Source: an uncultured Bacteroidales bacterium (GTDB taxonomy: Bacteria > Bacteroidota > Bacteroidia > Bacteroidales > Bacteroidaceae). From it: DNA of 64,000 nt. The notes under the pieces were generated by a model. It was given only the letters and a program-made list of their open reading frames with translations, was not told the origin of the DNA and did not search any database. Location of the stretch: positions 1-64,000 of the forward strand of contig CACYBB010000011.1 of NCBI GenBank assembly GCA_902772585.1, read 5' to 3'. A program made the position numbers and the translations under genes. How positions within the stretch are numbered: the stretch's first letter is position 1; every line of letters starts with the position of its first letter. Shown piece after piece: positions 1-64,000 of this stretch.

Positions 1-1
1 G

Positions 2-85
2 GGAGACAACTTCGAGCAGATGCGCGACTACATGGAACGCTGCAATGCCTTCAAGGAAGAGGACGAGTATATACTTCGGTTTTAG
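2..85 (+). CDS. C-terminal end of an unidentified gene
   Basis: Only the last 27 codons before a TAG stop are in the window. They read as an acidic, helix-prone tail (Asp-Asn-Phe-Glu-Gln-Met at the start, Tyr-Ile-Leu-Arg-Phe at the end). Codon use fits the neighbouring core genes, so I treat it as the true end of a gene entering from the left. The family cannot be named from this fragment. Confidence 0.5.
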   Translation, partial: GDNFEQMRDYMERCNAFKEEDEYILRF

Positions 86-105
86 TTTCCGTTAAGGTGG
101 CTGTA

Positions 106-170
106 TTCGTGATCCCGTTGGAATTGACTTCGTCGACTTTTCGTGATCCCGTTGGAATTGACTTCGTCGA
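106..170. repeat. Tandem 31-bp direct repeat containing tRNA 3'-end fragments
   Basis: Two identical 31-bp copies lie at 106-136 and 140-170, spaced 34 bp apart. Each begins with the end of the adjacent tRNA-Arg read on the plus strand: the 15 bases at 137-151 are identical to 258-272, which cover the tRNA acceptor end and its flank. Repeated tRNA 3' ends are typical scars of integrase activity at a tRNA gene, but no integrase is visible here. Confidence 0.75.
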
Positions 171-206
171 TCCCTGTAGGCTGGCGCCAGCCATCCTACA
201 AAAATC

Positions 207-256
207 TTAAAAGCCTCGAAGAATTGAAAGTGAACTTTCTTCTTCGAAGCTTTTAA
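207..256. terminator. Hairpin downstream of tRNA-Arg
   Basis: Arms at 207-222 and 241-256 are complementary at 15 of 16 positions, and the sequence between them adds a further short stem (GAAAG/CTTTC). It lies between the partial left gene and the minus-strand tRNA, so it could end either transcript. A perfect 14-bp palindrome lies nearby at 179-192. Confidence 0.5.
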
Positions 257-264
257 TCTTTTCG

Positions 265-338
265 TGATCCCGCAGGGATTCAAACCCTGGACCTTCAGAA
301 CCGGAATCTGACGCTCTATTCAGCTAAGCTACGGGACC
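265..338 (-). tRNA. tRNA-Arg (anticodon CCG)
   Basis: Read on the minus strand, the sequence folds as a full cloverleaf. The acceptor stem GGTCCCG/CGGGATC contains one G-T pair and the discriminator base is A. The anticodon stem TCAGA/TCTGA encloses loop TTCCGGT, giving anticodon CCG for the CGG arginine codon. The T-arm CAGGG/CCCTG holds loop TTTGAAT. CCA is not encoded, as is usual in Bacteroidota. Partial copies of the 3' end occur at 106-170. Confidence 0.95.
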
Positions 339-536
339 TGCAAATATGTATCTTTGCGAAATTGAATGCAAAGATACATATTTTAATTGATAATCAGCGT
401 GTTTTTGAAAGAAATTGTGGGAGATGATGGGAATTTTCTTTTTTATTCTGATATGGTTGTATGACGAAAGGGTAGTGCAGAGTGTTGGCAAAAATCAAGA
501 ATTACTGACGTTTTGCAAAAATAATTGGGCTTTTTG

Positions 537-567
537 ATTGCAGTTTAAACAAAAAGTAGTACCTTTG
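537..567 (+). promoter_or_regulatory. Bacteroidota-type promoter of asnA
   Basis: TACCTTTG at 560-567 matches the -7 consensus TAnnTTTG. A TTG at 538-540 stands 19 bases upstream as the -33 element. The asnA start is about 48 bases downstream. Confidence 0.8.
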
Positions 568-614
568 CACGTGCAAATAGTAAATAGTAAATTGTCAAAT
601 AGTAAATTATATCG

Positions 615-1652
615 ATGAGTCAACTGATTAAACCAATCGACTATCAGTCCCTGCTCGACGCCAGACAGACGGAGCTGGGTATTAAGATGATTAAGGAATT
701 CTTCCAGCAGAACCTGTCTACGGAACTGCGTCTGCGTCGTGTTACCGCTCCGCTCTTTGTGCTGAAGGGCTTGGGAATTAACGATGATCTGAATGGTGTG
801 GAACGTGCTGTGACGTTTCCTATCAAGGACTTGGGCGATGCCCGTGCTGAGGTGGTCCACTCGCTGGCAAAATGGAAGCGCCTGTCGCTGGCGGAATATG
901 AGGTGGAACCTGGCTACGGCATCTATACTGATATGAACGCTATCCGTGCCGATGAGGAGTTGGACAACCTGCACTCGTTGTATGTGGACCAGTGGGACTG
1001 GGAGGCTGTCATCACCAAGGAGCAGCGTACTATTGCTTTCCTGAAGAATGTGGTGAAGCGCATCTATGCTGCTATCCGTCGTACGGAATACCTGACCTGC
1101 GAAACCTATCCGCAGATTAAGCCCTTCCTGCCTGAGGAGATTCACTTCATCCACGCTGAAGAATTGTTGCAGATGTATCCTGACAAGACTCCCAAGGAGC
1201 GCGAGGATGCCATCTGCGAGAAATATGGCGCCGTATTTATAATAGGTATAGGTGGTAAGTTGTCGAATGGCGAGAAACACGATGGTCGTGCACCAGACTA
1301 TGACGACTGGTCAACAGTTGGTGAGAACGGCTTGGCTGGTCTGAATGGTGATATACTTATCTGGTATCCCGTGCTGGGTCGCTCGTTCGAGTTGTCATCC
1401 ATGGGTATCCGTGTGGACAAAGAGTCGCTGTTGCGTCAGCTGAAATTGGAAAATAAAGAGGAACGTGAGACACTATATTTCCACCAGAAACTGTTGAACG
1501 ACGAGTTACCACTGTCTATAGGTGGTGGTATCGGACAGAGTCGTCTCTGCATGGTGCTGTTGCACAAAGGCCATATTGGTGAGATTCAGGCTTCTATCTG
1601 GCCTGAAGACATGCGTACTGAGTGCAAGAAACTTGGAATGACGCTGATATGA
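615..1652 (+). CDS. asnA: Aspartate-ammonia ligase (asparagine synthetase A)
   Basis: This 345-residue cytoplasmic enzyme makes asparagine from aspartate, ammonia and ATP. Length and sequence match the AsnA family, which has a class II aminoacyl-tRNA-synthetase-like fold. Visible landmarks are the N-terminal ELRLRRVTAPLFV block, the DLGDARAEVVHSLAKWKR segment that corresponds to substrate-contacting residues, and the C-terminal SIGGGIGQSRLCM motif of class II folds. The start has a well-placed promoter at 560-567. The TGA stop is embedded in the first bases of a dispersed 33-bp repeat (1651-1683), and dnaX ends convergently right after it. It is probably transcribed alone. Identity is near certain. 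Confidence 0.97.
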   Translation: MSQLIKPIDYQSLLDARQTELGIKMIKEFFQQNLSTELRLRRVTAPLFVLKGLGINDDLNGVERAVTFPIKDLGDARAEVVHSLAKWKRLSLAEYEVEPGYGIYTDMNAIRADEELDNLHSLYVDQWDWEAVITKEQRTIAFLKNVVKRIYAAIRRTEYLTCETYPQIKPFLPEEIHFIHAEELLQMYPDKTPKEREDAICEKYGAVFIIGIGGKLSNGEKHDGRAPDYDDWSTVGENGLAGLNGDILIWYPVLGRSFELSSMGIRVDKESLLRQLKLENKEERETLYFHQKLLNDELPLSIGGGIGQSRLCMVLLHKGHIGEIQASIWPEDMRTECKKLGMTLI

Positions 1653-1683
1653 TGTAAGATGTCAGAAGGCTGATGTAAGATGT
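1651..1683 (+). repeat. Dispersed purine-rich 33-bp repeat, copy 1
   Basis: This segment is 28/33 identical to 5282-5314 inside pyrC. Its motif is GATGTAAGATGTCAGAAGG followed by a second GATGTAAGATGT. Here it overlaps the asnA stop codon and reaches the end of dnaX, filling the convergent gap. Confidence 0.7.
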
Positions 1684-3476
1684 TACGCCAGTTCCAGGCT
1701 AAGGAGTTCCCTCAATTTCCCGATTGAGGGATTTTCTTTTTCCATCAGTTCGAACTGCTCGCGACGTGAGAGGATAGGAATTTGTGCTTCGTGCTCAGCC
1801 AGTCGCAAGGAGAGGGTAATGCTTTTGTTGTGCAGATAAAGCTTGAGGGTGCTCACGATGCTGCCCTTAATTTGCTCCAGCTGCTCTAAGGCTATTTGGT
1901 TGTCTGCTGTCACCTCCACGTTGGGGAAGTCGGTAATGACGGGATTCATGTTCTTCATGCGCGTGGCAATACCACTCAACTTCTGTGGCATGCGGTTGCA
2001 CATGAGCATCCATTGCAGTTCCAGGTCTTGCTGCGTGAAAGCGTGCTCTTCGTCCTTGGACACACTATTGGGGTCGGAACCGTCAAGGGTGCCAGGGATG
2101 ATGTTCATCTTTGTGGGTTGCGCCTTCTTAAGAACATTCTTGAACGACATGCTGATGCCCGACTTCAGCATGGGACGCTTAGCGGCGGGCTGGCCAGAAG
2201 TACTAGAAGTACTAGAAATACTAGTAGCACTAGATGAACTAGTACCACTAGTTTGGGTTGACACCACGCGCTCAGCAGCAGCTACCTGCGGGGCTGCTTT
2301 CTGGGGCTGAGCGGACTGTGTCAGATGCTTAAACAGGGATTTCAATCGTCTGGGCTTACGCCCACTGCCAACACTATCGTCAGGCTGGGTAATCTGCGCT
2401 ATCTCTATCAGTGTCAGCTCTACCAACAGACGCTTGTTGCTTGACTGGCGATAGTTGATGTCACACTGGTTGATGAGTCGCAGGGCCTGATAGAGGAATG
2501 GTATCTGGCACTTCTGTGCTTGCTGCTGATAGCGCTCCCGCTGTTGGTCGCTGACCTCTAATAGGGGCAGTGTCTGTGGGTCGCGAGCCATCAGCACATT
2601 GCGTACATGCTTGGCCAACCCCTGCATGAGCAGACCACCATCGAAACCCTTGTTGATGATGTTGTTCAGCAATACCATGATGTCCATTGCCTTGTTATCC
2701 AGGGCAAGATCCACGATGCGGAAGTAGTTGTCGCTATCCAGCACGTTCAGGTCTTCGATGACTTTCTGATAGGTGATGTTACCCTGACAGAACGATGCTG
2801 CCTGGTCGAAGATGGACAACGCGTCACGCATACCACCATCGGCCTTCTCGGCAATGACTGCCAATGCTTCGTCTTCCACAGTGATACCCTCCTTCTGGGC
2901 AACACTCTTCAGGTGGTCGATGGTGTCACGGACAGTCATGCGCTCGAAGTCGTAAATCTGACAACGGCTTAGAATCGTGGGCAGAATCTTGTGCTTCTCT
3001 GTGGTTGCCAAAATGAAAATGACGTGAGCAGGTGGTTCCTCCAGCGTCTTTAGGAAAGCGTTGAAGGCTGCTGTCGACAGCATGTGAACCTCGTCGATGA
3101 TGAAAACCTTGTACTTGCCTACCTGCGGTGGTATGCGTGTCTGTTCCATCAGCGTCTTGATATGCTCTACGCTGTTGTTCGACGCAGCATCGAGTTCGAA
3201 GATGTTGAACGAGCGCTGTTCATTGAATGCCTGGCAACTCTCACATTGTCCGCAGGCCTCACCGTCGGCAGTTGGTGTCAGACAGTTGATGGCCTTGGCA
3301 AAGATACGTGCACAGGTGGTCTTGCCCACACCTCGCGGTCCGCAGAAGAGGTAGGCATGAGCCAGTTTACCACTGCTTACGGCGTTCTTCAGCGTAGTGG
3401 TCAGCGCCTGCTGACCTACCACGGTGTCGAACGACATCGGGCGGTATTTTCGTGCTGAAACGATGTATTCTTCCAT
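1683..3476 (-). CDS. dnaX: DNA polymerase III subunit gamma/tau
   Basis: This is the clamp-loader ATPase subunit of the replicative polymerase. The N-terminal third is a classic AAA+ module: GPRGVGKTTCARIFAKAINC (Walker A), a zinc-binding cluster C-x8-C-x2-C-x2-C type (CLTPTADGEACGQCESC), IDEVHML (Walker B, DEVH) and LATTEKHKILPTILSRCQ (sensor 1 with SRC). Lid and collar domains follow, then a low-complexity Ser/Thr/Pro linker and a C-terminal domain. A start 7 codons further upstream (3497) would overlap the -7 promoter element TAATTTTG read on the minus strand at 3504-3497. I therefore place the start at 3476 (MEEYIVSARKYRP), giving 597 residues. The linker is encoded by a degenerate microsatellite (about 2200-2262). 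Confidence 0.96.
   Translation of the reverse strand: MEEYIVSARKYRPMSFDTVVGQQALTTTLKNAVSSGKLAHAYLFCGPRGVGKTTCARIFAKAINCLTPTADGEACGQCESCQAFNEQRSFNIFELDAASNNSVEHIKTLMEQTRIPPQVGKYKVFIIDEVHMLSTAAFNAFLKTLEEPPAHVIFILATTEKHKILPTILSRCQIYDFERMTVRDTIDHLKSVAQKEGITVEDEALAVIAEKADGGMRDALSIFDQAASFCQGNITYQKVIEDLNVLDSDNYFRIVDLALDNKAMDIMVLLNNIINKGFDGGLLMQGLAKHVRNVLMARDPQTLPLLEVSDQQRERYQQQAQKCQIPFLYQALRLINQCDINYRQSSNKRLLVELTLIEIAQITQPDDSVGSGRKPRRLKSLFKHLTQSAQPQKAAPQVAAAERVVSTQTSGTSSSSATSISSTSSTSGQPAAKRPMLKSGISMSFKNVLKKAQPTKMNIIPGTLDGSDPNSVSKDEEHAFTQQDLELQWMLMCNRMPQKLSGIATRMKNMNPVITDFPNVEVTADNQIALEQLEQIKGSIVSTLKLYLHNKSITLSLRLAEHEAQIPILSRREQFELMEKENPSIGKLRELLSLELA
2200..2262. repeat. CTAG-rich microsatellite in the dnaX linker
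   Basis: The plus strand shows repeated units of the type AGTACTAGA, ATACTAGTA and CACTAGATG. On the coding strand they specify a Ser/Thr-rich stretch (TSGTSSSSATSISSTSSTSG). The tract is about 60 bp, in frame, and lies in the flexible region between the AAA+ core and the C-terminal domain. Confidence 0.7.
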
Positions 3477-3496
3477 GTTAAAAACGAATTTGCCCA

Positions 3497-3556
3497 CAAA
3501 ATTACAAAATAATTATGAATAATGCACGATTAATTATGAAATATTTCGTAATTTTG
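3497..3556. promoter_or_regulatory. Divergent promoters of dnaX and the DivIC-like gene
   Basis: On the minus strand TAATTTTG (plus-strand 3497-3504) lies 20 bases before the dnaX start. On the plus strand TAATTTTG at 3549-3556 lies 18 bases before the septum-protein gene. Both match TAnnTTTG. Confidence 0.65.
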
Positions 3557-3574
3557 CAAACGTAATCCCAAAAG

Positions 3575-3931
3575 ATGATGAAAAGAGTCAAGCAAATACT
3601 GTCTAAAATCTATCACATTAGAGGACTGAAATATGTGGTGGTGACGCTTGTTGGCGTCGTTCTCATTGGCTTTGTCGATGAGAACAGTGTGTGGCATCAC
3701 ATGGTTAACAAGCAACGTATCAGTGAGTTGCAGGAGGAGATAGACGCGTATACCCTCCAGAATAAGAACGATCAGGCTCAGATTAAGAAACTTGACAGTG
3801 ACCCCAAGGCTATCAAGAAGATTGCCCGTGAGCGTTACTTCATGAAGGCGGACAATGAGGATATCTTTGTGCTCAGCGATGACCCGAAGACTGGTAAAAG
3901 CATATTAAACGACGATGAGACAACTGAGTAA
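3575..3931 (+). CDS. DivIC/FtsB-like septum formation initiator
   Basis: This is a 118-residue bitopic membrane protein with the arrangement of the FtsB/DivIC family. A short basic cytoplasmic N-terminus (KRVKQILSKIYHIRGLKY) precedes one membrane segment at about residues 24-36 (VVVTLVGVVLIGFVD). A coiled coil follows, rich in Glu, Gln, Lys and Leu (about 45-75). The end carries the family's KKIARERYFMKADNEDIFVL motif. Family members join the divisome between FtsL/FtsQ and the septal synthase. The gene begins the plus-strand run and overlaps the next gene by 17 bases, so the two are co-transcribed. Confidence 0.88.
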   Translation: MMKRVKQILSKIYHIRGLKYVVVTLVGVVLIGFVDENSVWHHMVNKQRISELQEEIDAYTLQNKNDQAQIKKLDSDPKAIKKIARERYFMKADNEDIFVLSDDPKTGKSILNDDETTE

Positions 3932-4310
3932 GTGGGAAGCATACCTGATGTTGCTGGGTGGCTTGTTGATGGTTGTTGGTGCTGGAGCCAATGTGCTGTT
4001 CTTTTCGTGGGCACCCTATGCCTTTGCTCCTGGTGCCTTGTTTTTTGTTGCTATGCAATTACGTCAGCGCTATGAGGGTAGGGAGTTTACCATCCGTCGT
4101 CTGCGCCGTATCCAAATCATTAGTGACTTTCTGTTTCTGGTTGCAGGTTTGTTGATGTTTGCCAATCAGCAGAATTTCCTCGGACTTGACCAACTTTCTT
4201 ATATTAAATATGTACACAATAACTGGGTCGTTGTGCTGTTGGTTGCTGCTGTCTTGCAACTCTACACCAGTCATAGGATTGCCAACGAACTGGAGAAAGA
4301 CACAAAATAA
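3915..4310 (+). CDS. Small multi-pass membrane protein, unknown function
   Basis: This 131-residue protein is mostly membrane. Hydrophobic segments lie at about residues 10-30 (AYLMLLGGLLMVVGAGANVLFF), 35-47, 70-85 (ISDFLFLVAGLLMFANQ) and 98-114 (WVVVLLVAAVLQLYTS), with charged loops such as QRYEGREFTIRRLRRIQ. The ATG overlaps the end of the DivIC-like gene, implying translational coupling. Similar small proteins commonly follow the septum gene in Bacteroidales, but I know no demonstrated function. Confidence 0.75.
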   Translation: MRQLSKWEAYLMLLGGLLMVVGAGANVLFFSWAPYAFAPGALFFVAMQLRQRYEGREFTIRRLRRIQIISDFLFLVAGLLMFANQQNFLGLDQLSYIKYVHNNWVVVLLVAAVLQLYTSHRIANELEKDTK

Positions 4311-4375
4311 ATGCTAAATATTTGCGCAAAAGTTTAAAATTGCGCAAATATTTCTCTTTTTTCAAGATTACATCG

Positions 4376-4383
4376 TACTTTTG
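4376..4383 (+). promoter_or_regulatory. Promoter -7 element of the pyrC operon
   Basis: TACTTTTG matches TAnnTTTG and lies 29 bases before the lipoprotein start at 4413. It probably drives the overlapping genes 4413-9046. Confidence 0.6.
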
Positions 4384-4412
4384 TCGTAGATTTCCGAACG
4401 TAAGCAATTTCT

Positions 4413-5198
4413 ATGAGAAAAAGTATATACACGATTATTGCCGTTGCAACGGTATTGTTAACCTCTTGCGCCACGTCATATAATGTGCGTGGTACATCAT
4501 CTATCTCTGCACTGGATGGTAGCAAACTCTACCTGAAGGCTGTAAAGAATAACGATCTTCAAAACATTGATTCCTGTGAGGTGGTACATGGCGAATTCCA
4601 GTTTGTTGGACTGTTGGATACCGTTCGTATGGTCAGCCTCTTCATGGATGATGAGAGCATTATGCCGCTCGTACTGGAAGAGGGCGATATCGTTATTCGT
4701 ATTGACAATGCTGTACAGAGTGTTGGTGGTACCCCACTGAACGACAGTTTGTTCGTGTTCATTGACAAGCATAACCAACTGACTAATCGCATGAGTGAGT
4801 TGGGACATCGCCAGAGCCAGATGTTGCTTGATGGCATTGATGAGAACCAGATCAATCGTCAGCTCAATGCGGAGGCCGACCTGATAGCTGCTGAGGAGGA
4901 TAAGTTGGTTACCAAATTCATTTGCGACAATTTTGACAATGTTTTGGGCCCTGGCATCTTCATGATGATTACCAGTCAGTATCGTTATCCCATCCTGACC
5001 CCTCAGATTGAGGACATCATGTCAAAAGCTACGGATAAGTTCAAGAGCGACCCCTACGTCCGCGATTACTATCAGACTGCACAAGAGAATGAGGCACGAA
5101 TGAATGGTACTAAGGATATGGACGATCAGTCTGCACCTCTGCCTGACTCTACTATCGTACAACCTGCTGCTCCTCTGACTAATGTTCCTCAGCCATGA
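4413..5198 (+). CDS. DUF4369-type lipoprotein
   Basis: This 261-residue exported lipoprotein has the signal MRKSIYTIIAVATVLLTSC, with lipobox L-T-S-C at residues 16-19. The N-terminal half has the DUF4369 pattern, a beta-sandwich with GSKLYLKAV, CEVVHGEFQFVGLLDTVRMVSLF and LEEGDIVIRID. This domain often precedes thioredoxin-like domains in Bacteroidota, but no CxxC thioredoxin domain follows here. The rest is helical and ends in a Pro/Ser-rich tail. It overlaps pyrC by 4 bases (ATGA). Substrate or partner is unknown. Confidence 0.82.
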   Translation: MRKSIYTIIAVATVLLTSCATSYNVRGTSSISALDGSKLYLKAVKNNDLQNIDSCEVVHGEFQFVGLLDTVRMVSLFMDDESIMPLVLEEGDIVIRIDNAVQSVGGTPLNDSLFVFIDKHNQLTNRMSELGHRQSQMLLDGIDENQINRQLNAEADLIAAEEDKLVTKFICDNFDNVLGPGIFMMITSQYRYPILTPQIEDIMSKATDKFKSDPYVRDYYQTAQENEARMNGTKDMDDQSAPLPDSTIVQPAAPLTNVPQP

Positions 5199-6532
5199 TA
5201 ACACTCATCAAGGGAGGAAGAATTGTCAATGAGGGCCATGTTACCAAGGCCGACATCGTCATTGAAGACGGGAATATTATTGAGGTAAGAGGTCAGAAGG
5301 AAGAGGTAAGATGTGATGAAGTCATTGATGCCACAGGCTGTTACATCCTGCCAGGTATTATCGACGACCATGTTCATTTCCGTGAGCCAGGACTGACCGA
5401 AAAAGCCGACATTGATACTGAGAGTCGTGCAGCTGCAGCAGGAGGTGTCACCAGTTATTTTGACATGCCCAACTGCAATCCGCAGACCACTACACTAGAC
5501 GCTTTGGCTCAGAAGCAAGCATTGGCTCGTGAGAAGAGTCACGTCAACTATGCTTTCTTCTATGGTGCTACCAACGATAACGTAGAAACATTCTCTCAGC
5601 TTGACGCTACGAAGATTCCAGGCATTAAGCTGTTTATGGGTTCTTCGACAGGTAATATGCTCGTCGATTGTGATGAGGCTCTGGAGCGCATCTTCAAGGA
5701 GTGTAAGTTCCCCTTGATGGCACATTGCGAGGATACTGCTATCATCAATCGCAATATGGAGGAAGCCAAGGGCGCTTGGGGTGATGATCCTCCTGTCAAC
5801 CTTCATGCCATGATACGTAGTGAGGAGGCTTGTTTGACATCTACCCGCAAGGCTGTTGCCCTTGCTCAGAAATATGGTACGCGCCTGCACGTAGCCCACG
5901 TCTCTTCTGCTGAAGAACTGGAGCTCTTTGCTGTGTGTCGTGATTTTGCCTCGACAAAAATCACCGCTGAGGCTTGCGTGGGTCATCTCTATTTTACCCA
6001 ACTGGATCACGAACGCTTAGGTGCGAAAATCAAGGTCAATCCGTCTATCAAGACTCCTGTCGACCAGTTTATGTTACGTGAGGCCCTTACTGATGGTCGT
6101 ATTAGCATCGTTGCTACTGACCATGCGCCTCATCTGCTCTCTCAGAAACAAGGTGGTTGCGCGAAAGCCGCTTCAGGCATGCCGATGGTTCAGTTCTCGT
6201 TGGTTACCATGCTTGAACTCGTCGACGAGGGTGTGCTTACCATTCAGCGCCTCGTCGAACTGATGTGTCATAATCCTGCCCGTCTTTTTGGCGTCCAGCG
6301 ACGTGGTTTCCTGCGCGTAGGCTATCGTGCTGATATCACCATCGTTCGTCCTAAGAGTCCTTGGACAGTTACTTCCGACTGCATCCTTAGCAAGTGTGGC
6401 TGGAGTCCGATGGAGGGACACCAGTACCAGTGGCGCGTCGAACGCACATTGTGTAATGGACAAACGGTTTATTCAAATGGACAGGTCGATAACGACGTCC
6501 TTGGCGAGCCTATCACCTTCTCTCATCAATGA
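5195..6532 (+). CDS. pyrC: Dihydroorotase
   Basis: This 445-residue metallohydrolase of the amidohydrolase superfamily interconverts carbamoyl-aspartate and dihydroorotate in pyrimidine synthesis. Signatures are DDHVHFREPG (metal-binding HxH), DMPNCNPQTT, KLFMGSSTGNM (the lysine is the likely carbamylated metal bridge), MAHCED, LHVAHVSS and ATDHAPH (catalytic Asp). It belongs to the long, AllB-like/multifunctional-complex type. Residues about 30-40 are encoded by a copy of a dispersed 33-bp repeat (5282-5314), an unusual insertion near the N-terminus. It is coupled to both neighbours by ATGA overlaps. Confidence 0.95.
   Translation: MITLIKGGRIVNEGHVTKADIVIEDGNIIEVRGQKEEVRCDEVIDATGCYILPGIIDDHVHFREPGLTEKADIDTESRAAAAGGVTSYFDMPNCNPQTTTLDALAQKQALAREKSHVNYAFFYGATNDNVETFSQLDATKIPGIKLFMGSSTGNMLVDCDEALERIFKECKFPLMAHCEDTAIINRNMEEAKGAWGDDPPVNLHAMIRSEEACLTSTRKAVALAQKYGTRLHVAHVSSAEELELFAVCRDFASTKITAEACVGHLYFTQLDHERLGAKIKVNPSIKTPVDQFMLREALTDGRISIVATDHAPHLLSQKQGGCAKAASGMPMVQFSLVTMLELVDEGVLTIQRLVELMCHNPARLFGVQRRGFLRVGYRADITIVRPKSPWTVTSDCILSKCGWSPMEGHQYQWRVERTLCNGQTVYSNGQVDNDVLGEPITFSHQ
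5282..5314 (+). repeat. Dispersed 33-bp repeat inside pyrC, copy 2
   Basis: This copy differs from 1651-1683 at only 5 of 33 positions and is read in frame as Glu-Val-Arg-Gly-Gln-Lys-Glu-Glu-Val-Arg. The same family of GAGGTNAGA words recurs in mfd. Confidence 0.7.
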
Positions 6533-7314
6533 TTATCCACTACGACATCCACCAGCTCGTGCCCTATATCAACTGGGACTACTTCTTCTATGCCTGGGGG
6601 ATGCACAACAAACCTGTCGATGAGCGCCAGAAATTGCAGCAGGAGGCGGAAGGGGTGTTGGTCGATTTGGAAGGACGTTACAAAATCCATGCGTTGTTCC
6701 TGTTAATGGATGCCCATAGTGAGGGTGACGATATTGTTCTCTCGGATGGTCGTCACATTCCCTTGCTCCGTCAGCAACAGCCTGGCAGTGCATGTCTATG
6801 TCTGGCCGACTTTGTGCATCCTGAAGAGGACCGTATCGGACTTTTTGCCACCACTGTCGATATGGGCTTAGAGAAAGATTTCGACCACGATGCTTATCAG
6901 AAGATGATGGTGCAACTGCTGGCAGACCGACTGGCAGAGGCTGCTGCGGAGTGTATGCACGAGGCAGTGCGTAAACATTATTGGGGCTATGCACCTGACG
7001 AACAACTCACTATGCAGCAGTTGCATAGCGAACAGTTTCAGGGCATTCGTCCTGCTGTAGGCTATCCGTCATTGCCAGATACCAGTCTCAACTTCGTGCT
7101 CAACGAGTTGCTGGACTTTCACCAGATAGGCATCCGACTTACGGAGAGTGGCGCTATGCGTCCTCACGCTAGCGTCTCTGGTCTGATGATTGCTCACCCT
7201 GAAGCCCACTATTTCGCAGTAGGCACTATCGGTCGTGACCAGTTGACAGACTATGCCCGTCGTCGTGGACTCCCCATTGAAATAGTACGTAAATTCTTAA
7301 GTGCCAACCTATGA
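6529..7314 (+). CDS. Stand-alone methionine synthase reactivation (AdoMet-binding) domain
   Basis: This 261-residue protein corresponds to the C-terminal reactivation domain of cobalamin-dependent methionine synthase (MetH), encoded separately. The diagnostic motifs are present: GIRPAVGYPSLPD (the RPxxGYPxxPD AdoMet-binding motif), ESGAMRPHASVSG and the HYFAVGTIGRDQ segment. In full MetH this domain binds S-adenosylmethionine and remethylates oxidised cob(II)alamin. A split architecture implies a partner MetH lacking the domain elsewhere in the genome. It sits in a tight operon with ATGA overlaps on both sides; its link to pyrC is probably only organisational. Confidence 0.88.
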   Translation: MIIHYDIHQLVPYINWDYFFYAWGMHNKPVDERQKLQQEAEGVLVDLEGRYKIHALFLLMDAHSEGDDIVLSDGRHIPLLRQQQPGSACLCLADFVHPEEDRIGLFATTVDMGLEKDFDHDAYQKMMVQLLADRLAEAAAECMHEAVRKHYWGYAPDEQLTMQQLHSEQFQGIRPAVGYPSLPDTSLNFVLNELLDFHQIGIRLTESGAMRPHASVSGLMIAHPEAHYFAVGTIGRDQLTDYARRRGLPIEIVRKFLSANL

Positions 7315-8288
7315 TAGCTCGTTTTGCCATACCTTTTTTCATCACAGTGGGATTTGTCATCGTCCCCCTCGTATTGTTTCTGCTCTGTCGTAAGTTCCTG
7401 CCTAACAAACGCTATGGAACGGTAGTCGGCATCTTGCTGGCAGCGATAGAGATGTCATTGGTGGGTTATGGTATGACGGGTGGTCTGAAACCCTTGGTGG
7501 TGCACCACATAGAATATGCCTCTGCTGACTTGCCTGAAGCCTTTGATGGCTATCGCATCGTGCAGTTCTCTGACGTTCATGTGGGTACGATGACAGGTTC
7601 GCGCCAACCAATGATTCAGGAACTTATCGACAGCATCAATGCACAGACTCCCGATATGATTGTCTTTACAGGTGATATGCAGAATATCCATCCTGAAGAG
7701 ATGATACCGCCCATGCTCTATTTCCGTCAACTTTTGGCGCCTGACGGCGTCTATGCTATTTTGGGTAACCACGACTATGCTGTCTATCAGACAGGCACAG
7801 ACGAGGAGAAAGAGCGTAACTGCGAACTGACTAAAGATATTATCCGCAAGATGGGCTTCGACCTGCTGCTCAACGAGCATCGCTTTATCCATCGCGACTC
7901 TGACAGCATTGTCCTCGCAGGTATGGAGAACTGGAGCAAGGCCGAGCGCATGCCTCGTAAAGGTGATGTTGCCCAAACGCTTGATTCTCCATCACCCATC
8001 ATCCATCACCCATCACCCTTCGTTATTATGCTCCAGCACGACCCTACTTGCTGGCGCGAGAAGATACTCCCTGAGTGTGATGCCCAGCTGACTCTTAGTG
8101 GACATACCCATGGTGGACAGTTCCAAATCTTTGGATGGTCACCTGTAGCGCTCAGCTATAAAGAGTGGGGTGGTATGACTTATGAAGGTTCGCGAGCGCT
8201 CTACGTCTCCACAGGTGCAGGCTCGCTTATTCCCTTCCGTCTGAACCAACCTCGCGAAATAACCGTAATAACATTGAAAAGAAAATGA
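7311..8288 (+). CDS. Membrane-anchored calcineurin-like metallophosphoesterase
   Basis: This 325-residue protein has N-terminal membrane segments (about residues 1-25 and 38-58) and a metallophosphoesterase domain. Metal-site motifs in order are FSDVHVG (DxH), FTGDMQN (GDxxN type), ILGNHDYA (GNHD), IMLQHDP and LSGHTHGGQ (GHTHGGQ). The profile resembles the YkuE/YaeI group of membrane-associated phosphodiesterases. Between the third and fourth motifs there is an odd in-frame run coding for SPSPIIHHPSPF, built from repeated CCATCACCCAT units (about 7985-8020). This looks like a low-complexity insertion rather than part of the fold. It overlaps both neighbours. Confidence 0.88.
   Translation: MIARFAIPFFITVGFVIVPLVLFLLCRKFLPNKRYGTVVGILLAAIEMSLVGYGMTGGLKPLVVHHIEYASADLPEAFDGYRIVQFSDVHVGTMTGSRQPMIQELIDSINAQTPDMIVFTGDMQNIHPEEMIPPMLYFRQLLAPDGVYAILGNHDYAVYQTGTDEEKERNCELTKDIIRKMGFDLLLNEHRFIHRDSDSIVLAGMENWSKAERMPRKGDVAQTLDSPSPIIHHPSPFVIMLQHDPTCWREKILPECDAQLTLSGHTHGGQFQIFGWSPVALSYKEWGGMTYEGSRALYVSTGAGSLIPFRLNQPREITVITLKRK
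7985..8020 (+). repeat. CCATCACCCAT low-complexity tract inside the phosphoesterase gene
   Basis: Repeated TCCATCACCCATCATCCATC-type units keep the reading frame and add a His/Pro/Ser-rich loop. The tract resembles intergenic low-complexity filler and belongs with the other in-frame tracts in pyrC and mfd. Confidence 0.6.
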
Positions 8289-9046
8289 GAATACTCTATT
8301 GCATCTATCAGTTGTTCGTAGTACTGCCTGTTATAGTGCTTATCACTATCATCACTGCCATCGAAGTAGGAGTCGGTTGTGCCATTGGCGATGGTCATTT
8401 CTGGGGATATTATCCTGGTCGTTGGTGGGCACAGATTATTACGCGTATATTTCTCTTGCCCGTTCATGTTGAGGGTCGTGAACACCTGGAACCCAACCAG
8501 TCGTATGTCTTCGTGGCTAACCACCAGGGGGCGTTCGACATCTTCCTTATTTATGGCTTTCTGGGTCGCAACTTCAAATGGATGATGAAGTATCAACTCA
8601 ACAAAATTCCTTTCGTGGGCTATGCCTGTCGCCATTCTCACCAGATATTTGTCGATAAGCGCGGTGTCAGCAAAATTAAGAAGACATATGACGATGCTCG
8701 TAACATTCTGGAACATGCCAACTGTTCTGTTGTCGTGTTCCCAGAGGGTGCCCGTTCGTTTACTGGTCACATGGGCGCTTTCAAGAAAGGAGCTTTCATG
8801 CTGGCTGACGAACTCCAGTTGCCTGTTGTGCCACTGACCATCAATGGCTCTTTCGACGTGATGCCTCGTATGAAGGACTGGCACTTCGCCCATTGGCATC
8901 CCCTGTCATTGACCATTCATCAGCCTGTCTATCCCATTGGACAAGGTCCACAGAATATTCAGGCTACCATGAATCAAGCTTACGATAGTGTCATGTCAGC
9001 GCTTGAACCCAAGTATCAGGGTTTTGTTGAGAATCCTGATCAATAA
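8285..9046 (+). CDS. plsC: 1-acyl-sn-glycerol-3-phosphate acyltransferase
   Basis: This 253-residue membrane enzyme of the PlsC/LPLAT family acylates lysophosphatidic acid to phosphatidic acid. The four family motifs are visible: NHQGAFD (catalytic HxxxxD), the KWMMKYQLNKIPFVG segment, FPEGARS (the EGTRS-like motif with Ala for Thr) and VPLTINGS. A hydrophobic N-terminal anchor covers residues 5-25. Its start overlaps the end of the phosphoesterase gene, and the next gene begins 42 bases downstream. Confidence 0.93.
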   Translation: MRILYCIYQLFVVLPVIVLITIITAIEVGVGCAIGDGHFWGYYPGRWWAQIITRIFLLPVHVEGREHLEPNQSYVFVANHQGAFDIFLIYGFLGRNFKWMMKYQLNKIPFVGYACRHSHQIFVDKRGVSKIKKTYDDARNILEHANCSVVVFPEGARSFTGHMGAFKKGAFMLADELQLPVVPLTINGSFDVMPRMKDWHFAHWHPLSLTIHQPVYPIGQGPQNIQATMNQAYDSVMSALEPKYQGFVENPDQ

Positions 9047-9088
9047 CAGAAATATAATGACTTATCAATTAACTAACTAACTAAGTGT

Positions 9089-10885
9089 ATGAAACACCTT
9101 TATCACTCATTCATTTTCCTTTTGCTGCTTTTGCTGACGCTGCCTGTATCAGCCTACGAGCAGCAGTCAATCAACATCACCGTAAACGGTAAGTCGCGTA
9201 ACATGATTTGCTTTACGCCAAACGTGTTGCCTGCTAAGTCGCCACTGATGATAGTGACACACGGCATGAATCAGGACCCAGAATACCAAATGGGTTCCGA
9301 CAAGTTGTATGAGATGATAGACACAGCGAAGTTCGTAGTCACCTATCTGCGCAGCAACGGTAGCACCTGGGATATTGGTGGTACGGGCGATCAAGACTTC
9401 GTCACGAAGACTATCGACGAGATGGCTAAGCGCTTCGACATCGACAAGGACCGTGTCTATTGGTCTGGATTCTCGATGGGTTCCATGCTTATCCACCACT
9501 GTATTTCCAATATGCAGAACAAGATTGCTGCCTTTGCACCCACCAGTGGTATCCAGTTCTCGGAACAGCCTTGGAACAAATGCAAGAAACCCGTGAACCT
9601 GTTGGAGTGTATCGCTTATGATGACGATGTGTTTGGTTACGAACAGTATGGCATCCATGCTTATATAGAAAACTATGCCAAACATGATAAACATACCAAC
9701 TACTCGAAGACTGTGTATCAACCTGGTTGGTACGATGGTGATTTGGAGAAATGGACAGATGGTCCTAATGGAGGTGAGGTGTGGCTCTTCTCTTACCATA
9801 GTGGTGGTCACTGGCCTATGACTGATAACCGTAAGCTTATCTGGAATTTCTGTAAGCGCTTTTCGCTGAACCAGCCTCAGACACGTATTACGCTACCTGC
9901 TGGTGAAACTACCAATCTCTATATGGGGCCGAAGGATGAGGCTACGTTCCCTGACGTCCAGATTGAGGCAACTGCCAAAGCCAACGTTAAGGACGGCAGT
10001 ATCGTGCAGGCCGACATCTATGATGGCAACACACTGCTAGAGACGCTGACTACTGCTCCCTATACCACCACACTAACAGCTCCTGGAGCAGGTGCACACA
10101 ATTTACGCGTGGTGGCAACAGATAACAACGGCAAGACGGCTGATGCTTTCTGTCTGGTGAACAACGAGGCGGTAGAGCCCCAGACCAACTACGATCTGTG
10201 CCGCAATTTCACCATGGATGGCGCTGTACCTCAGGACTGGTATGTTAGCAATGGTACAAGTTCGACGACGCGTGTGGGTGGGGGACTTCCCTATACTAAT
10301 GGTCCCCGCGTGTTGCATTTTACTAATGAAAGCCGTGGTCTCGACTATGGATTACTAGTTCAGAACAGTGCAGGCAAGGAGAAAGCTGCCTGGGCGAAGT
10401 TTGGTGATAAAGACGGGCGCTCCACGATGTTGCTGCATGCAGGAAGTTACGCCCTCAGTTATAGAATCTTCAATTGGAACCAGCCAGAGTTCACGCCAGT
10501 GACCATTGTTATAGAACGTCCCGATGGACAGGAGATAGCATCAAAGATATATACTCCCACTAAGAATATTGGGGGTAACACGGCCAATGCATTTTCTAGT
10601 GGCAGAACGCAGAAATTCGAGTTCGATATCAATCAGACGGGTTACTATGTCATTGTTTTCTATACCGATGCTACTAAGAATGCTGACTTCGTGGCGGGTA
10701 AGTTGACCCTAAAGTTGAAGGAAAGCCATACGTCTGGAATTATGGATGTCAGAGAGAATAAGGAAGAAATAAAAGGTGGCGTTTATGACCTGCAGGGACG
10801 TCGCATAAAGGATTTTGGAATTCCTAATTCGGAATTGAAGAAGGGCTTGTATATTGTAAACGGCAAGAAGGTCATCATCAAGTAG
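9089..10885 (+). CDS. Secreted alpha/beta-hydrolase esterase with a Prevotella-type C-terminal tail
   Basis: This 598-residue exported protein has the signal MKHLYHSFIFLLLLLLTLPVSA. Residues 25-260 form a PHB-depolymerase/feruloyl-esterase-like hydrolase with the nucleophile elbow WSGFSMGSM and a late His in SGGHWPM. Residues about 270-350 look like an Ig-like domain (LPAGETTNLYMG, GAGAHNLRVVATDNNG). A further beta-rich module follows, and the end GVYDLQGRRI...LKKGLYIVNGKKVIIK is the tail common on secreted Prevotella proteins, probably a type IX secretion signal. The likely role is deacylation of plant or dietary polymer side chains; the substrate is unknown. Confidence 0.8.
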   Translation: MKHLYHSFIFLLLLLLTLPVSAYEQQSINITVNGKSRNMICFTPNVLPAKSPLMIVTHGMNQDPEYQMGSDKLYEMIDTAKFVVTYLRSNGSTWDIGGTGDQDFVTKTIDEMAKRFDIDKDRVYWSGFSMGSMLIHHCISNMQNKIAAFAPTSGIQFSEQPWNKCKKPVNLLECIAYDDDVFGYEQYGIHAYIENYAKHDKHTNYSKTVYQPGWYDGDLEKWTDGPNGGEVWLFSYHSGGHWPMTDNRKLIWNFCKRFSLNQPQTRITLPAGETTNLYMGPKDEATFPDVQIEATAKANVKDGSIVQADIYDGNTLLETLTTAPYTTTLTAPGAGAHNLRVVATDNNGKTADAFCLVNNEAVEPQTNYDLCRNFTMDGAVPQDWYVSNGTSSTTRVGGGLPYTNGPRVLHFTNESRGLDYGLLVQNSAGKEKAAWAKFGDKDGRSTMLLHAGSYALSYRIFNWNQPEFTPVTIVIERPDGQEIASKIYTPTKNIGGNTANAFSSGRTQKFEFDINQTGYYVIVFYTDATKNADFVAGKLTLKLKESHTSGIMDVRENKEEIKGGVYDLQGRRIKDFGIPNSELKKGLYIVNGKKVIIK

Positions 10886-10913
10886 TACCTTTGACCCCAA
10901 AACATTAAAACTT

Positions 10914-12611
10914 ATGGCAACAGTAGATGACAAGAAAGTGATTTTCTCGATGGTAGGTGTGAGCAAGACCATCCAGCAGAACCAGAAACAAGTGCTCAAG
11001 AACATCTATCTCAGCTTCTTCTATGGGGCGAAGATAGGCATCATTGGTCTGAATGGTGCAGGTAAGTCGACGCTGATGAAAATCATTGCCGGACTGGACC
11101 AGCAGTATCAGGGCAATGTGGTGTGGGCACCAGGCTATACGGTGGGTTACCTGCCGCAGGATCCTCCCTTGAACGAGGAGAAAACCGTCAAGGAGAACAT
11201 CATGGAAGGTGTGCAAAGCGTTTATGACGCCTTGGCAGAGTACGACGATATCAATGTGAAATTCGGTTTACCCGAATATTACGAAGACCCTGACAAGATG
11301 GACAAGCTGATGCAGCGTCAGGCAGAGTTGCAGGACATCATTGATGCGACGGATGCGTGGAACATGGACTCGAAGTTGGACCGTGCGATGGCTGCTTTGA
11401 ACTGTCCTCCTGGCGATTGGTCGGTAAAGACATTGTCGGGTGGTGAGCGCCGTCGTGTGGCATTGTGTCGTTTGTTGTTACAGAAGCCCGATGTGTTGCT
11501 GCTCGATGAGCCTACAAACCACTTGGATGCAGAAAGCATTGACTGGTTGGAGCAACACCTGCAGCAGTACGAGGGTACGGTGATTGCCGTGACCCACGAC
11601 CGCTACTTCCTGGACGATGTGGCCGAGTGGATTCTGGAACTGGATCGTGGCGAGGGCATTCCCTGGAAGGGTAACTACTCGTCGTGGTTGGAGCAGAAGT
11701 CGCAGCGTTTGGCTCAAGAGGAAAAGCAGGCTTCGAAGCGTCGTAAGACGCTGGAGCGCGAGTTGGAGTGGGTACGTATGGCCCCCAAAGCCCGTCATGC
11801 CAAGGGTAAGGCCCGTCTGAACTCGTATGAGTCGATGTTAAACGAGGAACAGAAGCAGAAGGAGGAGAAGTTGGAAATCTACATTCCCAACGGACCACGC
11901 TTGGGCAATAAGGTGATTATTGCCGAACATGTGGCGAAGTCGTTCCCAGAAAAGGAACTGTTCAAGGACCTGAACTTCATCCTGCCGCCCAACGGCATTG
12001 TGGGTGTCATTGGTCCTAACGGTGCAGGTAAGACCACGTTGTTCCGACTGATAATGGGACTGGATAAGGCTGATGCTGGTACCTTTGATGTGGGCGAGAC
12101 GGTGAAGCTGAGCTACGTTGACCAGCAGCACAAGGACATACTGCCTGATAAGTCGGTCTATGAAGTGGTTTCTCAGGGCAACGAGACCATCCGTATGGGT
12201 GGCAAGGATGTTAATGTACGCGCATATCTCTCTCGTTTCAATTTCAGTGGTGCCGATCAGGAGAAGAAGTGTGGTGTTTTGTCAGGTGGTGAGCGCAACC
12301 GCCTGCACCTGGCCATTGCCTTGAAACAGGAGGGTAATGTGCTGCTATTGGACGAGCCCACAAACGATATTGACGTGAATACGCTGCGTGCCTTGGAGGA
12401 GGGTTTGGAGGCCTTTGCCGGTTGTGCTGTTGTTATTAGTCATGACCGCTGGTTCTTGGACCGTATCTGTACGCATATCCTCGCCTTCGAGGGTGAGGGC
12501 AACGTGTTCTACTTTGAGGGTAACTACAGCGAGTATGAGGCCAATAAAGCTATGCGCTTAGGACTCGACGAACCCAAGCGCGCACGCTACAGAAAATTAA
12601 TGGAAGAGTAA
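10914..12611 (+). CDS. ettA: Energy-dependent translational throttle ABC-F protein
   Basis: This 565-residue cytoplasmic ABC-F ATPase has two nucleotide-binding domains and no membrane domain. The first has GLNGAGKST and LSGGERRRVALCRLLL with LLLDEPTNHLD; the second has GPNGAGKTT, LSGGERNRLHLA and LLLDEPTNDID. Between them is the charged linker helix (KSQRLAQEEKQASKRRKTLERELEWVRM), and the EttA-specific arm lies in domain one. In Escherichia coli EttA binds the ribosomal E site and restrains translation at high ADP. It has its own short leader with TACCTTTG at 10888-10895, and ends in a terminator hairpin. Confidence 0.95.
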   Translation: MATVDDKKVIFSMVGVSKTIQQNQKQVLKNIYLSFFYGAKIGIIGLNGAGKSTLMKIIAGLDQQYQGNVVWAPGYTVGYLPQDPPLNEEKTVKENIMEGVQSVYDALAEYDDINVKFGLPEYYEDPDKMDKLMQRQAELQDIIDATDAWNMDSKLDRAMAALNCPPGDWSVKTLSGGERRRVALCRLLLQKPDVLLLDEPTNHLDAESIDWLEQHLQQYEGTVIAVTHDRYFLDDVAEWILELDRGEGIPWKGNYSSWLEQKSQRLAQEEKQASKRRKTLERELEWVRMAPKARHAKGKARLNSYESMLNEEQKQKEEKLEIYIPNGPRLGNKVIIAEHVAKSFPEKELFKDLNFILPPNGIVGVIGPNGAGKTTLFRLIMGLDKADAGTFDVGETVKLSYVDQQHKDILPDKSVYEVVSQGNETIRMGGKDVNVRAYLSRFNFSGADQEKKCGVLSGGERNRLHLAIALKQEGNVLLLDEPTNDIDVNTLRALEEGLEAFAGCAVVISHDRWFLDRICTHILAFEGEGNVFYFEGNYSEYEANKAMRLGLDEPKRARYRKLMEE

Positions 12612-12632
12612 AAGCTCTTCCATTTTTTTTAG
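12599..12632. terminator. Bidirectional terminator between ettA and the glycosyltransferase
   Basis: A perfect 10-bp stem (AATGGAAGAG at 12599-12608, CTCTTCCATT at 12615-12624) is followed by a long T run. The ettA stop codon lies in the loop. Confidence 0.9.
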
Positions 12633-13381
12633 TCTATTATTTTCGGATACTTGCGCGTCCAGCCATCCCAGCGCAGACGCATGACGCCAAAGAATGCCTC
12701 GCCAAAGATGCCACCCGACATCTTGCTGACACCCTCTTGGCGATTGACGAAGATGACAGGTACCTCTTTAATCTTAAAGCCAATCTTGTAGGCGGTGAAC
12801 TTCATCTCAATCTGGAAACCATAGCCCTTGAAGCGAATCTTGTCGAGTTCGATGGTCTTCAGCACGCGACGCTTGTAACACTTGAAACCTGCGGTGGTGT
12901 CGTGAACCTGGAAACCAGTAATGATACGTACATATTTCGAAGCAAAGTACGACATCAGTACACGACCGATGGGCCAGTTGACGACGTTAACACCACTGAC
13001 ATAGCGACTGCCGATAGCAACATCGTACCCCTCGTCAGCACAAGCCGAGTAGAGGCGAGGCAAGTCGTGAGGGTCGTGGCTAAAGTCGGCATCCATCTCG
13101 AAGATGTAGCCATAGTCGCGCTCAAGTGCCCATTTAAAACCAGTGATGTAGGCCGTTCCCAATCCCAACTTGCCACTACGCTCGATGATGAATAGACGGT
13201 CGCTGAACTCCTCCTGTGCCATCAGTCCCTTGACAATGGCGGCTGTACCGTCTGGTGAACCGTCATCAATAATCAGGATATGGAAACACTTTTCCAAACC
13301 GAATACGGCACGGATAATCTTCTCGATATTTTCCTTCTCGTTATACGTAGGAATAATGACAATACTGTCGCTTGTATGCAT
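12629..13381 (-). CDS. Polyprenol-phosphate (DPM1-like) family 2 glycosyltransferase
   Basis: This 250-residue GT2 enzyme resembles dolichol/polyprenol-phosphate mannose synthases. It starts with SIVIIPTYNEKENIEKII and carries IIDDGSPDGTA and FEMDADFSHDP (the DxD metal site, DAD), then GSRYVSGVNVVNWP and the CYKRRVL acceptor-side region. It probably transfers a sugar from a nucleotide donor to a lipid phosphate at the cytoplasmic face. A 269-codon reading is possible, but the promoter-like TATCTTTG (minus strand, 13409-13402) lies inside that extension. I therefore chose the ATG at 13381 (MHTSDSIVIIP). Confidence 0.9.
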   Translation of the reverse strand: MHTSDSIVIIPTYNEKENIEKIIRAVFGLEKCFHILIIDDGSPDGTAAIVKGLMAQEEFSDRLFIIERSGKLGLGTAYITGFKWALERDYGYIFEMDADFSHDPHDLPRLYSACADEGYDVAIGSRYVSGVNVVNWPIGRVLMSYFASKYVRIITGFQVHDTTAGFKCYKRRVLKTIELDKIRFKGYGFQIEMKFTAYKIGFKIKEVPVIFVNRQEGVSKMSGGIFGEAFFGVMRLRWDGWTRKYPKIID

Positions 13382-13401
13382 GGTTGCGTCTAATTTTGTT
13401 G

Positions 13402-13409
13402 CAAAGATA
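13402..13409 (-). promoter_or_regulatory. Promoter -7 element of the glycosyltransferase gene
   Basis: Read on the minus strand this is TATCTTTG, a TAnnTTTG match 20 bases upstream of the chosen start at 13381. It decides the start. Confidence 0.65.
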
Positions 13410-13549
13410 CTAAATAATTCATAATTCTTTGCAAGCAAAGCGAATTTTTATCGATGACATAATACATAATTCACAATTATTTCGTAATTTTGGATAGAAA
13501 AAGCAATCTTTCTTTGTATAAAGGCAGTTCGGGGGATTGGGAAATGTCG

Positions 13550-13569
13550 CGGGTTACGATTTGGAGACC
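13550..13569 (+). other. Candidate left attachment site (attL)
   Basis: CGGGTTACGATTTGGAGACC. The first 15 bases are identical to 39005-39019, and 18 of 20 agree overall. The stretch 13440-13760 around it has no convincing gene. Confidence 0.6.
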
Positions 13570-13760
13570 GTTCTCAATTCCACGTTCTGCATTGAATTGC
13601 TTTCAAAGAACCCGTGACTCCGAGCCACCAGCCGTTTTAATGACCCTTCATCGCTGCAAAGGTAAGAAGAATTGTTGAAATAACCAAATTCTGTGGACAC
13701 TTTATTATGTCAGAACCGTTAAATAAAAGTGAAAAAACAAATTTTTCCGATTCTTTTTTG

Positions 13761-13768
13761 TACCTTTG
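13761..13768 (+). promoter_or_regulatory. Promoter -7 element of the TPR regulator gene
   Basis: TACCTTTG in the context TTTTTTGTACCTTTGCACTC matches the Bacteroidota consensus. It is 55 bases before the ATG at 13824. Confidence 0.7.
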
Positions 13769-13823
13769 CACTCAATAATATCAGAAGATAGCAAATGGAT
13801 ATTACTTAATGGTTTGACAAAAG

Positions 13824-15599
13824 ATGAAGAAACTGACATTTATATATTTAGGTATAGTGATTGCTGCATTGTGTAGTTGCAATGGCAGAAAGATGATGGC
13901 GCAATTAGATGAGATCAGTAAAATTGCCGATGATAACCCAGACTCCGCACTTACGTTGCTAAGTAAGTTCGATACTGACAAGAATGAATGGGGAAAAGGT
14001 GACAGGATGCATTATGAACTCATAAGACTAAAGGCTGAAAATAAATCGGGTATAAAATTCACATCAGATTCGATTATCAAAGATGTTGTTGCTTATTATA
14101 AAGACAACGGAAATGCCAATGAAATAATGCTTGCATATTATCTGTTAGGACGGGCTTATAGCGATATGGAAGAGGCACCAGAGGCATTACAAGCTTATTA
14201 TGATGCCATTTCTATGGCTGACACGACCAATACATCTTGTGATTTTAGAACTTTAACAGTCGTGTATGGACAAATGTCCCGAATATTCCATAAGCAGAAT
14301 CTTCCTCATGATGAGATATGGGCGTTGAGGCATTATGTTGAGTATATTCGTAGGAATGGGAATCTTAAAGATTATATTATGGAAACAGAGCAGCTTATAA
14401 GGCCTTATTATCTTCTTAACAAAAAGGATAGTGTGCTAAATCTAATAAATAATACATACTCGTCATTGAAACAGTTGGGGGAACACCAAGAAGCTGCGGA
14501 TGCATTAGTCGTTTCAATATCTATTTATTTAGAACGTGGTGATTTGACCAAGGCAAAACATGCGATGGATATATTCGAAAAAGAGTCTGGATTGTTTGAC
14601 GAGTATGGGAATATAGCCAAAGGCCGTGAACATTACTATTATACAAAAGGCCTATATGAACTTGCTATCAACCAACTTGGTTCTGCAGAATATTATTTCC
14701 GTAAAGCCATCAAATATGGATATCTTTCAGAAGGATACAAAGGATTACTATCCATATATAGAGAAAAACATAATATTGATTCTGTGAATTGTTTTTCCCG
14801 CTTATATGAGGCAGCACAAGACTCTTTGCATAATAAGATGCAGACAGACGCAATTCACCAGATGTCTTCTCTTTATAACTACAGCCGAAGTCAAAAAGAG
14901 GCTGAACAAGAAAGAGAAAAGGCTCAAGATAGACTATATCTGCTTAGTCTTATCTCGTTTGCAACAATAGTTTTATTAATAGTTATTATTGTCGTTGTTT
15001 GGCTGTATAGAAAGAATCAGGAAGAAAAAAAGGCAAGAATAGCCGAATTAGAAGAAACACTTAATAGTGCAAAATCCCAAAGAAATGCTATTCAGGAGGA
15101 ATTAAGGATATTAAAGGAAAAAGACTATGAGAGTATAATAGCGATTAAAGAAAAACAAGAGATTGAGTTGTCAAAAAGAATAGAATTCCTGGAGGCTAAG
15201 AACAACAATAAAAAGGATGCAAATGACATCACACGTATTGATAATCTTGAAAATTTTCTCGGTAGTGCCATCGCACAACAGTTTATTAAGAAAGCAACCA
15301 GCAAATCTGAAAGAATTAAGCCAACAGGGACTGAATGGAACTTATTGATATCTCAATTTAGCAAAGACATCCCAGTTACATATAAGTCTTTTGGACAAGG
15401 TAGATCTTTATCACAATTAGAACAGCGCATATGCATTCTTCTTATTCTTGATATCCAAGAAAAGAACATATCACTTATGACAGATTCTTTTGCCTCAACG
15501 GTATCGAATGCAAAATCACGTGCTAATGAAAAACTTTATGGAAAGAAAGATGCTCATTCGCTTAAAAATAACCTCATAAATAGGCTTCATCGCTCTTGA
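13824..15599 (+). CDS. TPR membrane regulator with C-terminal HTH
   Basis: This 591-residue protein has a lipoprotein-like N-terminus (MKKLTFIYLGIVIAALCSC). Tetratricopeptide-like helical repeats follow to about residue 350, then one membrane segment at about 371-393 (LSLISFATIVLLIVIIVVVWLY) and a long charged coiled coil (395-470). The C-terminus (about 528-590) resembles a helix-turn-helix: LSQLEQRICILLILDIQEKNISLM then SNAKSRANEKLYGK. This is a known Bacteroidota layout that senses outside the membrane and binds DNA inside. It is the first gene inside the putative attL, and its AT-rich base use differs from the flanks. It is the obvious candidate regulator of the peptide locus. Confidence 0.8.
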   Translation: MKKLTFIYLGIVIAALCSCNGRKMMAQLDEISKIADDNPDSALTLLSKFDTDKNEWGKGDRMHYELIRLKAENKSGIKFTSDSIIKDVVAYYKDNGNANEIMLAYYLLGRAYSDMEEAPEALQAYYDAISMADTTNTSCDFRTLTVVYGQMSRIFHKQNLPHDEIWALRHYVEYIRRNGNLKDYIMETEQLIRPYYLLNKKDSVLNLINNTYSSLKQLGEHQEAADALVVSISIYLERGDLTKAKHAMDIFEKESGLFDEYGNIAKGREHYYYTKGLYELAINQLGSAEYYFRKAIKYGYLSEGYKGLLSIYREKHNIDSVNCFSRLYEAAQDSLHNKMQTDAIHQMSSLYNYSRSQKEAEQEREKAQDRLYLLSLISFATIVLLIVIIVVVWLYRKNQEEKKARIAELEETLNSAKSQRNAIQEELRILKEKDYESIIAIKEKQEIELSKRIEFLEAKNNNKKDANDITRIDNLENFLGSAIAQQFIKKATSKSERIKPTGTEWNLLISQFSKDIPVTYKSFGQGRSLSQLEQRICILLILDIQEKNISLMTDSFASTVSNAKSRANEKLYGKKDAHSLKNNLINRLHRS

Positions 15600-15687
15600 C
15601 GAATTTTGACGAATATTTTTTGTAACTCATTGTGTTATAATAGGTTTTAGGGGGGGGGTAATTTCTTTCTCAACGAATTTTGACGAA
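15596..15687 (+). promoter_or_regulatory. Paired direct-repeat operators and G9 tract upstream of the export operon
   Basis: TTGACGAATTTTGACGAA at 15596-15613 is two TTGACGAA words 10 bp apart, one helical turn. TCAACGAATTTTGACGAA at 15670-15687 repeats the arrangement. A run of nine G lies between them at 15650-15658. The layout looks like regulator binding sites upstream of the promoter at 15706-15737. Confidence 0.5.
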
Positions 15688-15705
15688 ACGAAAAAGCCTC
15701 AGATT

Positions 15706-15737
15706 TTTGGTTGAATAATTATGTTGAGATACCTTTG
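15706..15737 (+). promoter_or_regulatory. Promoter of the peptide export operon
   Basis: TTTG at 15706-15709 (-33) and TACCTTTG at 15730-15737 (-7) are separated by 20 bases. The DUF3244 gene begins 27 bases downstream, followed by the VKOR, exporter and adaptor genes with minimal gaps. Confidence 0.8.
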
Positions 15738-15763
15738 CAGAAAAATACAAATATGCAAAGGAA

Positions 15764-16129
15764 ATGAAAAGAAGTATTTTAGCTTTAGTATTGATTTTAT
15801 CGGCATCTTTATCTGATGCCAAAGTGCAACACGTATGTGATGAAGTGTTTCTTCAGGTATCACTTACAGACCCGACAGAAGATCAAAAGCCAATTAAGAG
15901 AAGTCCTGTTGTAATTCCTTCTGTCAGTCTTGAAGGGCACAATTTGATTTTTGCTACATCTTGTGATGGCTGCATTCTCCGGTTACTAAACGAAGACGGC
16001 GATGTGGAATACATGGTGGTTATAACTGACGAGACCACAAGTTTAACGTTGCCGTCATATCTCTCTGGGGAGTATGAACTCCAGATTGTTCGTGGCTGTT
16101 ATTGTTTCTACGGTTACATTAACCTTTAA
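15764..16129 (+). CDS. DUF3244 secreted protein
   Basis: This 121-residue exported protein has the signal MKRSILALVLILSASLSDA. The mature part matches the DUF3244 pattern: a beta-sandwich-like domain with RSPVVIPSVSLEGHNLIFAT, a central variable strand pair and the closing GEYELQIVRGCYCFYGYINL. DUF3244 proteins are small periplasmic Bacteroidota proteins with no known reaction; they are often encoded beside regulators of this TPR type. It is the first gene of the export operon, 10 bases before the VKOR gene. Cysteines at the C-terminus (CYC) could be substrates of that oxidase, which is inference. Confidence 0.8.
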   Translation: MKRSILALVLILSASLSDAKVQHVCDEVFLQVSLTDPTEDQKPIKRSPVVIPSVSLEGHNLIFATSCDGCILRLLNEDGDVEYMVVITDETTSLTLPSYLSGEYELQIVRGCYCFYGYINL

Positions 16130-16139
16130 CGCATTACGG

Positions 16140-17444
16140 ATGAATCAAGTACAATGGGCATTACACCAATTTCTACAGAGTTTAGGCATTAAGGTGCCTT
16201 ACTCTGTAGTCCGAAAATTGCTTGACACTCCAGTTGGTACAACACTTAGAGGAATAAGCGATTCACTTGATTCATTGCACATTGACAATAGTGTCTATCA
16301 ACTTCCTAAAGAATATCTAAAGGAGTTGGACTATCCATACTTGATGGTGCTTTCAAATAGTAAGGAGGGGTTTGCAATCATTACAAATGACAATGAAAAA
16401 GAAAAGGCTTTGCCCAAATGGGACGGTGTAGTATTAGCCGCTAAAAAAACTAATGCCACACCTATATATAACTATGTATGGCTACGTGATGCCATTGATA
16501 ACATATGCAATAGTCACCTAGAGCTAATTTTCTCTGCCATAGTCGTCGCATTTGCGATGTTATTACAACCAAACCTTTTCACTATGAGTCATGTGTTTTT
16601 GTCTCTCATTGGCATCTGGGTTTCGATTTCTTTACTCAGAAAGGATTATTCTGAAAGTAATTCCACAGGAAGATACTGTAAAATCGGACGTTTCATAGAT
16701 TGTCAAAGTGTACTTGATTCCAAGGGTAGCAGATTTTGGAGATTTCTTCGATTGAGCGACTTGGGCTTTTTCTTCTTTTCTACTCAACTGTTCCTTGTAT
16801 TGATTTCTAACAACGGATGGCAGACATTTTCACTGATACTCCTAATAATTGGCTGTTGTTTTACAGTCTATTCGGTAGTGTATCAAATAACTGTCATCCA
16901 CAAGGTTTGCTTGTACTGTATGTCAGTCAACCTAATTACATGGTTAGACACCATTCTTATAACCACTAATGCACCATTACCAAAGGTTGGCACCCCCTAT
17001 ATTTTTATATTCTCTGTTTTAATATCTTATTTGATATGGTCTTTTACAGTCCGCAACGTGAGTCTTTCTCGGCAGACATATTCATTGAGGAATCGTTTGT
17101 CGGTGCTGTATAGAAGGGGACTCTTTGAATGGCTATTGTCGCAGGAAAGAGAACTTGAAGAAATTAGTGACAATTATGCAGAATGCAGTGGGATAAATGG
17201 AACAGATACAATAACCGTTTTTGTTCACCCCCAATGCAAAAAATGCAAAACTGTTGAGGCAGCCATTTCCCAATTAAGCCAAATAGCCAGAGTCAAAATT
17301 GTATCATTAGCAGCAAAAGCCCCAGAGGTTAGACTTTATTGTGAGAGGAATCAAATAGTAAGAACTCCGACAATTGTTGTAGATGGTCATGAATTGCCGG
17401 AGGTCTATGATATAGGGGATCTGAAATACATTTTAAAATCATGA
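16140..17444 (+). CDS. Fusion of C39-like, VKOR and thioredoxin-like domains
   Basis: This is a 434-residue membrane disulfide oxidoreductase. Residues 1-115 resemble a C39-like domain without the catalytic Cys (LDTPVGTTLRGISDSLDSL, YLMVLSNSKEGFAIITND). The central part has four to five membrane segments of a vitamin K epoxide reductase homologue, with paired cysteines in YCKIGRFIDCQSV and the redox pair VCLYC. The C-terminal thioredoxin-like domain has HPQCKKCK (CxxC). Such fusions make disulfide bonds, and here the likely clients are the cysteine-bearing exported peptides. The reading frame stays open upstream to 16074, but the ATG at 16140, 10 bases after the DUF3244 stop, is more plausible. 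The exporter overlaps its end by 4 bases. Confidence 0.85.
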   Translation: MNQVQWALHQFLQSLGIKVPYSVVRKLLDTPVGTTLRGISDSLDSLHIDNSVYQLPKEYLKELDYPYLMVLSNSKEGFAIITNDNEKEKALPKWDGVVLAAKKTNATPIYNYVWLRDAIDNICNSHLELIFSAIVVAFAMLLQPNLFTMSHVFLSLIGIWVSISLLRKDYSESNSTGRYCKIGRFIDCQSVLDSKGSRFWRFLRLSDLGFFFFSTQLFLVLISNNGWQTFSLILLIIGCCFTVYSVVYQITVIHKVCLYCMSVNLITWLDTILITTNAPLPKVGTPYIFIFSVLISYLIWSFTVRNVSLSRQTYSLRNRLSVLYRRGLFEWLLSQERELEEISDNYAECSGINGTDTITVFVHPQCKKCKTVEAAISQLSQIARVKIVSLAAKAPEVRLYCERNQIVRTPTIVVDGHELPEVYDIGDLKYILKS

Positions 17445-19642
17445 AGTCTTTCCCTATCTATACCCAGCATGATGCCATGGATTGCGGCCCGACCTGTTTA
17501 AGGATGGTAGCCGCATTCTATGGCAGGCGGTATTCCCTGCAATATCTGCGGGAGAACTGTTTTATCTCCCGACTGGGGGTGTCGATGCTGGGTATCAGTG
17601 AAGCCGCAGAGAAACTAGGAATGCATACCATAGGGCTACGTATTCCTATTTCACGGCTGATAGAGGATGTGCCCCTGCCTTGCATCATCCACTGGAACCA
17701 GAACCACTTCGTGGTACTCTATCGGATAGAAAAAAATAAGAATGGACACTTGTTTCATGTTGCAGATCCTGCAGGCAGTAAAGTAACATATACAGAAGAG
17801 GAATTTAAAAGATGTTGGCTATCTGGCAGAAATGATGGCGAAGATGAAGGTGTTGTGCTCTGTCTGGAGCCAACACCAGATTTCTATAGTCATTCAGATG
17901 AAGACGATGACAAAAAGAATAAGCGAAGCATGCTGTTCCTGTTTGAGTATCTTCGACCATATAAGAAACTGATTCTACAACTCTTTATCGGATTAGCTAC
18001 AGGCTCGTTGATACAGCTTATCCTGCCATTTCTCACACAGTCTATCGTTGACTTCGGTATTACCAATCAGAATTTAGGCTATATTTATTTAGTGCTGATA
18101 GCCCAAATGGTGCTCGTTATCAGTAGCACATCTGTGGAGTTTATCCGAGGCTGGATATTGCTTCATATCGGCATGAGGGTGAATATCTCGCTGATATCTG
18201 ACTATCTGGCCAAACTAATGCGCCTATCCATCGCCTATTTTGACACGAAGATGACGGGCGACATTCTTCAGCGCATCAATGATCATACTAGAATACAAGA
18301 GTTTTTGACCAGTACCAGTCTGTCAACACTCTTCTCCATTGTCAACATCATCATTTTTGGACTGGTCATCCTATTCTATAACTGGATGATATTCTTTATA
18401 TTCTTTATCGGTAGTGGCTTATATATTGCCTGGGTATGGGGTTTCATGAAACGGAGGGCTGTTCTCGACCATAAGATGTTTGCACAAAATTCGGCCAATC
18501 AAAGTAATATGGTGCAACTGGTGAGTGGCATGCAGGAAATCAAACTAAATGCCTGCGAACAGCAGAAACGCTGGGAATGGGAGCATATACAGGCTCGAAA
18601 ATACAGGATTACCGTCAAAGGGCTAGCCCTGTCACAATACCAGCAGTCGGGTGGCGTGTTGATAAATCAGATGAAAAATGCTATTATTACAGCCCTTGTT
18701 GCGGCATTGGTTATAAAAGGAAACATCACTCTTGGCATGATGCTTTCCATCCAATATATCATTGGACAATTGAATAGTCCTGTTGACCAACTGATAGGTT
18801 TTGTCCGTCAATATCAGGATGCCAAATTGAGTTTAGACCGACTACAGGAAATCTATAACAGAGACGACGAACGCCCTGCAGGCAAGACCAAGATTACAGA
18901 TATCAAGAATGCAGACATTAGGATAGAACATCTGACATTCAGATACGACAAACTCAACGAGGTGCCTACACTTGATGACATAAACCTGGCAATTCCTAAA
19001 GGTAAGACAACTGCCATAGTAGGTCTTAGTGGCAGCGGAAAAACCACACTGCTTAAGATGATATTAGGTTTCTATGAACCAGACAAGGGGAAAGTAGTGT
19101 TGGGCTGTTCGGATATTGCCAACTATGACAAACGGGAGTGGCGTAAGCACTGCGGTACAGTGATGCAGGACGGATTCATCTTCTCAGACACTATAGCCCG
19201 AAATATCGCCCCAGGAGAAGAGCGGATTGATGAAGACAGAATGCGTGAAGCAGCAGAAACAGCCAACATCAGAGATTTCATCGAGGATTTGCCATTAGGC
19301 TATAATACAAAGATAGGAGCTGAGGGCCATGGACTAAGCATGGGCCAAAAACAGCGTATCCTTATAGCTCGCGCCGTCTATAAGAATCCTGAGTTCATCT
19401 TTATGGATGAGGCCACAAACTCGCTTGATGCCAATAACGAGTACCTGATAATGGAAAAGCTCAACCGTTTTATGCAAGGCAGGACAGCTATAGTCATCGC
19501 CCATCGTCTGAGCACAGTGAGAGATGCCGATAAAATCGTGGTGCTACAAGGAGGAAAGATTTGCGAGCAGGGCACCCACGAAGAACTGATTTGCCGTCAT
19601 GGGGTATATTACACTTTAGTCAAGAACCAATTAAATGTATAA
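17441..19642 (+). CDS. C39-peptidase ABC exporter for double-glycine peptides
   Basis: This 733-residue peptidase-containing ABC transporter removes leaders after Gly-Gly and exports the core. Residues 1-140 form an intact C39 protease: Q9, catalytic C15 in DAMDCGPTC, H89 in NQNHFVVL and D109 in HVADPAG. Six membrane segments follow at about 165-450. The nucleotide-binding domain (490-730) has GLSGSGKTT (Walker A), LSMGQKQR (signature), FIFMDEAT (Walker B) and the H-loop AHRLS. Its partners are the HlyD-like adaptor 6 bases downstream and presumably a TolC-type outer-membrane channel not encoded here. Leaders with the matching pattern are encoded at 21038 and 24754. Confidence 0.95.
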   Translation: MKSFPIYTQHDAMDCGPTCLRMVAAFYGRRYSLQYLRENCFISRLGVSMLGISEAAEKLGMHTIGLRIPISRLIEDVPLPCIIHWNQNHFVVLYRIEKNKNGHLFHVADPAGSKVTYTEEEFKRCWLSGRNDGEDEGVVLCLEPTPDFYSHSDEDDDKKNKRSMLFLFEYLRPYKKLILQLFIGLATGSLIQLILPFLTQSIVDFGITNQNLGYIYLVLIAQMVLVISSTSVEFIRGWILLHIGMRVNISLISDYLAKLMRLSIAYFDTKMTGDILQRINDHTRIQEFLTSTSLSTLFSIVNIIIFGLVILFYNWMIFFIFFIGSGLYIAWVWGFMKRRAVLDHKMFAQNSANQSNMVQLVSGMQEIKLNACEQQKRWEWEHIQARKYRITVKGLALSQYQQSGGVLINQMKNAIITALVAALVIKGNITLGMMLSIQYIIGQLNSPVDQLIGFVRQYQDAKLSLDRLQEIYNRDDERPAGKTKITDIKNADIRIEHLTFRYDKLNEVPTLDDINLAIPKGKTTAIVGLSGSGKTTLLKMILGFYEPDKGKVVLGCSDIANYDKREWRKHCGTVMQDGFIFSDTIARNIAPGEERIDEDRMREAAETANIRDFIEDLPLGYNTKIGAEGHGLSMGQKQRILIARAVYKNPEFIFMDEATNSLDANNEYLIMEKLNRFMQGRTAIVIAHRLSTVRDADKIVVLQGGKICEQGTHEELICRHGVYYTLVKNQLNV

Positions 19643-19648
19643 TGCACG

Positions 19649-20941
19649 ATGCCCAAGAGAAATAAGGATAGTATTATAAGAAGTGAGGACGTACAGGAGA
19701 TCCTGTCAACACCTCCCCATACACTGCTGAGCGTTGGCTCGTCAGTGATTGGCGGTATATTGCTGGTTCTGTTCATCGGATGCTTTATATTTAAATACCC
19801 AGATACGATTACCTGCACTGTTACAATCACAAAAACAGAGCCGCCTGTATGGATTGTGGCTAAAACATCTGGCAGATTGCAAGAGTTGTACGCCCAAGAC
19901 GGACAACATGTCAATGCTGGTGATGTGATAGCGGTGATAGAAAATCCTGCCAATACTCAGGATGTGCTGAAACTTGACTCCATATTGTCCGTACTGTTCG
20001 AAAATGGAGAAGGAATAAACCTCCATCTTGATGATGCACATCTCGGCAGTATCCAGAGTACTTATACGACATTAGCCAAGGCAATCACTGATTATAATAA
20101 TTTTGTGAATAAGAATCTCTATGACCAGCGCATTGCCGCAGAGGAAGCACAGCTAAGGCCTTACTCGGAATATGTAGAATCCATTGAGAAACTGGTTTGC
20201 TATAGCCAACGTATAAAATTCCTAAGTAACGAAAACTATCAACGGGAAAAGACTCTCCACGACAAAGGACTAACTTCCACTTCTGACTTGGAATCTACCG
20301 AACAATCCTTACTTAGCAGTAATATGTCTGCCGAACAGATACGCTCATCGTTGGCTAATGCCAAAATCCAAATGGCACAAATATATAACACCATCTCAGA
20401 ACTGAAGCTGCAAAAAGAACAGGAACGACAACAGCAGGAGACTATACTTTGGTCAGCATGGGAGGGCACAAGGACGGCTATTAGAGAGTGGAAACAGACA
20501 TATCTGCTTCAGAGTCCTATAGAAGGATTCGTGTCATATAACAACCTGTGGAAGATAAACCAGAACATCACTTCCAGCGACAAGGCGTTTTCCGTTATCA
20601 GCAGCAGCAAGGAACAATCAATAGGCAAGGCAAAGATTCCTGTTGCAGGTTCTGGCAAGGTAAAGATAGGTCAGCGGGTCAATATTCAACTAGATGGTTA
20701 TCCCTATTTGGAGTATGGTTTTCTGACTGGGTGTATAACTTCTGTTGCACTGATGCCCGATGAGGACATCTATACAGCGACCTTTGAACTACAGAATAGC
20801 CAAACGACATCATACGGCAAGGCAATTCGTCAGACTGGCGACCTTTCTGGAGTTGGGGAGATTATCACCGATGACCTTAGTGTAGCAGAAAGGATAATAG
20901 GACCTCTCAAGTATCTGTTCCATAGGAATCTTCGTAATTAA
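19649..20941 (+). CDS. HlyD-family periplasmic adaptor
   Basis: This 430-residue membrane fusion protein has a short cytoplasmic N-terminus, one membrane segment (about 31-50, GSSVIGGILLVLFIGCFIF) and a lipoyl/barrel half (VWIVAKTSGRLQELYAQDGQHVNAGDVIAVIENP). A long Glu/Gln-rich helical hairpin follows (about 140-265), then the returning barrel (LLQSPIEGFVSYNNLW, VAGSGKVKIGQRVNIQLDGYP). It bridges the ABC exporter to an outer-membrane channel. It is the last gene of the export operon; the shared upstream element of the first peptide cassette begins at its stop codon. Confidence 0.93.
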   Translation: MPKRNKDSIIRSEDVQEILSTPPHTLLSVGSSVIGGILLVLFIGCFIFKYPDTITCTVTITKTEPPVWIVAKTSGRLQELYAQDGQHVNAGDVIAVIENPANTQDVLKLDSILSVLFENGEGINLHLDDAHLGSIQSTYTTLAKAITDYNNFVNKNLYDQRIAAEEAQLRPYSEYVESIEKLVCYSQRIKFLSNENYQREKTLHDKGLTSTSDLESTEQSLLSSNMSAEQIRSSLANAKIQMAQIYNTISELKLQKEQERQQQETILWSAWEGTRTAIREWKQTYLLQSPIEGFVSYNNLWKINQNITSSDKAFSVISSSKEQSIGKAKIPVAGSGKVKIGQRVNIQLDGYPYLEYGFLTGCITSVALMPDEDIYTATFELQNSQTTSYGKAIRQTGDLSGVGEIITDDLSVAERIIGPLKYLFHRNLRN

Positions 20942-20983
20942 CATATTAGTGCACAAAATATGGGTCAATTTGGTGATATGACC
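20942..20983 (+). promoter_or_regulatory. Shared cassette control element, copy A
   Basis: The first 26 bases (20942-20967) are identical to 24666-24691. They include the palindrome GTGCAC and end in GGTCA. GGTCA (20963-20967) and TGACC (20979-20983) form an inverted repeat with an 11-base spacer. The start of precursor A is 54 bases downstream. It could be an operator or a 5' RNA hairpin. Confidence 0.75.
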
Positions 20984-21037
20984 TTAATTTTCACCTATGA
21001 GAGTTAACAAATTAAGTTTAATTAATTTTTTTTCAAG

Positions 21038-21241
21038 ATGAACAAAACAAATTTAGAAATGTTCAAAATGAGCAAGGCTCAGATGAACAATGTGAATGGT
21101 GGAAGAAAAATCAAATGCGTTGTCCTTGACGTTGAAAGCGGCTGGTCCAAAGAGATTGTAATGGAATCAGCTGTATCTGTTGATGATGCTGTTGAGGTTT
21201 TAAATGATGCTTATGGCGATTGGGCATTTATTACCTGTTAA
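21038..21241 (+). CDS. Double-glycine peptide precursor A
   Basis: This is a 67-residue precursor. The 22-residue leader (MNKTNLEMFKMSKAQMNNVNGG) ends in Gly-Gly and has hydrophobic residues at -12 (Met), -7 (Met) and -4 (Val), the pattern read by C39 exporters and typical of Bacteroidales double-glycine leaders. The core of 45 residues begins RKIKCVVLDVESGW and ends YGDWAFITC. It has two cysteines, at core position 5 and at the last residue, so one long-range disulfide could make a near-closed ring. The core is acidic and shows no lanthipeptide-like Ser/Thr/Cys richness. The coding region is followed by a 14-bp perfect stem-loop. Confidence 0.88.
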   Translation: MNKTNLEMFKMSKAQMNNVNGGRKIKCVVLDVESGWSKEIVMESAVSVDDAVEVLNDAYGDWAFITC

Positions 21242-21244
21242 ACA

Positions 21245-21281
21245 AATGAGAGTATGCCTATTTAGTTGGCATACTCTCATT
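21245..21281 (+). terminator. Stem-loop after precursor A
   Basis: A perfect 14-bp stem (21245-21258 with 21268-21281) encloses a 9-base loop and starts 3 bases after the precursor stop. No T tract follows. It may act as an mRNA stabiliser or partial terminator that keeps the precursor more abundant than the downstream genes. Confidence 0.7.
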
Positions 21282-21295
21282 AAAGAGGCGATTGT

Positions 21296-22174
21296 ATGCG
21301 TATGAATCCTTTTTTTAACATTATATTAAAAATGACTATTCCTTCATATCTGATAATGATGAATAGTCATGCAAGTAATTCTACTATTCTATCAGTGACT
21401 TATGATGTTTATTATCAAAAGTTTGAGGAAGAACCCAAACAGGAGAAAGACTTGATGCGTTTGGATATTGGGGAAAATTCATCGCAATTTGTCAGTGTTA
21501 TTGGCGAGTTCCTGGCAAAAAACAAAAGTGACGTTGTTAGCAAAAGGGTTAAGAATCCTTATGTTGGTTATGCTTCTATGCGGGATGAAGTGTTTAAAAA
21601 CACCCCCAAAAGTGGCTATATGCAATTTGTTCACATGCCTGGCTGGATTTCTTGTCGCGATAAGATTGATGGGCTGTTTGATTGGCAACTCCAAGAGGGT
21701 GATACCATTGTATGCGAATATACTTGCCACAAAGCTATTACCACATTCAGAGGTAGAACATGGACGGTATGGTACACACTTGGCTTGCCATATAGTGATG
21801 GTCCGTGGAAATTTTGCGGCTTGCCGGGTTTGATACTATACGCATCTGATTCAGAAGGCTGTTTCCGTTTCAATTGTATCGGTATAGAGAAAGGTGATGG
21901 GCATGATATTAAAATGAAGACACCGAAATCAGGTGTCATTGACACATATATGCCAGAACGTGTTGCTGAAATTATGATGTTGGAGTATTGGGATCCTTCT
22001 GCTCATTTTTCTCAAATGACAGGAATGTCGGGGCAGGTAACAAGGATGTGGGATCCTCAGGGAAATGAAGTTAAGATAGTTCCCAAGACACGTATCCTCT
22101 ACGAGAAGTTCCCAGGTGTTAATGTCAAGAAGAAATATCCGCAGAAGAAAAGTTCTACTAAAAAGAAAAAATGA
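21296..22174 (+). CDS. GLPGLI family protein
   Basis: This is a 292-residue probably exported protein. The N-terminus is hydrophobic (FFNIILKMTIPSYLIMM). The family hallmark is clear: WTVWYTLGLPYSDGPWKFCGLPGLILYASD, containing GPWKFCGLPGLI. The start of the domain (SVTYDVYYQKF) is also typical. GLPGLI proteins are Bacteroidota periplasmic proteins of unknown reaction, frequently beside TonB-receptor-like barrels, as here. A lysine-rich tail ends the protein, and the barrel gene overlaps it by 4 bases. In this cassette it takes the slot that the radical SAM enzyme takes in the second cassette. Confidence 0.87.
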   Translation: MRMNPFFNIILKMTIPSYLIMMNSHASNSTILSVTYDVYYQKFEEEPKQEKDLMRLDIGENSSQFVSVIGEFLAKNKSDVVSKRVKNPYVGYASMRDEVFKNTPKSGYMQFVHMPGWISCRDKIDGLFDWQLQEGDTIVCEYTCHKAITTFRGRTWTVWYTLGLPYSDGPWKFCGLPGLILYASDSEGCFRFNCIGIEKGDGHDIKMKTPKSGVIDTYMPERVAEIMMLEYWDPSAHFSQMTGMSGQVTRMWDPQGNEVKIVPKTRILYEKFPGVNVKKKYPQKKSSTKKKK

Positions 22175-24663
22175 AGCGTTTGCTGCTATACCTTATTATA
22201 TTAGTCTCTCTCACTGGTAAAGCGCAGACCTTCACAGGGCGGGTGACGGACAAGAGTGGGAAACCGCTTGTGTCTGCCTCCGTCGTGGCAAAAGGGGATG
22301 GCGGCTCTGTCGTTGCATTTGCAAGGGCTAGGCAGGATGGACATTTCTCGTTGACCATTCCGCAAGGGAAAGAGGCGAAGAGTGTTGAGTTTCTGATGAT
22401 GGGCTTTGGCAAGGTGGTGATTCCGCTGAAAGATTATAAGAATGGCCAGACCATCAAGATGCAAGAACAGGCCATTGCCTTAAAGGAAGTGAAAGTAACG
22501 CCACAGCGCATCCGCGAGCAAGGCGACACGCTGACCTATTCCGTAGAATCCTTTAAACTGAAACAGGACCGTTCGATAGCCGATGTAATAGCTAAAATGC
22601 CGGGATTGGAAGTTCTCCCATCAGGTACTATCAGGTATCAGGGCAAGGCTATCAACAAGTTCTATATAGAAGGAATGGACTTGCTGGGTGGTAAGTATGC
22701 GATGGCGAGTGAAAACCTTTCAGCTGACAAAGTGAAGAGCGTACAGGTATATGAGAATCATCAACCCGTGAAAGTTCTCAAAGATATAAAGTTCTCTGAA
22801 CAGGCTGCACTCAATCTGGTACTGAAAGACGAAGCTAAGAATGTATGGCAGGGTGTGATAGATGTGGCTACAGGTTATGGCGACGACTGGTTGCGCGATG
22901 CTCAATGGCTGGAGATGGTATTTGGACGCAAAAAGCAGAGCATTTCGATGGTAAAGGCCAACAATACTGGCAAGGATATTGAGCACGAAGTTGCCGATTT
23001 GACGCAGTTCGACAAGACTGCTCCTACAGAGGATGGTATATTGAACAATATTAATCTGGGGGCACCAAGTCTCGATGCGAGAAGGAGCAAGTTCAATGAT
23101 ACCTATATTGCCGCCACCAACTGGCTGTTCAAGACGAAAAAGGACGATGATCTGAAACTGCAAGTGACAGGGCTTTATGACCGGAGCCGACAGCAACAGG
23201 ACAGGCAGACCGTCTATCTGGATGCCGACTCTGCCATTATCACTGAGGAACAGACAGCAACAAGTACCCGTAGCGAATGGCAGGCAGAACTGCTCTATAA
23301 GGCAAACCACGATAAACAATATCTGTCGAACACACTAAAAGGCTATATTGACTTTAACAAGAATGAGGGACTTTCAATATTAAACGAACGCCCGACGCCT
23401 CAATGGGTTGAGCCTCGCAAACGATACATCGTGGATAACCTCGAACTCATCAATAAACTGAAGAATGGGCAAAGTTATTCCGTCACCTCATTGTTTAGTT
23501 ACAGTTATCTGCCAGGCACGTTACTTCTAACCAATGACAGCACTCAGCAAATCACTCAACAAATGCTATATTGGAATGCATACGCCTATTATCAACACAG
23601 CATCAAGCAGTTAAAAGTGACATGGCAGGCAGGTTTTGAAACAAAAACGCAGTGGCTGACACTGATCAACAAAGACCGCTACAGTGAATACCTGCCATAC
23701 GTGGAGCCGTCAATCAGTTATCGTGAAGGAGCATGGACCATCAGCCTGAACGGGCGGCTTAGTTGGCTCATGCGTCAGTATCAGAAGAAGAACAGCCAGA
23801 ATTTCCTTGCCGAGCCGCGCCTTTTCATCCGCTACAGTCTGACTTCCAAACTTGAGATCAGCGGCAGTTACAGTTACCGATGGACTCCCAGCGACATCAC
23901 CACTATCACCTGTCAGCCTTATTACACCGATTACATCTCTTGTCAGCAAGGCTCAGGACAGTTTGAAAACACCACGGGACAAACGGCAAATATAGGATTA
24001 GGCTATCGTAATGTGATGACAGGTATGTTCAGTAGATTCACATCTGGTTACAGCAATCTGCGTGATGCCGTTATCTATCAGAGTCATCTTGTGAATAATG
24101 TCTATATTCGTCAGGCTACCGATTTCCGTCAGAACCGTGAGACCTATAGCCTTTCTGGCAGTTTGGGAAAATCCATCTTTTGGGCAAAGCTCAGTATAAC
24201 ACTGAACGGAAGTTACTCATGGACCAATTACGACCTGCTGATCAATCACTCTCTTGCTCGTCAGCATACCCGCAACGGTAGAGCCTCGCTGCGGTTCTCA
24301 TTGAAGCCTACTCGCTGGCTCTCCATAGAGGAAGAGTCTGCTTACCACTACAGCCACCAGTCGATGACAAATGCACTTCAATCGTGGAACCATGAGTTAA
24401 AAGTGTTCATATTGCCAGGCAAATGGCAGATAGAATGGACGAATGAACTCTATCATAGTAACGATAAATCCGTTTCTACCAATTATTTCAGCGATCTCTC
24501 CATATCCTATCGCGCCAAGACCTTCGAGGCAGGACTTTTATGCTCTAACCTCTTCGGCACACGCAACTACCGCCGTCACTACACCACCGACTATACCGAC
24601 ATCATCGTCCTAAACCAGATGAGGCCAAGGGATTTCTTATGCAGAATACTGTTTAACATATAA
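22171..24663 (+). CDS. TonB-receptor-like outer-membrane barrel, cassette A
   Basis: This 830-residue outer-membrane protein has the signal MKRLLLYLIILVSLTGKAQ and an N-terminal carboxypeptidase-regulatory-like domain (FTGRVTDKSGKPLVSASVVAK). A plug-like region follows (DVIAKMPGLEVLPSGTIRYQGKAINKFYIEGMDLL), then a long beta-barrel with alternating aromatic strands and the C-terminal phenylalanine-containing strand RDFLCRILFNI. There is no SusD partner, which argues against glycan uptake. It may export, bind or give immunity to the peptide, or be a self-receptor; this is open. Its GC content is higher than that of the neighbouring cassette B genes. Confidence 0.85.
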   Translation: MKRLLLYLIILVSLTGKAQTFTGRVTDKSGKPLVSASVVAKGDGGSVVAFARARQDGHFSLTIPQGKEAKSVEFLMMGFGKVVIPLKDYKNGQTIKMQEQAIALKEVKVTPQRIREQGDTLTYSVESFKLKQDRSIADVIAKMPGLEVLPSGTIRYQGKAINKFYIEGMDLLGGKYAMASENLSADKVKSVQVYENHQPVKVLKDIKFSEQAALNLVLKDEAKNVWQGVIDVATGYGDDWLRDAQWLEMVFGRKKQSISMVKANNTGKDIEHEVADLTQFDKTAPTEDGILNNINLGAPSLDARRSKFNDTYIAATNWLFKTKKDDDLKLQVTGLYDRSRQQQDRQTVYLDADSAIITEEQTATSTRSEWQAELLYKANHDKQYLSNTLKGYIDFNKNEGLSILNERPTPQWVEPRKRYIVDNLELINKLKNGQSYSVTSLFSYSYLPGTLLLTNDSTQQITQQMLYWNAYAYYQHSIKQLKVTWQAGFETKTQWLTLINKDRYSEYLPYVEPSISYREGAWTISLNGRLSWLMRQYQKKNSQNFLAEPRLFIRYSLTSKLEISGSYSYRWTPSDITTITCQPYYTDYISCQQGSGQFENTTGQTANIGLGYRNVMTGMFSRFTSGYSNLRDAVIYQSHLVNNVYIRQATDFRQNRETYSLSGSLGKSIFWAKLSITLNGSYSWTNYDLLINHSLARQHTRNGRASLRFSLKPTRWLSIEEESAYHYSHQSMTNALQSWNHELKVFILPGKWQIEWTNELYHSNDKSVSTNYFSDLSISYRAKTFEAGLLCSNLFGTRNYRRHYTTDYTDIIVLNQMRPRDFLCRILFNI

Positions 24664-24665
24664 AG

Positions 24666-24707
24666 CATATTAGTGCACAAAATATGGGTCATCGTGGTGT
24701 TATGACT
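24666..24707 (+). promoter_or_regulatory. Shared cassette control element, copy B
   Basis: Bases 24666-24691 are identical to 20942-20967. The inverted repeat is kept: GGTCA (24687-24691), an 11-base spacer, then TGACT (24703-24707), which at the last base would give a G-U pair in RNA. The start of precursor B is 46 bases downstream. Confidence 0.75.
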
Positions 24708-24753
24708 TAAAATGCTTCACCATAATGTAATTTATTAATTCAACTTCAATAAG

Positions 24754-24945
24754 ATGAAAAAGATTGATTTCGTTGAGAAAAGTAACGCACATGTTACATT
24801 TGAAAATCGTCTAACGAATGCTGCTTTAGGTGGCATTGTTGGAGGAGACAGAGTAGAAGAACTTCGGCAATACTGCGATCCTTGGAGTGATTGCGATGCT
24901 TGGAATTGTAATCCTGACTGTACTTGCAAAGGCAATATGGCTTAA
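24754..24945 (+). CDS. Double-glycine, five-cysteine peptide precursor B
   Basis: This is a 63-residue precursor. The leader of 31 residues ends ALGGIVGG, with Leu at -12, Leu at -7, Ile at -4 and Gly-Gly at -2/-1, matching the pattern of precursor A. The 32-residue core begins DRVEELRQYC and has cysteines at core positions 10, 16, 21, 25 and 27, with Trp at 13 and 19 and many Asp/Asn. The adjacent gene is a radical SAM/SPASM enzyme, so thioether or other carbon-linked crosslinks are plausible. An odd number of cysteines means disulfides alone cannot pair them all. I do not recognise the family of the core. Confidence 0.85.
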   Translation: MKKIDFVEKSNAHVTFENRLTNAALGGIVGGDRVEELRQYCDPWSDCDAWNCNPDCTCKGNMA

Positions 24946-24950
24946 ACATT

Positions 24951-24997
24951 AGGAGGTCGCGTTGGGCGACGCATTTGCCTAACGCTTCCTCTTTTTT
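24951..24997 (+). terminator. Terminator-like hairpin after precursor B
   Basis: AGGAGGTCGCGTTGGGC (24951-24967) pairs with GCCTAACGCTTCCTC (24977-24991), interrupted by two short internal mismatches, and a run of six T follows. It stands 5 bases after the precursor stop and before the radical SAM gene, so partial termination would favour precursor over enzyme. Confidence 0.8.
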
Positions 24998-25021
24998 ACA
25001 TTAACAGAAATAAATATAAGT

Positions 25022-26305
25022 ATGATTTGGTCAATATATAATTATCTTTTTGAATTAGGTAGTAACATTTACTTATATAATTCATACACAAACAATCTGA
25101 TGCGCTTTGATATTGACGACAAGTACAGATTAGAGTCTTGTGCAAAAGGTGAATTTGCAGATGTCGCGTCGCCTTTTCTTGAAGAATTGAAAAAGCAATA
25201 TGTTGTCATCGACAATGATATAAACATCTACAATCGTATCAAATTGGAAAGGACATTAGCAAGATATGACAAGAACTATTTATCCTTAACAATCGCACCT
25301 ACTACTGCATGTAACTTTAGATGCTCTTATTGTTATGAGTCCGGTATTAAAAGTAAAAATGTATTGGACGAAGAAAAGATGGCAAATAGTATCATTAAGT
25401 TTACTAAAATTTTCAAGAAGACAAATTATCTGAGAGTTACATGGTATGGAGGGGAACCTCTTCTGAAGTTTGGATTTATTGAAAGGTTGTCAAAGATGTT
25501 TATGCAAGAGTATCCTAATTATCAAGCCTTTATGATAACCAATGGGTATCTCCTTGACGATGAGAAAATTTCAAAACTGAAACATCTAAAGATAATGGGA
25601 TTGCAAATCACCATAGACGGATTAGAGCAAGTTCACAATAAACGCCGTCCCCATTACAAAAATGCAGACAGCTATAAGAGAATCGTTCACAATATAGATA
25701 ATTTGTTCTTCAAGTATCCTGATGTCAGAGTTGCGTTAAGAGTTAATATAGACAAGTCCAATTCTGAGGAATACCATAAACTGTATAATTTCATGACAGG
25801 AAGATACCATGACTATAAGATAAACATACACCCTGGCTATGTTACGGATGATTTTTCCTCAAAAGCCAATTGCAATTGTATGGATTTTTCTGATAGGGGC
25901 AATTTCGTAATTAAACAACATGATTTGTATGGTATCCCAATATCATTATATCCTAAGCCTTCATTTGGAGAATGTAGCGCAAGACACTTGAATAGTTTTG
26001 TAATTGGTCCATCTGGAGAACTCTATAAATGTTGGAATGACATAGGATTACAAGATAAAGAGATAGGCAACATTTCTGATTTTTCAAATTTAAATAGTCT
26101 TTGCTTAAAATATCTTTTAGCAAATGACCCTTTGGAATCTGATAAATGTAAAAAGTGTTTTTGTTTCCCAATATGCGATGGAGGATGTCCGTTTAAGAGA
26201 ATTTTCTCGGCAGACTCTTTTTTAGAGGATTATTGCTCGAAACGTGAAGCATACATAAAAGAACTTATAATAAAGCATACAGAGGATCAAATTAAGAAGG
26301 AATAA
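25022..26305 (+). CDS. Radical SAM/SPASM peptide maturase
   Basis: This is a 427-residue enzyme. The radical SAM cluster motif is TACNFRCSYC, with C97, C101 and C104 binding the 4Fe-4S cluster that cleaves S-adenosylmethionine, and GGEPLL follows in the usual place. The C-terminus is a SPASM domain for auxiliary clusters: CSARHLNSFVIGPSGELYKCW, then CKKCFCFPICDGGCP and a last Cys in EDYC. Enzymes of this kind modify ribosomal peptides, and the five-cysteine precursor is 76 bases upstream. The reaction (thioether, C-C bond or epimerisation) cannot be read from sequence. The gene is AT-rich and overlaps the barrel gene by one base (TAATG). Confidence 0.93.
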   Translation: MIWSIYNYLFELGSNIYLYNSYTNNLMRFDIDDKYRLESCAKGEFADVASPFLEELKKQYVVIDNDINIYNRIKLERTLARYDKNYLSLTIAPTTACNFRCSYCYESGIKSKNVLDEEKMANSIIKFTKIFKKTNYLRVTWYGGEPLLKFGFIERLSKMFMQEYPNYQAFMITNGYLLDDEKISKLKHLKIMGLQITIDGLEQVHNKRRPHYKNADSYKRIVHNIDNLFFKYPDVRVALRVNIDKSNSEEYHKLYNFMTGRYHDYKINIHPGYVTDDFSSKANCNCMDFSDRGNFVIKQHDLYGIPISLYPKPSFGECSARHLNSFVIGPSGELYKCWNDIGLQDKEIGNISDFSNLNSLCLKYLLANDPLESDKCKKCFCFPICDGGCPFKRIFSADSFLEDYCSKREAYIKELIIKHTEDQIKKE

Positions 26306-28368
26306 TGAGACATATTATAGTATTATTTGTAACATTATTATCTACAAATTCAGCAACTGCACAGCAGCAAACAACAGGCAATGATTCTATTAATCATATT
26401 ATTCAGTTACAAGAAATCGTTGTTAAAGGAAATAATTTGGTGTTAGAAGATGACCATATCATATGCATTCCAACAGAGTTACAACGTAAACATACACATA
26501 GTGGTTTTGACTTGTTATATCGGATGATGATACCGAATGTGTCTGTTGATTATCAGAAAGGAGAAGTTGTTACACCAGCAGGGCAAGCAACACTCTACAT
26601 AAATGGACGTAAAGCTACTTATCGTGAGATAGAATCGTTACGACCTAAAGAAGTTGCAAAGATAGAGTATTTTGATTCTCCTTCAGGAAAATATTCTATC
26701 GATGCCTCATCCATAAATTTTGTTTTAAAAGAACCTACGTCTGGAGGATATACTTTGCTGGAAGGTAAACAAGGCATTGGCTATCTTATTGGTGATTACA
26801 ATCTTGTTTCAAAATACTCTTTCAACAATTATAATATTAATGTATGGGGCGGATACAATGTTTGTGGTTTAAATGACAATGATGAAGAGGCTGAAAGATA
26901 TGTAAATTTCAAAACAGGAAACTTAATCAAGAATAGCAGTTACTCTCTAAATAATCGTCTGGAAAACTTGTATGGGATTGCAAGTATCAGCAAAATTGAT
27001 AAAAAGCAGATGTGGATGATAAGGGCTGGCATCGAACGCCAAAAAACAGGTAAAGATACCAATGAAGGCTTTATTTCTTACTCTTCTACATACCCATCCG
27101 CAAGATTTTTAAAAAAAGAAAATGAGAGATACGTTAAACCGACGACATATTTATATTATTCAAAAGATATTTCTGATTCTAGACATATAGATGTGGTTCT
27201 TGACGGTTACTATTCAAAGCGTAAATACGAAAGGTACTATGATGAATTGGACTACACATTCCAGTCAAATGCTTCAGAGGACTATTTATATACCAAAATT
27301 AATGCGAATTACAGTATCTCACTGAAAGATAAGAGCAGTATAACATTCAGCTTGCATGAATATTTTAGAAATAGTCAAATTGCTTATGAATTAAGTGAAA
27401 ATAGGAAACAGCATCTATATTCCTCTGAAACAATTTTATTTGCTGATTATTCTAAAAGAATATATGGAAATATACTATTAAATATTCATCCAGGACTTTC
27501 TTATATGACATATCAATTGTCAGGAAGCCCATCTATAAGCCATTTAACTCCTCGACTTAATTTGATGGGTGCATATATGATTAGCAAGAAAAAAAGATTG
27601 CAATTATCATTAGCATTAGGGAATACATATCCTAGTCCCAATACAATAAATAATGCGGAACAGCGGATAGATCGTATTATGATTCGTCGTGGGAATCCGA
27701 AAATGGACAACAGCATCCTTCTGATGCCTAGAATTAGTTACAACTGGAGTCTCGACAATATGTCTTTTTCCTCAAACTTCCAATACTATTATATAAATCA
27801 CGCAATTGCCAATGTTTATCATTACGATGGAGACAACCTCATTAATACTTTTTCCAGCGAAAACAGATATCAACGGACTTCACTTGATTTATCTGCTGTT
27901 TACAAACCATCAACTAAAATTAATATAAAAATAAACGGAGGCTATAAACATACGAAATTGGCAGGTGATGTCAGTGAAAGTGTGCATACATTGTGGAGCA
28001 ACTTTCAAGTAGACGTGTCAAGAAAAGACTTGTACGCATCTTTCGTAGTGAATACTCCTCAAAAACAGATTGTTAACAACCAAATCATCCAGAAGATTCC
28101 ATGGCAATATTCAATAACGATAGGATGGGACTATAAAATGCTTTCTTTGAAAACAAATATAAATAATCTATTCTTTATGCATCGAGAGGTAACTAGCTCT
28201 GCGGTGTCTGATGTATATTCTTTTTCATATTCAAACAATAATCAAACATATAATCAAAATGCATCAATAAAAGTAGTATATACATTTGAATATGGGAAAA
28301 AGGTAACTCGTTCATACAGGTACAATTCTGTTGGTAGTGAGAGTGCTATATTAAAAGGGAAATTGTAA
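26305..28368 (+). CDS. Outer-membrane beta-barrel protein, cassette B
   Basis: This 687-residue protein has the signal MRHIIVLFVTLLSTNSATAQ, a plug-like region (LQEIVVKGNNLVLEDD, YINGRKATYREIESLRPKEVAKIEYFDSPSG) and a long barrel rich in Tyr, Asn and Ser strands. It resembles TonB-receptor-like barrels without the carboxypeptidase-regulatory-like domain seen in the cassette A barrel. It has no SusD partner. It is translationally coupled to the radical SAM gene, so its role is tied to peptide B: secretion, receptor or immunity. It is strongly AT-rich. Confidence 0.83.
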   Translation: MRHIIVLFVTLLSTNSATAQQQTTGNDSINHIIQLQEIVVKGNNLVLEDDHIICIPTELQRKHTHSGFDLLYRMMIPNVSVDYQKGEVVTPAGQATLYINGRKATYREIESLRPKEVAKIEYFDSPSGKYSIDASSINFVLKEPTSGGYTLLEGKQGIGYLIGDYNLVSKYSFNNYNINVWGGYNVCGLNDNDEEAERYVNFKTGNLIKNSSYSLNNRLENLYGIASISKIDKKQMWMIRAGIERQKTGKDTNEGFISYSSTYPSARFLKKENERYVKPTTYLYYSKDISDSRHIDVVLDGYYSKRKYERYYDELDYTFQSNASEDYLYTKINANYSISLKDKSSITFSLHEYFRNSQIAYELSENRKQHLYSSETILFADYSKRIYGNILLNIHPGLSYMTYQLSGSPSISHLTPRLNLMGAYMISKKKRLQLSLALGNTYPSPNTINNAEQRIDRIMIRRGNPKMDNSILLMPRISYNWSLDNMSFSSNFQYYYINHAIANVYHYDGDNLINTFSSENRYQRTSLDLSAVYKPSTKINIKINGGYKHTKLAGDVSESVHTLWSNFQVDVSRKDLYASFVVNTPQKQIVNNQIIQKIPWQYSITIGWDYKMLSLKTNINNLFFMHREVTSSAVSDVYSFSYSNNNQTYNQNASIKVVYTFEYGKKVTRSYRYNSVGSESAILKGKL

Positions 28369-28487
28369 ATAGTTGCGGACATGGCAAATATGGCATAACA
28401 TATAATATAAAAGGGAAAGAAATAGAAATGACATGTTGCAATTGATAGCTGATGATAAAAATGGCATTACTATAAGACATTACAAAG

Positions 28488-28517
28488 AATGAGGGACAAA
28501 CGCCCCCTATCCTCATT
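28488..28517. terminator. Hairpin between barrel B and the relaxase gene
   Basis: AATGAGG (28488-28494) pairs perfectly with CCTCATT (28511-28517) in the convergent gap between plus-strand cassette B and the minus-strand mobilization genes. No other feature is apparent in 28369-28518. Confidence 0.6.
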
Positions 28518-28518
28518 A

Positions 28519-29505
28519 CTACAATTTTAATTGACTCGTCTTCTTTTTCTTACGCTGCATCTGGCGACGAAAGGCTTCATCTTCTGGGTCATAGACAGGA
28601 TTAGTTGTATCGAACAATCCCAATGATGGAATAGGAATGGATGAACTGGAAGAGTGCTGCTGAGACTCTTCATGATGTTCTTTTTGTTCTGGTCTTTGTG
28701 CTTGCCTGGGTTGTTCGCTTTGGCCTGTCTGCTGCTGACAAGAGGCTTTGGTATCCTGTTCCTTATGTGCATTCCTCTTCAGAATATTGTCCATCTTTGT
28801 GTATGTCATTCCTCTTCGAATCTGCGAAGCCTTGAAGGCCTTACCGTCTTTGGTGACGCGAAGACCCTGTATGTCGGCAATCTTAGTACTTCCATCTTTC
28901 TTCATCACAATGTCCATCGTAACACCGTTTCGCTTTAGTTCATCTGTGAATTCTCGCCATGAAGTGGCCTGTGCCAGTGTGTTCATAATAATGTGATAAA
29001 CCTCGTATCTCGTCTTTTCATTTCCTCTTAATCGCTCGGTTTTAGTGGTTCCCTTGCCATTGGAAAAAGTGAGTCCGTACTTCCGTTTAAGCAGTTTCGT
29101 CACCTGTTCGTTCCGTCTAAAATCGTTCTGGTCTGAGATGGTCTTGCCCTCGTTGTTGATACGGTTATAGACCAGATGGCAGTGGGGATTGCCATTATCA
29201 AAGTGGCGGACAAGGATAAACTGAGTGTCCTTGATGCCCATCAGTTCCATATATTCCATTGCTATCCGGGCCATCATCTCGTCTGTCAGTTTGTCCTTGT
29301 CCTTTGGCAGAAAGCTCAGAGCGATATGGCCTACGGGTTTGGAGATCCTGGGATTCAACTGCCGCTGGAACTCAAAGCTGTCAATGATGTCCTGCGTTGA
29401 CATCAGCAACACACCGTCGGAGGCAAGGATTTTCGCATCTTCCTTGTCTGTCACGTATTGGACGCACCGCTTGAACGATGCAGCCTTCATAATCTTTCCT
29501 ATCAT
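28519..29505 (-). CDS. Mobilization relaxase
   Basis: This 328-residue relaxase of the MobA/VirD2-like mobilisation-nuclease family nicks oriT and carries the strand into the recipient. The metal-binding histidine motif is HFDNGNPHCHLVYNRI, with H101, H108 and H110. The N-terminal part (MIGKIMKAASFKRCVQYVTDKEDA) is typical of Bacteroides MobB-like relaxases. After about residue 245 the protein becomes a low-complexity Gln/Glu/His tail. It overlaps mobC by 4 bases. The element has no coupling-protein or type IV secretion genes, so transfer would rely on a resident conjugative element. Confidence 0.93.
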   Translation of the reverse strand: MIGKIMKAASFKRCVQYVTDKEDAKILASDGVLLMSTQDIIDSFEFQRQLNPRISKPVGHIALSFLPKDKDKLTDEMMARIAMEYMELMGIKDTQFILVRHFDNGNPHCHLVYNRINNEGKTISDQNDFRRNEQVTKLLKRKYGLTFSNGKGTTKTERLRGNEKTRYEVYHIIMNTLAQATSWREFTDELKRNGVTMDIVMKKDGSTKIADIQGLRVTKDGKAFKASQIRRGMTYTKMDNILKRNAHKEQDTKASCQQQTGQSEQPRQAQRPEQKEHHEESQQHSSSSSIPIPSLGLFDTTNPVYDPEDEAFRRQMQRKKKKTSQLKL

Positions 29506-29891
29506 CTTTTTCTCTTTTTGTCGGCGTCCTGTTTATACTCTCTTACGATATGGCTGATGTCACCCAGCAGACTGTTTAACGGAACATACAGATATATGAT
29601 TCCTTCTTGGTGAGCCATCTTCGTGAGTTGGTTGAGGTTGTTCGCCATGCCTACAAGCATACGGTAGTCCTTTGTTACCGCCTCTAAAGGCTTCTGTGCT
29701 ACATCAGGGTTTAGGGTAGAGTCTCGGATGTACTCGGCCATGTGTTTATTTGCCTTCTTGCTCCTGACTTTCAGGATTTCGTAATCCTTCTTGGAGAACT
29801 TGACCGTGACTGTCCTTGTCAACCGTCTTGCTTCAGCAACTGTCGGTCTGCCTCCGTGCTTCTTCGTGTTTTGAGTGCCTGTAATTATCAT
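29502..29891 (-). CDS. MobC-like relaxosome accessory protein
   Basis: This is a 129-residue DNA-binding accessory factor of the MobC/MobA family. A ribbon-helix-helix-like N-terminus (RRLTRTVTVKFSKKDYEILKVRSKKANKHMAEYIRDSTL) is followed by the helical LEAVTKDYRMLVGMANNLNQLTKMAHQEG segment that is diagnostic for the family. It should bind oriT and load the relaxase, whose gene it overlaps. The candidate oriT hairpin is 78 bases upstream of its start. Confidence 0.9.
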   Translation of the reverse strand: MIITGTQNTKKHGGRPTVAEARRLTRTVTVKFSKKDYEILKVRSKKANKHMAEYIRDSTLNPDVAQKPLEAVTKDYRMLVGMANNLNQLTKMAHQEGIIYLYVPLNSLLGDISHIVREYKQDADKKRKR

Positions 29892-29968
29892 TGCTTCAGT
29901 GTATTCACTTTAGTGACTGGACTGACTGAATCTGCGACCAGTGGGGAGCGGATTTCCCTCGCAACGGG

Positions 29969-30019
29969 AGTGCGGGCGAGGTCGTTTTCGGGATGCCGAA
30001 AACATAACCTCGCCGCACT
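29969..30019. other. Candidate oriT hairpin
   Basis: A long inverted structure lies between mobC and the DUF3408 gene. The outer arms AGTGCGG and CGAGGT pair with ACCTCG and CCGCACT, with a single unpaired base between the blocks on the left. The inner perfect stem GTTTTCGG (29984-29991)/CCGAAAAC (29996-30003) closes on a GATG loop. Position and symmetry fit a transfer origin; a strong terminator is the alternative. The rest of 29892-30098 has no gene. Confidence 0.6.
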
Positions 30020-30098
30020 CAAAACGTAGTTTCCAGACGATTGTGCCACCTTCGGTGTCAAACCACGCCTGTCTGGTCACAGACTCCAGTCTTATCGC

Positions 30099-30626
30099 TC
30101 ACAGTTTAAACCATTGTTCCATATCCTCCCCATAGATGCCTAAGTGGTGCTTGACCATGTTCTCTACGATGCCTGATGCACTCATCCGCTTGCCTCCGAG
30201 CCTACGTGCCACCTTGTCAAGTTCGTCGCGTAGTGACTCGCTGATGAACACGGGCTTTGGGTGGTCAATCTTGGGTACAGGGAGAAAGACGGTGCCATAC
30301 TCATCGAGTGAAAGTCTACGCTGCTTGCTGCTGACACGGTGGGCAGGTGACTGCTTACCAGCAGGAAAAGAAACAGGCTTCGGCTCTGGTTCTTCCTCTT
30401 GTTCATTCTTTGGTGAAGTTTCTTGGCCTTGGGCTTCTTCTGTTGTAGGGGGTGGAATCACTGCATTAGTGTCAGTGGAGATGGCGGAGTTATCGCTCTC
30501 TTCAAGATCTGGGTAGCGTTCTTCCATGCTGATAGATGAGCGAAGTCTGTCACCATACATGAAGGTTCTCAATGCCTCGTCTTCTTCCTTTGTCGGAGGC
30601 ACATTCTTGGTCTTTTTTGCTGTCAT
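30099..30626 (-). CDS. DUF3408 mobilization-associated protein
   Basis: This is a 175-residue protein. An acidic, Pro/Glu-rich disordered N-terminal two thirds is followed by the conserved C-terminal DUF3408 domain (FISESLRDELDKVARRLGGKRMSASGIVENMVKHHL), which looks like a ribbon-helix-helix DNA-binding fold. DUF3408 genes accompany mobilization genes in Bacteroidales conjugative and mobilizable elements. They probably act at oriT or in its regulation; the exact role is unproven. A TACTTTTG promoter element on the minus strand lies at 30696-30689. Confidence 0.85.
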   Translation of the reverse strand: MTAKKTKNVPPTKEEDEALRTFMYGDRLRSSISMEERYPDLEESDNSAISTDTNAVIPPPTTEEAQGQETSPKNEQEEEPEPKPVSFPAGKQSPAHRVSSKQRRLSLDEYGTVFLPVPKIDHPKPVFISESLRDELDKVARRLGGKRMSASGIVENMVKHHLGIYGEDMEQWFKL

Positions 30627-30688
30627 TTGATTTTGGTTTAATTGTTACTACTATGGCCAAAGCTGTCGCTGATGACCGTTTTTCTGGG

Positions 30689-30696
30689 CAAAAGTA
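30689..30696 (-). promoter_or_regulatory. Promoter -7 element of the mobilization genes
   Basis: Read on the minus strand: TACTTTTG, 63 bases upstream of the DUF3408 start. It could serve the whole minus-strand block. Confidence 0.55.
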
Positions 30697-31722
30697 AGAT
30701 GATTGAAATTACCCTCCAAGCGTTTGGGTTATGTTGCCCCATTCTGCATACATCATAGAGGATGTGTGGTATTTCAGGTGATTGGTTCCCTGTTTTTCCG
30801 AGTGGCTATAGTGGATACGTTGTATCAAGTAGATAAGGTGAAGCAAGTGGCTATAGTGGCTTCAATGGCTTCTATATATAATAAAGGTGTACCATGTCCT
30901 TTGTGAAATTAGTCCATCCGTCAGTCCATCCATTAGTCCGTTGTGCTGTCAGTCCTTCAGCCAATTGGTGAATTGGTGAGTGTGTTTGCCAATCAATTTC
31001 AAAATCAACTTCTCATTTGAGCAATCAATCAGCTGACTGATTTAGCAATTTATCAATTTATCGTTTTATCATTTTAATGTTTTAACGGTATAGTTGATAT
31101 TGTGCCTTTGGTGAAGTTACTCGCTATAGTGATGTGATTTCAGTGAAAATGGTGGCGTTCGTGGCACCCATTATCGATGCCACGAGTGCCAACTGCCTCT
31201 AAAAATTTGGTGGTTACATCAGGAATATGTAATTTCGCACCGCAATTGAACAGATGGATGATGCCTTGCTTGCGCTGATTGCGCCGATTTTGAGGGCAAA
31301 ACTGCGCAAGTTGTCTGAGAGATGTAGCAGTTAGGCATGGAAAACGTTACTTTTGCACTGGAATTGAAGAATCAGTGTCACCAATGTCACCGTTTTAGTG
31401 GGACATTCGGTGACACATGCTTTGGAAAGGCGATAAGAATGAAGTGGATGTAGTACCTTCGCATTGACAAATAGGAAAATGGCACAAAGGTGCTTGCACC
31501 AACCCGCAATAGGGGTAGCCTACTACCCCCTGTTGCTTGCAATGCCGCAAAGGGATGCCATAGAAGGGTGTAGCCTAATACGCAGCTGGTGGCGGAGTGC
31601 CACACAATGCTGCGGGTATCTTTCCTGATGAGCAAGCTCTGAGGGCATTAGAATAAAGAAAGGCTGAATTGTTAATTCAGACAAGAAAACTTCCAAACAA
31701 CAGGCAACAGGAACTTTTGAAG
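30697..31722. other. One-kilobase noncoding region with many inverted repeats
   Basis: I see no credible gene here. It holds short direct repeats (AGTGGCTATAGTGG twice near 30800-30860) and AT-rich near-repeats around 31040-31085. A 13-bp inverted repeat lies at 31154-31166/31178-31190 (11/13), and a second hairpin at 31375-31388/31402-31416 encloses the GTGTCACC/GGTGACAC arms. A cluster of stems around 31475-31535 includes AGGGGTAG/CTACCCC. TACTTTTG at 31348-31355 precedes the second hairpin and could start a short structured RNA. The composition suggests a control or replication region of the element. Confidence 0.5.
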
Positions 31723-31730
31723 TACCTTTG
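31723..31730 (+). promoter_or_regulatory. Promoter -7 element of the HTH gene pair
   Basis: TACCTTTG matches the consensus, 55 bases before the ATG at 31786. The leader shares a 20-base run (31765-31784) with the hsp20 leader (44644-44663). Confidence 0.7.
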
Positions 31731-31785
31731 CCGACGGTTCCGAAAAGAGCCATATAAACATGAAGTATAACTTAAAAATATAATA

Positions 31786-32127
31786 ATGATGGAGATTGTG
31801 AATATCGAAAAAGATGCCTACGAGAAGTTCGCAGGGAAGTTTGATCACTTCGTCAAGAAGATGATGGAGATGGGTAAGCGAGGCTCAGACAAGCGTCTGG
31901 GCGAGTGGATGGATAATCAGGAGGTATGCGACAGGTTGCGCATCAGTCCGAGAACGTTGCAGACGTTGAGGGACAACGGCACTCTGGCATATTCACAGAT
32001 TAGCCACAAGACTTATTACAAGCCGGAGGATGTAGAGAGCATCATGAGGGTGGTAGCAGACAGGAAGAAGGATGCGGCATGGCGAAAGCCTCGAAAGCCC
32101 AGAACCAACGGGGCTGTAATGGTTTAG
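31786..32127 (+). CDS. HTH excisionase-like protein 1
   Basis: This is a 113-residue small DNA-binding protein. Residues about 42-85 form a MerR/excisionase-type winged helix: WMDNQEVCDRLRISPRTLQTLRDNGTLAYSQ, then the wing KTYYKPEDVESIM. The N-terminus is helical and the tail basic. Such proteins occur in tandem near the control region of Bacteroidales integrative elements and are thought to regulate excision or mobilization. It is probably co-transcribed with the similar gene 31 bases downstream. Confidence 0.82.
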   Translation: MMEIVNIEKDAYEKFAGKFDHFVKKMMEMGKRGSDKRLGEWMDNQEVCDRLRISPRTLQTLRDNGTLAYSQISHKTYYKPEDVESIMRVVADRKKDAAWRKPRKPRTNGAVMV

Positions 32128-32158
32128 TGTGGAATGGAATAATAAACAAAAGTAAAAC

Positions 32159-32470
32159 ATGGAGAATTATCTGAAAGAGTTGATTACTTTGAGAACTGAC
32201 GGCTTGGTGGATGCCATGAAGTCGATGAAGGAGATTGAGACGCTGTTTGACAAGGTTACATACAATTATCGTCCTTTGTTGAACGGAGAGCGGTACTTGT
32301 CGGATTTGGAGGTGTCGCACCGCCTGAAGATAAGCCGTCGCACATTGCAGGAGTATCGTGACAGCGGCATTGTACCTTACATCAAGTTAGGTGGAAAGGT
32401 GCTCTATCGTGAGAGTGACCTTGAAAAGCTGTTAGAGGAATGTTACCATCCTGCATACCGTAAAGATTAG
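32159..32470 (+). CDS. HTH excisionase-like protein 2
   Basis: This is a 103-residue paralogue-like partner of the upstream gene. The helix-turn-helix region is YLSDLEVSHRLKISRRTLQEYRDSGIVPYIKLGGKVLYRESDLEKLL, the standard excisionase-family wHTH pattern with wing. An acidic helical N-terminus may mediate dimerisation. Function in excision control is inferred from family and context. Confidence 0.83.
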   Translation: MENYLKELITLRTDGLVDAMKSMKEIETLFDKVTYNYRPLLNGERYLSDLEVSHRLKISRRTLQEYRDSGIVPYIKLGGKVLYRESDLEKLLEECYHPAYRKD

Positions 32471-32603
32471 AAAAATGTTTGTTCTTGTCTTTTCTTTGGA
32501 TTTTCTGTGTCATTTCACTTGGAATGGCATGGAAAATCCTTCTTTCTATCATTCCCCCAGAAAAAAATATGTTCTACATTGCTCTCATTTAAGAAAAATG
32601 TAT

Positions 32604-32611
32604 TATCTTTG
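32604..32611 (+). promoter_or_regulatory. Promoter -7 element of the AbiE-helicase operon
   Basis: TATCTTTG followed by CAG matches TAnnTTTG. A TTG at 32579-32581 could be the -33 element, with a rather long spacer of 22. The operon starts at 32676. Confidence 0.65.
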
Positions 32612-32675
32612 CAGTCGAGAACTAACAAATTTTGCAAATATTTGTATGTTGACGAATAAAAATATCATAGCATAA

Positions 32676-33281
32676 ATGACAGTAAAAGAGCATATTATAA
32701 ATGTGATTAACAGAAGTCAGGACGGAAGTCTGTTTTTCAACAACAGTTTCCCGAATTATGATGATGTCTATGTAAGACAGATATTGTCTGAGTTATGTGG
32801 ACAGGAACTGATTTCGCGAATCTCCTACGGAATCTATGTCAAGCCTATGCGGAGCAAGTTTGGCGTTGTCTTTCCTCCTGTGGGCGACATCATAAAGGCT
32901 ATCGCTAAACGCGACAAAGCCAAGATCCTGCCAACAGGCAACACGGCCATGAATCTGTTAGGTCTGTCAACACAAGTACCTATGAATTCGGAGTACATAA
33001 CCAGTGGCTCTGCAAGGGAGATCAAATTAGGGAATCGTACTATCCGGCTCAGGCGTAGCGTTCCCAAGAACTTTGCCTATAAAGGTGAGTTGATGCCCGT
33101 TCTTGTACAGGCACTGAAGGCTATTGGCAAAGAAGACCTGACAGACGAACATATCGGCATCATACGCAAATTGTTGACAGAGCATCCCGAAGAAAAGACA
33201 TGGCAGAAGGATTTGCAACTTGCACCTGCCTGGATTCGAAAGATAGTAACAACTCTGAAAAAAGAGATTAACCATGAGTAG
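32676..33281 (+). CDS. AbiEi-like antitoxin (DUF6088 type)
   Basis: This 201-residue protein is the likely antitoxin of an AbiE-type pair. The N-terminal winged helix (EHIINVINRSQDGSLFFNNSFPN, then VRQILSELCGQELISRISYGIYVKP) is the DNA-binding transcriptional regulator part, and the rest matches DUF6088 proteins (ILPTGNTAMNLLGLSTQVP, ITSGSAREIKLGNRTIRLRRS). These bind their own promoter and neutralise the partner nucleotidyltransferase. The stop overlaps the toxin start by 8 bases, a strong sign of coupling. Confidence 0.87.
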   Translation: MTVKEHIINVINRSQDGSLFFNNSFPNYDDVYVRQILSELCGQELISRISYGIYVKPMRSKFGVVFPPVGDIIKAIAKRDKAKILPTGNTAMNLLGLSTQVPMNSEYITSGSAREIKLGNRTIRLRRSVPKNFAYKGELMPVLVQALKAIGKEDLTDEHIGIIRKLLTEHPEEKTWQKDLQLAPAWIRKIVTTLKKEINHE

Positions 33282-34308
33282 ATGGATAGATAACAACTTG
33301 GCAGACCGTCTTTATATGGTCAACCGTATATCGGACTTGAAGAACATCGACCAAGAATCGGTAGAAAAAGATTGGTGGGTGACAACCGTATTAAAGGCAT
33401 TGTTCGAACTGAGCACATCAAAGTACACTTATTTCAAGGGAGGTACAAGTCTGAGCAAGGGCTGGAACATCATCAACCGATTCAGTGAAGACATCGACAT
33501 TGCTCTATATCGTGACTTCTTCCTAATAGAAAAAGGTGTTGCGTGTGCCAGATGCGAGAACAACAACCAGATAAAGATGCTACGAAAAGCATCACGTGAC
33601 TTCGTACATGGTGAACTGAAAAATGAACTTGAAAAGAAACTGGAAAGTATAGGTTTTAACGTGAAAGTGGAAGCAGTCACAACTCACATGACTGCAGAGG
33701 GTGAAAAGCCTATTGACCATGACGCAGACCCGACAGTGCTATTGGTACATTATCCCAGCATCTTTAATTCCGGTCATTCATATGTGAAGCCCGTGGTGAA
33801 AATTGAGATCAGTTGTCTGTCAATGAAAGAACCATTTGAGGTGAAGCATATTTCTTCGTTGATTTCTGATGAGTTCAAGGATGATGACGGTGAGACAATG
33901 ACCGATATTGCTACCATATCCCCATCGCGCACCTTTCTTGAGAAAGCCTTTCTCTTGAATGAAGAATACCAGCGCAGACATCCCAGAACACTTCGCATGA
34001 GCCGACACCTCTACGACTTGGAGAAACTGATGGATACAGAATACGCGAGATCTGCATTGCAGAATGTGCTTCTATATACCGAGATTGTGGAGCATCGCAA
34101 AAAGTTCTATCATGTCGGTGGCGTTGACTATTCACTGGATATGCCAGACAAGATTTCGTTTTGTCCCGTTGGCGAAATACAAAACAGATTCCGTAGTGAC
34201 TACGAGAACATGAAGTCGAGTTTTATCTATGGCAATCCTTTGGACTTTGATGCACTGTTAAAGCAGCTTGAAGAGTTACAAAATCGATTCCGGCAAATGG
34301 TGTTATAA
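33274..34308 (+). CDS. AbiEii/AbiGii-type nucleotidyltransferase toxin
   Basis: This 344-residue protein has the AbiEii signature FKGGTSLSKGWNIINRFSEDIDIAL: GG-[ST]-x-[SL] followed by the two catalytic aspartates in EDIDI. Further family blocks are ISCLSMKEPFEV and the helical RTFLEKAFLLNEEYQRR. Related AbiEii toxins transfer nucleotides (to tRNA in studied cases) and stop growth after phage infection. Only 5 bases separate it from the helicase gene, so all three genes are probably one transcript. Confidence 0.9.
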   Translation: MSRWIDNNLADRLYMVNRISDLKNIDQESVEKDWWVTTVLKALFELSTSKYTYFKGGTSLSKGWNIINRFSEDIDIALYRDFFLIEKGVACARCENNNQIKMLRKASRDFVHGELKNELEKKLESIGFNVKVEAVTTHMTAEGEKPIDHDADPTVLLVHYPSIFNSGHSYVKPVVKIEISCLSMKEPFEVKHISSLISDEFKDDDGETMTDIATISPSRTFLEKAFLLNEEYQRRHPRTLRMSRHLYDLEKLMDTEYARSALQNVLLYTEIVEHRKKFYHVGGVDYSLDMPDKISFCPVGEIQNRFRSDYENMKSSFIYGNPLDFDALLKQLEELQNRFRQMVL

Positions 34309-34313
34309 TATCT

Positions 34314-37160
34314 ATGCCATTAGAGAATTATCAGGAGTGGATGGCTGAACGGCAACAACTTCTTGAACGAATCAGGAAGCTGGAAGTCGAAAATGCCGAG
34401 TTGAGGAAACGACTTGGTGAAGATTTTGTGCCTGCTGTTCAGGAGCCGACAGCCATGCAAAAATTGTCGCTACAGGAAAAGATTGAACTGTTTCGGAATC
34501 TGTTCAAAGGACGTGAGGATGTCTTCGCCAGACGCTGGTATAGCAAAGCAAGCGGTAAGTCTGGTTATCAGCCTGTTTGTCAGAATGAGTGGAACCGTCT
34601 GCTTTGCGACAAGAAAGCTCATAAATGTGCAGAATGCCCAAATCGTCAGTTCTTGCCATTGACATACGATGACTTTTACCATCACTTGGAAGGAAAGAAT
34701 GTCAATGGTGAAGATGTTATTGGCCTATATGTCCTCAAGGAGGATAATACATGCAACCTGTTATGCACCGACTTTGATGACAAGAACTGTGAACACGGCT
34801 ATCAGGAAGACGTATTGGCATTCGTCGATGTGTGTAAGAGTTGGGGCGTTCCTTGTTCAGTCGAGCGTTCCCGTTCTGGCAATGGTGCTCATGTGTGGAT
34901 ATTCTTTGGGACTCCTGTACTGGCGGTGAAAGCCAGAAGATTGGGTAATGCCATCCTTACAGAAGCAATGAATAGAAACGGGAAGATTGATTTCAAGTCA
35001 TATGACAGATTCTTTCCTAATCAGGACACATTGCCAGAGGGAGGTTTTGGTAATCTTGTAGCCCTTCCCTTACAAGGCAATGCTCGCAAAAAAGGTAACA
35101 GTGTGTTTGTGAATGAATATTTCGAGCCATACGATGATCAATGGGAGTATTTATTGAATGTGAAGAAACTCTCAGAGGATGCGTTGAAAATGATATTGAG
35201 GCAGACTTCTAACATCCTTCCACTTGGCGAATTATCAAAGACTAGCGAGATCAAGCCTTGGGAAGTCCCCGTTGCAACCAAGATTGAAAAATCAGACTTC
35301 TCGTCAGAGGTTGTTATCACTCGTTCGAATATGCTCTATATACCATTGAGCCAATTGTCATCAAAGGTTCTTAACCACCTCAGACGTATCGCCTCATTCC
35401 GCAATCCTGAATTCTATAGCAAACAGGCAATGCGACTCTCCACCTATTCAACACCACGTATCATTTCGTGTGCTGACTTAACGGATGAGTATCTTGCTTT
35501 GCCTCGTGGATGTGAGGATGTCGTCACTACATTGCTTAAAGAGAAAGGAGTTACTTATCGCTACGATGACAAGACTAATCACGGCAGACCTATTTCTGTT
35601 CATTTCATCGGCACACTCCGGGATAATCAGCAAGAGGCGGTTAATGCTTTGGCTGCAAATAGCACAGGTGTGCTCTTTGCAACGACTGCTTTCGGAAAAA
35701 CGACGACAGGTATTGCTCTTATTGCCAAGCATGGCGTAAACACTCTGATATTGGTTCATACCAAAGCCTTACTTGACCAATGGGTTCAGAGATTGGAGCA
35801 ATTTCTTGTAATAGACGATGTTCCTGAAGTTGAGGTTGGAAAACACAGACGGAAAAAAGTTCTTTCGCCTATTGGTACTCTTTCGTCAGCAGGAAACAGG
35901 CTTCACGGTATCATCGACATAGCCCTTTTGCAATCGTGCATGACGGATAACGAAGTAAAATCCTTTGTGAAAGACTACGGTATGGTCATAGCTGATGAAT
36001 GTCATCATATATCGGCTGTAAATTACGAACAAGTTTTGAAGGCTGTAAACGCCCGATATGTATATGGTCTGACTGCGACACCATTTCGCAAAGACGGGCA
36101 TCACCCCGTTCTCTTCATGCAATGTGGCCCGATCAGATATGCTACTGATGCCAAAGCCCAGATGCAGAACCAGACCTTCCAGCGGTTGCTTGTGCCTCGG
36201 TTTACTCCATTCAGACCTGTAAGTGGTGAAGCCCTTTCGTTTACTCAGGTCGCTCAGCAACTGTCAGAAGACGAATATCGTAATTTGTTTATCGTCAAGG
36301 ATGTTATTGAGGCCCAAAAAGAAGGTCGTTCGCCAATAATATTAACTGACAGGACTTTGCATGTTACAATATTGGCAGAACTTCTGAAACCTCACTGCCC
36401 TAACGTGATTACTCTTGTTGGTTCTGAAAGCATCAAGGAGAAACGCCAGAAGATGGAGCAACTGCATTCTATTCCTTCCACTGAGCCACTTGTTATTATT
36501 GCCACAGGCAAGTATGTCGGCGAGGGCTTTGACTATGCCCGTCTCGATACGCTGTTTCTGGTATCGCCCATAGCATGGAAAGGCAGACTACAACAATACA
36601 CTGGCCGACTGCATCGTGAGTTTGAGGGGAAAAAGGATGTGCAAGTCTATGACTATATCGACATACGAGTTCCTGTTTGCGAATCCATGTATCGTAAACG
36701 TCTGAAAGGATATGCCTCAATCGGCTATAGAATCAGAAATAATGAGATGTTTGAAAGTCTGTTCCCAACAGCAGACTTAATCTATGATGGTCAGAACTTC
36801 GTGCAACCATTTATCTCAGACTTGACTCAGTGCAAACGTTCTATAGTTATTTCATGTCCCAGAGTAAAGATTGGTAGGAACACACAAATAGCAGAGCGAC
36901 TTATTGATTTAACTGCAAATGGAATAGAAATTGTACTCTATACAAAAGAAGAGAACGATGATACTCTTCGTTTGCTACATCAAGGGATGCAGATTATCAC
37001 AATTGACCGTCTTTCCCTACATACTGCTATTATCGACAAGAGCATTATATGGTATGGCAGCGTCAACATCCTTGGTTACCACTCTATTGAAGACAATCTC
37101 ATTAGATTCAAGAATGCTGAGATAGCCACGAATTTATTAGCCTCTATTATTGAGAAATAG
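34314..37160 (+). CDS. Primase-like/helicase/PLD-like defence protein
   Basis: This is a 948-residue multidomain protein. An N-terminal coiled coil (ERIRKLEVENAELRKRL) is followed by a primase-like domain of the archaeo-eukaryotic type seen in TOTE-type conflict proteins: a cysteine cluster (LLCDKKAHKCAECPNRQFLP), catalytic-type LLCTDFDDK and SGNGAHVWIFF. An SF2 helicase covers about 430-800 (ATTAFGKTT, ADECHHIS, LTATPFRKDG, YTGRLHRE). The C-terminus resembles a phospholipase D fold (LHTAIIDKSIIWYGSVN) with a degenerate HxK. It is probably a nucleic-acid-acting defence effector; the activity is unknown. The tight array with AbiE suggests a combined module. Confidence 0.87.
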   Translation: MPLENYQEWMAERQQLLERIRKLEVENAELRKRLGEDFVPAVQEPTAMQKLSLQEKIELFRNLFKGREDVFARRWYSKASGKSGYQPVCQNEWNRLLCDKKAHKCAECPNRQFLPLTYDDFYHHLEGKNVNGEDVIGLYVLKEDNTCNLLCTDFDDKNCEHGYQEDVLAFVDVCKSWGVPCSVERSRSGNGAHVWIFFGTPVLAVKARRLGNAILTEAMNRNGKIDFKSYDRFFPNQDTLPEGGFGNLVALPLQGNARKKGNSVFVNEYFEPYDDQWEYLLNVKKLSEDALKMILRQTSNILPLGELSKTSEIKPWEVPVATKIEKSDFSSEVVITRSNMLYIPLSQLSSKVLNHLRRIASFRNPEFYSKQAMRLSTYSTPRIISCADLTDEYLALPRGCEDVVTTLLKEKGVTYRYDDKTNHGRPISVHFIGTLRDNQQEAVNALAANSTGVLFATTAFGKTTTGIALIAKHGVNTLILVHTKALLDQWVQRLEQFLVIDDVPEVEVGKHRRKKVLSPIGTLSSAGNRLHGIIDIALLQSCMTDNEVKSFVKDYGMVIADECHHISAVNYEQVLKAVNARYVYGLTATPFRKDGHHPVLFMQCGPIRYATDAKAQMQNQTFQRLLVPRFTPFRPVSGEALSFTQVAQQLSEDEYRNLFIVKDVIEAQKEGRSPIILTDRTLHVTILAELLKPHCPNVITLVGSESIKEKRQKMEQLHSIPSTEPLVIIATGKYVGEGFDYARLDTLFLVSPIAWKGRLQQYTGRLHREFEGKKDVQVYDYIDIRVPVCESMYRKRLKGYASIGYRIRNNEMFESLFPTADLIYDGQNFVQPFISDLTQCKRSIVISCPRVKIGRNTQIAERLIDLTANGIEIVLYTKEENDDTLRLLHQGMQIITIDRLSLHTAIIDKSIIWYGSVNILGYHSIEDNLIRFKNAEIATNLLASIIEK

Positions 37161-37224
37161 AATTGTTGCCAGTTCCTCCATATAGAAGTAAACTGGCAAC
37201 AATATCTTAATCCAAATCGTCCCT

Positions 37225-37599
37225 TTATTGGAATTGTTTACGGCCTACATTCGTAAATATCACCTCAAACGGCTTGTGGTCTCGTTCAATTCGTACCATC
37301 AGTTCCTTGCGGACAGCCCTTGCCTGATAAGAGTTAAGACGGAAGGCAAGTAACAGAACCAACTCCATGTTATATACGGTGAGGTACAGGTTTCGGCTTT
37401 GTTTGATAGTCCGCTCTGTCTCATAGGGTTTCACCAGTTCCTCTTTGTAGAGTGTTTGGATGGTGTTCCTTAGTTTCGGGATGAACACTCCGAAAAGGTC
37501 AACCAGTTCGGACTCGCTCATCCAAATCTCTCCACTCGGTATAGTCAGTTCCCTGTACTCACTATGCTCACTCCACTCAATGATGTTTCTCTGTTCCAT
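37225..37599 (-). CDS. RhuM-like DNA-binding small protein
   Basis: This is a 124-residue protein. The segment IWMSESELVDLFGVFIPKLRNTIQTLYKEELV resembles the N-terminal DNA-binding part of RhuM/Fic-associated proteins, and YNMELVLLLAFRLNSYQARAVRKEL is also typical of that group. It lies 4 bases upstream-to-downstream from the integrase gene on the same strand and is probably co-transcribed after it. It may modulate recombination; this is inferred from position only. Confidence 0.65.
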   Translation of the reverse strand: MEQRNIIEWSEHSEYRELTIPSGEIWMSESELVDLFGVFIPKLRNTIQTLYKEELVKPYETERTIKQSRNLYLTVYNMELVLLLAFRLNSYQARAVRKELMVRIERDHKPFEVIFTNVGRKQFQ

Positions 37600-37603
37600 G
37601 TGT

Positions 37604-38833
37604 CTATGCTGTTTTGATGTTACTGAATGATGCGTTAAGCTTGTTACCCAACATTGTCAGGTCATTATCCAGCTTCTTGGTCGTGATGCGGGCATAAATC
37701 TGAGTTGTGACAATGTTCGTATGACCCAGTACACGGCTCACGCTCTCTATGGGCATGCCATTGGTTAAGGCCATTGTGGCAAAGCCGTGTCTTGCACAGT
37801 GAGCGGAGATAGGCTTGTCTATACCGCATTCCTTCATGACCGTCTTCAGTTTCTTGCAGACACTCCAGTAATTGACCTCACCGAATACTGACTTCGGATT
37901 CTCCTTGGGGAAGTTGCTGTAACGCTCGATAATTTGCAGTGGAACGTCTAACAGCTTCACTTGATAGGGTACGTCGGTCTTGTGACGCTTGCCAATTATC
38001 CACTTGTCACCGTCTATCTCTACAATGTTGTCCGTAGTCAGTTCCTTCAAGTCCACGAAAGATAGTGCCGTGAAGTTCATGAATACGAACAGGTCGCGGA
38101 TAAAGGCGAGATTGGCATCTTCAAACTCATGTGTCATCACCGTCTTTAACTCTTCTTCTGTCAGGAATGTGCGTTCCTTGCATTTGGGGCTGATATGGAA
38201 CTGTGCGAAGACATTGCGCTGTATCTTGCCATTATCATGTGCTCTGCCTACCACTCCCTTCAGGTGCATGCACGACAGCCAGATGGTGGAATGCGCCAAG
38301 CCGCGTTCATTGCTAAGGTACACACTGAACTCTTTGATAAAGTCAGGTGTCAGTTCTTGCATGGCAATGTCGTTCCGCTTGTAATTTGTTCGAAGGAAAT
38401 CTGCAATGTAGTTCCTCGACCTCATCTGTATCTTGTAGGTCCCTTCTGCCCTGTCCTTGCCTACACGACGTTTCAGATTGGCAATATCTTTATCAAAGGC
38501 TCCGAGCAGCGTTTCATACTCGCTGCCCAATCCCTGATATGCATTTCTTACCATCTCAGCCGTTACGAATCCCTCGCGGTCAGACAGACGCTGATAATGC
38601 TTGATAATCTGCGCTTTGATATTATCAAGGTCACGGTTAATCTGCAAAGCCTCCTTGCTTCTTCCCTTGGCACAATTACCCTTTACATCCCACATGGCCA
38701 GTGGGATATTCTTCTTACAACTGAACTGCGACTGCGTTCCGTTGATTGTTACTCGTCCCATGATAGGGACAATTCCGTTTTTCTCCTTGCTCTTGTTGGC
38801 ATAGAAGAGAATGTTGAATGTGCTTCTTGACAT
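37604..38833 (-). CDS. Tyrosine recombinase (integrase) of the element
   Basis: This is a 409-residue site-specific integrase with an N-terminal arm-binding region, a SAM-like core-binding domain (IADFLRTNYKRNDIAMQELTPDFIKEFSVYL) and a catalytic domain. Catalytic residues seen are the HxxR of SAHCARHGF, the late His in VLGHTNIVTTQIY and the nucleophile Tyr in the same segment. The first catalytic Arg is replaced: the usual TGxR position reads FTALSFVDL, with Ser, as known for the CTnDOT-type integrase. The gene sits 172 bases inside the putative attR and reads inward. Confidence 0.93.
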   Translation of the reverse strand: MSRSTFNILFYANKSKEKNGIVPIMGRVTINGTQSQFSCKKNIPLAMWDVKGNCAKGRSKEALQINRDLDNIKAQIIKHYQRLSDREGFVTAEMVRNAYQGLGSEYETLLGAFDKDIANLKRRVGKDRAEGTYKIQMRSRNYIADFLRTNYKRNDIAMQELTPDFIKEFSVYLSNERGLAHSTIWLSCMHLKGVVGRAHDNGKIQRNVFAQFHISPKCKERTFLTEEELKTVMTHEFEDANLAFIRDLFVFMNFTALSFVDLKELTTDNIVEIDGDKWIIGKRHKTDVPYQVKLLDVPLQIIERYSNFPKENPKSVFGEVNYWSVCKKLKTVMKECGIDKPISAHCARHGFATMALTNGMPIESVSRVLGHTNIVTTQIYARITTKKLDNDLTMLGNKLNASFSNIKTA

Positions 38834-39004
38834 ACTTCAATCCTTTTTTAATTCGGGCTGCAAAGATAATACCAATTTCCGAATCGCTTTTTCGGCAAAA
38901 CCATGCAGTTCGTGTCATTGAAAACCAATCGGAGTGAAGTTCGTTATTCTGCGATTTTACACCCTACGGATTTAGAAAAGTTTAACTGTCAACGAGGTCG
39001 TAAA

Positions 39005-39024
39005 CGGGTTACGATTTGGCAACC
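39005..39024 (+). other. Candidate right attachment site (attR)
   Basis: CGGGTTACGATTTGGCAACC. The first 15 bases equal 13550-13564. It lies between the integrase start and the mfd promoter, in a 346-base gap (38834-39179) without a credible gene. Confidence 0.6.
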
Positions 39025-39160
39025 TAACTCCTTCATCAATCCTCCCAAATTTGCACACCATCATTTTTCAAAATTCCCCATTCTTATTCGTATTGCCCTT
39101 ATTTTAAGGCCGATTTGCGTTAATCTTCTAAAATTACTTTGCCACGTCAGCATTATTTTG

Positions 39161-39168
39161 TAATTTTG
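39161..39168 (+). promoter_or_regulatory. Promoter -7 element of mfd
   Basis: TAATTTTG 12 bases before the mfd ATG. It implies a very short leader. Confidence 0.6.
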
Positions 39169-39179
39169 CACGAAATCGC

Positions 39180-42100
39180 ATGAAGATTGAAGAATTGCTA
39201 AAGAAATATGCCCTGTTGCCTCAGGTGGGCGCATTGGCAAAGACGTTAGAGAAGAAGTCGGTGAAAACCGTTTTTCTCGAAGGACTTATGTGCTCATCAG
39301 CGCCCATGCTGTTTGCAAGCATGGTGTCGAAGGGAAAATCTTTGACCACAGTCTTTATCCTGCAGGATGCTGATGAGGCGGGCTATTTCTACCACGACCT
39401 GACGCAGTTGCTAGGCAACAAGCAGGTGCTCTTCTTTCCCAGCAGCTATCGTCGCGCCATTAAGTATGCTCAGCGCGACAGTGCCAATGAGATTCTGCGC
39501 ACAGAAGTACTGGCGAAACTGTCAGCTGGATCACGTGATCCGTTTATCGTCACTTACCCTGAAGCCATTGCTGAACTCGTTGTTTCCAAGAAACAGTTGG
39601 ATGAGCGGACCGTGGTGCTCAGCGTGGGCGACACCATTGATGCGGACGATACAACCCAGCAGTTGCGCAATCTGGGATTCCTGGAGGTGGACTACGTCTA
39701 TGAACCTGGTCAGTTTGCCCTGCGTGGCAGCATCCTCGACGTCTATAGTTTTAGTAGCGAGTTGCCTTTCCGTATTGACCTTTTTGGTGATGATATCGAC
39801 TCCATTCGTACCTTCGAGGTGGAGACCCAGTTGTCGAAAGACAAGTTGCAGCAGGTGAGCGTCGTACCAGAGCTGTCAATGACTGAGGAAAAGATGCCGT
39901 TCCTGTCGTTCTTGCCTAAAGAAACCATATTGGTCTTCAAGGACTTCCTGTATGTTCGCGATGCCATCGACCGTATCTATCAGGAGGGCTTCTCCGAACA
40001 GGCGCTGACGGAGCGCTTGGAGACTGCTACCGAACAGGAGCAGCACGAGATTATGCAGCAGATGAAGAAGGAGAGTCAACTGATTAGTGGTGCCCAATTC
40101 TCGCGCGATGCTGTCGATTTCCGTCGCATTGAGATGGGACATCGTCCCTCTGGCCTGCCTGATGCCACTATCTCGTTCCATATCTCGCCCCAGCCCCAGT
40201 TCCACAAGAACTTCGATTTGTTGCAACAGTCCTTCGAACAATATCTCACTGATGGCTATCAGCTCTGCATCCTTGCAGACAGCAAGAAGCAGTTGGAGCG
40301 CTTGGAGGACATATTTAGTGGTGAGGGGGGAGAAGTGAGAGGTGAGAGAATAGATTTCACCCCCGTTGAAAAGACCCTGCATGAAGGCTTCGCTGACGAT
40401 GACCTGAGGCTCTGCGTATTTACTGACCACCAGATTTTTGACCGTTACCATAAGTACAGTCTGACGTCCGACAAGGCGCGTTCTGGCAAGGTGGCACTGA
40501 CGCTCAAAGAGATTCAGCAGTTTGAGGTGGGTGACTACGTGGTGCATGTAGATCACGGCATCGGTAAGTTTGGTGGACTGGTCAGAATGCCTCAGGGCAA
40601 TGGCTACCAGGAAATGATTAAGATCATGTACGATGGTGGTGGCTCGATATACGTTTCCATCCACTCGTTGTACAAGGTGTCGAAATACAAGGCGCAGGAC
40701 AATGGTCAGCCGCCTCGTTTGTCACATCTGGGAACGGGGCAGTGGGAGCGCATGAAGGAGCGCACCAAGGCCAAGTTGAAGGATATTGCCCGCGACCTCA
40801 TCAAACTCTATGCAGCCCGTCGCCGTGAACTGGGTTATGCTTTCTCTGCCGACTCGTTCCTGCAACACGAACTGGAGGCCTCGTTCCTCTATGAGGATAC
40901 TCCTGACCAGTTGAAGGCTACCAACGACGTGAAGGCTGATATGGAGAAAGCCCAACCTATGGACCGACTGGTCTGTGGCGATGTGGGCTTTGGCAAGACG
41001 GAGGTTGCTGTGCGTGCTGCTTTCAAGGCTGCTTGCGACTCAAAACAGGTGGCTGTGCTGGTGCCAACGACTGTATTGGCATATCAGCACTACCAGACGT
41101 TCTCTTCGCGACTGAAAGACCTGCCCGTGCGTGTGGACTACCTCTCGCGTGCCCGTAGCACCAAGCAGACTACTGCCTTGCTGAAAGACTTGGAGGCAGG
41201 CAAGATAGATATACTAATAGGTACGCACAAACTCATCGGCAAATCGGTGAAGTTCCACGACCTGGGATTGCTCATCATTGATGAGGAACAGAAGTTTGGT
41301 GTCTCTACCAAAGAGAAATTGCGCCAAATGAAAACCAATGTCGACACCCTGACGCTGACGGCAACACCCATACCACGTACCCTGCAGTTCTCGCTGATGG
41401 GGGCCCGCGACCTGAGCATCATCCAGACACCACCGCCCAACCGTTACCCCATACAGACGGAGATACACACGATGACTGCGGAAATCATTGCTGATGCCAT
41501 CAATTTTGAGATGTCGCGCAATGGACAGGTGTACTTCGTCAATCCGCGCATCAACGACCTGCAGCGCATCAAGGAGATGATACAGAAGTACGTCCCTGAT
41601 GCCCGCATCGCCGTAGGTCACGGACAGATGAAACCCGAGGAGTTGGAGAAGATTATCTTCGACTTCATCAACTACGACTACGATGTGCTGCTCTCTACGA
41701 CCATTGTCGAGAACGGCATTGACATACCCAATGCTAACACCATCATCATCAATGGTGCCCATCGTTTTGGACTCTCCGACCTGCACCAGATGCGAGGTCG
41801 TGTGGGACGTGGCAATCGCAAGGCGTTCTGCTACCTGCTGGCTCCCCCCTTGGCCGACCTGCCACAGGAGAGCCGTCGACGTTTGGAGGCGCTGGAGACC
41901 TTCAGCGATCTGGGCAGTGGCATCCATATCGCCATGCAAGATCTCGACATCCGTGGTGCAGGCAATCTGCTGGGTGCTGAGCAGTCTGGCTTTATTGCCG
42001 ACCTTGGTTACGAAACGTATGTCAAGATTCTGCAGCAAGCGGTGGTGGAGATCCGCAATGAAAGTGGGGAGAAACAAGAGGTGAGAGGTGAGAGAAGACC

Positions 42101-42605
42101 TAAAGGCCAGAACCATCCTCTCACTACTAACCACTTACCTCTCACCCCTGAATATGTCTCCGACTGTACCCTGGAATCCGACCTCGAACTCTATTTCCCT
42201 GACCAGTATGTACCTTCTGATTCGGAACGTATGCTGTTGTACAGGGAGCTGGATGGTCTTACTACCGACGAACAGGTGGCTGCCTATCGCACTCGTCTGA
42301 TAGACCGCTTCGGTCCCGTTCCCCACTGTGGTGAGGAACTGATGCGCGTAGTGCCCCTGCGCCGTATTGGTCAGTCGCTGGGTTGTGAGAAAATCGTACT
42401 GAAGCAATCGCGCATGACGCTCTTCTTCGTCACGCAGACTGACAGCCCGTTCTATCAGAGCGAGGCCTTCGACCGATTACTACAGTTCGTAGGAAACAAT
42501 CCTCGTCGCTGCCAGTTCCGCGAGATGCATGGCAAGCGGTCCATGGTTATCAGCGATGTGCCAACCATTGAGGAGGCTGTTAATATCTTGAAATCGATTA
42601 ACTAA
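39180..42605 (+). CDS. mfd: Transcription-repair coupling factor
   Basis: This 1141-residue SF2 translocase removes stalled RNA polymerase and recruits UvrA. An N-terminal UvrB-homology region is followed by the RNA-polymerase-interaction (CarD-like) domain with DYVVHVDHGIGKFGGL. The helicase motor has GDVGFGKTEVA (Walker A), IIDEEQKFGV (DEEQ), TATPIPRTLQ and RGRVGR-type MRGRVGRGNRKAF; a C-terminal TRCF domain ends the protein. Two in-frame low-complexity insertions (about 40321-40350 and 42078-42148) interrupt otherwise conserved sequence. It was probably the original neighbour of the glycosyltransferase gene before insertion of the mobile element. Confidence 0.97.
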   Translation: MKIEELLKKYALLPQVGALAKTLEKKSVKTVFLEGLMCSSAPMLFASMVSKGKSLTTVFILQDADEAGYFYHDLTQLLGNKQVLFFPSSYRRAIKYAQRDSANEILRTEVLAKLSAGSRDPFIVTYPEAIAELVVSKKQLDERTVVLSVGDTIDADDTTQQLRNLGFLEVDYVYEPGQFALRGSILDVYSFSSELPFRIDLFGDDIDSIRTFEVETQLSKDKLQQVSVVPELSMTEEKMPFLSFLPKETILVFKDFLYVRDAIDRIYQEGFSEQALTERLETATEQEQHEIMQQMKKESQLISGAQFSRDAVDFRRIEMGHRPSGLPDATISFHISPQPQFHKNFDLLQQSFEQYLTDGYQLCILADSKKQLERLEDIFSGEGGEVRGERIDFTPVEKTLHEGFADDDLRLCVFTDHQIFDRYHKYSLTSDKARSGKVALTLKEIQQFEVGDYVVHVDHGIGKFGGLVRMPQGNGYQEMIKIMYDGGGSIYVSIHSLYKVSKYKAQDNGQPPRLSHLGTGQWERMKERTKAKLKDIARDLIKLYAARRRELGYAFSADSFLQHELEASFLYEDTPDQLKATNDVKADMEKAQPMDRLVCGDVGFGKTEVAVRAAFKAACDSKQVAVLVPTTVLAYQHYQTFSSRLKDLPVRVDYLSRARSTKQTTALLKDLEAGKIDILIGTHKLIGKSVKFHDLGLLIIDEEQKFGVSTKEKLRQMKTNVDTLTLTATPIPRTLQFSLMGARDLSIIQTPPPNRYPIQTEIHTMTAEIIADAINFEMSRNGQVYFVNPRINDLQRIKEMIQKYVPDARIAVGHGQMKPEELEKIIFDFINYDYDVLLSTTIVENGIDIPNANTIIINGAHRFGLSDLHQMRGRVGRGNRKAFCYLLAPPLADLPQESRRRLEALETFSDLGSGIHIAMQDLDIRGAGNLLGAEQSGFIADLGYETYVKILQQAVVEIRNESGEKQEVRGERRPKGQNHPLTTNHLPLTPEYVSDCTLESDLELYFPDQYVPSDSERMLLYRELDGLTTDEQVAAYRTRLIDRFGPVPHCGEELMRVVPLRRIGQSLGCEKIVLKQSRMTLFFVTQTDSPFYQSEAFDRLLQFVGNNPRRCQFREMHGKRSMVISDVPTIEEAVNILKSIN
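40321..40350 (+). repeat. GAGGTGAGAG tract in mfd, copy 1
   Basis: This is an in-frame purine run with GAAGTGAGAGGTGAGAG, encoding GGEVRGER. It belongs to the same word family as the tracts in pyrC and later in mfd. Confidence 0.6.
42078..42148 (+). repeat. Palindromic GAGGTGAGAG insertion in mfd, copy 2
   Basis: GAGGTGAGAGGTGAGAG at 42078-42094 is answered by ACCTCTCACC at 42137-42146. The 10-base core GGTGAGAGGT (42080-42089) is perfectly inverted. The tract is in frame and encodes a Pro/Thr/His-rich loop before the C-terminal domain. Confidence 0.65.
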
Positions 42606-42642
42606 CAACAATTACCAACTATAAAACGTACTTACAAGAAAG

Positions 42643-44514
42643 ATGAAGAAAAGAGTTTTTCTGGCATTGCTATCCGCTGTTAGCATGCTGAGCGTCAGTG
42701 CGGCAGAGCGCCTGACGAGTCCTGGTGGAAACATCGTTGTCGTGGTGGACGTACAAGATGGCAAGCCCACCTACGAAGTACAGCTGGGTGGTGTCACCTT
42801 CCTGCAGCCCTCGCCACTGGGTTTGTTGACCAACATCGACGACCTGACCAGTGGTCTGACGTTGAAGAATGTTGATAGCAAGAAGCAGCACGACGAGTAC
42901 TGGCTGAAGACCACCAAACAGAGTCACATCAGCTACGACGCTACCGAGGCTGTCTGTCATTTCGAGAAGGGTGGCCGTCAGGCACTGGACATCCAGTTCC
43001 ACATCACCGATCGCGACGTGGCCTATCGTTACAAGATTTACCCCAAGAAGATTCGTGGTGGCGAGACGCTGGTGGCTGTCGTCAATGGCGAGGCCAGTGG
43101 TTTCGTCATGCCTGAGGGCACTACCACCTTCCTCTGTCCGCAGGCTGGCCCGATGGGTGGCTTCGCACGTACCTCTCCCTCTTACGAGACGTCCTACACC
43201 CTCGACGACCAGATGGGTAAGAATGGTTGGGGCAATGGCTTCACATTCCCCTGTCTGTTCAAGACTCCTGCTGGTTGGCTGTTGCTCAGCGAGGCAGGCA
43301 CGGATGGAGGCTATGTGGGTTGCCGACTGCTGAGCAAAGGGGGCAACAAGTATCAGATTGGTTTCCCTCAGGAGGGTGAGATGAACGGCATGGGTTCCAC
43401 CTCTGCTGCTGTCTCGCTGCCTTGTGAGACTCCTTGGCGCACCATTACCCTGGGCACCACGCTGGCACCTATCGTTGAGACTACTGTTACCAACGACGTT
43501 GTTCGTCCGAAGTATCAGGCCTCTAAGGAGTATGTCTATGGCAAGGGCTCATGGTCGTGGATTATCGGCATGGACCCCAGCTGCAATTTCGACGAGCAGA
43601 AGCGTTACATCGACTTCTCTGCCGCTATGGGCTGGCGCTCTGTGCTGGTCGATGCCCTGTGGGATGTACAGATTGGCTATGAGAAGATGGCCGAGTTGGC
43701 ACGCTATGGTCGTGAGCGTGGGGTAGGGCTCTTCCTCTGGTATAACAGTAATGGTCAGTGGAACGATGCTCCGCAGTCGCCCAAGGGTAAGATGGACAAG
43801 TCTGCTGCCCGTCGCAAGGAGATGGCATGGATGAAGGAGAACGGTATCCTGGGTATCAAAGTCGACTTCTTTGGTGGTGACAAACAACCCATGATGCAGC
43901 TCTACGAGGATATTCTTACTGATGCTAACGAGTTTGGTCTGCAGGTCATCTTCCACGGATGCACGCTGCCTCGCGGTTGGGAGCGCATGTATCCCAACTA
44001 TGTGGCCTCCGAGGCTGTCTTGGCTTCTGAAAACCTGCACTTCGGACAGGGTGCTTGCGATGCTGAGGCCTTCAATGCCTGCATCCATCCCTTCATCCGT
44101 AATACCGTTGGTTCTATGGACTTTGGAGGCTCTACGCTCAACAAACACTATAACAAGGACAACCAGCACGGCACCACGCGTAAGACCAGCGATGTCTTCG
44201 CACTGGCTGTTGCCGTTCTCTTTCAGTCCAGTGTCCAGCACTTCGCAATGGCTCCCAACAATCTGGAGGATGCTCCTGCATGGGCTGTCGACTTCATGAA
44301 GCAGGTTCCCACCACGTGGGACGAGACCCGTTTCATCGATGGCTATCCTGGCAAATACTGCATCATGGCCCGTCGTGCAGGCACCAAGTGGTACATCGTG
44401 GGCATCACCAGCGACGGCACCCCTCTGCAGAAGAAGATTGACACCAAGGCTTTCTTCCCCAAGGGCGTGAAGCCTACCGTCTATACAGATACCGATGCTA
44501 TTGTGATTTTCTAG
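42643..44514 (+). CDS. GH97 alpha-glycosidase
   Basis: This is a 623-residue secreted glycoside hydrolase of family 97 (the SusB/alpha-galactosidase family), with the signal MKKRVFLALLSAVSMLSVSA. An N-terminal beta-sandwich (LTSPGGNIVVVVDV) is followed by a (beta/alpha)8 barrel starting WSWIIGMDPSCNFDEQKRYIDF, and a C-terminal domain. D408 in GIKVDFFGG and E463 in LASENLHFG have the spacing I recall for the nucleophile and acid/base of the retaining alpha-galactosidase branch, so galactosidase is more likely than SusB-type glucosidase. There is no adjacent SusCD pair. A strong hairpin follows at 44531-44570. Confidence 0.9.
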   Translation: MKKRVFLALLSAVSMLSVSAAERLTSPGGNIVVVVDVQDGKPTYEVQLGGVTFLQPSPLGLLTNIDDLTSGLTLKNVDSKKQHDEYWLKTTKQSHISYDATEAVCHFEKGGRQALDIQFHITDRDVAYRYKIYPKKIRGGETLVAVVNGEASGFVMPEGTTTFLCPQAGPMGGFARTSPSYETSYTLDDQMGKNGWGNGFTFPCLFKTPAGWLLLSEAGTDGGYVGCRLLSKGGNKYQIGFPQEGEMNGMGSTSAAVSLPCETPWRTITLGTTLAPIVETTVTNDVVRPKYQASKEYVYGKGSWSWIIGMDPSCNFDEQKRYIDFSAAMGWRSVLVDALWDVQIGYEKMAELARYGRERGVGLFLWYNSNGQWNDAPQSPKGKMDKSAARRKEMAWMKENGILGIKVDFFGGDKQPMMQLYEDILTDANEFGLQVIFHGCTLPRGWERMYPNYVASEAVLASENLHFGQGACDAEAFNACIHPFIRNTVGSMDFGGSTLNKHYNKDNQHGTTRKTSDVFALAVAVLFQSSVQHFAMAPNNLEDAPAWAVDFMKQVPTTWDETRFIDGYPGKYCIMARRAGTKWYIVGITSDGTPLQKKIDTKAFFPKGVKPTVYTDTDAIVIF

Positions 44515-44530
44515 GATCATAAAAATACAA

Positions 44531-44570
44531 TTCTGCCAATTTGTCGCTTGTTTACGACAGATTGGCAGAA
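44531..44570. terminator. Large hairpin between the GH97 gene and hsp20
   Basis: 16-base arms (44531-44546 and 44555-44570) match at 15 of 16 positions around an 8-base loop, followed by TTTTC. It most likely terminates the GH97 transcript. Its position just upstream of the sigma-54-like element also allows an activator-binding role. Confidence 0.7.
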
Positions 44571-44579
44571 TTTTCATCT

Positions 44580-44595
44580 TGGCACATACCTTGCA
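44580..44595 (+). promoter_or_regulatory. Sigma-54-like promoter of hsp20
   Basis: TGGCACATACCTTGCA has the -24 GG and -12 GC exactly 12 bases apart, matching TGGCAC-N5-TTGCA. The overlapping TACCTTGC is a one-off match to the ordinary TAnnTTTG element, so the assignment is not certain. Confidence 0.5.
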
Positions 44596-44664
44596 TCTTA
44601 TGGTGTGACGACCCACAAGGGAAGTCAAGCAAATTAACAACATGTATAACTTAAAAATATAATT

Positions 44665-44671
44665 AGGAGGT
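44665..44671 (+). promoter_or_regulatory. Unusually strong Shine-Dalgarno site of hsp20
   Basis: AGGAGGT stands 7 bases before the ATG at 44679. Most genes in this window lack such a site, as is usual in Bacteroidota, so this suggests high translation. Confidence 0.7.
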
Positions 44672-44678
44672 AACAATT

Positions 44679-45104
44679 ATGATGCCAATGATGAGAACAA
44701 ACAGTTGGATCCCAGCAGTTTTTAACGATCTGTTCGACACAGACTACATGCTAAAGTGCAATGCTACGGCTCCCGCTATCAATGTGAAAGAATCAGACAA
44801 GGCTTATACCGTTGAGCTCGCTGCTCCGGGTATGAAGAAGGAAGACTTCAACGTACATATCAACGACGAGGGCAACCTGGTGCTCAAGCTGGAGAGCAAG
44901 CAGGAGCATAAGGAGGAGGACAAGAACGTCCGCTACCTGCGTCGCGAGTTCAACTACACCAAGTACGAGCAGACTCTTATCCTGCCTGACGACGTCAAGA
45001 AGGACGCTATCTCAGCCAAGGTAGAGCATGGTGTACTTACCGTCGAACTGCCTAAGGTGGTAGAGGAGAAGGTCAAGGTCTCTCGCCAGATTGATATCGC
45101 ATAA
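44679..45104 (+). CDS. Small heat-shock protein (Hsp20/alpha-crystallin family)
   Basis: This 141-residue cytoplasmic ATP-independent holdase has a short N-terminus (MRTNSWIPAVFNDLFDTDY). The alpha-crystallin domain (about 30-130) contains PAINVKESDKAYTVELAAPGMKKEDF and the closing GVLTVELPK motif. The C-terminal extension lacks a clear I-x-I motif. Regulation looks special: a sigma-54-like element and large inverted repeat upstream, and a strong ribosome-binding site. It is transcribed alone, ending in a terminator shared with the convergent SDR gene. Confidence 0.93.
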   Translation: MMPMMRTNSWIPAVFNDLFDTDYMLKCNATAPAINVKESDKAYTVELAAPGMKKEDFNVHINDEGNLVLKLESKQEHKEEDKNVRYLRREFNYTKYEQTLILPDDVKKDAISAKVEHGVLTVELPKVVEEKVKVSRQIDIA

Positions 45105-45123
45105 CCTTGGTTTGATACACAAA

Positions 45124-45154
45124 GAAAGGCTTCCCATACGGGGAGCCTTTTCTT
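45124..45154. terminator. Terminator between hsp20 and the SDR gene
   Basis: AAGGCTTCCC pairs with GGGGAGCCTT around ATAC at 9 of 10 positions, followed by a T-rich run. It serves both convergent genes. Confidence 0.8.
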
Positions 45155-45157
45155 GTT

Positions 45158-45889
45158 TTATAGCCTGAATCTACGCCACAGACAGTTGGGAATCAGTCGC
45201 CAGAAGAAAGTGAGGATGCGATAGCGGACATCAATCACGCGGACGTGTCTGTGGTGATGGATGCTGCTGACGATATCGCGAGCAACAGCCTCTGGGCGCA
45301 TCAGCATAGGATAGCGGAAGGTGCCGTTGAGCAAGGCTGTATCCACAAAACCAGGACGGATATCGGTGAAACGGATGTGCAGGCCTCGTTGACGGGCTTG
45401 TTGCTCCAAAGCCTGAAGATAGGTGGCCTGCAGGGCCTTCGTGGCAGAATAGGATGGGGCAGGGCCTAATCCTTTGGTGCCAGCAATGGAGGTGATGGCA
45501 GCGATATGGCCTTCACCCTTTTCTGCGAAATAACGGTACGCAGCGCCAATCATCCTGGTGAAACCAACGGCATTTGTCTGTACGGTGTTCAGTTCGATGT
45601 CAGGCTCCAGTGTGCGGTTCTGCTTGCCGATGCCTGATGTGTGAAAGTACAGGTCCATGCCTCCAAGCTTTTCTACGAGGCGCATCAACTGCTGTTCCGC
45701 TTCTGGCTGGGTGACGTCGATAGCCATTACCTCTACACGCTCTGGCGCTGTCGCCTGGAGTGCCTGCAAGGGCTCTTCGCGTCGTGCTGCTATGCCCAGA
45801 TGCCATCCTTCTGCTATCAGCAGTTTGGCAACCTCCAGTCCTATTCCAGAACTGGCTCCCACTATAATTGCTTTCTTGTTTTCCGTCAT
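45158..45889 (-). CDS. Short-chain dehydrogenase/reductase
   Basis: This 243-residue NAD(P)-dependent oxidoreductase has a classical SDR fold: IIVGASSGIG at the start (TGxxxGIG-type nucleotide site), then VMAIDVTQ, the catalytic serine region ITSIAGTKG and the YSATK active-site motif. A longer reading from 46012 would add a hydrophobic stretch and include the minus-strand promoter element TATTTTTG at 45918-45911, so the start at 45889 (MTENKKAII) is preferred. Substrate unknown; such genes often act on sugars or acyl chains. It is monocistronic. Confidence 0.88.
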   Translation of the reverse strand: MTENKKAIIVGASSGIGLEVAKLLIAEGWHLGIAARREEPLQALQATAPERVEVMAIDVTQPEAEQQLMRLVEKLGGMDLYFHTSGIGKQNRTLEPDIELNTVQTNAVGFTRMIGAAYRYFAEKGEGHIAAITSIAGTKGLGPAPSYSATKALQATYLQALEQQARQRGLHIRFTDIRPGFVDTALLNGTFRYPMLMRPEAVARDIVSSIHHHRHVRVIDVRYRILTFFWRLIPNCLWRRFRL

Positions 45890-45910
45890 TGTTTCTTCCC
45901 TTTTGCGCCA

Positions 45911-45918
45911 CAAAAATA
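45911..45918 (-). promoter_or_regulatory. Promoter -7 element of the SDR gene
   Basis: TATTTTTG on the minus strand, 22 bases before the chosen start. It supports the shorter protein. Confidence 0.55.
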
Positions 45919-45970
45919 CACAAAAAACTGCAAACACGAATGTTTTTTTCAGAATAATTATAGGACAATA

Positions 45971-46002
45971 TTTGGTGATAACAAAAAAAACGAGTACCTT
46001 TG
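45971..46002 (+). promoter_or_regulatory. Promoter of the five-gene adenylation operon
   Basis: TTTG at 45971-45974 and TACCTTTG at 45995-46002 are 20 bases apart, followed by CAAAAG. This is the only clear promoter before the five genes at 46041-54585. Confidence 0.8.
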
Positions 46003-46040
46003 CAAAAGACAACTATTAACTATACAATATTTTTTTCCAT

Positions 46041-47099
46041 ATGAAAACCGGAATATTAACACTTCCTTTGCACATCAACTATGGTGGCATCCTGCAGGCG
46101 TATGCCCTACAGACTACGATTGAAAACCTGGGACATGAGGCTGAACTCATCGTGCGTGACTTACCTCCTGGTGCCATGCCTTGGCAAAAGGGGTTGACGC
46201 TGGACGAACAGCTCACCATCCTGCAGCATACGCATCGCTTCATCCACCAATATATAAAGGGTGAGAAAAACAGCCTTTCCAAATTAACTCCCGATGACTA
46301 TGAGGCCATCGTCGTGGGCTCTGACCAGATATGGCGCTATTATTACACTTGTCACATGCCTGGTGGTTACGAGACGGTGTTCCTGAAATTCACTGAGGGC
46401 TGGCCCCTGCGCCGCATTTCATATGCACCTTCCTTTGGTGTCGATGAGTGGGAGGCTCCTGCCGATGTTACTCCTGCCATTAGCCGTCTGCTCCATAACT
46501 TCTATGCTGTCTCAGTACGCGAGTCCTCTGGCGTTACCCTGTGTCGTGACATCCTGGGTGTTGAGGCACAGCACGTGGTGGACCCCACAATGCTGCTGAC
46601 CAGCAAGGACTATGAACGGCTGATTGACAACAGCAACGACACCAAGGCACCCGAGGGCGACCTGATGTGCTACATCCTCGATGAGACACCCGACAAGACG
46701 GCTCTCATTGATACCTTGGCCAAGCGCTTCGGCTTGCGCCCCTTCCGTGCCAATGCCAAGGCTGAGCAGCCTGGCGCACCACTCAGCGAGCGTGTGCAAG
46801 CACCTGTAGAACAGTGGTTGCGCAGTTTCCGCGATGCAAAGATGGTCATTACTGACTCCTTCCATGCCACCGTTTTCAGCATTCTCTTCGGAAAGCCTTT
46901 CATCGTCACTGGAAATCCTGGTCGCGGTCTGGCCCGTCTGGAGTCGCTGCTGAACCAGTTTGGTATGACTGATCACTTGGTGCTGGATGCTGCCGACTTC
47001 AATGCCGATAGCGACTACAGTCAGCCAGCATCAGTTCCCAGCCTCGTTAGCGAGAAGCGCCAGCAGTCGTTAGAATTCCTCAGAAAAGCATTTACTTGA
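46041..47099 (+). CDS. Polysaccharide pyruvyl transferase family protein
   Basis: This 352-residue enzyme belongs to the CsaB/WcaK-like family, which adds pyruvate ketals to sugars from phosphoenolpyruvate. It begins GILTLPLHINYGGILQAYALQ and has VVGSDQIW, ISYAPSFG, the VSVRESSGV motif, HVVDPTMLL, and ITDSFHATVFSILFGKPFI near the C-terminus, all characteristic. Members of this family in Bacteroidota capsule loci also act on other acceptors. It is the first gene of the operon, 12 bases before the first adenylation gene, so its acceptor may be the product of those enzymes. Confidence 0.88.
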   Translation: MKTGILTLPLHINYGGILQAYALQTTIENLGHEAELIVRDLPPGAMPWQKGLTLDEQLTILQHTHRFIHQYIKGEKNSLSKLTPDDYEAIVVGSDQIWRYYYTCHMPGGYETVFLKFTEGWPLRRISYAPSFGVDEWEAPADVTPAISRLLHNFYAVSVRESSGVTLCRDILGVEAQHVVDPTMLLTSKDYERLIDNSNDTKAPEGDLMCYILDETPDKTALIDTLAKRFGLRPFRANAKAEQPGAPLSERVQAPVEQWLRSFRDAKMVITDSFHATVFSILFGKPFIVTGNPGRGLARLESLLNQFGMTDHLVLDAADFNADSDYSQPASVPSLVSEKRQQSLEFLRKAFT

Positions 47100-47111
47100 T
47101 ACAACACGAAA

Positions 47112-49496
47112 ATGAAGACTATTGTAGATCAATTTCTCCAGGCTGCCAGTCAGTATCCTGACAATATCGCCGTGTGCGACTGTGAAGGCAGTTTGACCTA
47201 TAGCGAGTTGGACAAGCGTAGCAACGTCATGGCCCACAAGATTGGTTCGCCCTACGTGCTGGTGCTGCTTCCACGTCGCAACAGTTTCCTTGTGGCTGCC
47301 TATGGTGCCATGAAAGCAGGCAGTTGCTATGTCGTGGCCAGTCCTGACTATCCGTCAGACCGCATTGCCCATATTGTCACCAACAGCGATGCAGAGACCA
47401 TCATCACTACGGAAGCCATCTGGAAGGAACGCCAGGCAGAACTGCAGCCCCTCTTCCCTTCCCACGTTAAGATCATACTTATCGACCAGCTCAACTGGGA
47501 TGATGAGGACAGCAGTCCCATCAACCATTGTGCGCCAGACAATGAGGCTTTCGTGCTTTATACCTCTGGTACTACAGGCAGACCCAAGGGCGTGATGTAT
47601 TCCATTGAGGGAATAACGGCTGTCCTTCAGGTTTTTGCTGATTTGTTGAAACTGGACAGACCGGTTCACGATGCCGTCATTGCCGACTTCTGTTTTATGG
47701 CTTCTCCGCTGACTTTGTTTCCTGCTATAGAGACGGGTGGTACCACCTTTATCGCCAGCGAAGAGGAACGAATGGATATGGACCGTCTGGCGACATTCCT
47801 CCGCGACAACAAGATAGACCGCACGTTCATGAGCGGTTCCATGGGTAACGCTATGCTCAGCGAATATCACCTGCATTTCGAGATGTTGCTGCTTGGTGGA
47901 GAACGCTTCCCCAGCATGGATGCCTCCCTGCTGCAGCAGAATAACGTTTACAACCTGTATGGCATGACCGAGGGCGTGCCGATGGGAATATATCGGGTCA
48001 TGGGCAACGAGGACGTTGTACCCGTTGGAAAAACCCAGTCGCCTGAAGACCTCATCTATCTGCTCGACCCACAGGGACAGCCTGTTGCCAAAGGTCAGGT
48101 GGGCGAAATATACTTCAGTTCACGCAGGATAGCCAAGTGCTATAAGAATATGCCGGAACAGACGGCTGAGCGCTTCCTTACTGACCCCTTCCGTCCAGGC
48201 TACCGCATGGTGCGCACCTCAGACTTGGGTTATATGGACGAGAACGACAACCTGGTACATTGCGGACGTACGGACAACATGTTCAAAATCAATGGTTTCC
48301 GCGTGGAGCCTGGCGAGGTGGAGAACGTGGCAATTGCGTTCCCAGGCATCAGCAACTGTGCCTGCGTGAAGAAAGAACTGGACGGTGGCGATGCGCTCTG
48401 CTTGTTCTTCGAGGCTACCGAACAGATTGATACCGAGGCGTTCCGTTCGTTTATGGCCAAGAAGTTGGCCCACTATATGTTGCCGGAGTTCATCGTGCAA
48501 CTCGACGAACTGCCACGCAATGCCCGTGGCAAGATTGACCGCAAGTCGATGCCCGACCCCAAGCGCACGACTGTAGCCCTGATGATTGCCCCCGTAACCT
48601 CTCAGGAGCAGACATTGTTTGATATTGCAAAGGAGTATCTGAATACCGATCAGTTTGGCGTTACCGACAATCTCTTCACCCTGGGTATGACCTCCTTATT
48701 GGCCATGAAGATGGCTGCCGATGCAGTCCGCAAGGGTGTGATGGTGAAGGCTACGGACATTATCCGACTGAAGACCATCCGCAAGGTGCTCCAGGAGCAG
48801 ATGACCATGATGCGATGGTTTGGCGACTACGACCCAACGAAAGAGACTGCCGTGTTCACTCATGGCATCAGCATCACCTCGAATATTCAGGAGAAGTTGA
48901 AGATTCTCTCCCGTCGTTACAACGTTTTCACCATTGAGCCTATTCACGAGCACTACCACTACATTTTCGAGGGTGAGCCGATGGAGGAAGTCATTGCTTT
49001 CTACTATGCCCTGATGGAGGTCTATATGCCTGCTGATGTGCGTATCGCAGTCTTTGCTGGTGTGTCCTACGGTGGTAAGATCGCCTATCTCATGGCCTGC
49101 AAACACTTTGAGAACAGCGGACAGAAAGCCGCCGTCATTCTGGGCGACTCGCTGCTTCAGGTTGGTCCTGCAATGGCTGCCATCTACAAGTCTGGAAAGA
49201 TGGAGGAATACCGCAAGGCACACAATCTGCCACCCTTCGCTGAAGCCATGCGTGAGCGTATGTATGTGACGTTCGAAATTGACTTCTTTGGTGAGCATAT
49301 GCCAGCCTACGACGGAAAGGTCATCCTGCTGCATGCCCTGAAGAAAAAGGCGCCCTTCGACAATTCAGCCATCTGGAAAGCGAAGGCATCGTGCCTGCAC
49401 ATCATCCCTGTTGACTACACCCACGATGAGATTTGTGTGGACAATCCTAATACGCTGCCTTTCTGGGCAGAGGCTGTTGAACAGATAGAAAAATAA
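47112..49496 (+). CDS. Adenylation-carrier-thioesterase protein 1
   Basis: This is a 794-residue tri-domain, NRPS-like protein without a condensation domain. The adenylation domain (1-500) has VLYTSGTTGRPKGVMYS, LYGMTEGVP, TSDLGYMDENDNLVHCGRTDNMFKINGFRVEPGEVEN and GKIDRKSMP (catalytic Lys). The carrier domain has LFTLGMTSLLAMKM, with S528 as the phosphopantetheine site. The C-terminal alpha/beta hydrolase (590-794) has the nucleophile elbow GVSYGGK (S652) and a late HDE. It should activate a carboxylic or amino acid, hold it as a thioester and release or transfer it. Substrate unknown. It is paralogous to the next gene. Confidence 0.88.
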   Translation: MKTIVDQFLQAASQYPDNIAVCDCEGSLTYSELDKRSNVMAHKIGSPYVLVLLPRRNSFLVAAYGAMKAGSCYVVASPDYPSDRIAHIVTNSDAETIITTEAIWKERQAELQPLFPSHVKIILIDQLNWDDEDSSPINHCAPDNEAFVLYTSGTTGRPKGVMYSIEGITAVLQVFADLLKLDRPVHDAVIADFCFMASPLTLFPAIETGGTTFIASEEERMDMDRLATFLRDNKIDRTFMSGSMGNAMLSEYHLHFEMLLLGGERFPSMDASLLQQNNVYNLYGMTEGVPMGIYRVMGNEDVVPVGKTQSPEDLIYLLDPQGQPVAKGQVGEIYFSSRRIAKCYKNMPEQTAERFLTDPFRPGYRMVRTSDLGYMDENDNLVHCGRTDNMFKINGFRVEPGEVENVAIAFPGISNCACVKKELDGGDALCLFFEATEQIDTEAFRSFMAKKLAHYMLPEFIVQLDELPRNARGKIDRKSMPDPKRTTVALMIAPVTSQEQTLFDIAKEYLNTDQFGVTDNLFTLGMTSLLAMKMAADAVRKGVMVKATDIIRLKTIRKVLQEQMTMMRWFGDYDPTKETAVFTHGISITSNIQEKLKILSRRYNVFTIEPIHEHYHYIFEGEPMEEVIAFYYALMEVYMPADVRIAVFAGVSYGGKIAYLMACKHFENSGQKAAVILGDSLLQVGPAMAAIYKSGKMEEYRKAHNLPPFAEAMRERMYVTFEIDFFGEHMPAYDGKVILLHALKKKAPFDNSAIWKAKASCLHIIPVDYTHDEICVDNPNTLPFWAEAVEQIEK

Positions 49497-49506
49497 AAGA
49501 GCAAAA

Positions 49507-51909
49507 ATGGAAACTTACATCCACAGATATATTGAGACAGCAGCGCAATATCCCGATCGCACTGCCGTCGTAGATTTCGATGGTCGTTATTCCTACAAGG
49601 AAATCGACCACGACAGCAACCTGCTGGCAAGACGCATCGTAGAACTCACGGGTGGTGCCAATGAGTATGTCGTCATTGTGTTGCCCAAGCGCGCGCTTTT
49701 CACCAAGAGCGTTCTTGCCGTCAATCGTGCTGGTTCGGCGTATGTGCCACTGAGTGCAGACTATCCTGCCGACCGTATCGACTATATTATTAAGGAGTGC
49801 CAGCCTGCCGCTGTCATTACCACTCGTAAGATTTGGAAGGAGAAGACTGCCGACGGAGCAACATGTGCTGCTGAGAAACTCATCATGCTCGACGACATCG
49901 ACTGGAAGGCTGATGCTGGTGAGTCGGTGAACCTCAGCACCATAGACCGCAGGGCCATGATGATTTATACCAGCGGTACGACAGGACGTCCCAAGGGCGT
50001 CATCCACTCTTTCTGTTCGCTGACCTACATGGCCAACCGCCATCAGCTGTTTGCCAAGTTGCCGTTATATTCCACGGCTATGATAGCTGACTACACGTTT
50101 ATTGCAGCCTTCAGCGACAGCTTCGGTCCTTTGACGGTTGGTGGTACGATACACCTGATAGACGATAGCGTGCGTGCCGACCTGAACCGTCTGAACCAGT
50201 ATATCACCGACAACCACATCATCCGCATGTTCATGGGCAGCCAGATGGGTGTCACCATGCTGAACATGTTTGACCTGACGCTGAGAGTCCTTATCTTGGG
50301 TGGTGAGAAGACCACCGGTATCCAGCCTGGTCGCATAGGCAACGTGAAGGTGATGAACACCTACGGCATGAGTGAGTTCACTCCTGTGGCAACCCACCAG
50401 ATTCTCGACGGAGAGACGGCACCACCCATTGGCAAACCCTATACGGATGTGGAATGCTACATCCTCGATACCGATGGCCAGCGCATCACGGAGCCAGGAC
50501 AGGTGGGCGAACTCTATGTTTCTGGACCAATGATGTCGGTAGGCTATTTCGGTATGCCCGAACTCACTGCCGAGCGCTATCTTGACAATCCCTTCAAACC
50601 AGGTACCAAGATGTTCCGTACGGGCGATCGTGTATCGCTGACAGAGGACGGTGAACTGATACATTGCGGACGTGCCGACAACATGTTCAAGTTGCGCGGT
50701 TTCCGCATTGAGCCTGGCGAGGTGGAGAATGTGGCCATGCAGTTCCCTGGCATGGGCAACTGTGCGTGCTTGAAGAAAGTGGTGAACGGTGAAGAGACGC
50801 TCTGCCTCTATTTTGAGGCGTCAGCGCCCATTGATACAGAGACCCTCCACACGCATCTGTCATCGACGCTGGCTCACTACATGGTGCCCGACTTCCTCAT
50901 TCAGTTGGACAAACTGCCACGCAATGCCCGTGGCAAGATTGACCGCAAGTCGATGCCTGACCCCGACCGAGAGACGGAGTTGCTGATGATAGCCCCCGAG
51001 AGCGACGACGAACGTCTGCTCTTCACGATTGCTGCCAGTCTGCTGGGTAAGACGGAGTTTGGCGTTACCGACAACCTGTTTGCTGTGGGTATGTCGTCCA
51101 TCATGGCTATGAAGATGGCTGCTGAAGCCCAGCGTCAAGGCATGGCGGTAAAGGGTGCCGACATCATCCGACTGAAGACCATCCGCAACGTCATCCAGGA
51201 GAATATCCAGATGGTGCGCTTCTATCGTGAATACGATCCTGCAAAGGATACCGTTATCTTCATGCAAGGCATCATGGTGGCCAGCGACACCGTTAAGAAA
51301 ATCGACCTGCTGGCCGAACGCTATAATGTGCTGGTGGTCGAGGCCATCCAGGAGCACTATCACTACGTCTTCGAAGAGGAGCCGATGGCAGAGGTCATCG
51401 AGTTGTACTATAGTCTGGCCGACTACTACATCCCCCGTGAGGCGCAAGTGCGGCTGGTTGTCGGCATGTCGTTTGGTGGCAAACTGGCGTGTCTGATGGC
51501 TGACAAGTGGCAAAAGGAGCGTGGCCAGCAGCCTGCCGTCATCATGGGCGACACCGTGATGGTGGGTGTTCCGGCTATGGCACATGCCATCCTTAATGGT
51601 GAACTCGACAAATATATCGAAGAGAACCATCTGCCCAAGGAGGTGTTCAACGAGAGTTTCAAATATCGCATCACCATTGTTGCCCAACTGGAAAACCGAG
51701 GCTACAAGTTGCCTGCCTATCAGGGTAGGGTCATCATCATGCACGCCCAGATCAGTACCGGTGCCTATGAGGGCGACAATCTGGCACGCTGGCGACGTGT
51801 TGTTCCCCAGCTCGAAGTGGTGGGTGTTGACTATCCGCACAACATCGTCTGCTGTGACTCGCCCGAGACCTTGCCGATATGGCAGAAACTGTTTAGTGAA
51901 ATCAAATAA
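49507..51909 (+). CDS. Adenylation-carrier-thioesterase protein 2
   Basis: This 800-residue paralogue of the previous protein has the same domain order: MIYTSGTTGRPKGVIHS, TYGMSEFTP, TGDRVSLTEDGELIHCGRADNMFKLRGFRIEPGEVEN and GKIDRKSMP in the adenylation domain; LFAVGMSSIMAMKM with S531 in the carrier domain; and GMSFGGK with S655 in the hydrolase. Differences in the core between the adenylation motifs suggest a different substrate. Its tandem position, 10 bases downstream, implies a gene duplication and a two-unit product. Confidence 0.88.
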   Translation: METYIHRYIETAAQYPDRTAVVDFDGRYSYKEIDHDSNLLARRIVELTGGANEYVVIVLPKRALFTKSVLAVNRAGSAYVPLSADYPADRIDYIIKECQPAAVITTRKIWKEKTADGATCAAEKLIMLDDIDWKADAGESVNLSTIDRRAMMIYTSGTTGRPKGVIHSFCSLTYMANRHQLFAKLPLYSTAMIADYTFIAAFSDSFGPLTVGGTIHLIDDSVRADLNRLNQYITDNHIIRMFMGSQMGVTMLNMFDLTLRVLILGGEKTTGIQPGRIGNVKVMNTYGMSEFTPVATHQILDGETAPPIGKPYTDVECYILDTDGQRITEPGQVGELYVSGPMMSVGYFGMPELTAERYLDNPFKPGTKMFRTGDRVSLTEDGELIHCGRADNMFKLRGFRIEPGEVENVAMQFPGMGNCACLKKVVNGEETLCLYFEASAPIDTETLHTHLSSTLAHYMVPDFLIQLDKLPRNARGKIDRKSMPDPDRETELLMIAPESDDERLLFTIAASLLGKTEFGVTDNLFAVGMSSIMAMKMAAEAQRQGMAVKGADIIRLKTIRNVIQENIQMVRFYREYDPAKDTVIFMQGIMVASDTVKKIDLLAERYNVLVVEAIQEHYHYVFEEEPMAEVIELYYSLADYYIPREAQVRLVVGMSFGGKLACLMADKWQKERGQQPAVIMGDTVMVGVPAMAHAILNGELDKYIEENHLPKEVFNESFKYRITIVAQLENRGYKLPAYQGRVIIMHAQISTGAYEGDNLARWRRVVPQLEVVGVDYPHNIVCCDSPETLPIWQKLFSEIK

Positions 51910-51921
51910 AAAACGATAACG

Positions 51922-52827
51922 ATGAATAATCCTAAGATTACAATTATTGTCCCTGTCTATAATGCAGAGAAATATGTTCGCGAGACGCTCGACTCGCTGA
52001 AGTCGCAAACGCTGAAGGACTTCGAAGTGCTGATGATTGACGATGGCAGCCCCGACGGCTCACCAGCCATCCTCGACGAGTATGCCCAGGCTGACAGTCG
52101 TTTCCGCGCCATCCACAAGGAGAATGGTGGCGTCAGTTCTGCCCGTAACCTCGGACTCCGTGAGGCTAAGGGCGAATGGCTTATCTTTGTCGATGCTGAC
52201 GACCTGCTGCCTCAGAATGCCCTTGAGGTGCTCTATGCCGCTGTTGACGACGAGACCGATTATGTCCTCGGCAGTGTCATCAAGTTTGGCGACGTCCCCG
52301 AGGAACTGATAGAGATTCCCGTGGAAACGAAGACCAAGGCTGTGCTGGCCCGCGTGCTCAATCCCGCCCCCTGGGGACAGTTGTTCCGCAAGTCGGTCAT
52401 CGATGCCAACCACCTGGTGTTCCTTGAAGACCTGGCCTATAGCGAGGACTCCTTGTTCGTCTATACCTTCAGGCACCACATCCGCCAGTTGGCTTTGGTC
52501 AAGGCCCCCGTCTATCGCTATCGCATTTGTAGCGACTCAGCCACCTTCTCGCCCAACATGATGAAGCGTGCCACCCACCACCTGCGTGCTGCCTATTACT
52601 TCCATCGCCTTGTCACGGCCCAATCCGACCAGCAGGCTGCTGAGATGTTGAGTTCCGTGCGCAACCACATCCTGGGCTTCGCCGTCAGCGAGATGCTCCA
52701 GGCACAGAATCGTGAGGAGGTAGAGGCAGCCTTGCGCCAGCAGTATGCCGACACGTTCGTCAAGGACGGCATCAGCATGGGCGACTTCGACACACTCGTT
52801 AACACAGTAAAGGCTTCTCTTTCTTAA
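51922..52827 (+). CDS. Family 2 glycosyltransferase
   Basis: This is a 301-residue cytoplasmic GT-A enzyme. ITIIVPVYNAEKYVRETLDSLKSQT opens the nucleotide-sugar domain; MIDDGSPDGS, KENGGVSSARNLG and FVDADDLL (the DxD, here DAD) complete the GT2 signature. The C-terminal half is helical and recognises the acceptor. It is encoded between the adenylation genes and the transporter with 6-12-base gaps, so it probably glycosylates the same product or a surface polysaccharide intermediate. Confidence 0.92.
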   Translation: MNNPKITIIVPVYNAEKYVRETLDSLKSQTLKDFEVLMIDDGSPDGSPAILDEYAQADSRFRAIHKENGGVSSARNLGLREAKGEWLIFVDADDLLPQNALEVLYAAVDDETDYVLGSVIKFGDVPEELIEIPVETKTKAVLARVLNPAPWGQLFRKSVIDANHLVFLEDLAYSEDSLFVYTFRHHIRQLALVKAPVYRYRICSDSATFSPNMMKRATHHLRAAYYFHRLVTAQSDQQAAEMLSSVRNHILGFAVSEMLQAQNREEVEAALRQQYADTFVKDGISMGDFDTLVNTVKASLS

Positions 52828-52833
52828 CACGCT

Positions 52834-54585
52834 ATGGAACAGCACGTCACGACACGTGATTCCTATCTGATCACAAAGGCCATCAGGTCGTTTATCTTTG
52901 CGTCCATCCTGACGGCGGCCATCGGTCAACTCATCGTGGTGACCCATGCCGTCATCGTGGGACAACTGCTCAGTCCGCATGCCATGTCAGCCATCTCTAT
53001 GGCCGCTCCCGTCATGATGATTCCCACCATGATATACCTGCTGCTGGCATCGGGAGCCACCGTTCTGGCCAGCAAGGCAGCCGGTGGGCGCGACTACCAG
53101 AAGGCTGCCCAGGTGTTTACCGTCAGCGTCGGCTCCACGCTGGTGTTCAGCCTGCTGTTCAGTCTGCTCTTTACCGCCTTCGGACAGCAGTTTGCCGTTC
53201 TTCTTTGTAGCGACAGCATCCTGCAACCTTATGTCGTTGATTATCTGCCTATTGCTGCAGGCTTGTCGTTCATCACCGTCGTCTTCCAGACGCTGTCACT
53301 CTTCACGGGCGTCGACGGACATCCGCAACGCGTGTCGCGCATCATGCTGTTGTCGCTGCTGCTCATTGCCGTCTTCGATGTGGTGTTCATCCGTTTCCTG
53401 GGCATGGGCATCCGTTCCACGGCACTGGCTACGGCACTGGCCGACCTCATTGCTGCCATCTATCTGTGGGTGGGCTTCAGACACTCGGTGGTCTATCACC
53501 TGTGTTGGCCCAAGGGACAACTGAAAGCCCTGTTGGCCAAGAATCTCAAGACGGGTGCTCCTCAGATGCTGGGACTCTTGTTGCTGGCTTTCTTTGCGGC
53601 CCTCTTGAATGGCTTGGTGGTCAACAACTTCGGTGCCGTTATCATGTTCACCTTCTCTATAGCCATCTCGCTCATCAATCTGGTGAACCTCTTTACCACT
53701 GGTGCGTCGCAGACGTTCAGAGCCATCGGAGGCATGTTCTACGGACAGCGCGACTATGCCGGACTACGCATGCTCAACAATCGCCTGATACTATTGTTGG
53801 TTTGTGTAGGCATCGTGTGCACGCTGCTTGGCGAATGCCTCACTCCGCAACTGGCCATGCTCTATGGTGCCGACACCCCAGCGCTCATCGCCAGCGCCAG
53901 TGGTGGCTTGCGCATCATGTTGCTCATGCTCGTACCCTTCATGATACAGTTGTTCCTGCCTGCTGTATATATTGTGCTGGGCCATCTCAGATTGGTGACC
54001 TTCAGCGTCATGCTGTTCAATGTCATGATGGCTGCCGTCGTCTTCCTGTTTTGTCAGATGGGACGTCCCGACCTTATCTGGTGGACATTCCCCATAGCAG
54101 GGTGGGGTGGCTTGCTGTTGATGATGCTCGTCACCTACAAGGTCCATCTCAGCCAGCCCGACAGTCACCCGCTGACGCTCTTGCCTTCCAACGATGGCTT
54201 CCTTGACCGCCTCTTCATCTCCGTGTCAGCCACCCGCGAAGCCTTTGAACAGGCTATTGACGACATTCACCAGTTTGTGCTGCGCCAACAACTACAGTCC
54301 CAAACTGCTTATGCCGTCGATGCTTGCGCTGAGGAGTTGCTGAAGAATATTATGGAGCACGCCCGGCTGACCTCCCGTCACTTTGTCGATGTGTCAGTCA
54401 CCCGCAGTGACAGCGAACTCATACTGACCATCAAGGACGATGGCCGTCCCTTTAATCCCTTTGTCGTGACCGACGAGAACCGCCATCTGGGCCTGTCCAT
54501 CGTCACCGGCCTCTGTTCCAAGACCGATTACAACTATCAGTTCGGACAAAACATGACGTTCCTGACGTTTACTTATAATCAATAA
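52834..54585 (+). CDS. MATE transporter fused to an RsbW-like ATPase domain
   Basis: This is a 583-residue fusion. Residues 15-445 form a twelve-helix MATE-type transporter (SILTAAIGQLIVVTHAVIVGQLLSPHAMSAISMAAP at the start). Residues about 455-583 form a GHKL ATPase of the anti-sigma/RsbW type: the N box CAEELLKNIMEHA (E500, N505), KDDGRPFNP (G1 box) and HLGLSIVTGL with GQNMTFLTF. It probably moves the pathway product across the inner membrane, and the ATPase domain could sense ATP or phosphorylate a partner. It ends the operon, just before a strong terminator. Confidence 0.87.
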   Translation: MEQHVTTRDSYLITKAIRSFIFASILTAAIGQLIVVTHAVIVGQLLSPHAMSAISMAAPVMMIPTMIYLLLASGATVLASKAAGGRDYQKAAQVFTVSVGSTLVFSLLFSLLFTAFGQQFAVLLCSDSILQPYVVDYLPIAAGLSFITVVFQTLSLFTGVDGHPQRVSRIMLLSLLLIAVFDVVFIRFLGMGIRSTALATALADLIAAIYLWVGFRHSVVYHLCWPKGQLKALLAKNLKTGAPQMLGLLLLAFFAALLNGLVVNNFGAVIMFTFSIAISLINLVNLFTTGASQTFRAIGGMFYGQRDYAGLRMLNNRLILLLVCVGIVCTLLGECLTPQLAMLYGADTPALIASASGGLRIMLLMLVPFMIQLFLPAVYIVLGHLRLVTFSVMLFNVMMAAVVFLFCQMGRPDLIWWTFPIAGWGGLLLMMLVTYKVHLSQPDSHPLTLLPSNDGFLDRLFISVSATREAFEQAIDDIHQFVLRQQLQSQTAYAVDACAEELLKNIMEHARLTSRHFVDVSVTRSDSELILTIKDDGRPFNPFVVTDENRHLGLSIVTGLCSKTDYNYQFGQNMTFLTFTYNQ

Positions 54586-54592
54586 CCAACAA

Positions 54593-54621
54593 AAAACCGC
54601 TTGACTCTCTCAAGCGGTTTT
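54593..54621 (+). terminator. Terminator of the adenylation operon
   Basis: A perfect 12-bp stem AAAACCGCTTGA/TCAAGCGGTTTT with a 5-base loop follows 7 bases after the transporter stop. Confidence 0.93.
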
Positions 54622-54648
54622 CATTTTGACATCTTCCCTCTTCCTTCT

Positions 54649-54968
54649 TCTCTGCAAAGCAGAGTGTGGCGCTGCAATCACCGCCACCTCAACAATACTG
54701 TTCTTCTTCATACTCTTTTTTTTTCTTGAAACGAATGTCTTTTTTCTTAGAAACGAATTATCCTAATTAGCCCTAATTTTATCCACAAATTATCCTAATC
54801 ATCGTTTAAAATTTTATTTAATTAAATTCGTGGGCCAAATTAAAATAAATTAGTCTTTAAATATTACGATTTATTATGGTAATTCGTTTCTTAAATTACA
54901 CATTCGTTTCTTTTTTTTCTTGGAAACAAATATCCGGATTCGCAACGCCACACTCTGCTTTGCAGAGA
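54649..54968. repeat. 320-bp MITE-like element with 23-bp inverted ends
   Basis: The 23 bases at 54649-54671 are perfectly inverted at 54946-54968, and each end itself contains the hairpin CTCTGC-AAA-GCAGAG. Inside, GAAACGAAT words on the left are mirrored by ATTCGTTTC words on the right (54886-54892, 54902-54910), so the body is a loose palindrome. It is very AT-rich and has no coding capacity. No target-site duplication is obvious. Confidence 0.6.
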
Positions 54969-55150
54969 ATTATCCGTAATATTTATTATGGCCAAATTAT
55001 GAGTTATTATGGTACCCTGTCCCCGTTTTTGACGAACATCTTTAAGTGCTATGTCACCAGTCCACTGACTTAAAGTAACTTTTTGAAGGTACGTCACTTT
55101 TGGGTCGCTCCTGACGTTCCTTCCACTCGTTCCGCAGTCATCTTGCGGGT

Positions 55151-55290
55151 GTTCCGACGATACTTTACCCCCCTAAAGTATCATCGGAACGGGTCGTAGA
55201 TGCCATTGGAACGACTCGTAGATGCCATTGGAACGACCGTAAAGTGACCCCCTTTTTTAATAGCACTGTTATAGCACTGTTATAGCATAC
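55151..55290. repeat. Cluster of short inverted and tandem repeats
   Basis: A 17-bp inverted repeat (55151-55167/55174-55190, 16 of 17) with a C6 loop is followed by two perfect 22-bp tandem copies (55194-55215, 55216-55237) containing GCCATTGGAACGAC, then two 11-bp copies around TAGCACTGTTA (55261-55284). No gene is seen in 54969-55520. Confidence 0.7.
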
Positions 55291-55521
55291 TTTTTGCAAA
55301 CTATGCTATAGGCTTAAGCCCTTTGTACAGGGCGTTTGCAGGCAGTCAGTAGCACTCATAGCATAGTTTTGTTGTTTTTAAGTTTCTATGTAGAGACAAA
55401 TAAGATGGCTGAAACCATATTTTTCCCTCCTTTTTCTTCGTTTTGTGCAAAATAATCAGTATCTTTTTCGCGAGGCGAAGAAGATACTTTCGTTCGAAAA
55501 AGAAAATAAGTCGAGATTTAT

Positions 55522-55552
55522 TTTGCATTTTGCTCACTTATTCGTATCTTTG
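55522..55552 (+). promoter_or_regulatory. Promoter of the orphan RNA
   Basis: TTTG at 55522-55525 and TATCTTTG at 55545-55552 are 19 bases apart, the ideal spacing for the Bacteroidota housekeeping promoter. No open reading frame follows on this strand. Confidence 0.75.
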
Positions 55553-55558
55553 CAATCA

Positions 55559-55767
55559 AGTACTGGCGAATCGTCGTAAACGACGGATGCTAAGGCTGAT
55601 TCTCTGAGTGCAGAGTGCCGGTATGACTTTAGTTGGTAAAAAACAATAACAGCATTAGCAGTTATTCGGTGTGTCTGAAATGCGTGTCAATGGAACCTGT
55701 CCTGTGACACACTGCAACTACATTAAAAATTGAACTGCAGAGAATCATCTGCAGTTCAATCCTTTTT
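55559..55767 (+). ncRNA. Putative structured small RNA of about 210 nt
   Basis: A good promoter starts it and a strong terminator ends it, yet it contains no credible reading frame. Local stems are CGTCGT/ACGACG near 55574-55587, CTCTG-AGTG-CAGAG near 55602-55616, AATAAC/GTTATT near 55647-55668, and GTGTGTC/GACACAC near 55669-55713. The size would fit 6S-like or another Bacteroidales regulatory RNA, but I cannot show the closed long-hairpin shape expected for 6S, so it is left unnamed. Confidence 0.6.
55729..55767 (+). terminator. Terminator of the orphan RNA
   Basis: A perfect 12-bp stem (ATTGAACTGCAG/CTGCAGTTCAAT) with an 8-base loop is followed by CCTTTTTC. It may also stop the minus-strand genes. 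Confidence 0.9.
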
Positions 55768-55779
55768 CAATATTCTAAT

Positions 55780-56238
55780 TTACCACGTCCAGATAGTAGT
55801 ATACGGGTTACTACCGCTCTGTTTGGTAGTCGTGTTTCCAAATGAATCGGTATAGCTCGAGGAAGAACCAATGCTCTGACCAGTGCTGTTCCTATAGGTT
55901 GTTGAGGTATTCCCCCAACTATCAGTATACGTACTAGACGAGCCTGTGCTCTTACCGTATGGATCAGAGTATGTTGTCGAGGTATTGCCCCAGCTGTCTG
56001 TATAACTGGATGACGTACCGATTGTTTGTCCATACTGATTACGATGAGTGGTAGTCGTGTTGCCCCAACTATCAGTATAGGACGAGGAAGTGCCAGTCGT
56101 CTGACCATACTGATTGCGATGGGTACTGGTGGAATTTCCCCAACTGTCAGTATATCCAGATGATGTACCGACATTGTACTATGCGTTAGCACTGATGGCA
56201 CACATTAAGACCATCAAAATCATTATTAACTTTTTCAT
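55780..56238 (-). pseudogene. Secreted repeat protein with an in-frame TAG at the signal cleavage site
   Basis: Reading from ATG at 56238 gives a perfect signal peptide (MKKLIMILMVLMCAISANA), then TAG at 56181-56179, then 132 uninterrupted codons to TAA at 55782-55780. The downstream part is about five copies of a 26-residue unit of the type YTDSWGNTTTTHRNQYGQ. The neighbouring paralogue has Gln (ANAQYN) at the stop position, so a CAG to TAG change is the simplest explanation. The undamaged repeats suggest a recent event, or readthrough. A minus-strand frame through the same DNA in another register is a shadow. Confidence 0.75.
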
Positions 56239-56250
56239 AGTTGTACGTGT

Positions 56251-56691
56251 TTATTTCTTCTTCATTTTGATTGTTAGCGATTTCAAAGCACTCTCAGCAT
56301 AGGCATTACCATATTTTTTAGCCTTCTTATAATCTCGCTTGGCATCACGGAAATAGCCTAACTTCTCGTATGCAACACCTCGAATATAGTACACATCAGC
56401 ATTGTAATACGTTGTCTCTAATGCCGTATTGACACAGTTAATCGCAAGCACCCATTGACTGTTGTTATATGCTTCAACGGCTTTGTTCGCATAGATACTG
56501 AATAGTTCCTTCCTCTGAGCTTCAACCCGTGCAGCCATCTGTGCATGTGCTAAAGCCATACTCATAGTTTGCGCATCATACAAGTCCCTGGTTGGCAATG
56601 GTATCGCCCTGTCGTAGGCACCAACCTGAGCATTAGCTGTCATTGCCAACATCAACATCATCACTGTAATAGTTAACATTCTCTTCTTCAT
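56251..56691 (-). CDS. Secreted TPR-like small protein
   Basis: This is a 146-residue exported protein with the signal MKKRMLTITVMMLMLAMTANA. The mature part has about two tetratricopeptide-like helical hairpins (YANKAVEAYNNSQWVLAINCVNTALETT and ADVYYIRGVAYEKLGYFRDAKRDYKKAKKYG) and a lysine-rich end. It lies between two repeat-protein genes on the same strand, 12 bases before the interrupted one. The minus-strand promoter element TATATTTG is at 56732-56725. Function unknown; a periplasmic scaffold is likely. Confidence 0.8.
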   Translation of the reverse strand: MKKRMLTITVMMLMLAMTANAQVGAYDRAIPLPTRDLYDAQTMSMALAHAQMAARVEAQRKELFSIYANKAVEAYNNSQWVLAINCVNTALETTYYNADVYYIRGVAYEKLGYFRDAKRDYKKAKKYGNAYAESALKSLTIKMKKK

Positions 56692-56794
56692 AGTTCTCTT
56701 TGTTTTAGTCGTTCATTTCGGTGGCAAATATATGTCATATTTTTCATAAAAGCAAGCGAAACGTAATAACAAGGCTTGTGAAACCCACAATTTC

Positions 56795-57214
56795 TTACCA
56801 GTCATAGCTTGACCCTACATTATTACCATAGGCGTCTTAATAGTTCGTGGTATAGCCACCACTATAGTTTTTACTGGTAGTTGACGAGCCAATACTGCCA
56901 CCATACTGGTCATAGTAGTTGGTTGTTGTACCACCTCCATAGTTAGAGTGCGTAGTAGAGCTACCGGTACTTCCACCATATTCGTCGTAATAGTTCGTGG
57001 TATAGCCGCCACCATAGTTGGAACGAGTCGTAGCACTACCTGTGTTGCTACCATACTGATTGTAGTAGTTTGTGGAATAACCTCCTCCATAGTTGGAGCG
57101 AGTCGAAGAAGAACCGATACTGCTACCATACTGATTGTAATAATTGGTGTTGTACTGAGCGTTAGCTGTGATAGCTATTACGACTGCTATCAAGGTCATC
57201 ATTAACTTTTTCAT
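56795..57214 (-). pseudogene. Secreted Tyr/Gly-rich repeat protein, truncated by an in-frame TAA
   Basis: The signal MKKLMMTLIAVVIAITANA is followed by about four copies of a 27-residue unit (NYYNQYGSSxGSSTTRSNYGGG). The frame meets TAA at 56839-56837, inside the fifth repeat, where earlier copies have Tyr (NYYDEYGG). It then continues DAYGNNVGSSYDW to a second stop at 56797-56795. The product is therefore 125 residues instead of 139 and may still be functional. It is similar in design to the interrupted gene at 55780-56238. Confidence 0.65.
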
Positions 57215-57468
57215 AATTGTACTTTTTAAAATTGTTACTACTGTTTTGCTGTTCTTTGCTTATTTATACCCAACAAAGTGAAAAGGTAACTACCTCAATC
57301 TTATTTTTTTTCTAATATTTGATGCAAATTTATTAAAACCTATCTTTAAATACAAGTATTTAGCAATAACAAGCCTTGTGATTACATCATTTTTATGATA
57401 GAATCTTCTTTTCTTTTAGGAAAAAGTTGTATCTTTGCAGCAAAGAACCTAAAAGATTTAAATCAATT
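57215..57468. promoter_or_regulatory. Intergenic promoter region
   Basis: TATCTTTG at 57430-57437 is a clear -7 element for the gene at 57469 and rules out the upstream in-frame ATG at 57427. Otherwise this AT-rich gap shows nothing I can name. Confidence 0.65.
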
Positions 57469-58140
57469 ATGAAAAAGCATTTATTTTTGATGTTTGTATA
57501 TGCGCTCATACCTTTACTAGGAATGAATGCTCAGTCGCAAGTAGTAAGGGATATGACAAACGCTCTTACAGAATTAACCGGCTCTTTCTTGGATAATCCT
57601 TATCATCATTCGAATACAGTGAAAGTGAATGATCTTACACAACAATTCAAAAGTACAATAGAAGAGATGTACAGACAAGTTCCTCGTGAAGCCGAGACAG
57701 ATTTCTATGCCATTTTAAATATGAAGAAAATAATAAAAAGCTTAGATTTCATAACTGCTAACATCTCTGGTTATTCAAGAGGAGGCTACGACGCAGCAGA
57801 ATGGGAAGCGACGTTTAACGCGATTATGCCAAGTTTTGGATGGACATGGAAAGTTATTCATTCGACAGAAGATATTATTTTCTTTGAATACAGCAAAGAT
57901 AACTTCAAGATGGTCTTGGCTAAAAACATATTACCGAAAAAGGATTATGGAGATTACAATGCTGTAGCATTCGCTTGCGATTCATGGGATCCAAGATTGA
58001 AAAGAGTAACTTCTGGTACTAGGAGAGTAGTCTTTGGTGGCAATTACCAGTTCGTGACTTTTGGAGATGATGAAAACAAATATAATAAGATATCAAAGGT
58101 CGCATCAAAAAGAGGGACCAGTTTTGAGGGGTTGAAATAA
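57469..58140 (+). CDS. Secreted protein of unknown function
   Basis: This is a 223-residue exported protein with the signal MKKHLFLMFVYALIPLLGMNA. The mature region is alpha/beta with no motif I recognise; distinctive parts are AAEWEATFNAIMPSFGWTWKVIHSTEDIIFFEYSKDN and the basic C-terminus. The start follows the promoter at 57430-57437. It lies 86 bases upstream of the CHAT protease gene on the same strand and may be co-transcribed with it, possibly as a substrate, which is speculation. Confidence 0.75.
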   Translation: MKKHLFLMFVYALIPLLGMNAQSQVVRDMTNALTELTGSFLDNPYHHSNTVKVNDLTQQFKSTIEEMYRQVPREAETDFYAILNMKKIIKSLDFITANISGYSRGGYDAAEWEATFNAIMPSFGWTWKVIHSTEDIIFFEYSKDNFKMVLAKNILPKKDYGDYNAVAFACDSWDPRLKRVTSGTRRVVFGGNYQFVTFGDDENKYNKISKVASKRGTSFEGLK

Positions 58141-58226
58141 AAAAGCTAAAATTGACTCATAAAGTAATTCATTTGTTGTCAGTAATGTATTCAAGAATGA
58201 TATCAAAATTATTTAGAATCTATACT

Positions 58227-59924
58227 ATGAAACAATTCGGAATAAATGCAAGTATGCTGCGATTAATGTGTTTAATCTTTTTGGTATGCACATTTATGTT
58301 TGCTAATGGACAATCATCAATGGGTGGTATAGAAAGGGCAGACTATCTTTCGAATTTCGCGAAAAAATATTTGGAGGAAGGTAACTATAATAAAGCAGTT
58401 GATTATGAACAACAGTCAATGAATATTATAGGTACAATATATGGAGAAAATAGTATTGAATATGCATCGTCAGCAATAATTCTATCACACTACATGTATC
58501 TTAGGGGATGTTATGGCTCTTCAAATAAAGAGTTAGCAGATAATAGTTTTGGTATGGCCATCAAAAATCTTAAGATTGCGATGACATTCTATAATGCTGT
58601 TTTATATGGTTTTGAGAAATTGAATCCCAAAGAGAAATATTTATTATGGCAAAAAGTTTGTCCATTATACGATAGATTATTCCCTTGTTATGTCGCCAAA
58701 TTTCCTACAGACTCATTAGTGGCAGATTTATATAATTCTGTACTATTTTCAAAAGGTGCTACTTGGCGACATAAAGGTGATGCAAAAAAAACAGATTGGA
58801 GAGAGATTCAGAGGGCAATAAATCCCAATGATTTAGTAATAGAATTTATTTCTCCAGTTGATCTTGATGAGGAAAATATTATATTCTATGCCCTATTGTT
58901 AACCAGCAGTAAGCCTCCTCGTATGCTCAAGTTGTTTGATATAATACAACTAAATAAAGTATTGGGTAATGCAGAATCCAAATTTGAAAAAGACTTGGAA
59001 ATAGGTAAACTGATATGGGGCAATTTAAAAAAAGAATTAAATGGTATAGATAATGTCTATTTTTCTGCATCTCATGTATTTCATAATATTCCATTTGAGT
59101 ATTCTCCTATTGATATCAACTCATATTATTCTGAGAAATTCAATATGTATCGATTGTCATCTACATTGGAGTTGACAAGTCATCGTAATAGACCACAATA
59201 TAACACTGCTGTATTGTATGGAGGGTTAGAATATGATTCATACACAAGAAACAATGTTGGTAGATTTGTTTCAAGAGCAGGTTTGGAAAGATTATATAAT
59301 ACCGACGTTGAAGTTGATGAAATCTCGAAAATATTGAGGAATAGAAATATTAAATGCACCCTTTTAAAAGGGGCAGAAGGAACTGAATCTTCATTCAGAA
59401 ATTTGCCAGGGAAGTCGATAGACATTCTTCATCTGTCAACTCATGGAAGGTCAGAACGGGTTGTTGACTCAGTCAAATACTCAACAGAGGATAACGCTCT
59501 TTTACATTCATATTTGGCTTTATCTGGTGCCAACAAGTCTCTTATGTATCCATCAACAGACAAAAAAGATGATGGGATTATAACGGCATTAGATATTACT
59601 CAGATGAATTTTAATAGTATAGATGTTGTTTGTATGTCTGCCTGTGAATCTGCTTTGGGTACCTACAGTGATGATGATGGTATATTGGGGCTTCAAAAAG
59701 GATTTAAAGTAGCAGGAGCCAATACTCTTCTTATGAGTTTGGGCAAAGTAGATGATGAAGCTACCAGAATCTTGATGGTAGAATTCTATCGAAACCTAAT
59801 GGATGGTAAAACGAAACTTCAATCTCTCAGAAATGCTCAGAAGTATCTACGGAATGTTGAAAACGGGAAATACGACGATCCAAAATATTGGGCATCGTTC
59901 ATAATGCTGGATGGTATTAACTAA
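58227..59924 (+). CDS. CHAT-domain protease
   Basis: This is a 565-residue protein with a probable signal peptide (LRLMCLIFLVCTFMFANG). Residues 35-200 contain tetratricopeptide-like helices (KYLEEGNYNKAVDYEQQSMNIIG). The C-terminal 300 residues are a CHAT (caspase-fold) domain with the catalytic pair H406 in LHLSTHGRSE and C473 in MSACESALG, plus GLQKGFKVAGANTLLMSLGKVDD. An upstream ATG at 58152 is possible but would bury the signal peptide. CHAT proteases elsewhere are triggered enzymes that cut specific partners. Nearby is a caspase-sigma-anti-sigma operon. Confidence 0.88.
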   Translation: MKQFGINASMLRLMCLIFLVCTFMFANGQSSMGGIERADYLSNFAKKYLEEGNYNKAVDYEQQSMNIIGTIYGENSIEYASSAIILSHYMYLRGCYGSSNKELADNSFGMAIKNLKIAMTFYNAVLYGFEKLNPKEKYLLWQKVCPLYDRLFPCYVAKFPTDSLVADLYNSVLFSKGATWRHKGDAKKTDWREIQRAINPNDLVIEFISPVDLDEENIIFYALLLTSSKPPRMLKLFDIIQLNKVLGNAESKFEKDLEIGKLIWGNLKKELNGIDNVYFSASHVFHNIPFEYSPIDINSYYSEKFNMYRLSSTLELTSHRNRPQYNTAVLYGGLEYDSYTRNNVGRFVSRAGLERLYNTDVEVDEISKILRNRNIKCTLLKGAEGTESSFRNLPGKSIDILHLSTHGRSERVVDSVKYSTEDNALLHSYLALSGANKSLMYPSTDKKDDGIITALDITQMNFNSIDVVCMSACESALGTYSDDDGILGLQKGFKVAGANTLLMSLGKVDDEATRILMVEFYRNLMDGKTKLQSLRNAQKYLRNVENGKYDDPKYWASFIMLDGIN

Positions 59925-60186
59925 AAAACGTCCAAAAACGGTCTAGGACGTAAAAGATATGACCGGGACTTAAATCTACATACATATGATGGCAATAAAG
60001 ATTATGCTATTAATTTGTTAGATTGGGTCTTTGCAAAAATTGCTGGCCCAATCTACAAGTCGTAGAAAGGATGTGTAGTACGACATAAGCGTGACAAGCA
60101 AACTTATATAGATTGCTAAAGGATTATGGAACACATTTGCCTAAGGCAATTCAGCCAGCACCTTTGGAAAGTGCTGGCTGTTTGAT
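59925..60186. terminator. Noncoding gap with terminator hairpin at 60152-60180
   Basis: A perfect 10-bp stem CAGCCAGCAC/GTGCTGGCTG (60152-60161, 60171-60180) with TTTG after it lies 228 bases behind the CHAT stop and next to the zinc-ribbon gene end. The rest of the gap shows no gene. Confidence 0.65.
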
Positions 60187-60330
60187 TCATGCGTTGGGCT
60201 TATGATGCCAAACATTTCCGCATCCAGGATCCGAACAATTGTACACTTCGATGTACTCACCATCTGATCCGACATAAGAACTGCTCTTTGCCGCAGGCAT
60301 CCCACATCGTGGGCATTTTTTTTCTATCAT
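60187..60330 (-). CDS. 47-residue zinc-ribbon protein
   Basis: This short gene (start ATG at 60330, TGA at 60189-60187) encodes a protein beginning MIEKKCPRCGMPAAKSSSY and ending CGNVWHHKPNA. Four cysteines in CxxC and CxxxxC pairs (CPRC, CSDPGC) form a treble-clef/ribbon zinc site like the Ogr/Delta-type small zinc fingers of phages. It is probably a DNA- or RNA-binding regulator. It was found by translating the minus strand directly. It lies between the CHAT gene and the anti-sigma gene. Confidence 0.75.
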   Translation of the reverse strand: MIEKKCPRCGMPAAKSSSYVGSDGEYIEVYNCSDPGCGNVWHHKPNA

Positions 60331-60490
60331 ATTTAAAACTTTTAAGTGGGGCATACCTCAAACCACCGTTAAACTTTTCAGTTATTTCCGATTGGCTCAG
60401 AGGCTCGATTAGAATCAGCAATAAAAGGAGAACGAGGTAGTTCTCGACTGCAAATATATGAAGATATCTCTTTCGTTATACTGAAAGCGC

Positions 60491-61153
60491 CTATTTTTTA
60501 ATCTCTTTTAAGATTTTCTGTGCCTTTGCTGCAATAGGCATGTCTGGATTATCAGCTTCTAGTTTCTCTAATACAGGGATAGCCTTATCAATCTGGTCGT
60601 TTTTGATATATGCGAGTGCGAGATTCCATGCTATATCGTTGCAATAGGCATTGTAGGTGAAATCCGTTTCAAGTGCGGCATAAATTGGTTCTAGCTCTTC
60701 GATATATTTGGAAACATAGCGCTGCTCCTTAATATTATTAAATAAGGTAAATAGGTGGATAACGGTAGTAGAATCAATGTCTCCACGAGAAATGTCACTC
60801 ATGCTGTACTCTGAGTAATAAGGTGACACGATGCCGGAAAGCTCGCTGGCTCGTTTATCCTTGGTATAGCCAAAGAAAATAGCAACAACTGCAGCGATAG
60901 AGCAGGCCCATTGCAACAACGAACGCACGCGGCTGTTGTCGTATTTGGCAATAAACGACTTTTCCTGCACTGCATCCTGGTTGCGAATGCCACGGATAAG
61001 AGCAACAGTTGCTTTCACTTGAGCACGCAGTTCTGGATCAGCCTGTATCTCCTGCTTAAAAGCTGACTCTTCGTCTGGCGTCATTTCGCCACGAAGGAAT
61101 GAGTCTATACGAGCATCAATAGCTTCTTGCAATATATCGTTGTCCCTATCCAT
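60491..61153 (-). CDS. Putative anti-sigma factor with periplasmic TPR
   Basis: This is a 220-residue single-pass membrane protein. The cytoplasmic N-terminus (IDSFLRGEMTPDEESAFKQEIQADPELRAQV) has the short helical pattern common to Bacteroidota anti-sigma proteins, without a zinc motif. A membrane segment (about 80-98, LLQWACSIAAVVAIFFGY) leads to a periplasmic TPR-like region (KNDQIDKAIPVLEKLEADNP). The gene overlaps the sigma-factor gene by 8 bases, the standard arrangement. It should hold the sigma factor at the membrane until a signal or protease releases it. Confidence 0.8.
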   Translation of the reverse strand: MDRDNDILQEAIDARIDSFLRGEMTPDEESAFKQEIQADPELRAQVKATVALIRGIRNQDAVQEKSFIAKYDNSRVRSLLQWACSIAAVVAIFFGYTKDKRASELSGIVSPYYSEYSMSDISRGDIDSTTVIHLFTLFNNIKEQRYVSKYIEELEPIYAALETDFTYNAYCNDIAWNLALAYIKNDQIDKAIPVLEKLEADNPDMPIAAKAQKILKEIKK

Positions 61154-61730
61154 AGATTTTATTCTTTAATTCGTTATACTTCTCGCGGAACTTCTTTACA
61201 CACTTATATTTCTGGGCCTTTACCGAGTTTGCGTCTGAGAAATTGAAGATGTCTGCAATGGTGGATGTACTATAGTCGTTCCAATAATAGCCATGTAAGA
61301 TGTTTTTGCAGGTATCTGTCATAGATGCGATGATACTGTTGACAAGTTTCTCCAAACGAACCTGTTTATCTTCTTCCTCAGTATCAACACAAACGCCCCA
61401 TAGCTCGTCAATCTTGTCATTGCGTATCGAATTAGGATTGGTAAGCTGATTCTCGTTGAACAAAGAAATTGATTTCGTGTGTTTACCAAGGAATTTCAAT
61501 GTGTGATTGATGCAGACTCGCATGAAGTAGGTGCCCAGCGAACTGGTAAGTTCAGTAAGTTTCCCGTTACGAACATTCATAAATAGCGCCATAGAGGCAT
61601 CTTGAAAGATGTCATTAAGGTCATCGTCTGAAAGTGTATATTTCTTTCTCAGATAGGAAAGCACCTTTCCACGTTCACCAGAGATGAAGCTATTCAGGTC
61701 GTTATTCGTTAGTGAAACTTCCTTTGCCAT
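61146..61730 (-). CDS. ECF-type sigma-70 family factor
   Basis: This 194-residue RNA polymerase sigma factor shows region 2 in LSYLRKKYTLSDDDLNDIFQDASMALFMNV with SLGTYFMRVCINHTLKFLGK, and region 4 in MTDTCKNILHGYYWNDYSTSTIADIFNFSDANSVKAQKYKCVKKFRE, which binds the -35-like element. It sits between the caspase-like gene (1 base upstream) and the anti-sigma gene (8-base overlap). Target promoters are unknown but should include this operon. Confidence 0.92.
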   Translation of the reverse strand: MAKEVSLTNNDLNSFISGERGKVLSYLRKKYTLSDDDLNDIFQDASMALFMNVRNGKLTELTSSLGTYFMRVCINHTLKFLGKHTKSISLFNENQLTNPNSIRNDKIDELWGVCVDTEEEDKQVRLEKLVNSIIASMTDTCKNILHGYYWNDYSTSTIADIFNFSDANSVKAQKYKCVKKFREKYNELKNKIYG

Positions 61731-61731
61731 A

Positions 61732-62601
61732 TCAATAACTTGATTCTGTTACTAGATTCTGGTTGTTGGGCCAGTGGCCTCCATTTATAATAGAGGACTT
61801 AAGGCTTTTCAAAAACTCATCTGCATTGACAGAAAGCTTATTCGCGGTTAATGACTGGGCTATATTGTATGACAATGGCCCATATCTTTTGTCCCCCACT
61901 TTGATCTCTGTGTTAACCTGGTCAGGACGGCAGGCCTCAATAAACAGCACATTAGATAGTTGGGGATTAGCCTCTATCTTGTAATGAGACTTCTTTTTTG
62001 TGGATGGTTTGAATACCTTATTATTATACGTAAAGCCAACTTTAGTCCCTCTAATGGTCTCGTCATTTGCTCTGGATGAAGTACCAGCATGACAGGCATC
62101 AATGACAACGTATAGGAACCCTTTTATGCCAATCTTTTCCCTTAATCGTTTTACATAGACGTTGAGATGATCGTCCAACAAGTGCTTCTTGCCCTCATAG
62201 TTCCCTTTTTTGTACATCTTATAAGCATCAATAGGAACTATGGCTTCGTCCCATCCATCTTCTTCATCACCATTTAGGTCTTCAACAGGTTGGCCATGTG
62301 TAGAGAAGTGCAAATAAACGATGTCACCTTTCTTTGTGGTCTTGATGAAGGTGGATAATTGACGAGTGATGTTATCATAGGTTGCCTGCTCGTTTAACAA
62401 CGCTGTAGTTTGGAATCCTTGCTTCTTAAGTATAGGGCAGAGCAGATTTACATCCTCAACACCATTGATATTGTTCCACTGATAGCCAGTCAAAGCAGTG
62501 TCATAGTGGGATATACCCACTAAGAATGCTCGCTTTCGTTGGGCATCGACATCTGCAATCCCCATGCAGAATAGGCATAATATCAATAGTTTCAGCTTCA
62601 T
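61732..62601 (-). CDS. Caspase-family protease
   Basis: This 289-residue exported metacaspase-like peptidase (family C14) has the signal MKLKLLILCLFCMGIADVDA. The catalytic dyad is H102 in YLHFSTHGQP and C170 in VVIDACHAGTSS, in the right order and spacing; RAFLVGISHYD opens the domain and FIEACRPDQ is also typical. It is the first gene of an operon with a sigma and an anti-sigma factor. In Bacteroidota such proteins could act as secreted sensors that cut a partner and free the sigma factor. Substrate unknown. Confidence 0.92.
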   Translation of the reverse strand: MKLKLLILCLFCMGIADVDAQRKRAFLVGISHYDTALTGYQWNNINGVEDVNLLCPILKKQGFQTTALLNEQATYDNITRQLSTFIKTTKKGDIVYLHFSTHGQPVEDLNGDEEDGWDEAIVPIDAYKMYKKGNYEGKKHLLDDHLNVYVKRLREKIGIKGFLYVVIDACHAGTSSRANDETIRGTKVGFTYNNKVFKPSTKKKSHYKIEANPQLSNVLFIEACRPDQVNTEIKVGDKRYGPLSYNIAQSLTANKLSVNADEFLKSLKSSIINGGHWPNNQNLVTESSY

Positions 62602-62617
62602 CTAAAAATATTTTTGG

Positions 62618-62625
62618 CAAAAATA
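62618..62625 (-). promoter_or_regulatory. Promoter -7 element of the caspase-sigma operon
   Basis: TATTTTTG on the minus strand, 17 bases upstream of the caspase start. Confidence 0.6.
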
Positions 62626-62719
62626 CAACTTTTTTTTGAAAATGCGGTTACCTTTTTCATTTTTCTAGTATCAAGAGGCAAAGAAACAACAATTAGTAAC
62701 AATTTAAAATCAAAAAACA

Positions 62720-63256
62720 ATGAGAAAGTTATTCTTACACATCAAGAGAGTCTTCAGAAAGTTCTGGTATGTAATCTGCTTAATTTCTGCAATTTCACTC
62801 GTACACGGACTTATTGCACTGGTAGTGATGACTATCATCTCCTTGTTATTCTTTGACAACATCGTAGACGTAGATGCAATCTTGGAGAACTTCACGGATG
62901 AGCAGTTGGAAATCATCTTGTCTGAAGAAATGGATGAGAACGTTACTGATGACGATTATTTGACTCTGTTAGCAAGATACCAGTCATTTTTCTGCCCCAA
63001 GAAAATAGACAGAATCACTATTTGGACTAGTTCTGTGGTAACAAACGACGCTTATATATTCAGTTATGAGCTCAAAGGAAAAGAGACTATAACCAAAGAG
63101 GAACAGAAAAAGAGAATATTTGCTCAGATTAACACCAATGGAGTACATGTAAAGAGACTGGTAAATTCGAACAGGCAGCTCGTGTTCAGATACACATATC
63201 GCCAGACTGGTGAGACTATTGAGATTGTGTTCACCACTGACGAGTTGAGAGGATAA
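62720..63256 (+). CDS. Single-pass membrane protein of unknown function
   Basis: This is a 178-residue protein with a basic start (MRKLFLHIKRVFRKFWYV) and one or two membrane segments (VICLISAISLVHGLIALVVMTIISLLFF), then a soluble alpha/beta domain. I recognise no family. It is followed 32 bases later by a coiled-coil protein and then a DUF4407-like gene, all on the plus strand and probably one operon divergent from the caspase operon. Confidence 0.75.
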   Translation: MRKLFLHIKRVFRKFWYVICLISAISLVHGLIALVVMTIISLLFFDNIVDVDAILENFTDEQLEIILSEEMDENVTDDDYLTLLARYQSFFCPKKIDRITIWTSSVVTNDAYIFSYELKGKETITKEEQKKRIFAQINTNGVHVKRLVNSNRQLVFRYTYRQTGETIEIVFTTDELRG

Positions 63257-63288
63257 AACGAAGTAATAACAATTAAAAACATACAGCT

Positions 63289-63855
63289 ATGAAGATCTTA
63301 AATTTATTCAGTTCAAAGAAAGTCGCGAACAGTGACATAGTCCCTGTTAATGTTGACACTACAGACAATGATCAGGAATCCGCAATGACAGCAGACCATC
63401 CTGAGGAAGAGAAAAAGAATAACATCGTAACCATCAAATGGGGAACAGGAATGCCTATAGACGTCATCTATAACTATATCCACAAGAACTTTGAGGATGA
63501 TGGATACCAGGATGCCTTGGTTAATCAGGACATTGCCTATCGTGACACTCGGATTTCGATTATCCGTAATGATCTGGAGATGTTGTTCAACAGAATTACA
63601 CTCTGCTACAAGAAGAACCTCAGAGAGGCTCAGGTCAGAATTGACAATAGTAGGAAAGCTTTCGCTCTGAGTGCAGCTGCAAACCTTGAAGCACAGCTTG
63701 CAACCTATGAGGAGCATCTGGCTGAAATAGAAAAGATGAAGCAACTGTTTGACGACAATGATGCGAAGATGCTGACCATGATTGAGTCATACAAGAGGGG
63801 ATTCCTGAAAGGTATCAATGCTGCGACAATGGATTTTATTAACAATAACCACTAA
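63289..63855 (+). CDS. Coiled-coil protein of unknown function
   Basis: This is a 188-residue soluble protein. The N-terminus is low-complexity acidic (TTDNDQESAMTADHPEEEKKN). A short conserved-looking core (TIKWGTGMPIDVIYNYIHKNFEDDGYQDAL) precedes a long helical stretch (about 95-170, LREAQVRIDNSRKAFALSAAANLEAQLATYEEHLAEIEKMKQ) that is likely a coiled coil. It has no signal peptide. It probably works with the flanking membrane proteins. Confidence 0.72.
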   Translation: MKILNLFSSKKVANSDIVPVNVDTTDNDQESAMTADHPEEEKKNNIVTIKWGTGMPIDVIYNYIHKNFEDDGYQDALVNQDIAYRDTRISIIRNDLEMLFNRITLCYKKNLREAQVRIDNSRKAFALSAAANLEAQLATYEEHLAEIEKMKQLFDDNDAKMLTMIESYKRGFLKGINAATMDFINNNH

Positions 63856-63867
63856 AAGAATACGATT

Positions 63868-64000
63868 ATGAAAACTATAAAGAACATCGGTTGTTTCCTG
63901 ATTGGGTGGAACAACAACATATTGAAGGAGTGTGGTGAAGCAAGCCAGCGACAGTTTAGAAAGCTATTGTCAGCCATTTGCATTATGATGCTAATGTGGG
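63868..64000 (+). CDS. N-terminal part of a DUF4407-like membrane protein
   Basis: The gene begins MKTIKNIGCFLIGWNNNILKECGEAS and runs out of the window in its first hydrophobic segment (LLSAICIMMLMW). The pattern of a short aromatic/Gly start, an N-I-L-K-x-C motif and then membrane segments fits the N-terminus of DUF4407 proteins, but only 44 codons are visible, so the assignment is tentative. Confidence 0.55.
   Translation, partial: MKTIKNIGCFLIGWNNNILKECGEASQRQFRKLLSAICIMMLMW

Follow-up and report, generated by a model that had tools for sequence, protein, structure and literature searches.

C39 peptidase-containing ABC exporters cut the leaders of their precursor peptides after a double-glycine motif and secrete the core. 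In the Bacteroidales, published loci include disulfide-containing toxins with double-glycine leaders (PMC6671954) and clusters of radical SAM enzymes, exporters and outer-membrane proteins (PMC10352776). The former, the bacteroidetocin loci, are four-gene regions joining one double-glycine peptide with cysteines to a thiol oxidoreductase, a C39 ABC exporter and a five-TM protein; the portion of PMC6671954 considered here mentions no GLPGLI protein, radical SAM enzyme or cassette-linked barrel. The latter, BGC1-9, contain double-glycine precursors, radical SAM enzymes, PCATs, MFPs and OMPs, with modifying enzymes mixed within one cluster and TPR-like genes in BGC2 and 9; in the part of PMC10352776 considered here, BGC5 has two precursors and is said to lack transporters, GLPGLI goes unmentioned, and section 3.2 does not describe cassette exchange.

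The window, a 64,000 nt stretch from an uncultured Bacteroidales bacterium with a Prevotella-like genome (assembly 88% complete), contains at 13824..28368 a locus of eleven genes, including two double-glycine precursors, together with a stem-loop after each precursor and an upstream element present twice (Table 1). The ORF coordinates given in a preliminary description of this DNA proved correct, and the two cassettes it reported, each ordered as upstream element, precursor, stem-loop, partner gene and barrel, were seen again, each cargo being paired with its own barrel. The ORFs are open along their whole length. Mobilisation genes start 150 bp downstream. Like the bacteroidetocin loci, the locus combines cysteine-containing double-glycine peptides with a thiol oxidoreductase and a C39 exporter, with BGC1-9 it shares double-glycine precursors, a radical SAM enzyme, a PCAT, an MFP, OMPs and the mixture of modifying enzymes, and with BGC2 and 9 a putative TPR-like gene; unlike the bacteroidetocin loci it has two peptides, and unlike BGC5 it retains its transporter. 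By count, core A has two cysteines and core B five, against four in bacteroidetocins A and B. We think it likely that this is a multi-cargo double-glycine peptide secretion locus, and its mixed, swappable cassette arrangement with a GLPGLI protein looks like a new variant among Bacteroidales peptide loci.

Table 1. Features of the locus, in window coordinates
Feature	Coordinates	Strand	Evidence or remark
Putative membrane-anchored TPR regulator	13824..15599	+	ORF; homologs upstream of exporter
Small DUF3244-like protein	15764..16129	+	PF11589 16.5 bits, below cut-off of 25
C39-like, VKOR and thioredoxin fusion	16074..17444	+	PF07884 2.3e-18
C39 peptidase-containing ABC exporter	17441..19642	+	Catalytic residues intact
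HlyD-family periplasmic adaptor	19649..20941	+	PF13437 (HlyD_3) 1e-12
Palindrome-like TTAGTGCACAAA, putative operator in upstream element A	20946..20957	+	
H-type pseudoknot candidate, leader A	20962..20995	+	S1 GGGTCA/TGACCT, S2 GGTGA/TCACC
Precursor A	21038..21241	+	Gly-Gly leader; 45-residue core, Cys at positions 5 and 45
Stem-loop, precursor A/GLPGLI gap	21245..21281	+	14 bp; z -6.5
GLPGLI family protein	21296..22174	+	TIGR01200 137 bits, cut-off 50
TonB-dependent-receptor-like barrel A	22171..24663	+	Carboxypeptidase-regulatory-like N-terminal domain
Palindrome-like part of upstream element B	24670..24681	+	Identical to A
H-type pseudoknot candidate, leader B	24685..24723	+	
Precursor B	24754..24945	+	Gly-Gly leader; core with five Cys (YCDPWSDCDAWNCNPDCTC)
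Stem-loop, precursor B/radical SAM gap	24951..24993	+	Terminator-like, T tail; z -4.9
Radical SAM/SPASM peptide maturase (putative)	25022..26305	+	PF04055 4.2e-16
TonB-dependent-receptor-like barrel B	26305..28368	+	Plug-like N terminus by eye

The exporter contains Peptidase_C39 (1.5e-31), ABC_membrane (4.1e-29) and ABC_tran (7.4e-32) domains, with the catalytic Cys15, His89 and Asp109 all present, and its PDB relatives include an ABC-type bacteriocin transporter (4ry2) and ComA. It has the features of a PCAT: an N-terminal C39 domain with Cys, His and Asp, transmembrane and ABC domains and, judged by sequence, adjacent precursors with double-glycine leaders. The adaptor also matches TIGR01843 (9.4e-20, below that model's cut-off), and the domains and catalytic residues bear out the previous reading of an intact exporter with its HlyD partner. 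Because this is the sole C39 exporter found in the 88% complete assembly, the other C39 match being the VKOR fusion alone, the earlier proposal that one exporter serves both cargoes is well supported. Its C39 domain would cut both leaders after GG, and the cores would leave through the exporter, the adaptor and a TolC-family duct encoded elsewhere, TolC-family proteins being encoded on other contigs of the genome. The locus would be controlled by the product of its first gene, which has a lipoprotein-like N terminus, a TM-like segment and a C-terminal HTH-like region, and whose homologs upstream of the exporter in L006 and L005 are 80% and 55% identical respectively (L141, judged by its length to be the L006 contig, adds no separate evidence). 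The gene previously called a TPR-HTH regulator is present; its Pfam TPR matches fall below cut-off and the HTH was read by eye only. The DUF3244 assignment fared similarly, in that the ORF is present, with a 69% homolog in L006, and the family match is below cut-off.

The VKOR-thioredoxin fusion was recovered through its VKOR domain, with further matches to PF13192 (2.4e-4) and PF03412 (1.2e-3) that are both below cut-off. It opens with a degenerate N-terminal C39 domain, absent from the preliminary description, the catalytic Cys and His of which are lost in 28/28 aligned fusions (those longer than 380 residues among 30 VKOR-labelled proteins). Comparison with L006 makes a start near 16140 more likely than one at 16074. 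The fusion would oxidise the two cysteines of core A, which is probably closed by a disulfide, and the dead C39 domain perhaps keeps it near the double-glycine precursors; the fusion may offer a route by which disulfide formation is brought to exported peptides. Bacteroides is said, in the portion of PMC6671954 considered, to be without general disulfide machinery. All eight GLPGLI-linked cores compared have 2-3 cysteines, the last lying no more than 4 residues from the end. No VKOR gene was found in the stretches fetched from G075, though its GLPGLI-linked precursors have two cysteines.

Cassette B encodes a radical SAM enzyme, as previously described, the SPASM domain of which scores 56 bits against TIGR04085 (cut-off 27). 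The closest named families among the matches listed are Clo7bot (210 bits, cut-off 600), TIGR04463 (204, cut-off 525) and CefB (189, cut-off 600), and no named maturase family's cut-off is reached among these matches. TIGR04148 (cut-off 300) is not among the 25 best-scoring of 78 families, a list that ends at 50.5 bits. Assignment of the enzyme to TIGR04148 or to Clo7bot/CefB was rejected on these scores. The matches listed for the precursors do not include TIGR04149; they comprise NGO1151 alone for B (13.7 bits) and nothing for A. Two cassettes of the GG-Bacteroidales radical SAM system (TIGR04148/04149/04150) are found in L008 with the same exporter type, their pseudo-radical SAM proteins scoring below the TIGR04150 cut-off; unlike these, the precursor and enzyme in the window match none of the three models among the matches listed. 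Core B, homologs of whose precursor occur in L122 and L123, is probably modified by the enzyme before export, probably through its cysteines.

We give a little less than an even chance to the view that these genes form a weapon cluster of the bacteroidetocin kind, encoding two bacteriocin-like toxins with the barrels and GLPGLI protein as self-protection. The bacteroidetocin loci, whose products kill Bacteroidales (PMC6671954), likewise join a double-glycine peptide, a thiol oxidoreductase and a C39 ABC exporter; against this, neither core matches a named family, and the four-gene regions, so far as described in that portion of the paper, have a five-TM protein but none of the GLPGLI, radical SAM and barrel genes.

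The identity of the cassette A partner as a GLPGLI protein, found as a single copy in the 88% complete assembly, was upheld, whilst the maturation role suggested for it was not: of 39 GLPGLI loci retrieved across the genus, 34 have no full-length exporter within the stretch obtained, which led us to reject a dedicated maturase, and because of which the protein is probably a receptor-side component. Among solved structures, relatives were found only in PNGase F-II (in its N-terminal part) and in one chain entered as Glpgli family protein. The locus ties the uncharacterised GLPGLI family, testably, to double-glycine peptides predicted to be secreted. Barrel A has matches to PF13715 and PF13620 below cut-off, and barrel B, for which there is no Pfam or NCBIfam match, was aligned with barrel A relatives (alignment A4). 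The resulting profile of 12 barrels matches the SusC N-terminal domain (4.7e-12), the TonB-receptor domain (3.4e-8), the ZnuD barrel (8.9e-5) and the Cir plug region (0.0027), and both barrels are accordingly described here as putatively TonB-receptor-like. Under the multi-cargo secretion reading, each barrel, with GLPGLI on side A, would be a receptor or self-protection for its own peptide and no exit duct, the least certain step of the mechanism.

In methanobactin-type systems, a peptide is secreted and then taken back through a cognate TonB-receptor-like barrel. It is possible, and we hold it as a serious if minority view, that the two cargoes are likewise scavenging or signalling peptides, with stand-alone GLPGLI-barrel pairs receiving the peptides of others. 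Besides the resemblance of the barrels to TonB receptors, GLPGLI-barrel pairs with no exporter in view are common, several adjoining a relative of the TPR regulator; such pairs may, however, have unrelated ligands. That the barrels are instead the exporter's dedicated outer-membrane exit ports is unlikely. They do adjoin the exporter, many relatives have short HlyD-like proteins alone, and OMPs are treated as export parts of Bacteroidales RiPP clusters in the part of PMC10352776 considered; nevertheless, the barrel profile matches are to TonB receptors, the genome's TolC-family matches lie on other contigs, and GLPGLI-barrel pairs exist with no exporter in view.

In related loci too, the double-glycine precursors adjoin the exporter. 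Precursor B, accompanied by a radical SAM enzyme and barrel of its own, lies directly after an exporter in genomes G128 and G061; between these two genomes the exporters are 70% identical and the B cassettes 85-90%, against 30% and 23% for the other cassette, and blastn gives one 5.9 kb match from inside the exporter to beyond the end of cassette B. Double-glycine/GLPGLI and radical SAM cassettes flank one full-length exporter in four loci, those of the window, Prevotella khp7 (L008), G185 (L124 and L218) and G075 (L197 and L219), the latter three exporters having Cys, His and Asp; G042 (L194 and L220) has a partial fifth. The comparison supports the cassettes being exchangeable modules around a kept exporter, and the locus would illustrate such exchange between chemically different peptides. 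That two unrelated peptide operons lie together next to a mobile element by chance or in decay is highly improbable, for all the proximity of the mobilisation genes, given the open ORFs, the 26 identical bases common to both upstream elements and the repetition of the mixed architecture in other genomes. More speculatively, and with considerable doubt, the exporter and regulator may be kept whilst peptide-plus-receptor modules are swapped, the leader following the locus and not the cargo (this last referring to the window), with GLPGLI and the barrels as the receiving half; stand-alone GLPGLI-barrel pairs across the Bacteroidota would therefore be listeners or cheaters for neighbours' peptides.

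Each precursor would have its own leader for transcription, formed by the palindrome and the pseudoknot candidate. The two upstream elements begin with a 26-nt exact repeat (matched in 0/100 shuffles), and the palindrome with a covarying H-type pseudoknot candidate is common to close relatives. The pairs were listed by hand because MAFFT placed helix S2 one column off in some rows of alignment A1. At a score of at least 25 and a position of -60 to -80, the pseudoknot occurs in 9/15 leaders against 3/410 control leaders, figures whose combined P overstates independence, as several of the 15 are homologous, and all were picked once the pattern had become apparent in several; among the three positive controls, one (L005:8106, which precedes a lipoprotein-like gene and no precursor) also belongs to the 15. 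An earlier, stricter scan found a pseudoknot in 14/67 precursor leaders, the rate being 7.5% in shuffles and 5.3% in 150 control leaders. The leaders of precursor B in G128 and G061 gave no pseudoknot, and of six further radical SAM locus leaders one has it, at a different place. The idea that the pseudoknot leader marks mixed loci in general was rejected, since none was found before five GLPGLI-linked precursors (G185, three in G075, and G084). A genus-wide regulon defined by the leader motif was rejected likewise, the other 397 genus genomes giving two matches, both within coding sequence. Nor is the window leader an Rfam family: it gave no match at gathering scores in a scan of the whole window or at E up to 10 in 20900-25040, and an Rfam search of seven radical SAM loci found no leader family. 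DUF805b RNA (RF02914), a short leader about 20 nt before the double-glycine precursor in L013, L048 and L064, is one such family that the upstream element does not match at either threshold. Five leaders folded as nested RNA structures had z-scores between -1.2 and 0.4, and sigma-70-like promoter matches showed no excess over shuffles. Both stem-loops, by comparison with shuffles, fold much better (0/200 as good in each case), and their position after each precursor would yield more precursor than partner mRNA.

The genes of the window locus all lie on one strand, in the order regulator, DUF3244-like protein, VKOR fusion, C39 ABC exporter, HlyD adaptor and two cassettes. Both cassettes share the arrangement upstream element, double-glycine precursor, stem-loop, partner and barrel, the partner being GLPGLI in cassette A and a radical SAM (rSAM)/SPASM enzyme in cassette B; two like-ordered cassettes beside a C39 exporter, each with its own barrel, are present as the preliminary description had it. 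Cys, His and Asp of the catalytic site are all present in the exporter. The assembly, of 2.86 Mb and 88% complete, yielded neither a second C39 exporter nor a second GLPGLI gene. Hence, the unassembled part aside, any exit of both precursors via a C39 exporter would be through this one, and the comparison is consistent with the earlier proposal that one exporter serves two cargoes. TolC-family matches of this genome are on other contigs. Mobilisation genes (Relaxase PF03432, NikA-like/MobC and DUF3408) begin around 150 bp past barrel B, hence the locus adjoins an apparent mobilisable element.

Exporter-linked peptide loci are known from Bacteroidales, and this locus is a real variant of them; the closest described systems are those of PMC6671954 and PMC10352776 (section 3.2 and more). 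The rumen bacteriocin work PMC13289728 describes two ranthipeptide clusters in Bacteroidota. Its novelty is provisional, in literature that omits most subscription papers. We infer core cleavage, disulfide and crosslink formation, a receptor role and a biological effect at this locus.

Judged by comparison, mixed cassettes around one exporter recur. A double-glycine precursor directly 5' of GLPGLI and an rSAM cassette accompany the same full-length exporter in the window, the Prevotella sp. khp7 locus (L008) and the genomes G185 (stretches L124 and L218) and G075 (L197 and L219), with the Cys, His and Asp motifs kept in these exporters. The order in G185 is regulator, DUF3244-like gene, VKOR fusion, precursor, GLPGLI, barrel, exporter, adaptor, second regulator, rSAM, precursor and barrel; that in G075 is regulator, DUF3244-like gene, precursor, rSAM, barrel, exporter, adaptor, three precursor-GLPGLI units and barrel. 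The exporter is not unique in G185, since this genome has a further exporter locus (L203). Genome G042 (L194 and L220) has an rSAM, an exporter and three GLPGLI genes, with no precursor immediately 5' of the latter. All eight GLPGLI-linked cores (window, L005, L008, L124, three in L197, and L206) have two or three Cys, the last at most four residues from the end, and in seven of them the first Cys falls at position 5-7.

An exporter scan of genome contigs yielded 244 relatives, and the best 80 loci were retained. Although the exporters of L005 to L008 (Prevotella or Prevotellaceae) are 85-91% identical to that of the window, their cargo varies: L005 has precursors with a thioredoxin-like partner and precursors with GLPGLI as partner, their number left aside; L006 a single precursor with a thioredoxin-like partner; and L008 one GLPGLI cassette plus two TIGR04149/TIGR04148 cassettes with pseudo-rSAMs, which fall under the TIGR04150 cut-off. 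No cargo was recognised in L007. Counting the window's own genome, 32 of the 398 genus genomes have relatives of the rSAM (E 1e-30 or better). Of the remaining 31, 19 were sampled as stretches, together with one VKOR locus; by eye, an exporter gene is present in 17 of the 19, a barrel 3' of the rSAM in 18 and a recognisable double-glycine precursor near it in 13.

Precursor B occurs in two of the sampled rSAM genomes, G128 (L122) and G061 (L123), followed in both by the rSAM and barrel B. In each case it lies directly 3' of an exporter next to which a different rSAM-barrel cassette is already present. Comparison of the two genomes gives 70% identity for the exporter, 85% for precursor B, and 90% each for its rSAM and barrel, and a single 5.9 kb blastn match (81%) extends from inside the exporter gene to beyond the end of cassette B, whereas the rSAM and barrel of the other cassette are 30% and 23% identical. 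On this comparison, the pattern is that of a single cassette being swapped while the neighbouring exporter stays in place. Relative to the window, exporter, rSAM and precursor are 50-54% identical and the barrel 42%, and core B is conserved as YC-PW--CDAWNC-PDC-C. Short C39 or exporter fragments lie near peptide cassettes in three stretches (see table), possibly as scars of cassette exchange.

GLPGLI relatives (family profile, E 1e-20) are found in 118 of 398 genus genomes, own genome counted. A role of GLPGLI as a dedicated partner was rejected: of 39 stretches (top matches and a hand-picked lower sample, 40 less one placeholder), five (L194, L197, L203, L206 and L207) show a C39 ABC gene longer than 600 residues and 34 do not, some stretches stopping so close to GLPGLI that exporters may be missed. 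A stricter automatic flag gave three of 39. The precursor lies directly 5' of GLPGLI in two of the five exporter-bearing stretches and none of the 34. Two relatives of solved structure came up, PNGase F-II (residues 51-140) and a chain carrying the name Glpgli family protein. GLPGLI probably belongs to a module for reception or binding. Relatives of the TPR regulator are found directly 5' of GLPGLI in eight stretches (L173, L175, L179, L181, L183, L184, L187 and L211), with no exporter or precursor in view. Literature on GLPGLI (with double-glycine, Bacteroid, TonB-dependent/peptide or bowl-like domain) gave no link to such loci among the matches listed, by title or abstract start; the same was true of VKOR with C39 and of pseudoknot bacteriocin leaders.

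The VKOR fusion is rare, judged by the window's sequence as query: 2/398 genus genomes (E 1e-20) and 6/393 order genomes (E 1e-15) match, own genome counted. It is in view in the window, L008, G185 and L206, and not in L005 or the G075 stretches examined. Its N-terminal part scores a weak 19.1 bits against Peptidase_C39 in the window, or 22.2 with frame neighbours (cut-off 22), and the L218 fusion matches clearly (5.1e-9). Aligned with five exporters, all 28 fusions lack the catalytic Cys (Asn in 23) and His; 12 retain the Asp. In HlyB, a C39-like domain holds its substrate, and the dead domain of the fusion could similarly hold double-glycine leaders.

Both window cassettes are preceded by an upstream element whose first 26 nt are exactly repeated, and its 22-nt core occurs nowhere else in the genome at up to three mismatches. 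Both leaders have a palindrome around TGCA, then an H-type pseudoknot candidate (helices S1 and S2), a layout kept in related leaders with letters changed on both helix sides. One scanner found the pseudoknot in 10 of 15 leaders (all but L008:12293, three of L014, and L019) and in 24 of 410 controls; a score of at least 25 together with a position of -60 to -80 relative to the start codon was reached by 9/15 and by 3/410, one of these three (L005:8106) also belonging to the 15. Leaders of the GLPGLI-linked precursors in L124, L197 (three) and L206 gave no match with this scanner, nor did those of precursor B in L122 and L123; among six further rSAM-locus leaders it found one (L126, at -94). 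Hence the leader is a trait of the window's nearer relatives, not general. Rfam has no family matching it. Cassette B has an A-type leader in the window, whereas a plain hairpin (by eye) precedes its G128 and G061 homologs, which suggests that the leader follows locus rather than cargo.

Positions of minor features and helices of leaders
Locus	Feature	Position	Strand	S1	S2
Window	Mobilisation genes	28519-30626	minus
Window	Leader A (leader B similar)			GGGTCA/TGACCT	GGTGA/TCACC
L005	Leader			GGCCAA/TTGGCT	GGCGGA/TCTGCC
L006	Leader			GGTCAA/TTGACT	GGCAGA/TCTGCC
L033 (Bacteroides)	Leader			GGCCAA/TTGGTT	GCGATAA/TTATCGC
L012	Leader			AGCTG/CAGCT	TTGGA/TCCGA
L005	Leader element between HlyD and Fib_succ-like gene	14835		kept	no downstream partner
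L197	C39/exporter fragment	14508-15122
L203	C39/exporter fragment	12729-13832	reverse of stretch
L218	C39/exporter fragment	1224-1673
L013	DUF805b RNA	1828-1860
L048	DUF805b RNA	6969-7001
L064	DUF805b RNA	3510-3546

The helices of the further L005 element were assigned by eye. DUF805b RNA (Rfam) was found at three loci, around 20 nt before a double-glycine precursor start, and this family may constitute a leader for peptides that are exported; DUF805 RNA had no literature match. In Mucilaginibacter (L067, L069 and L074), precursors are preceded by palindromes with cores TCGCGA, GTGCAC and CTCGAG, 3' of which are pseudoknot-like repeats (both by eye).
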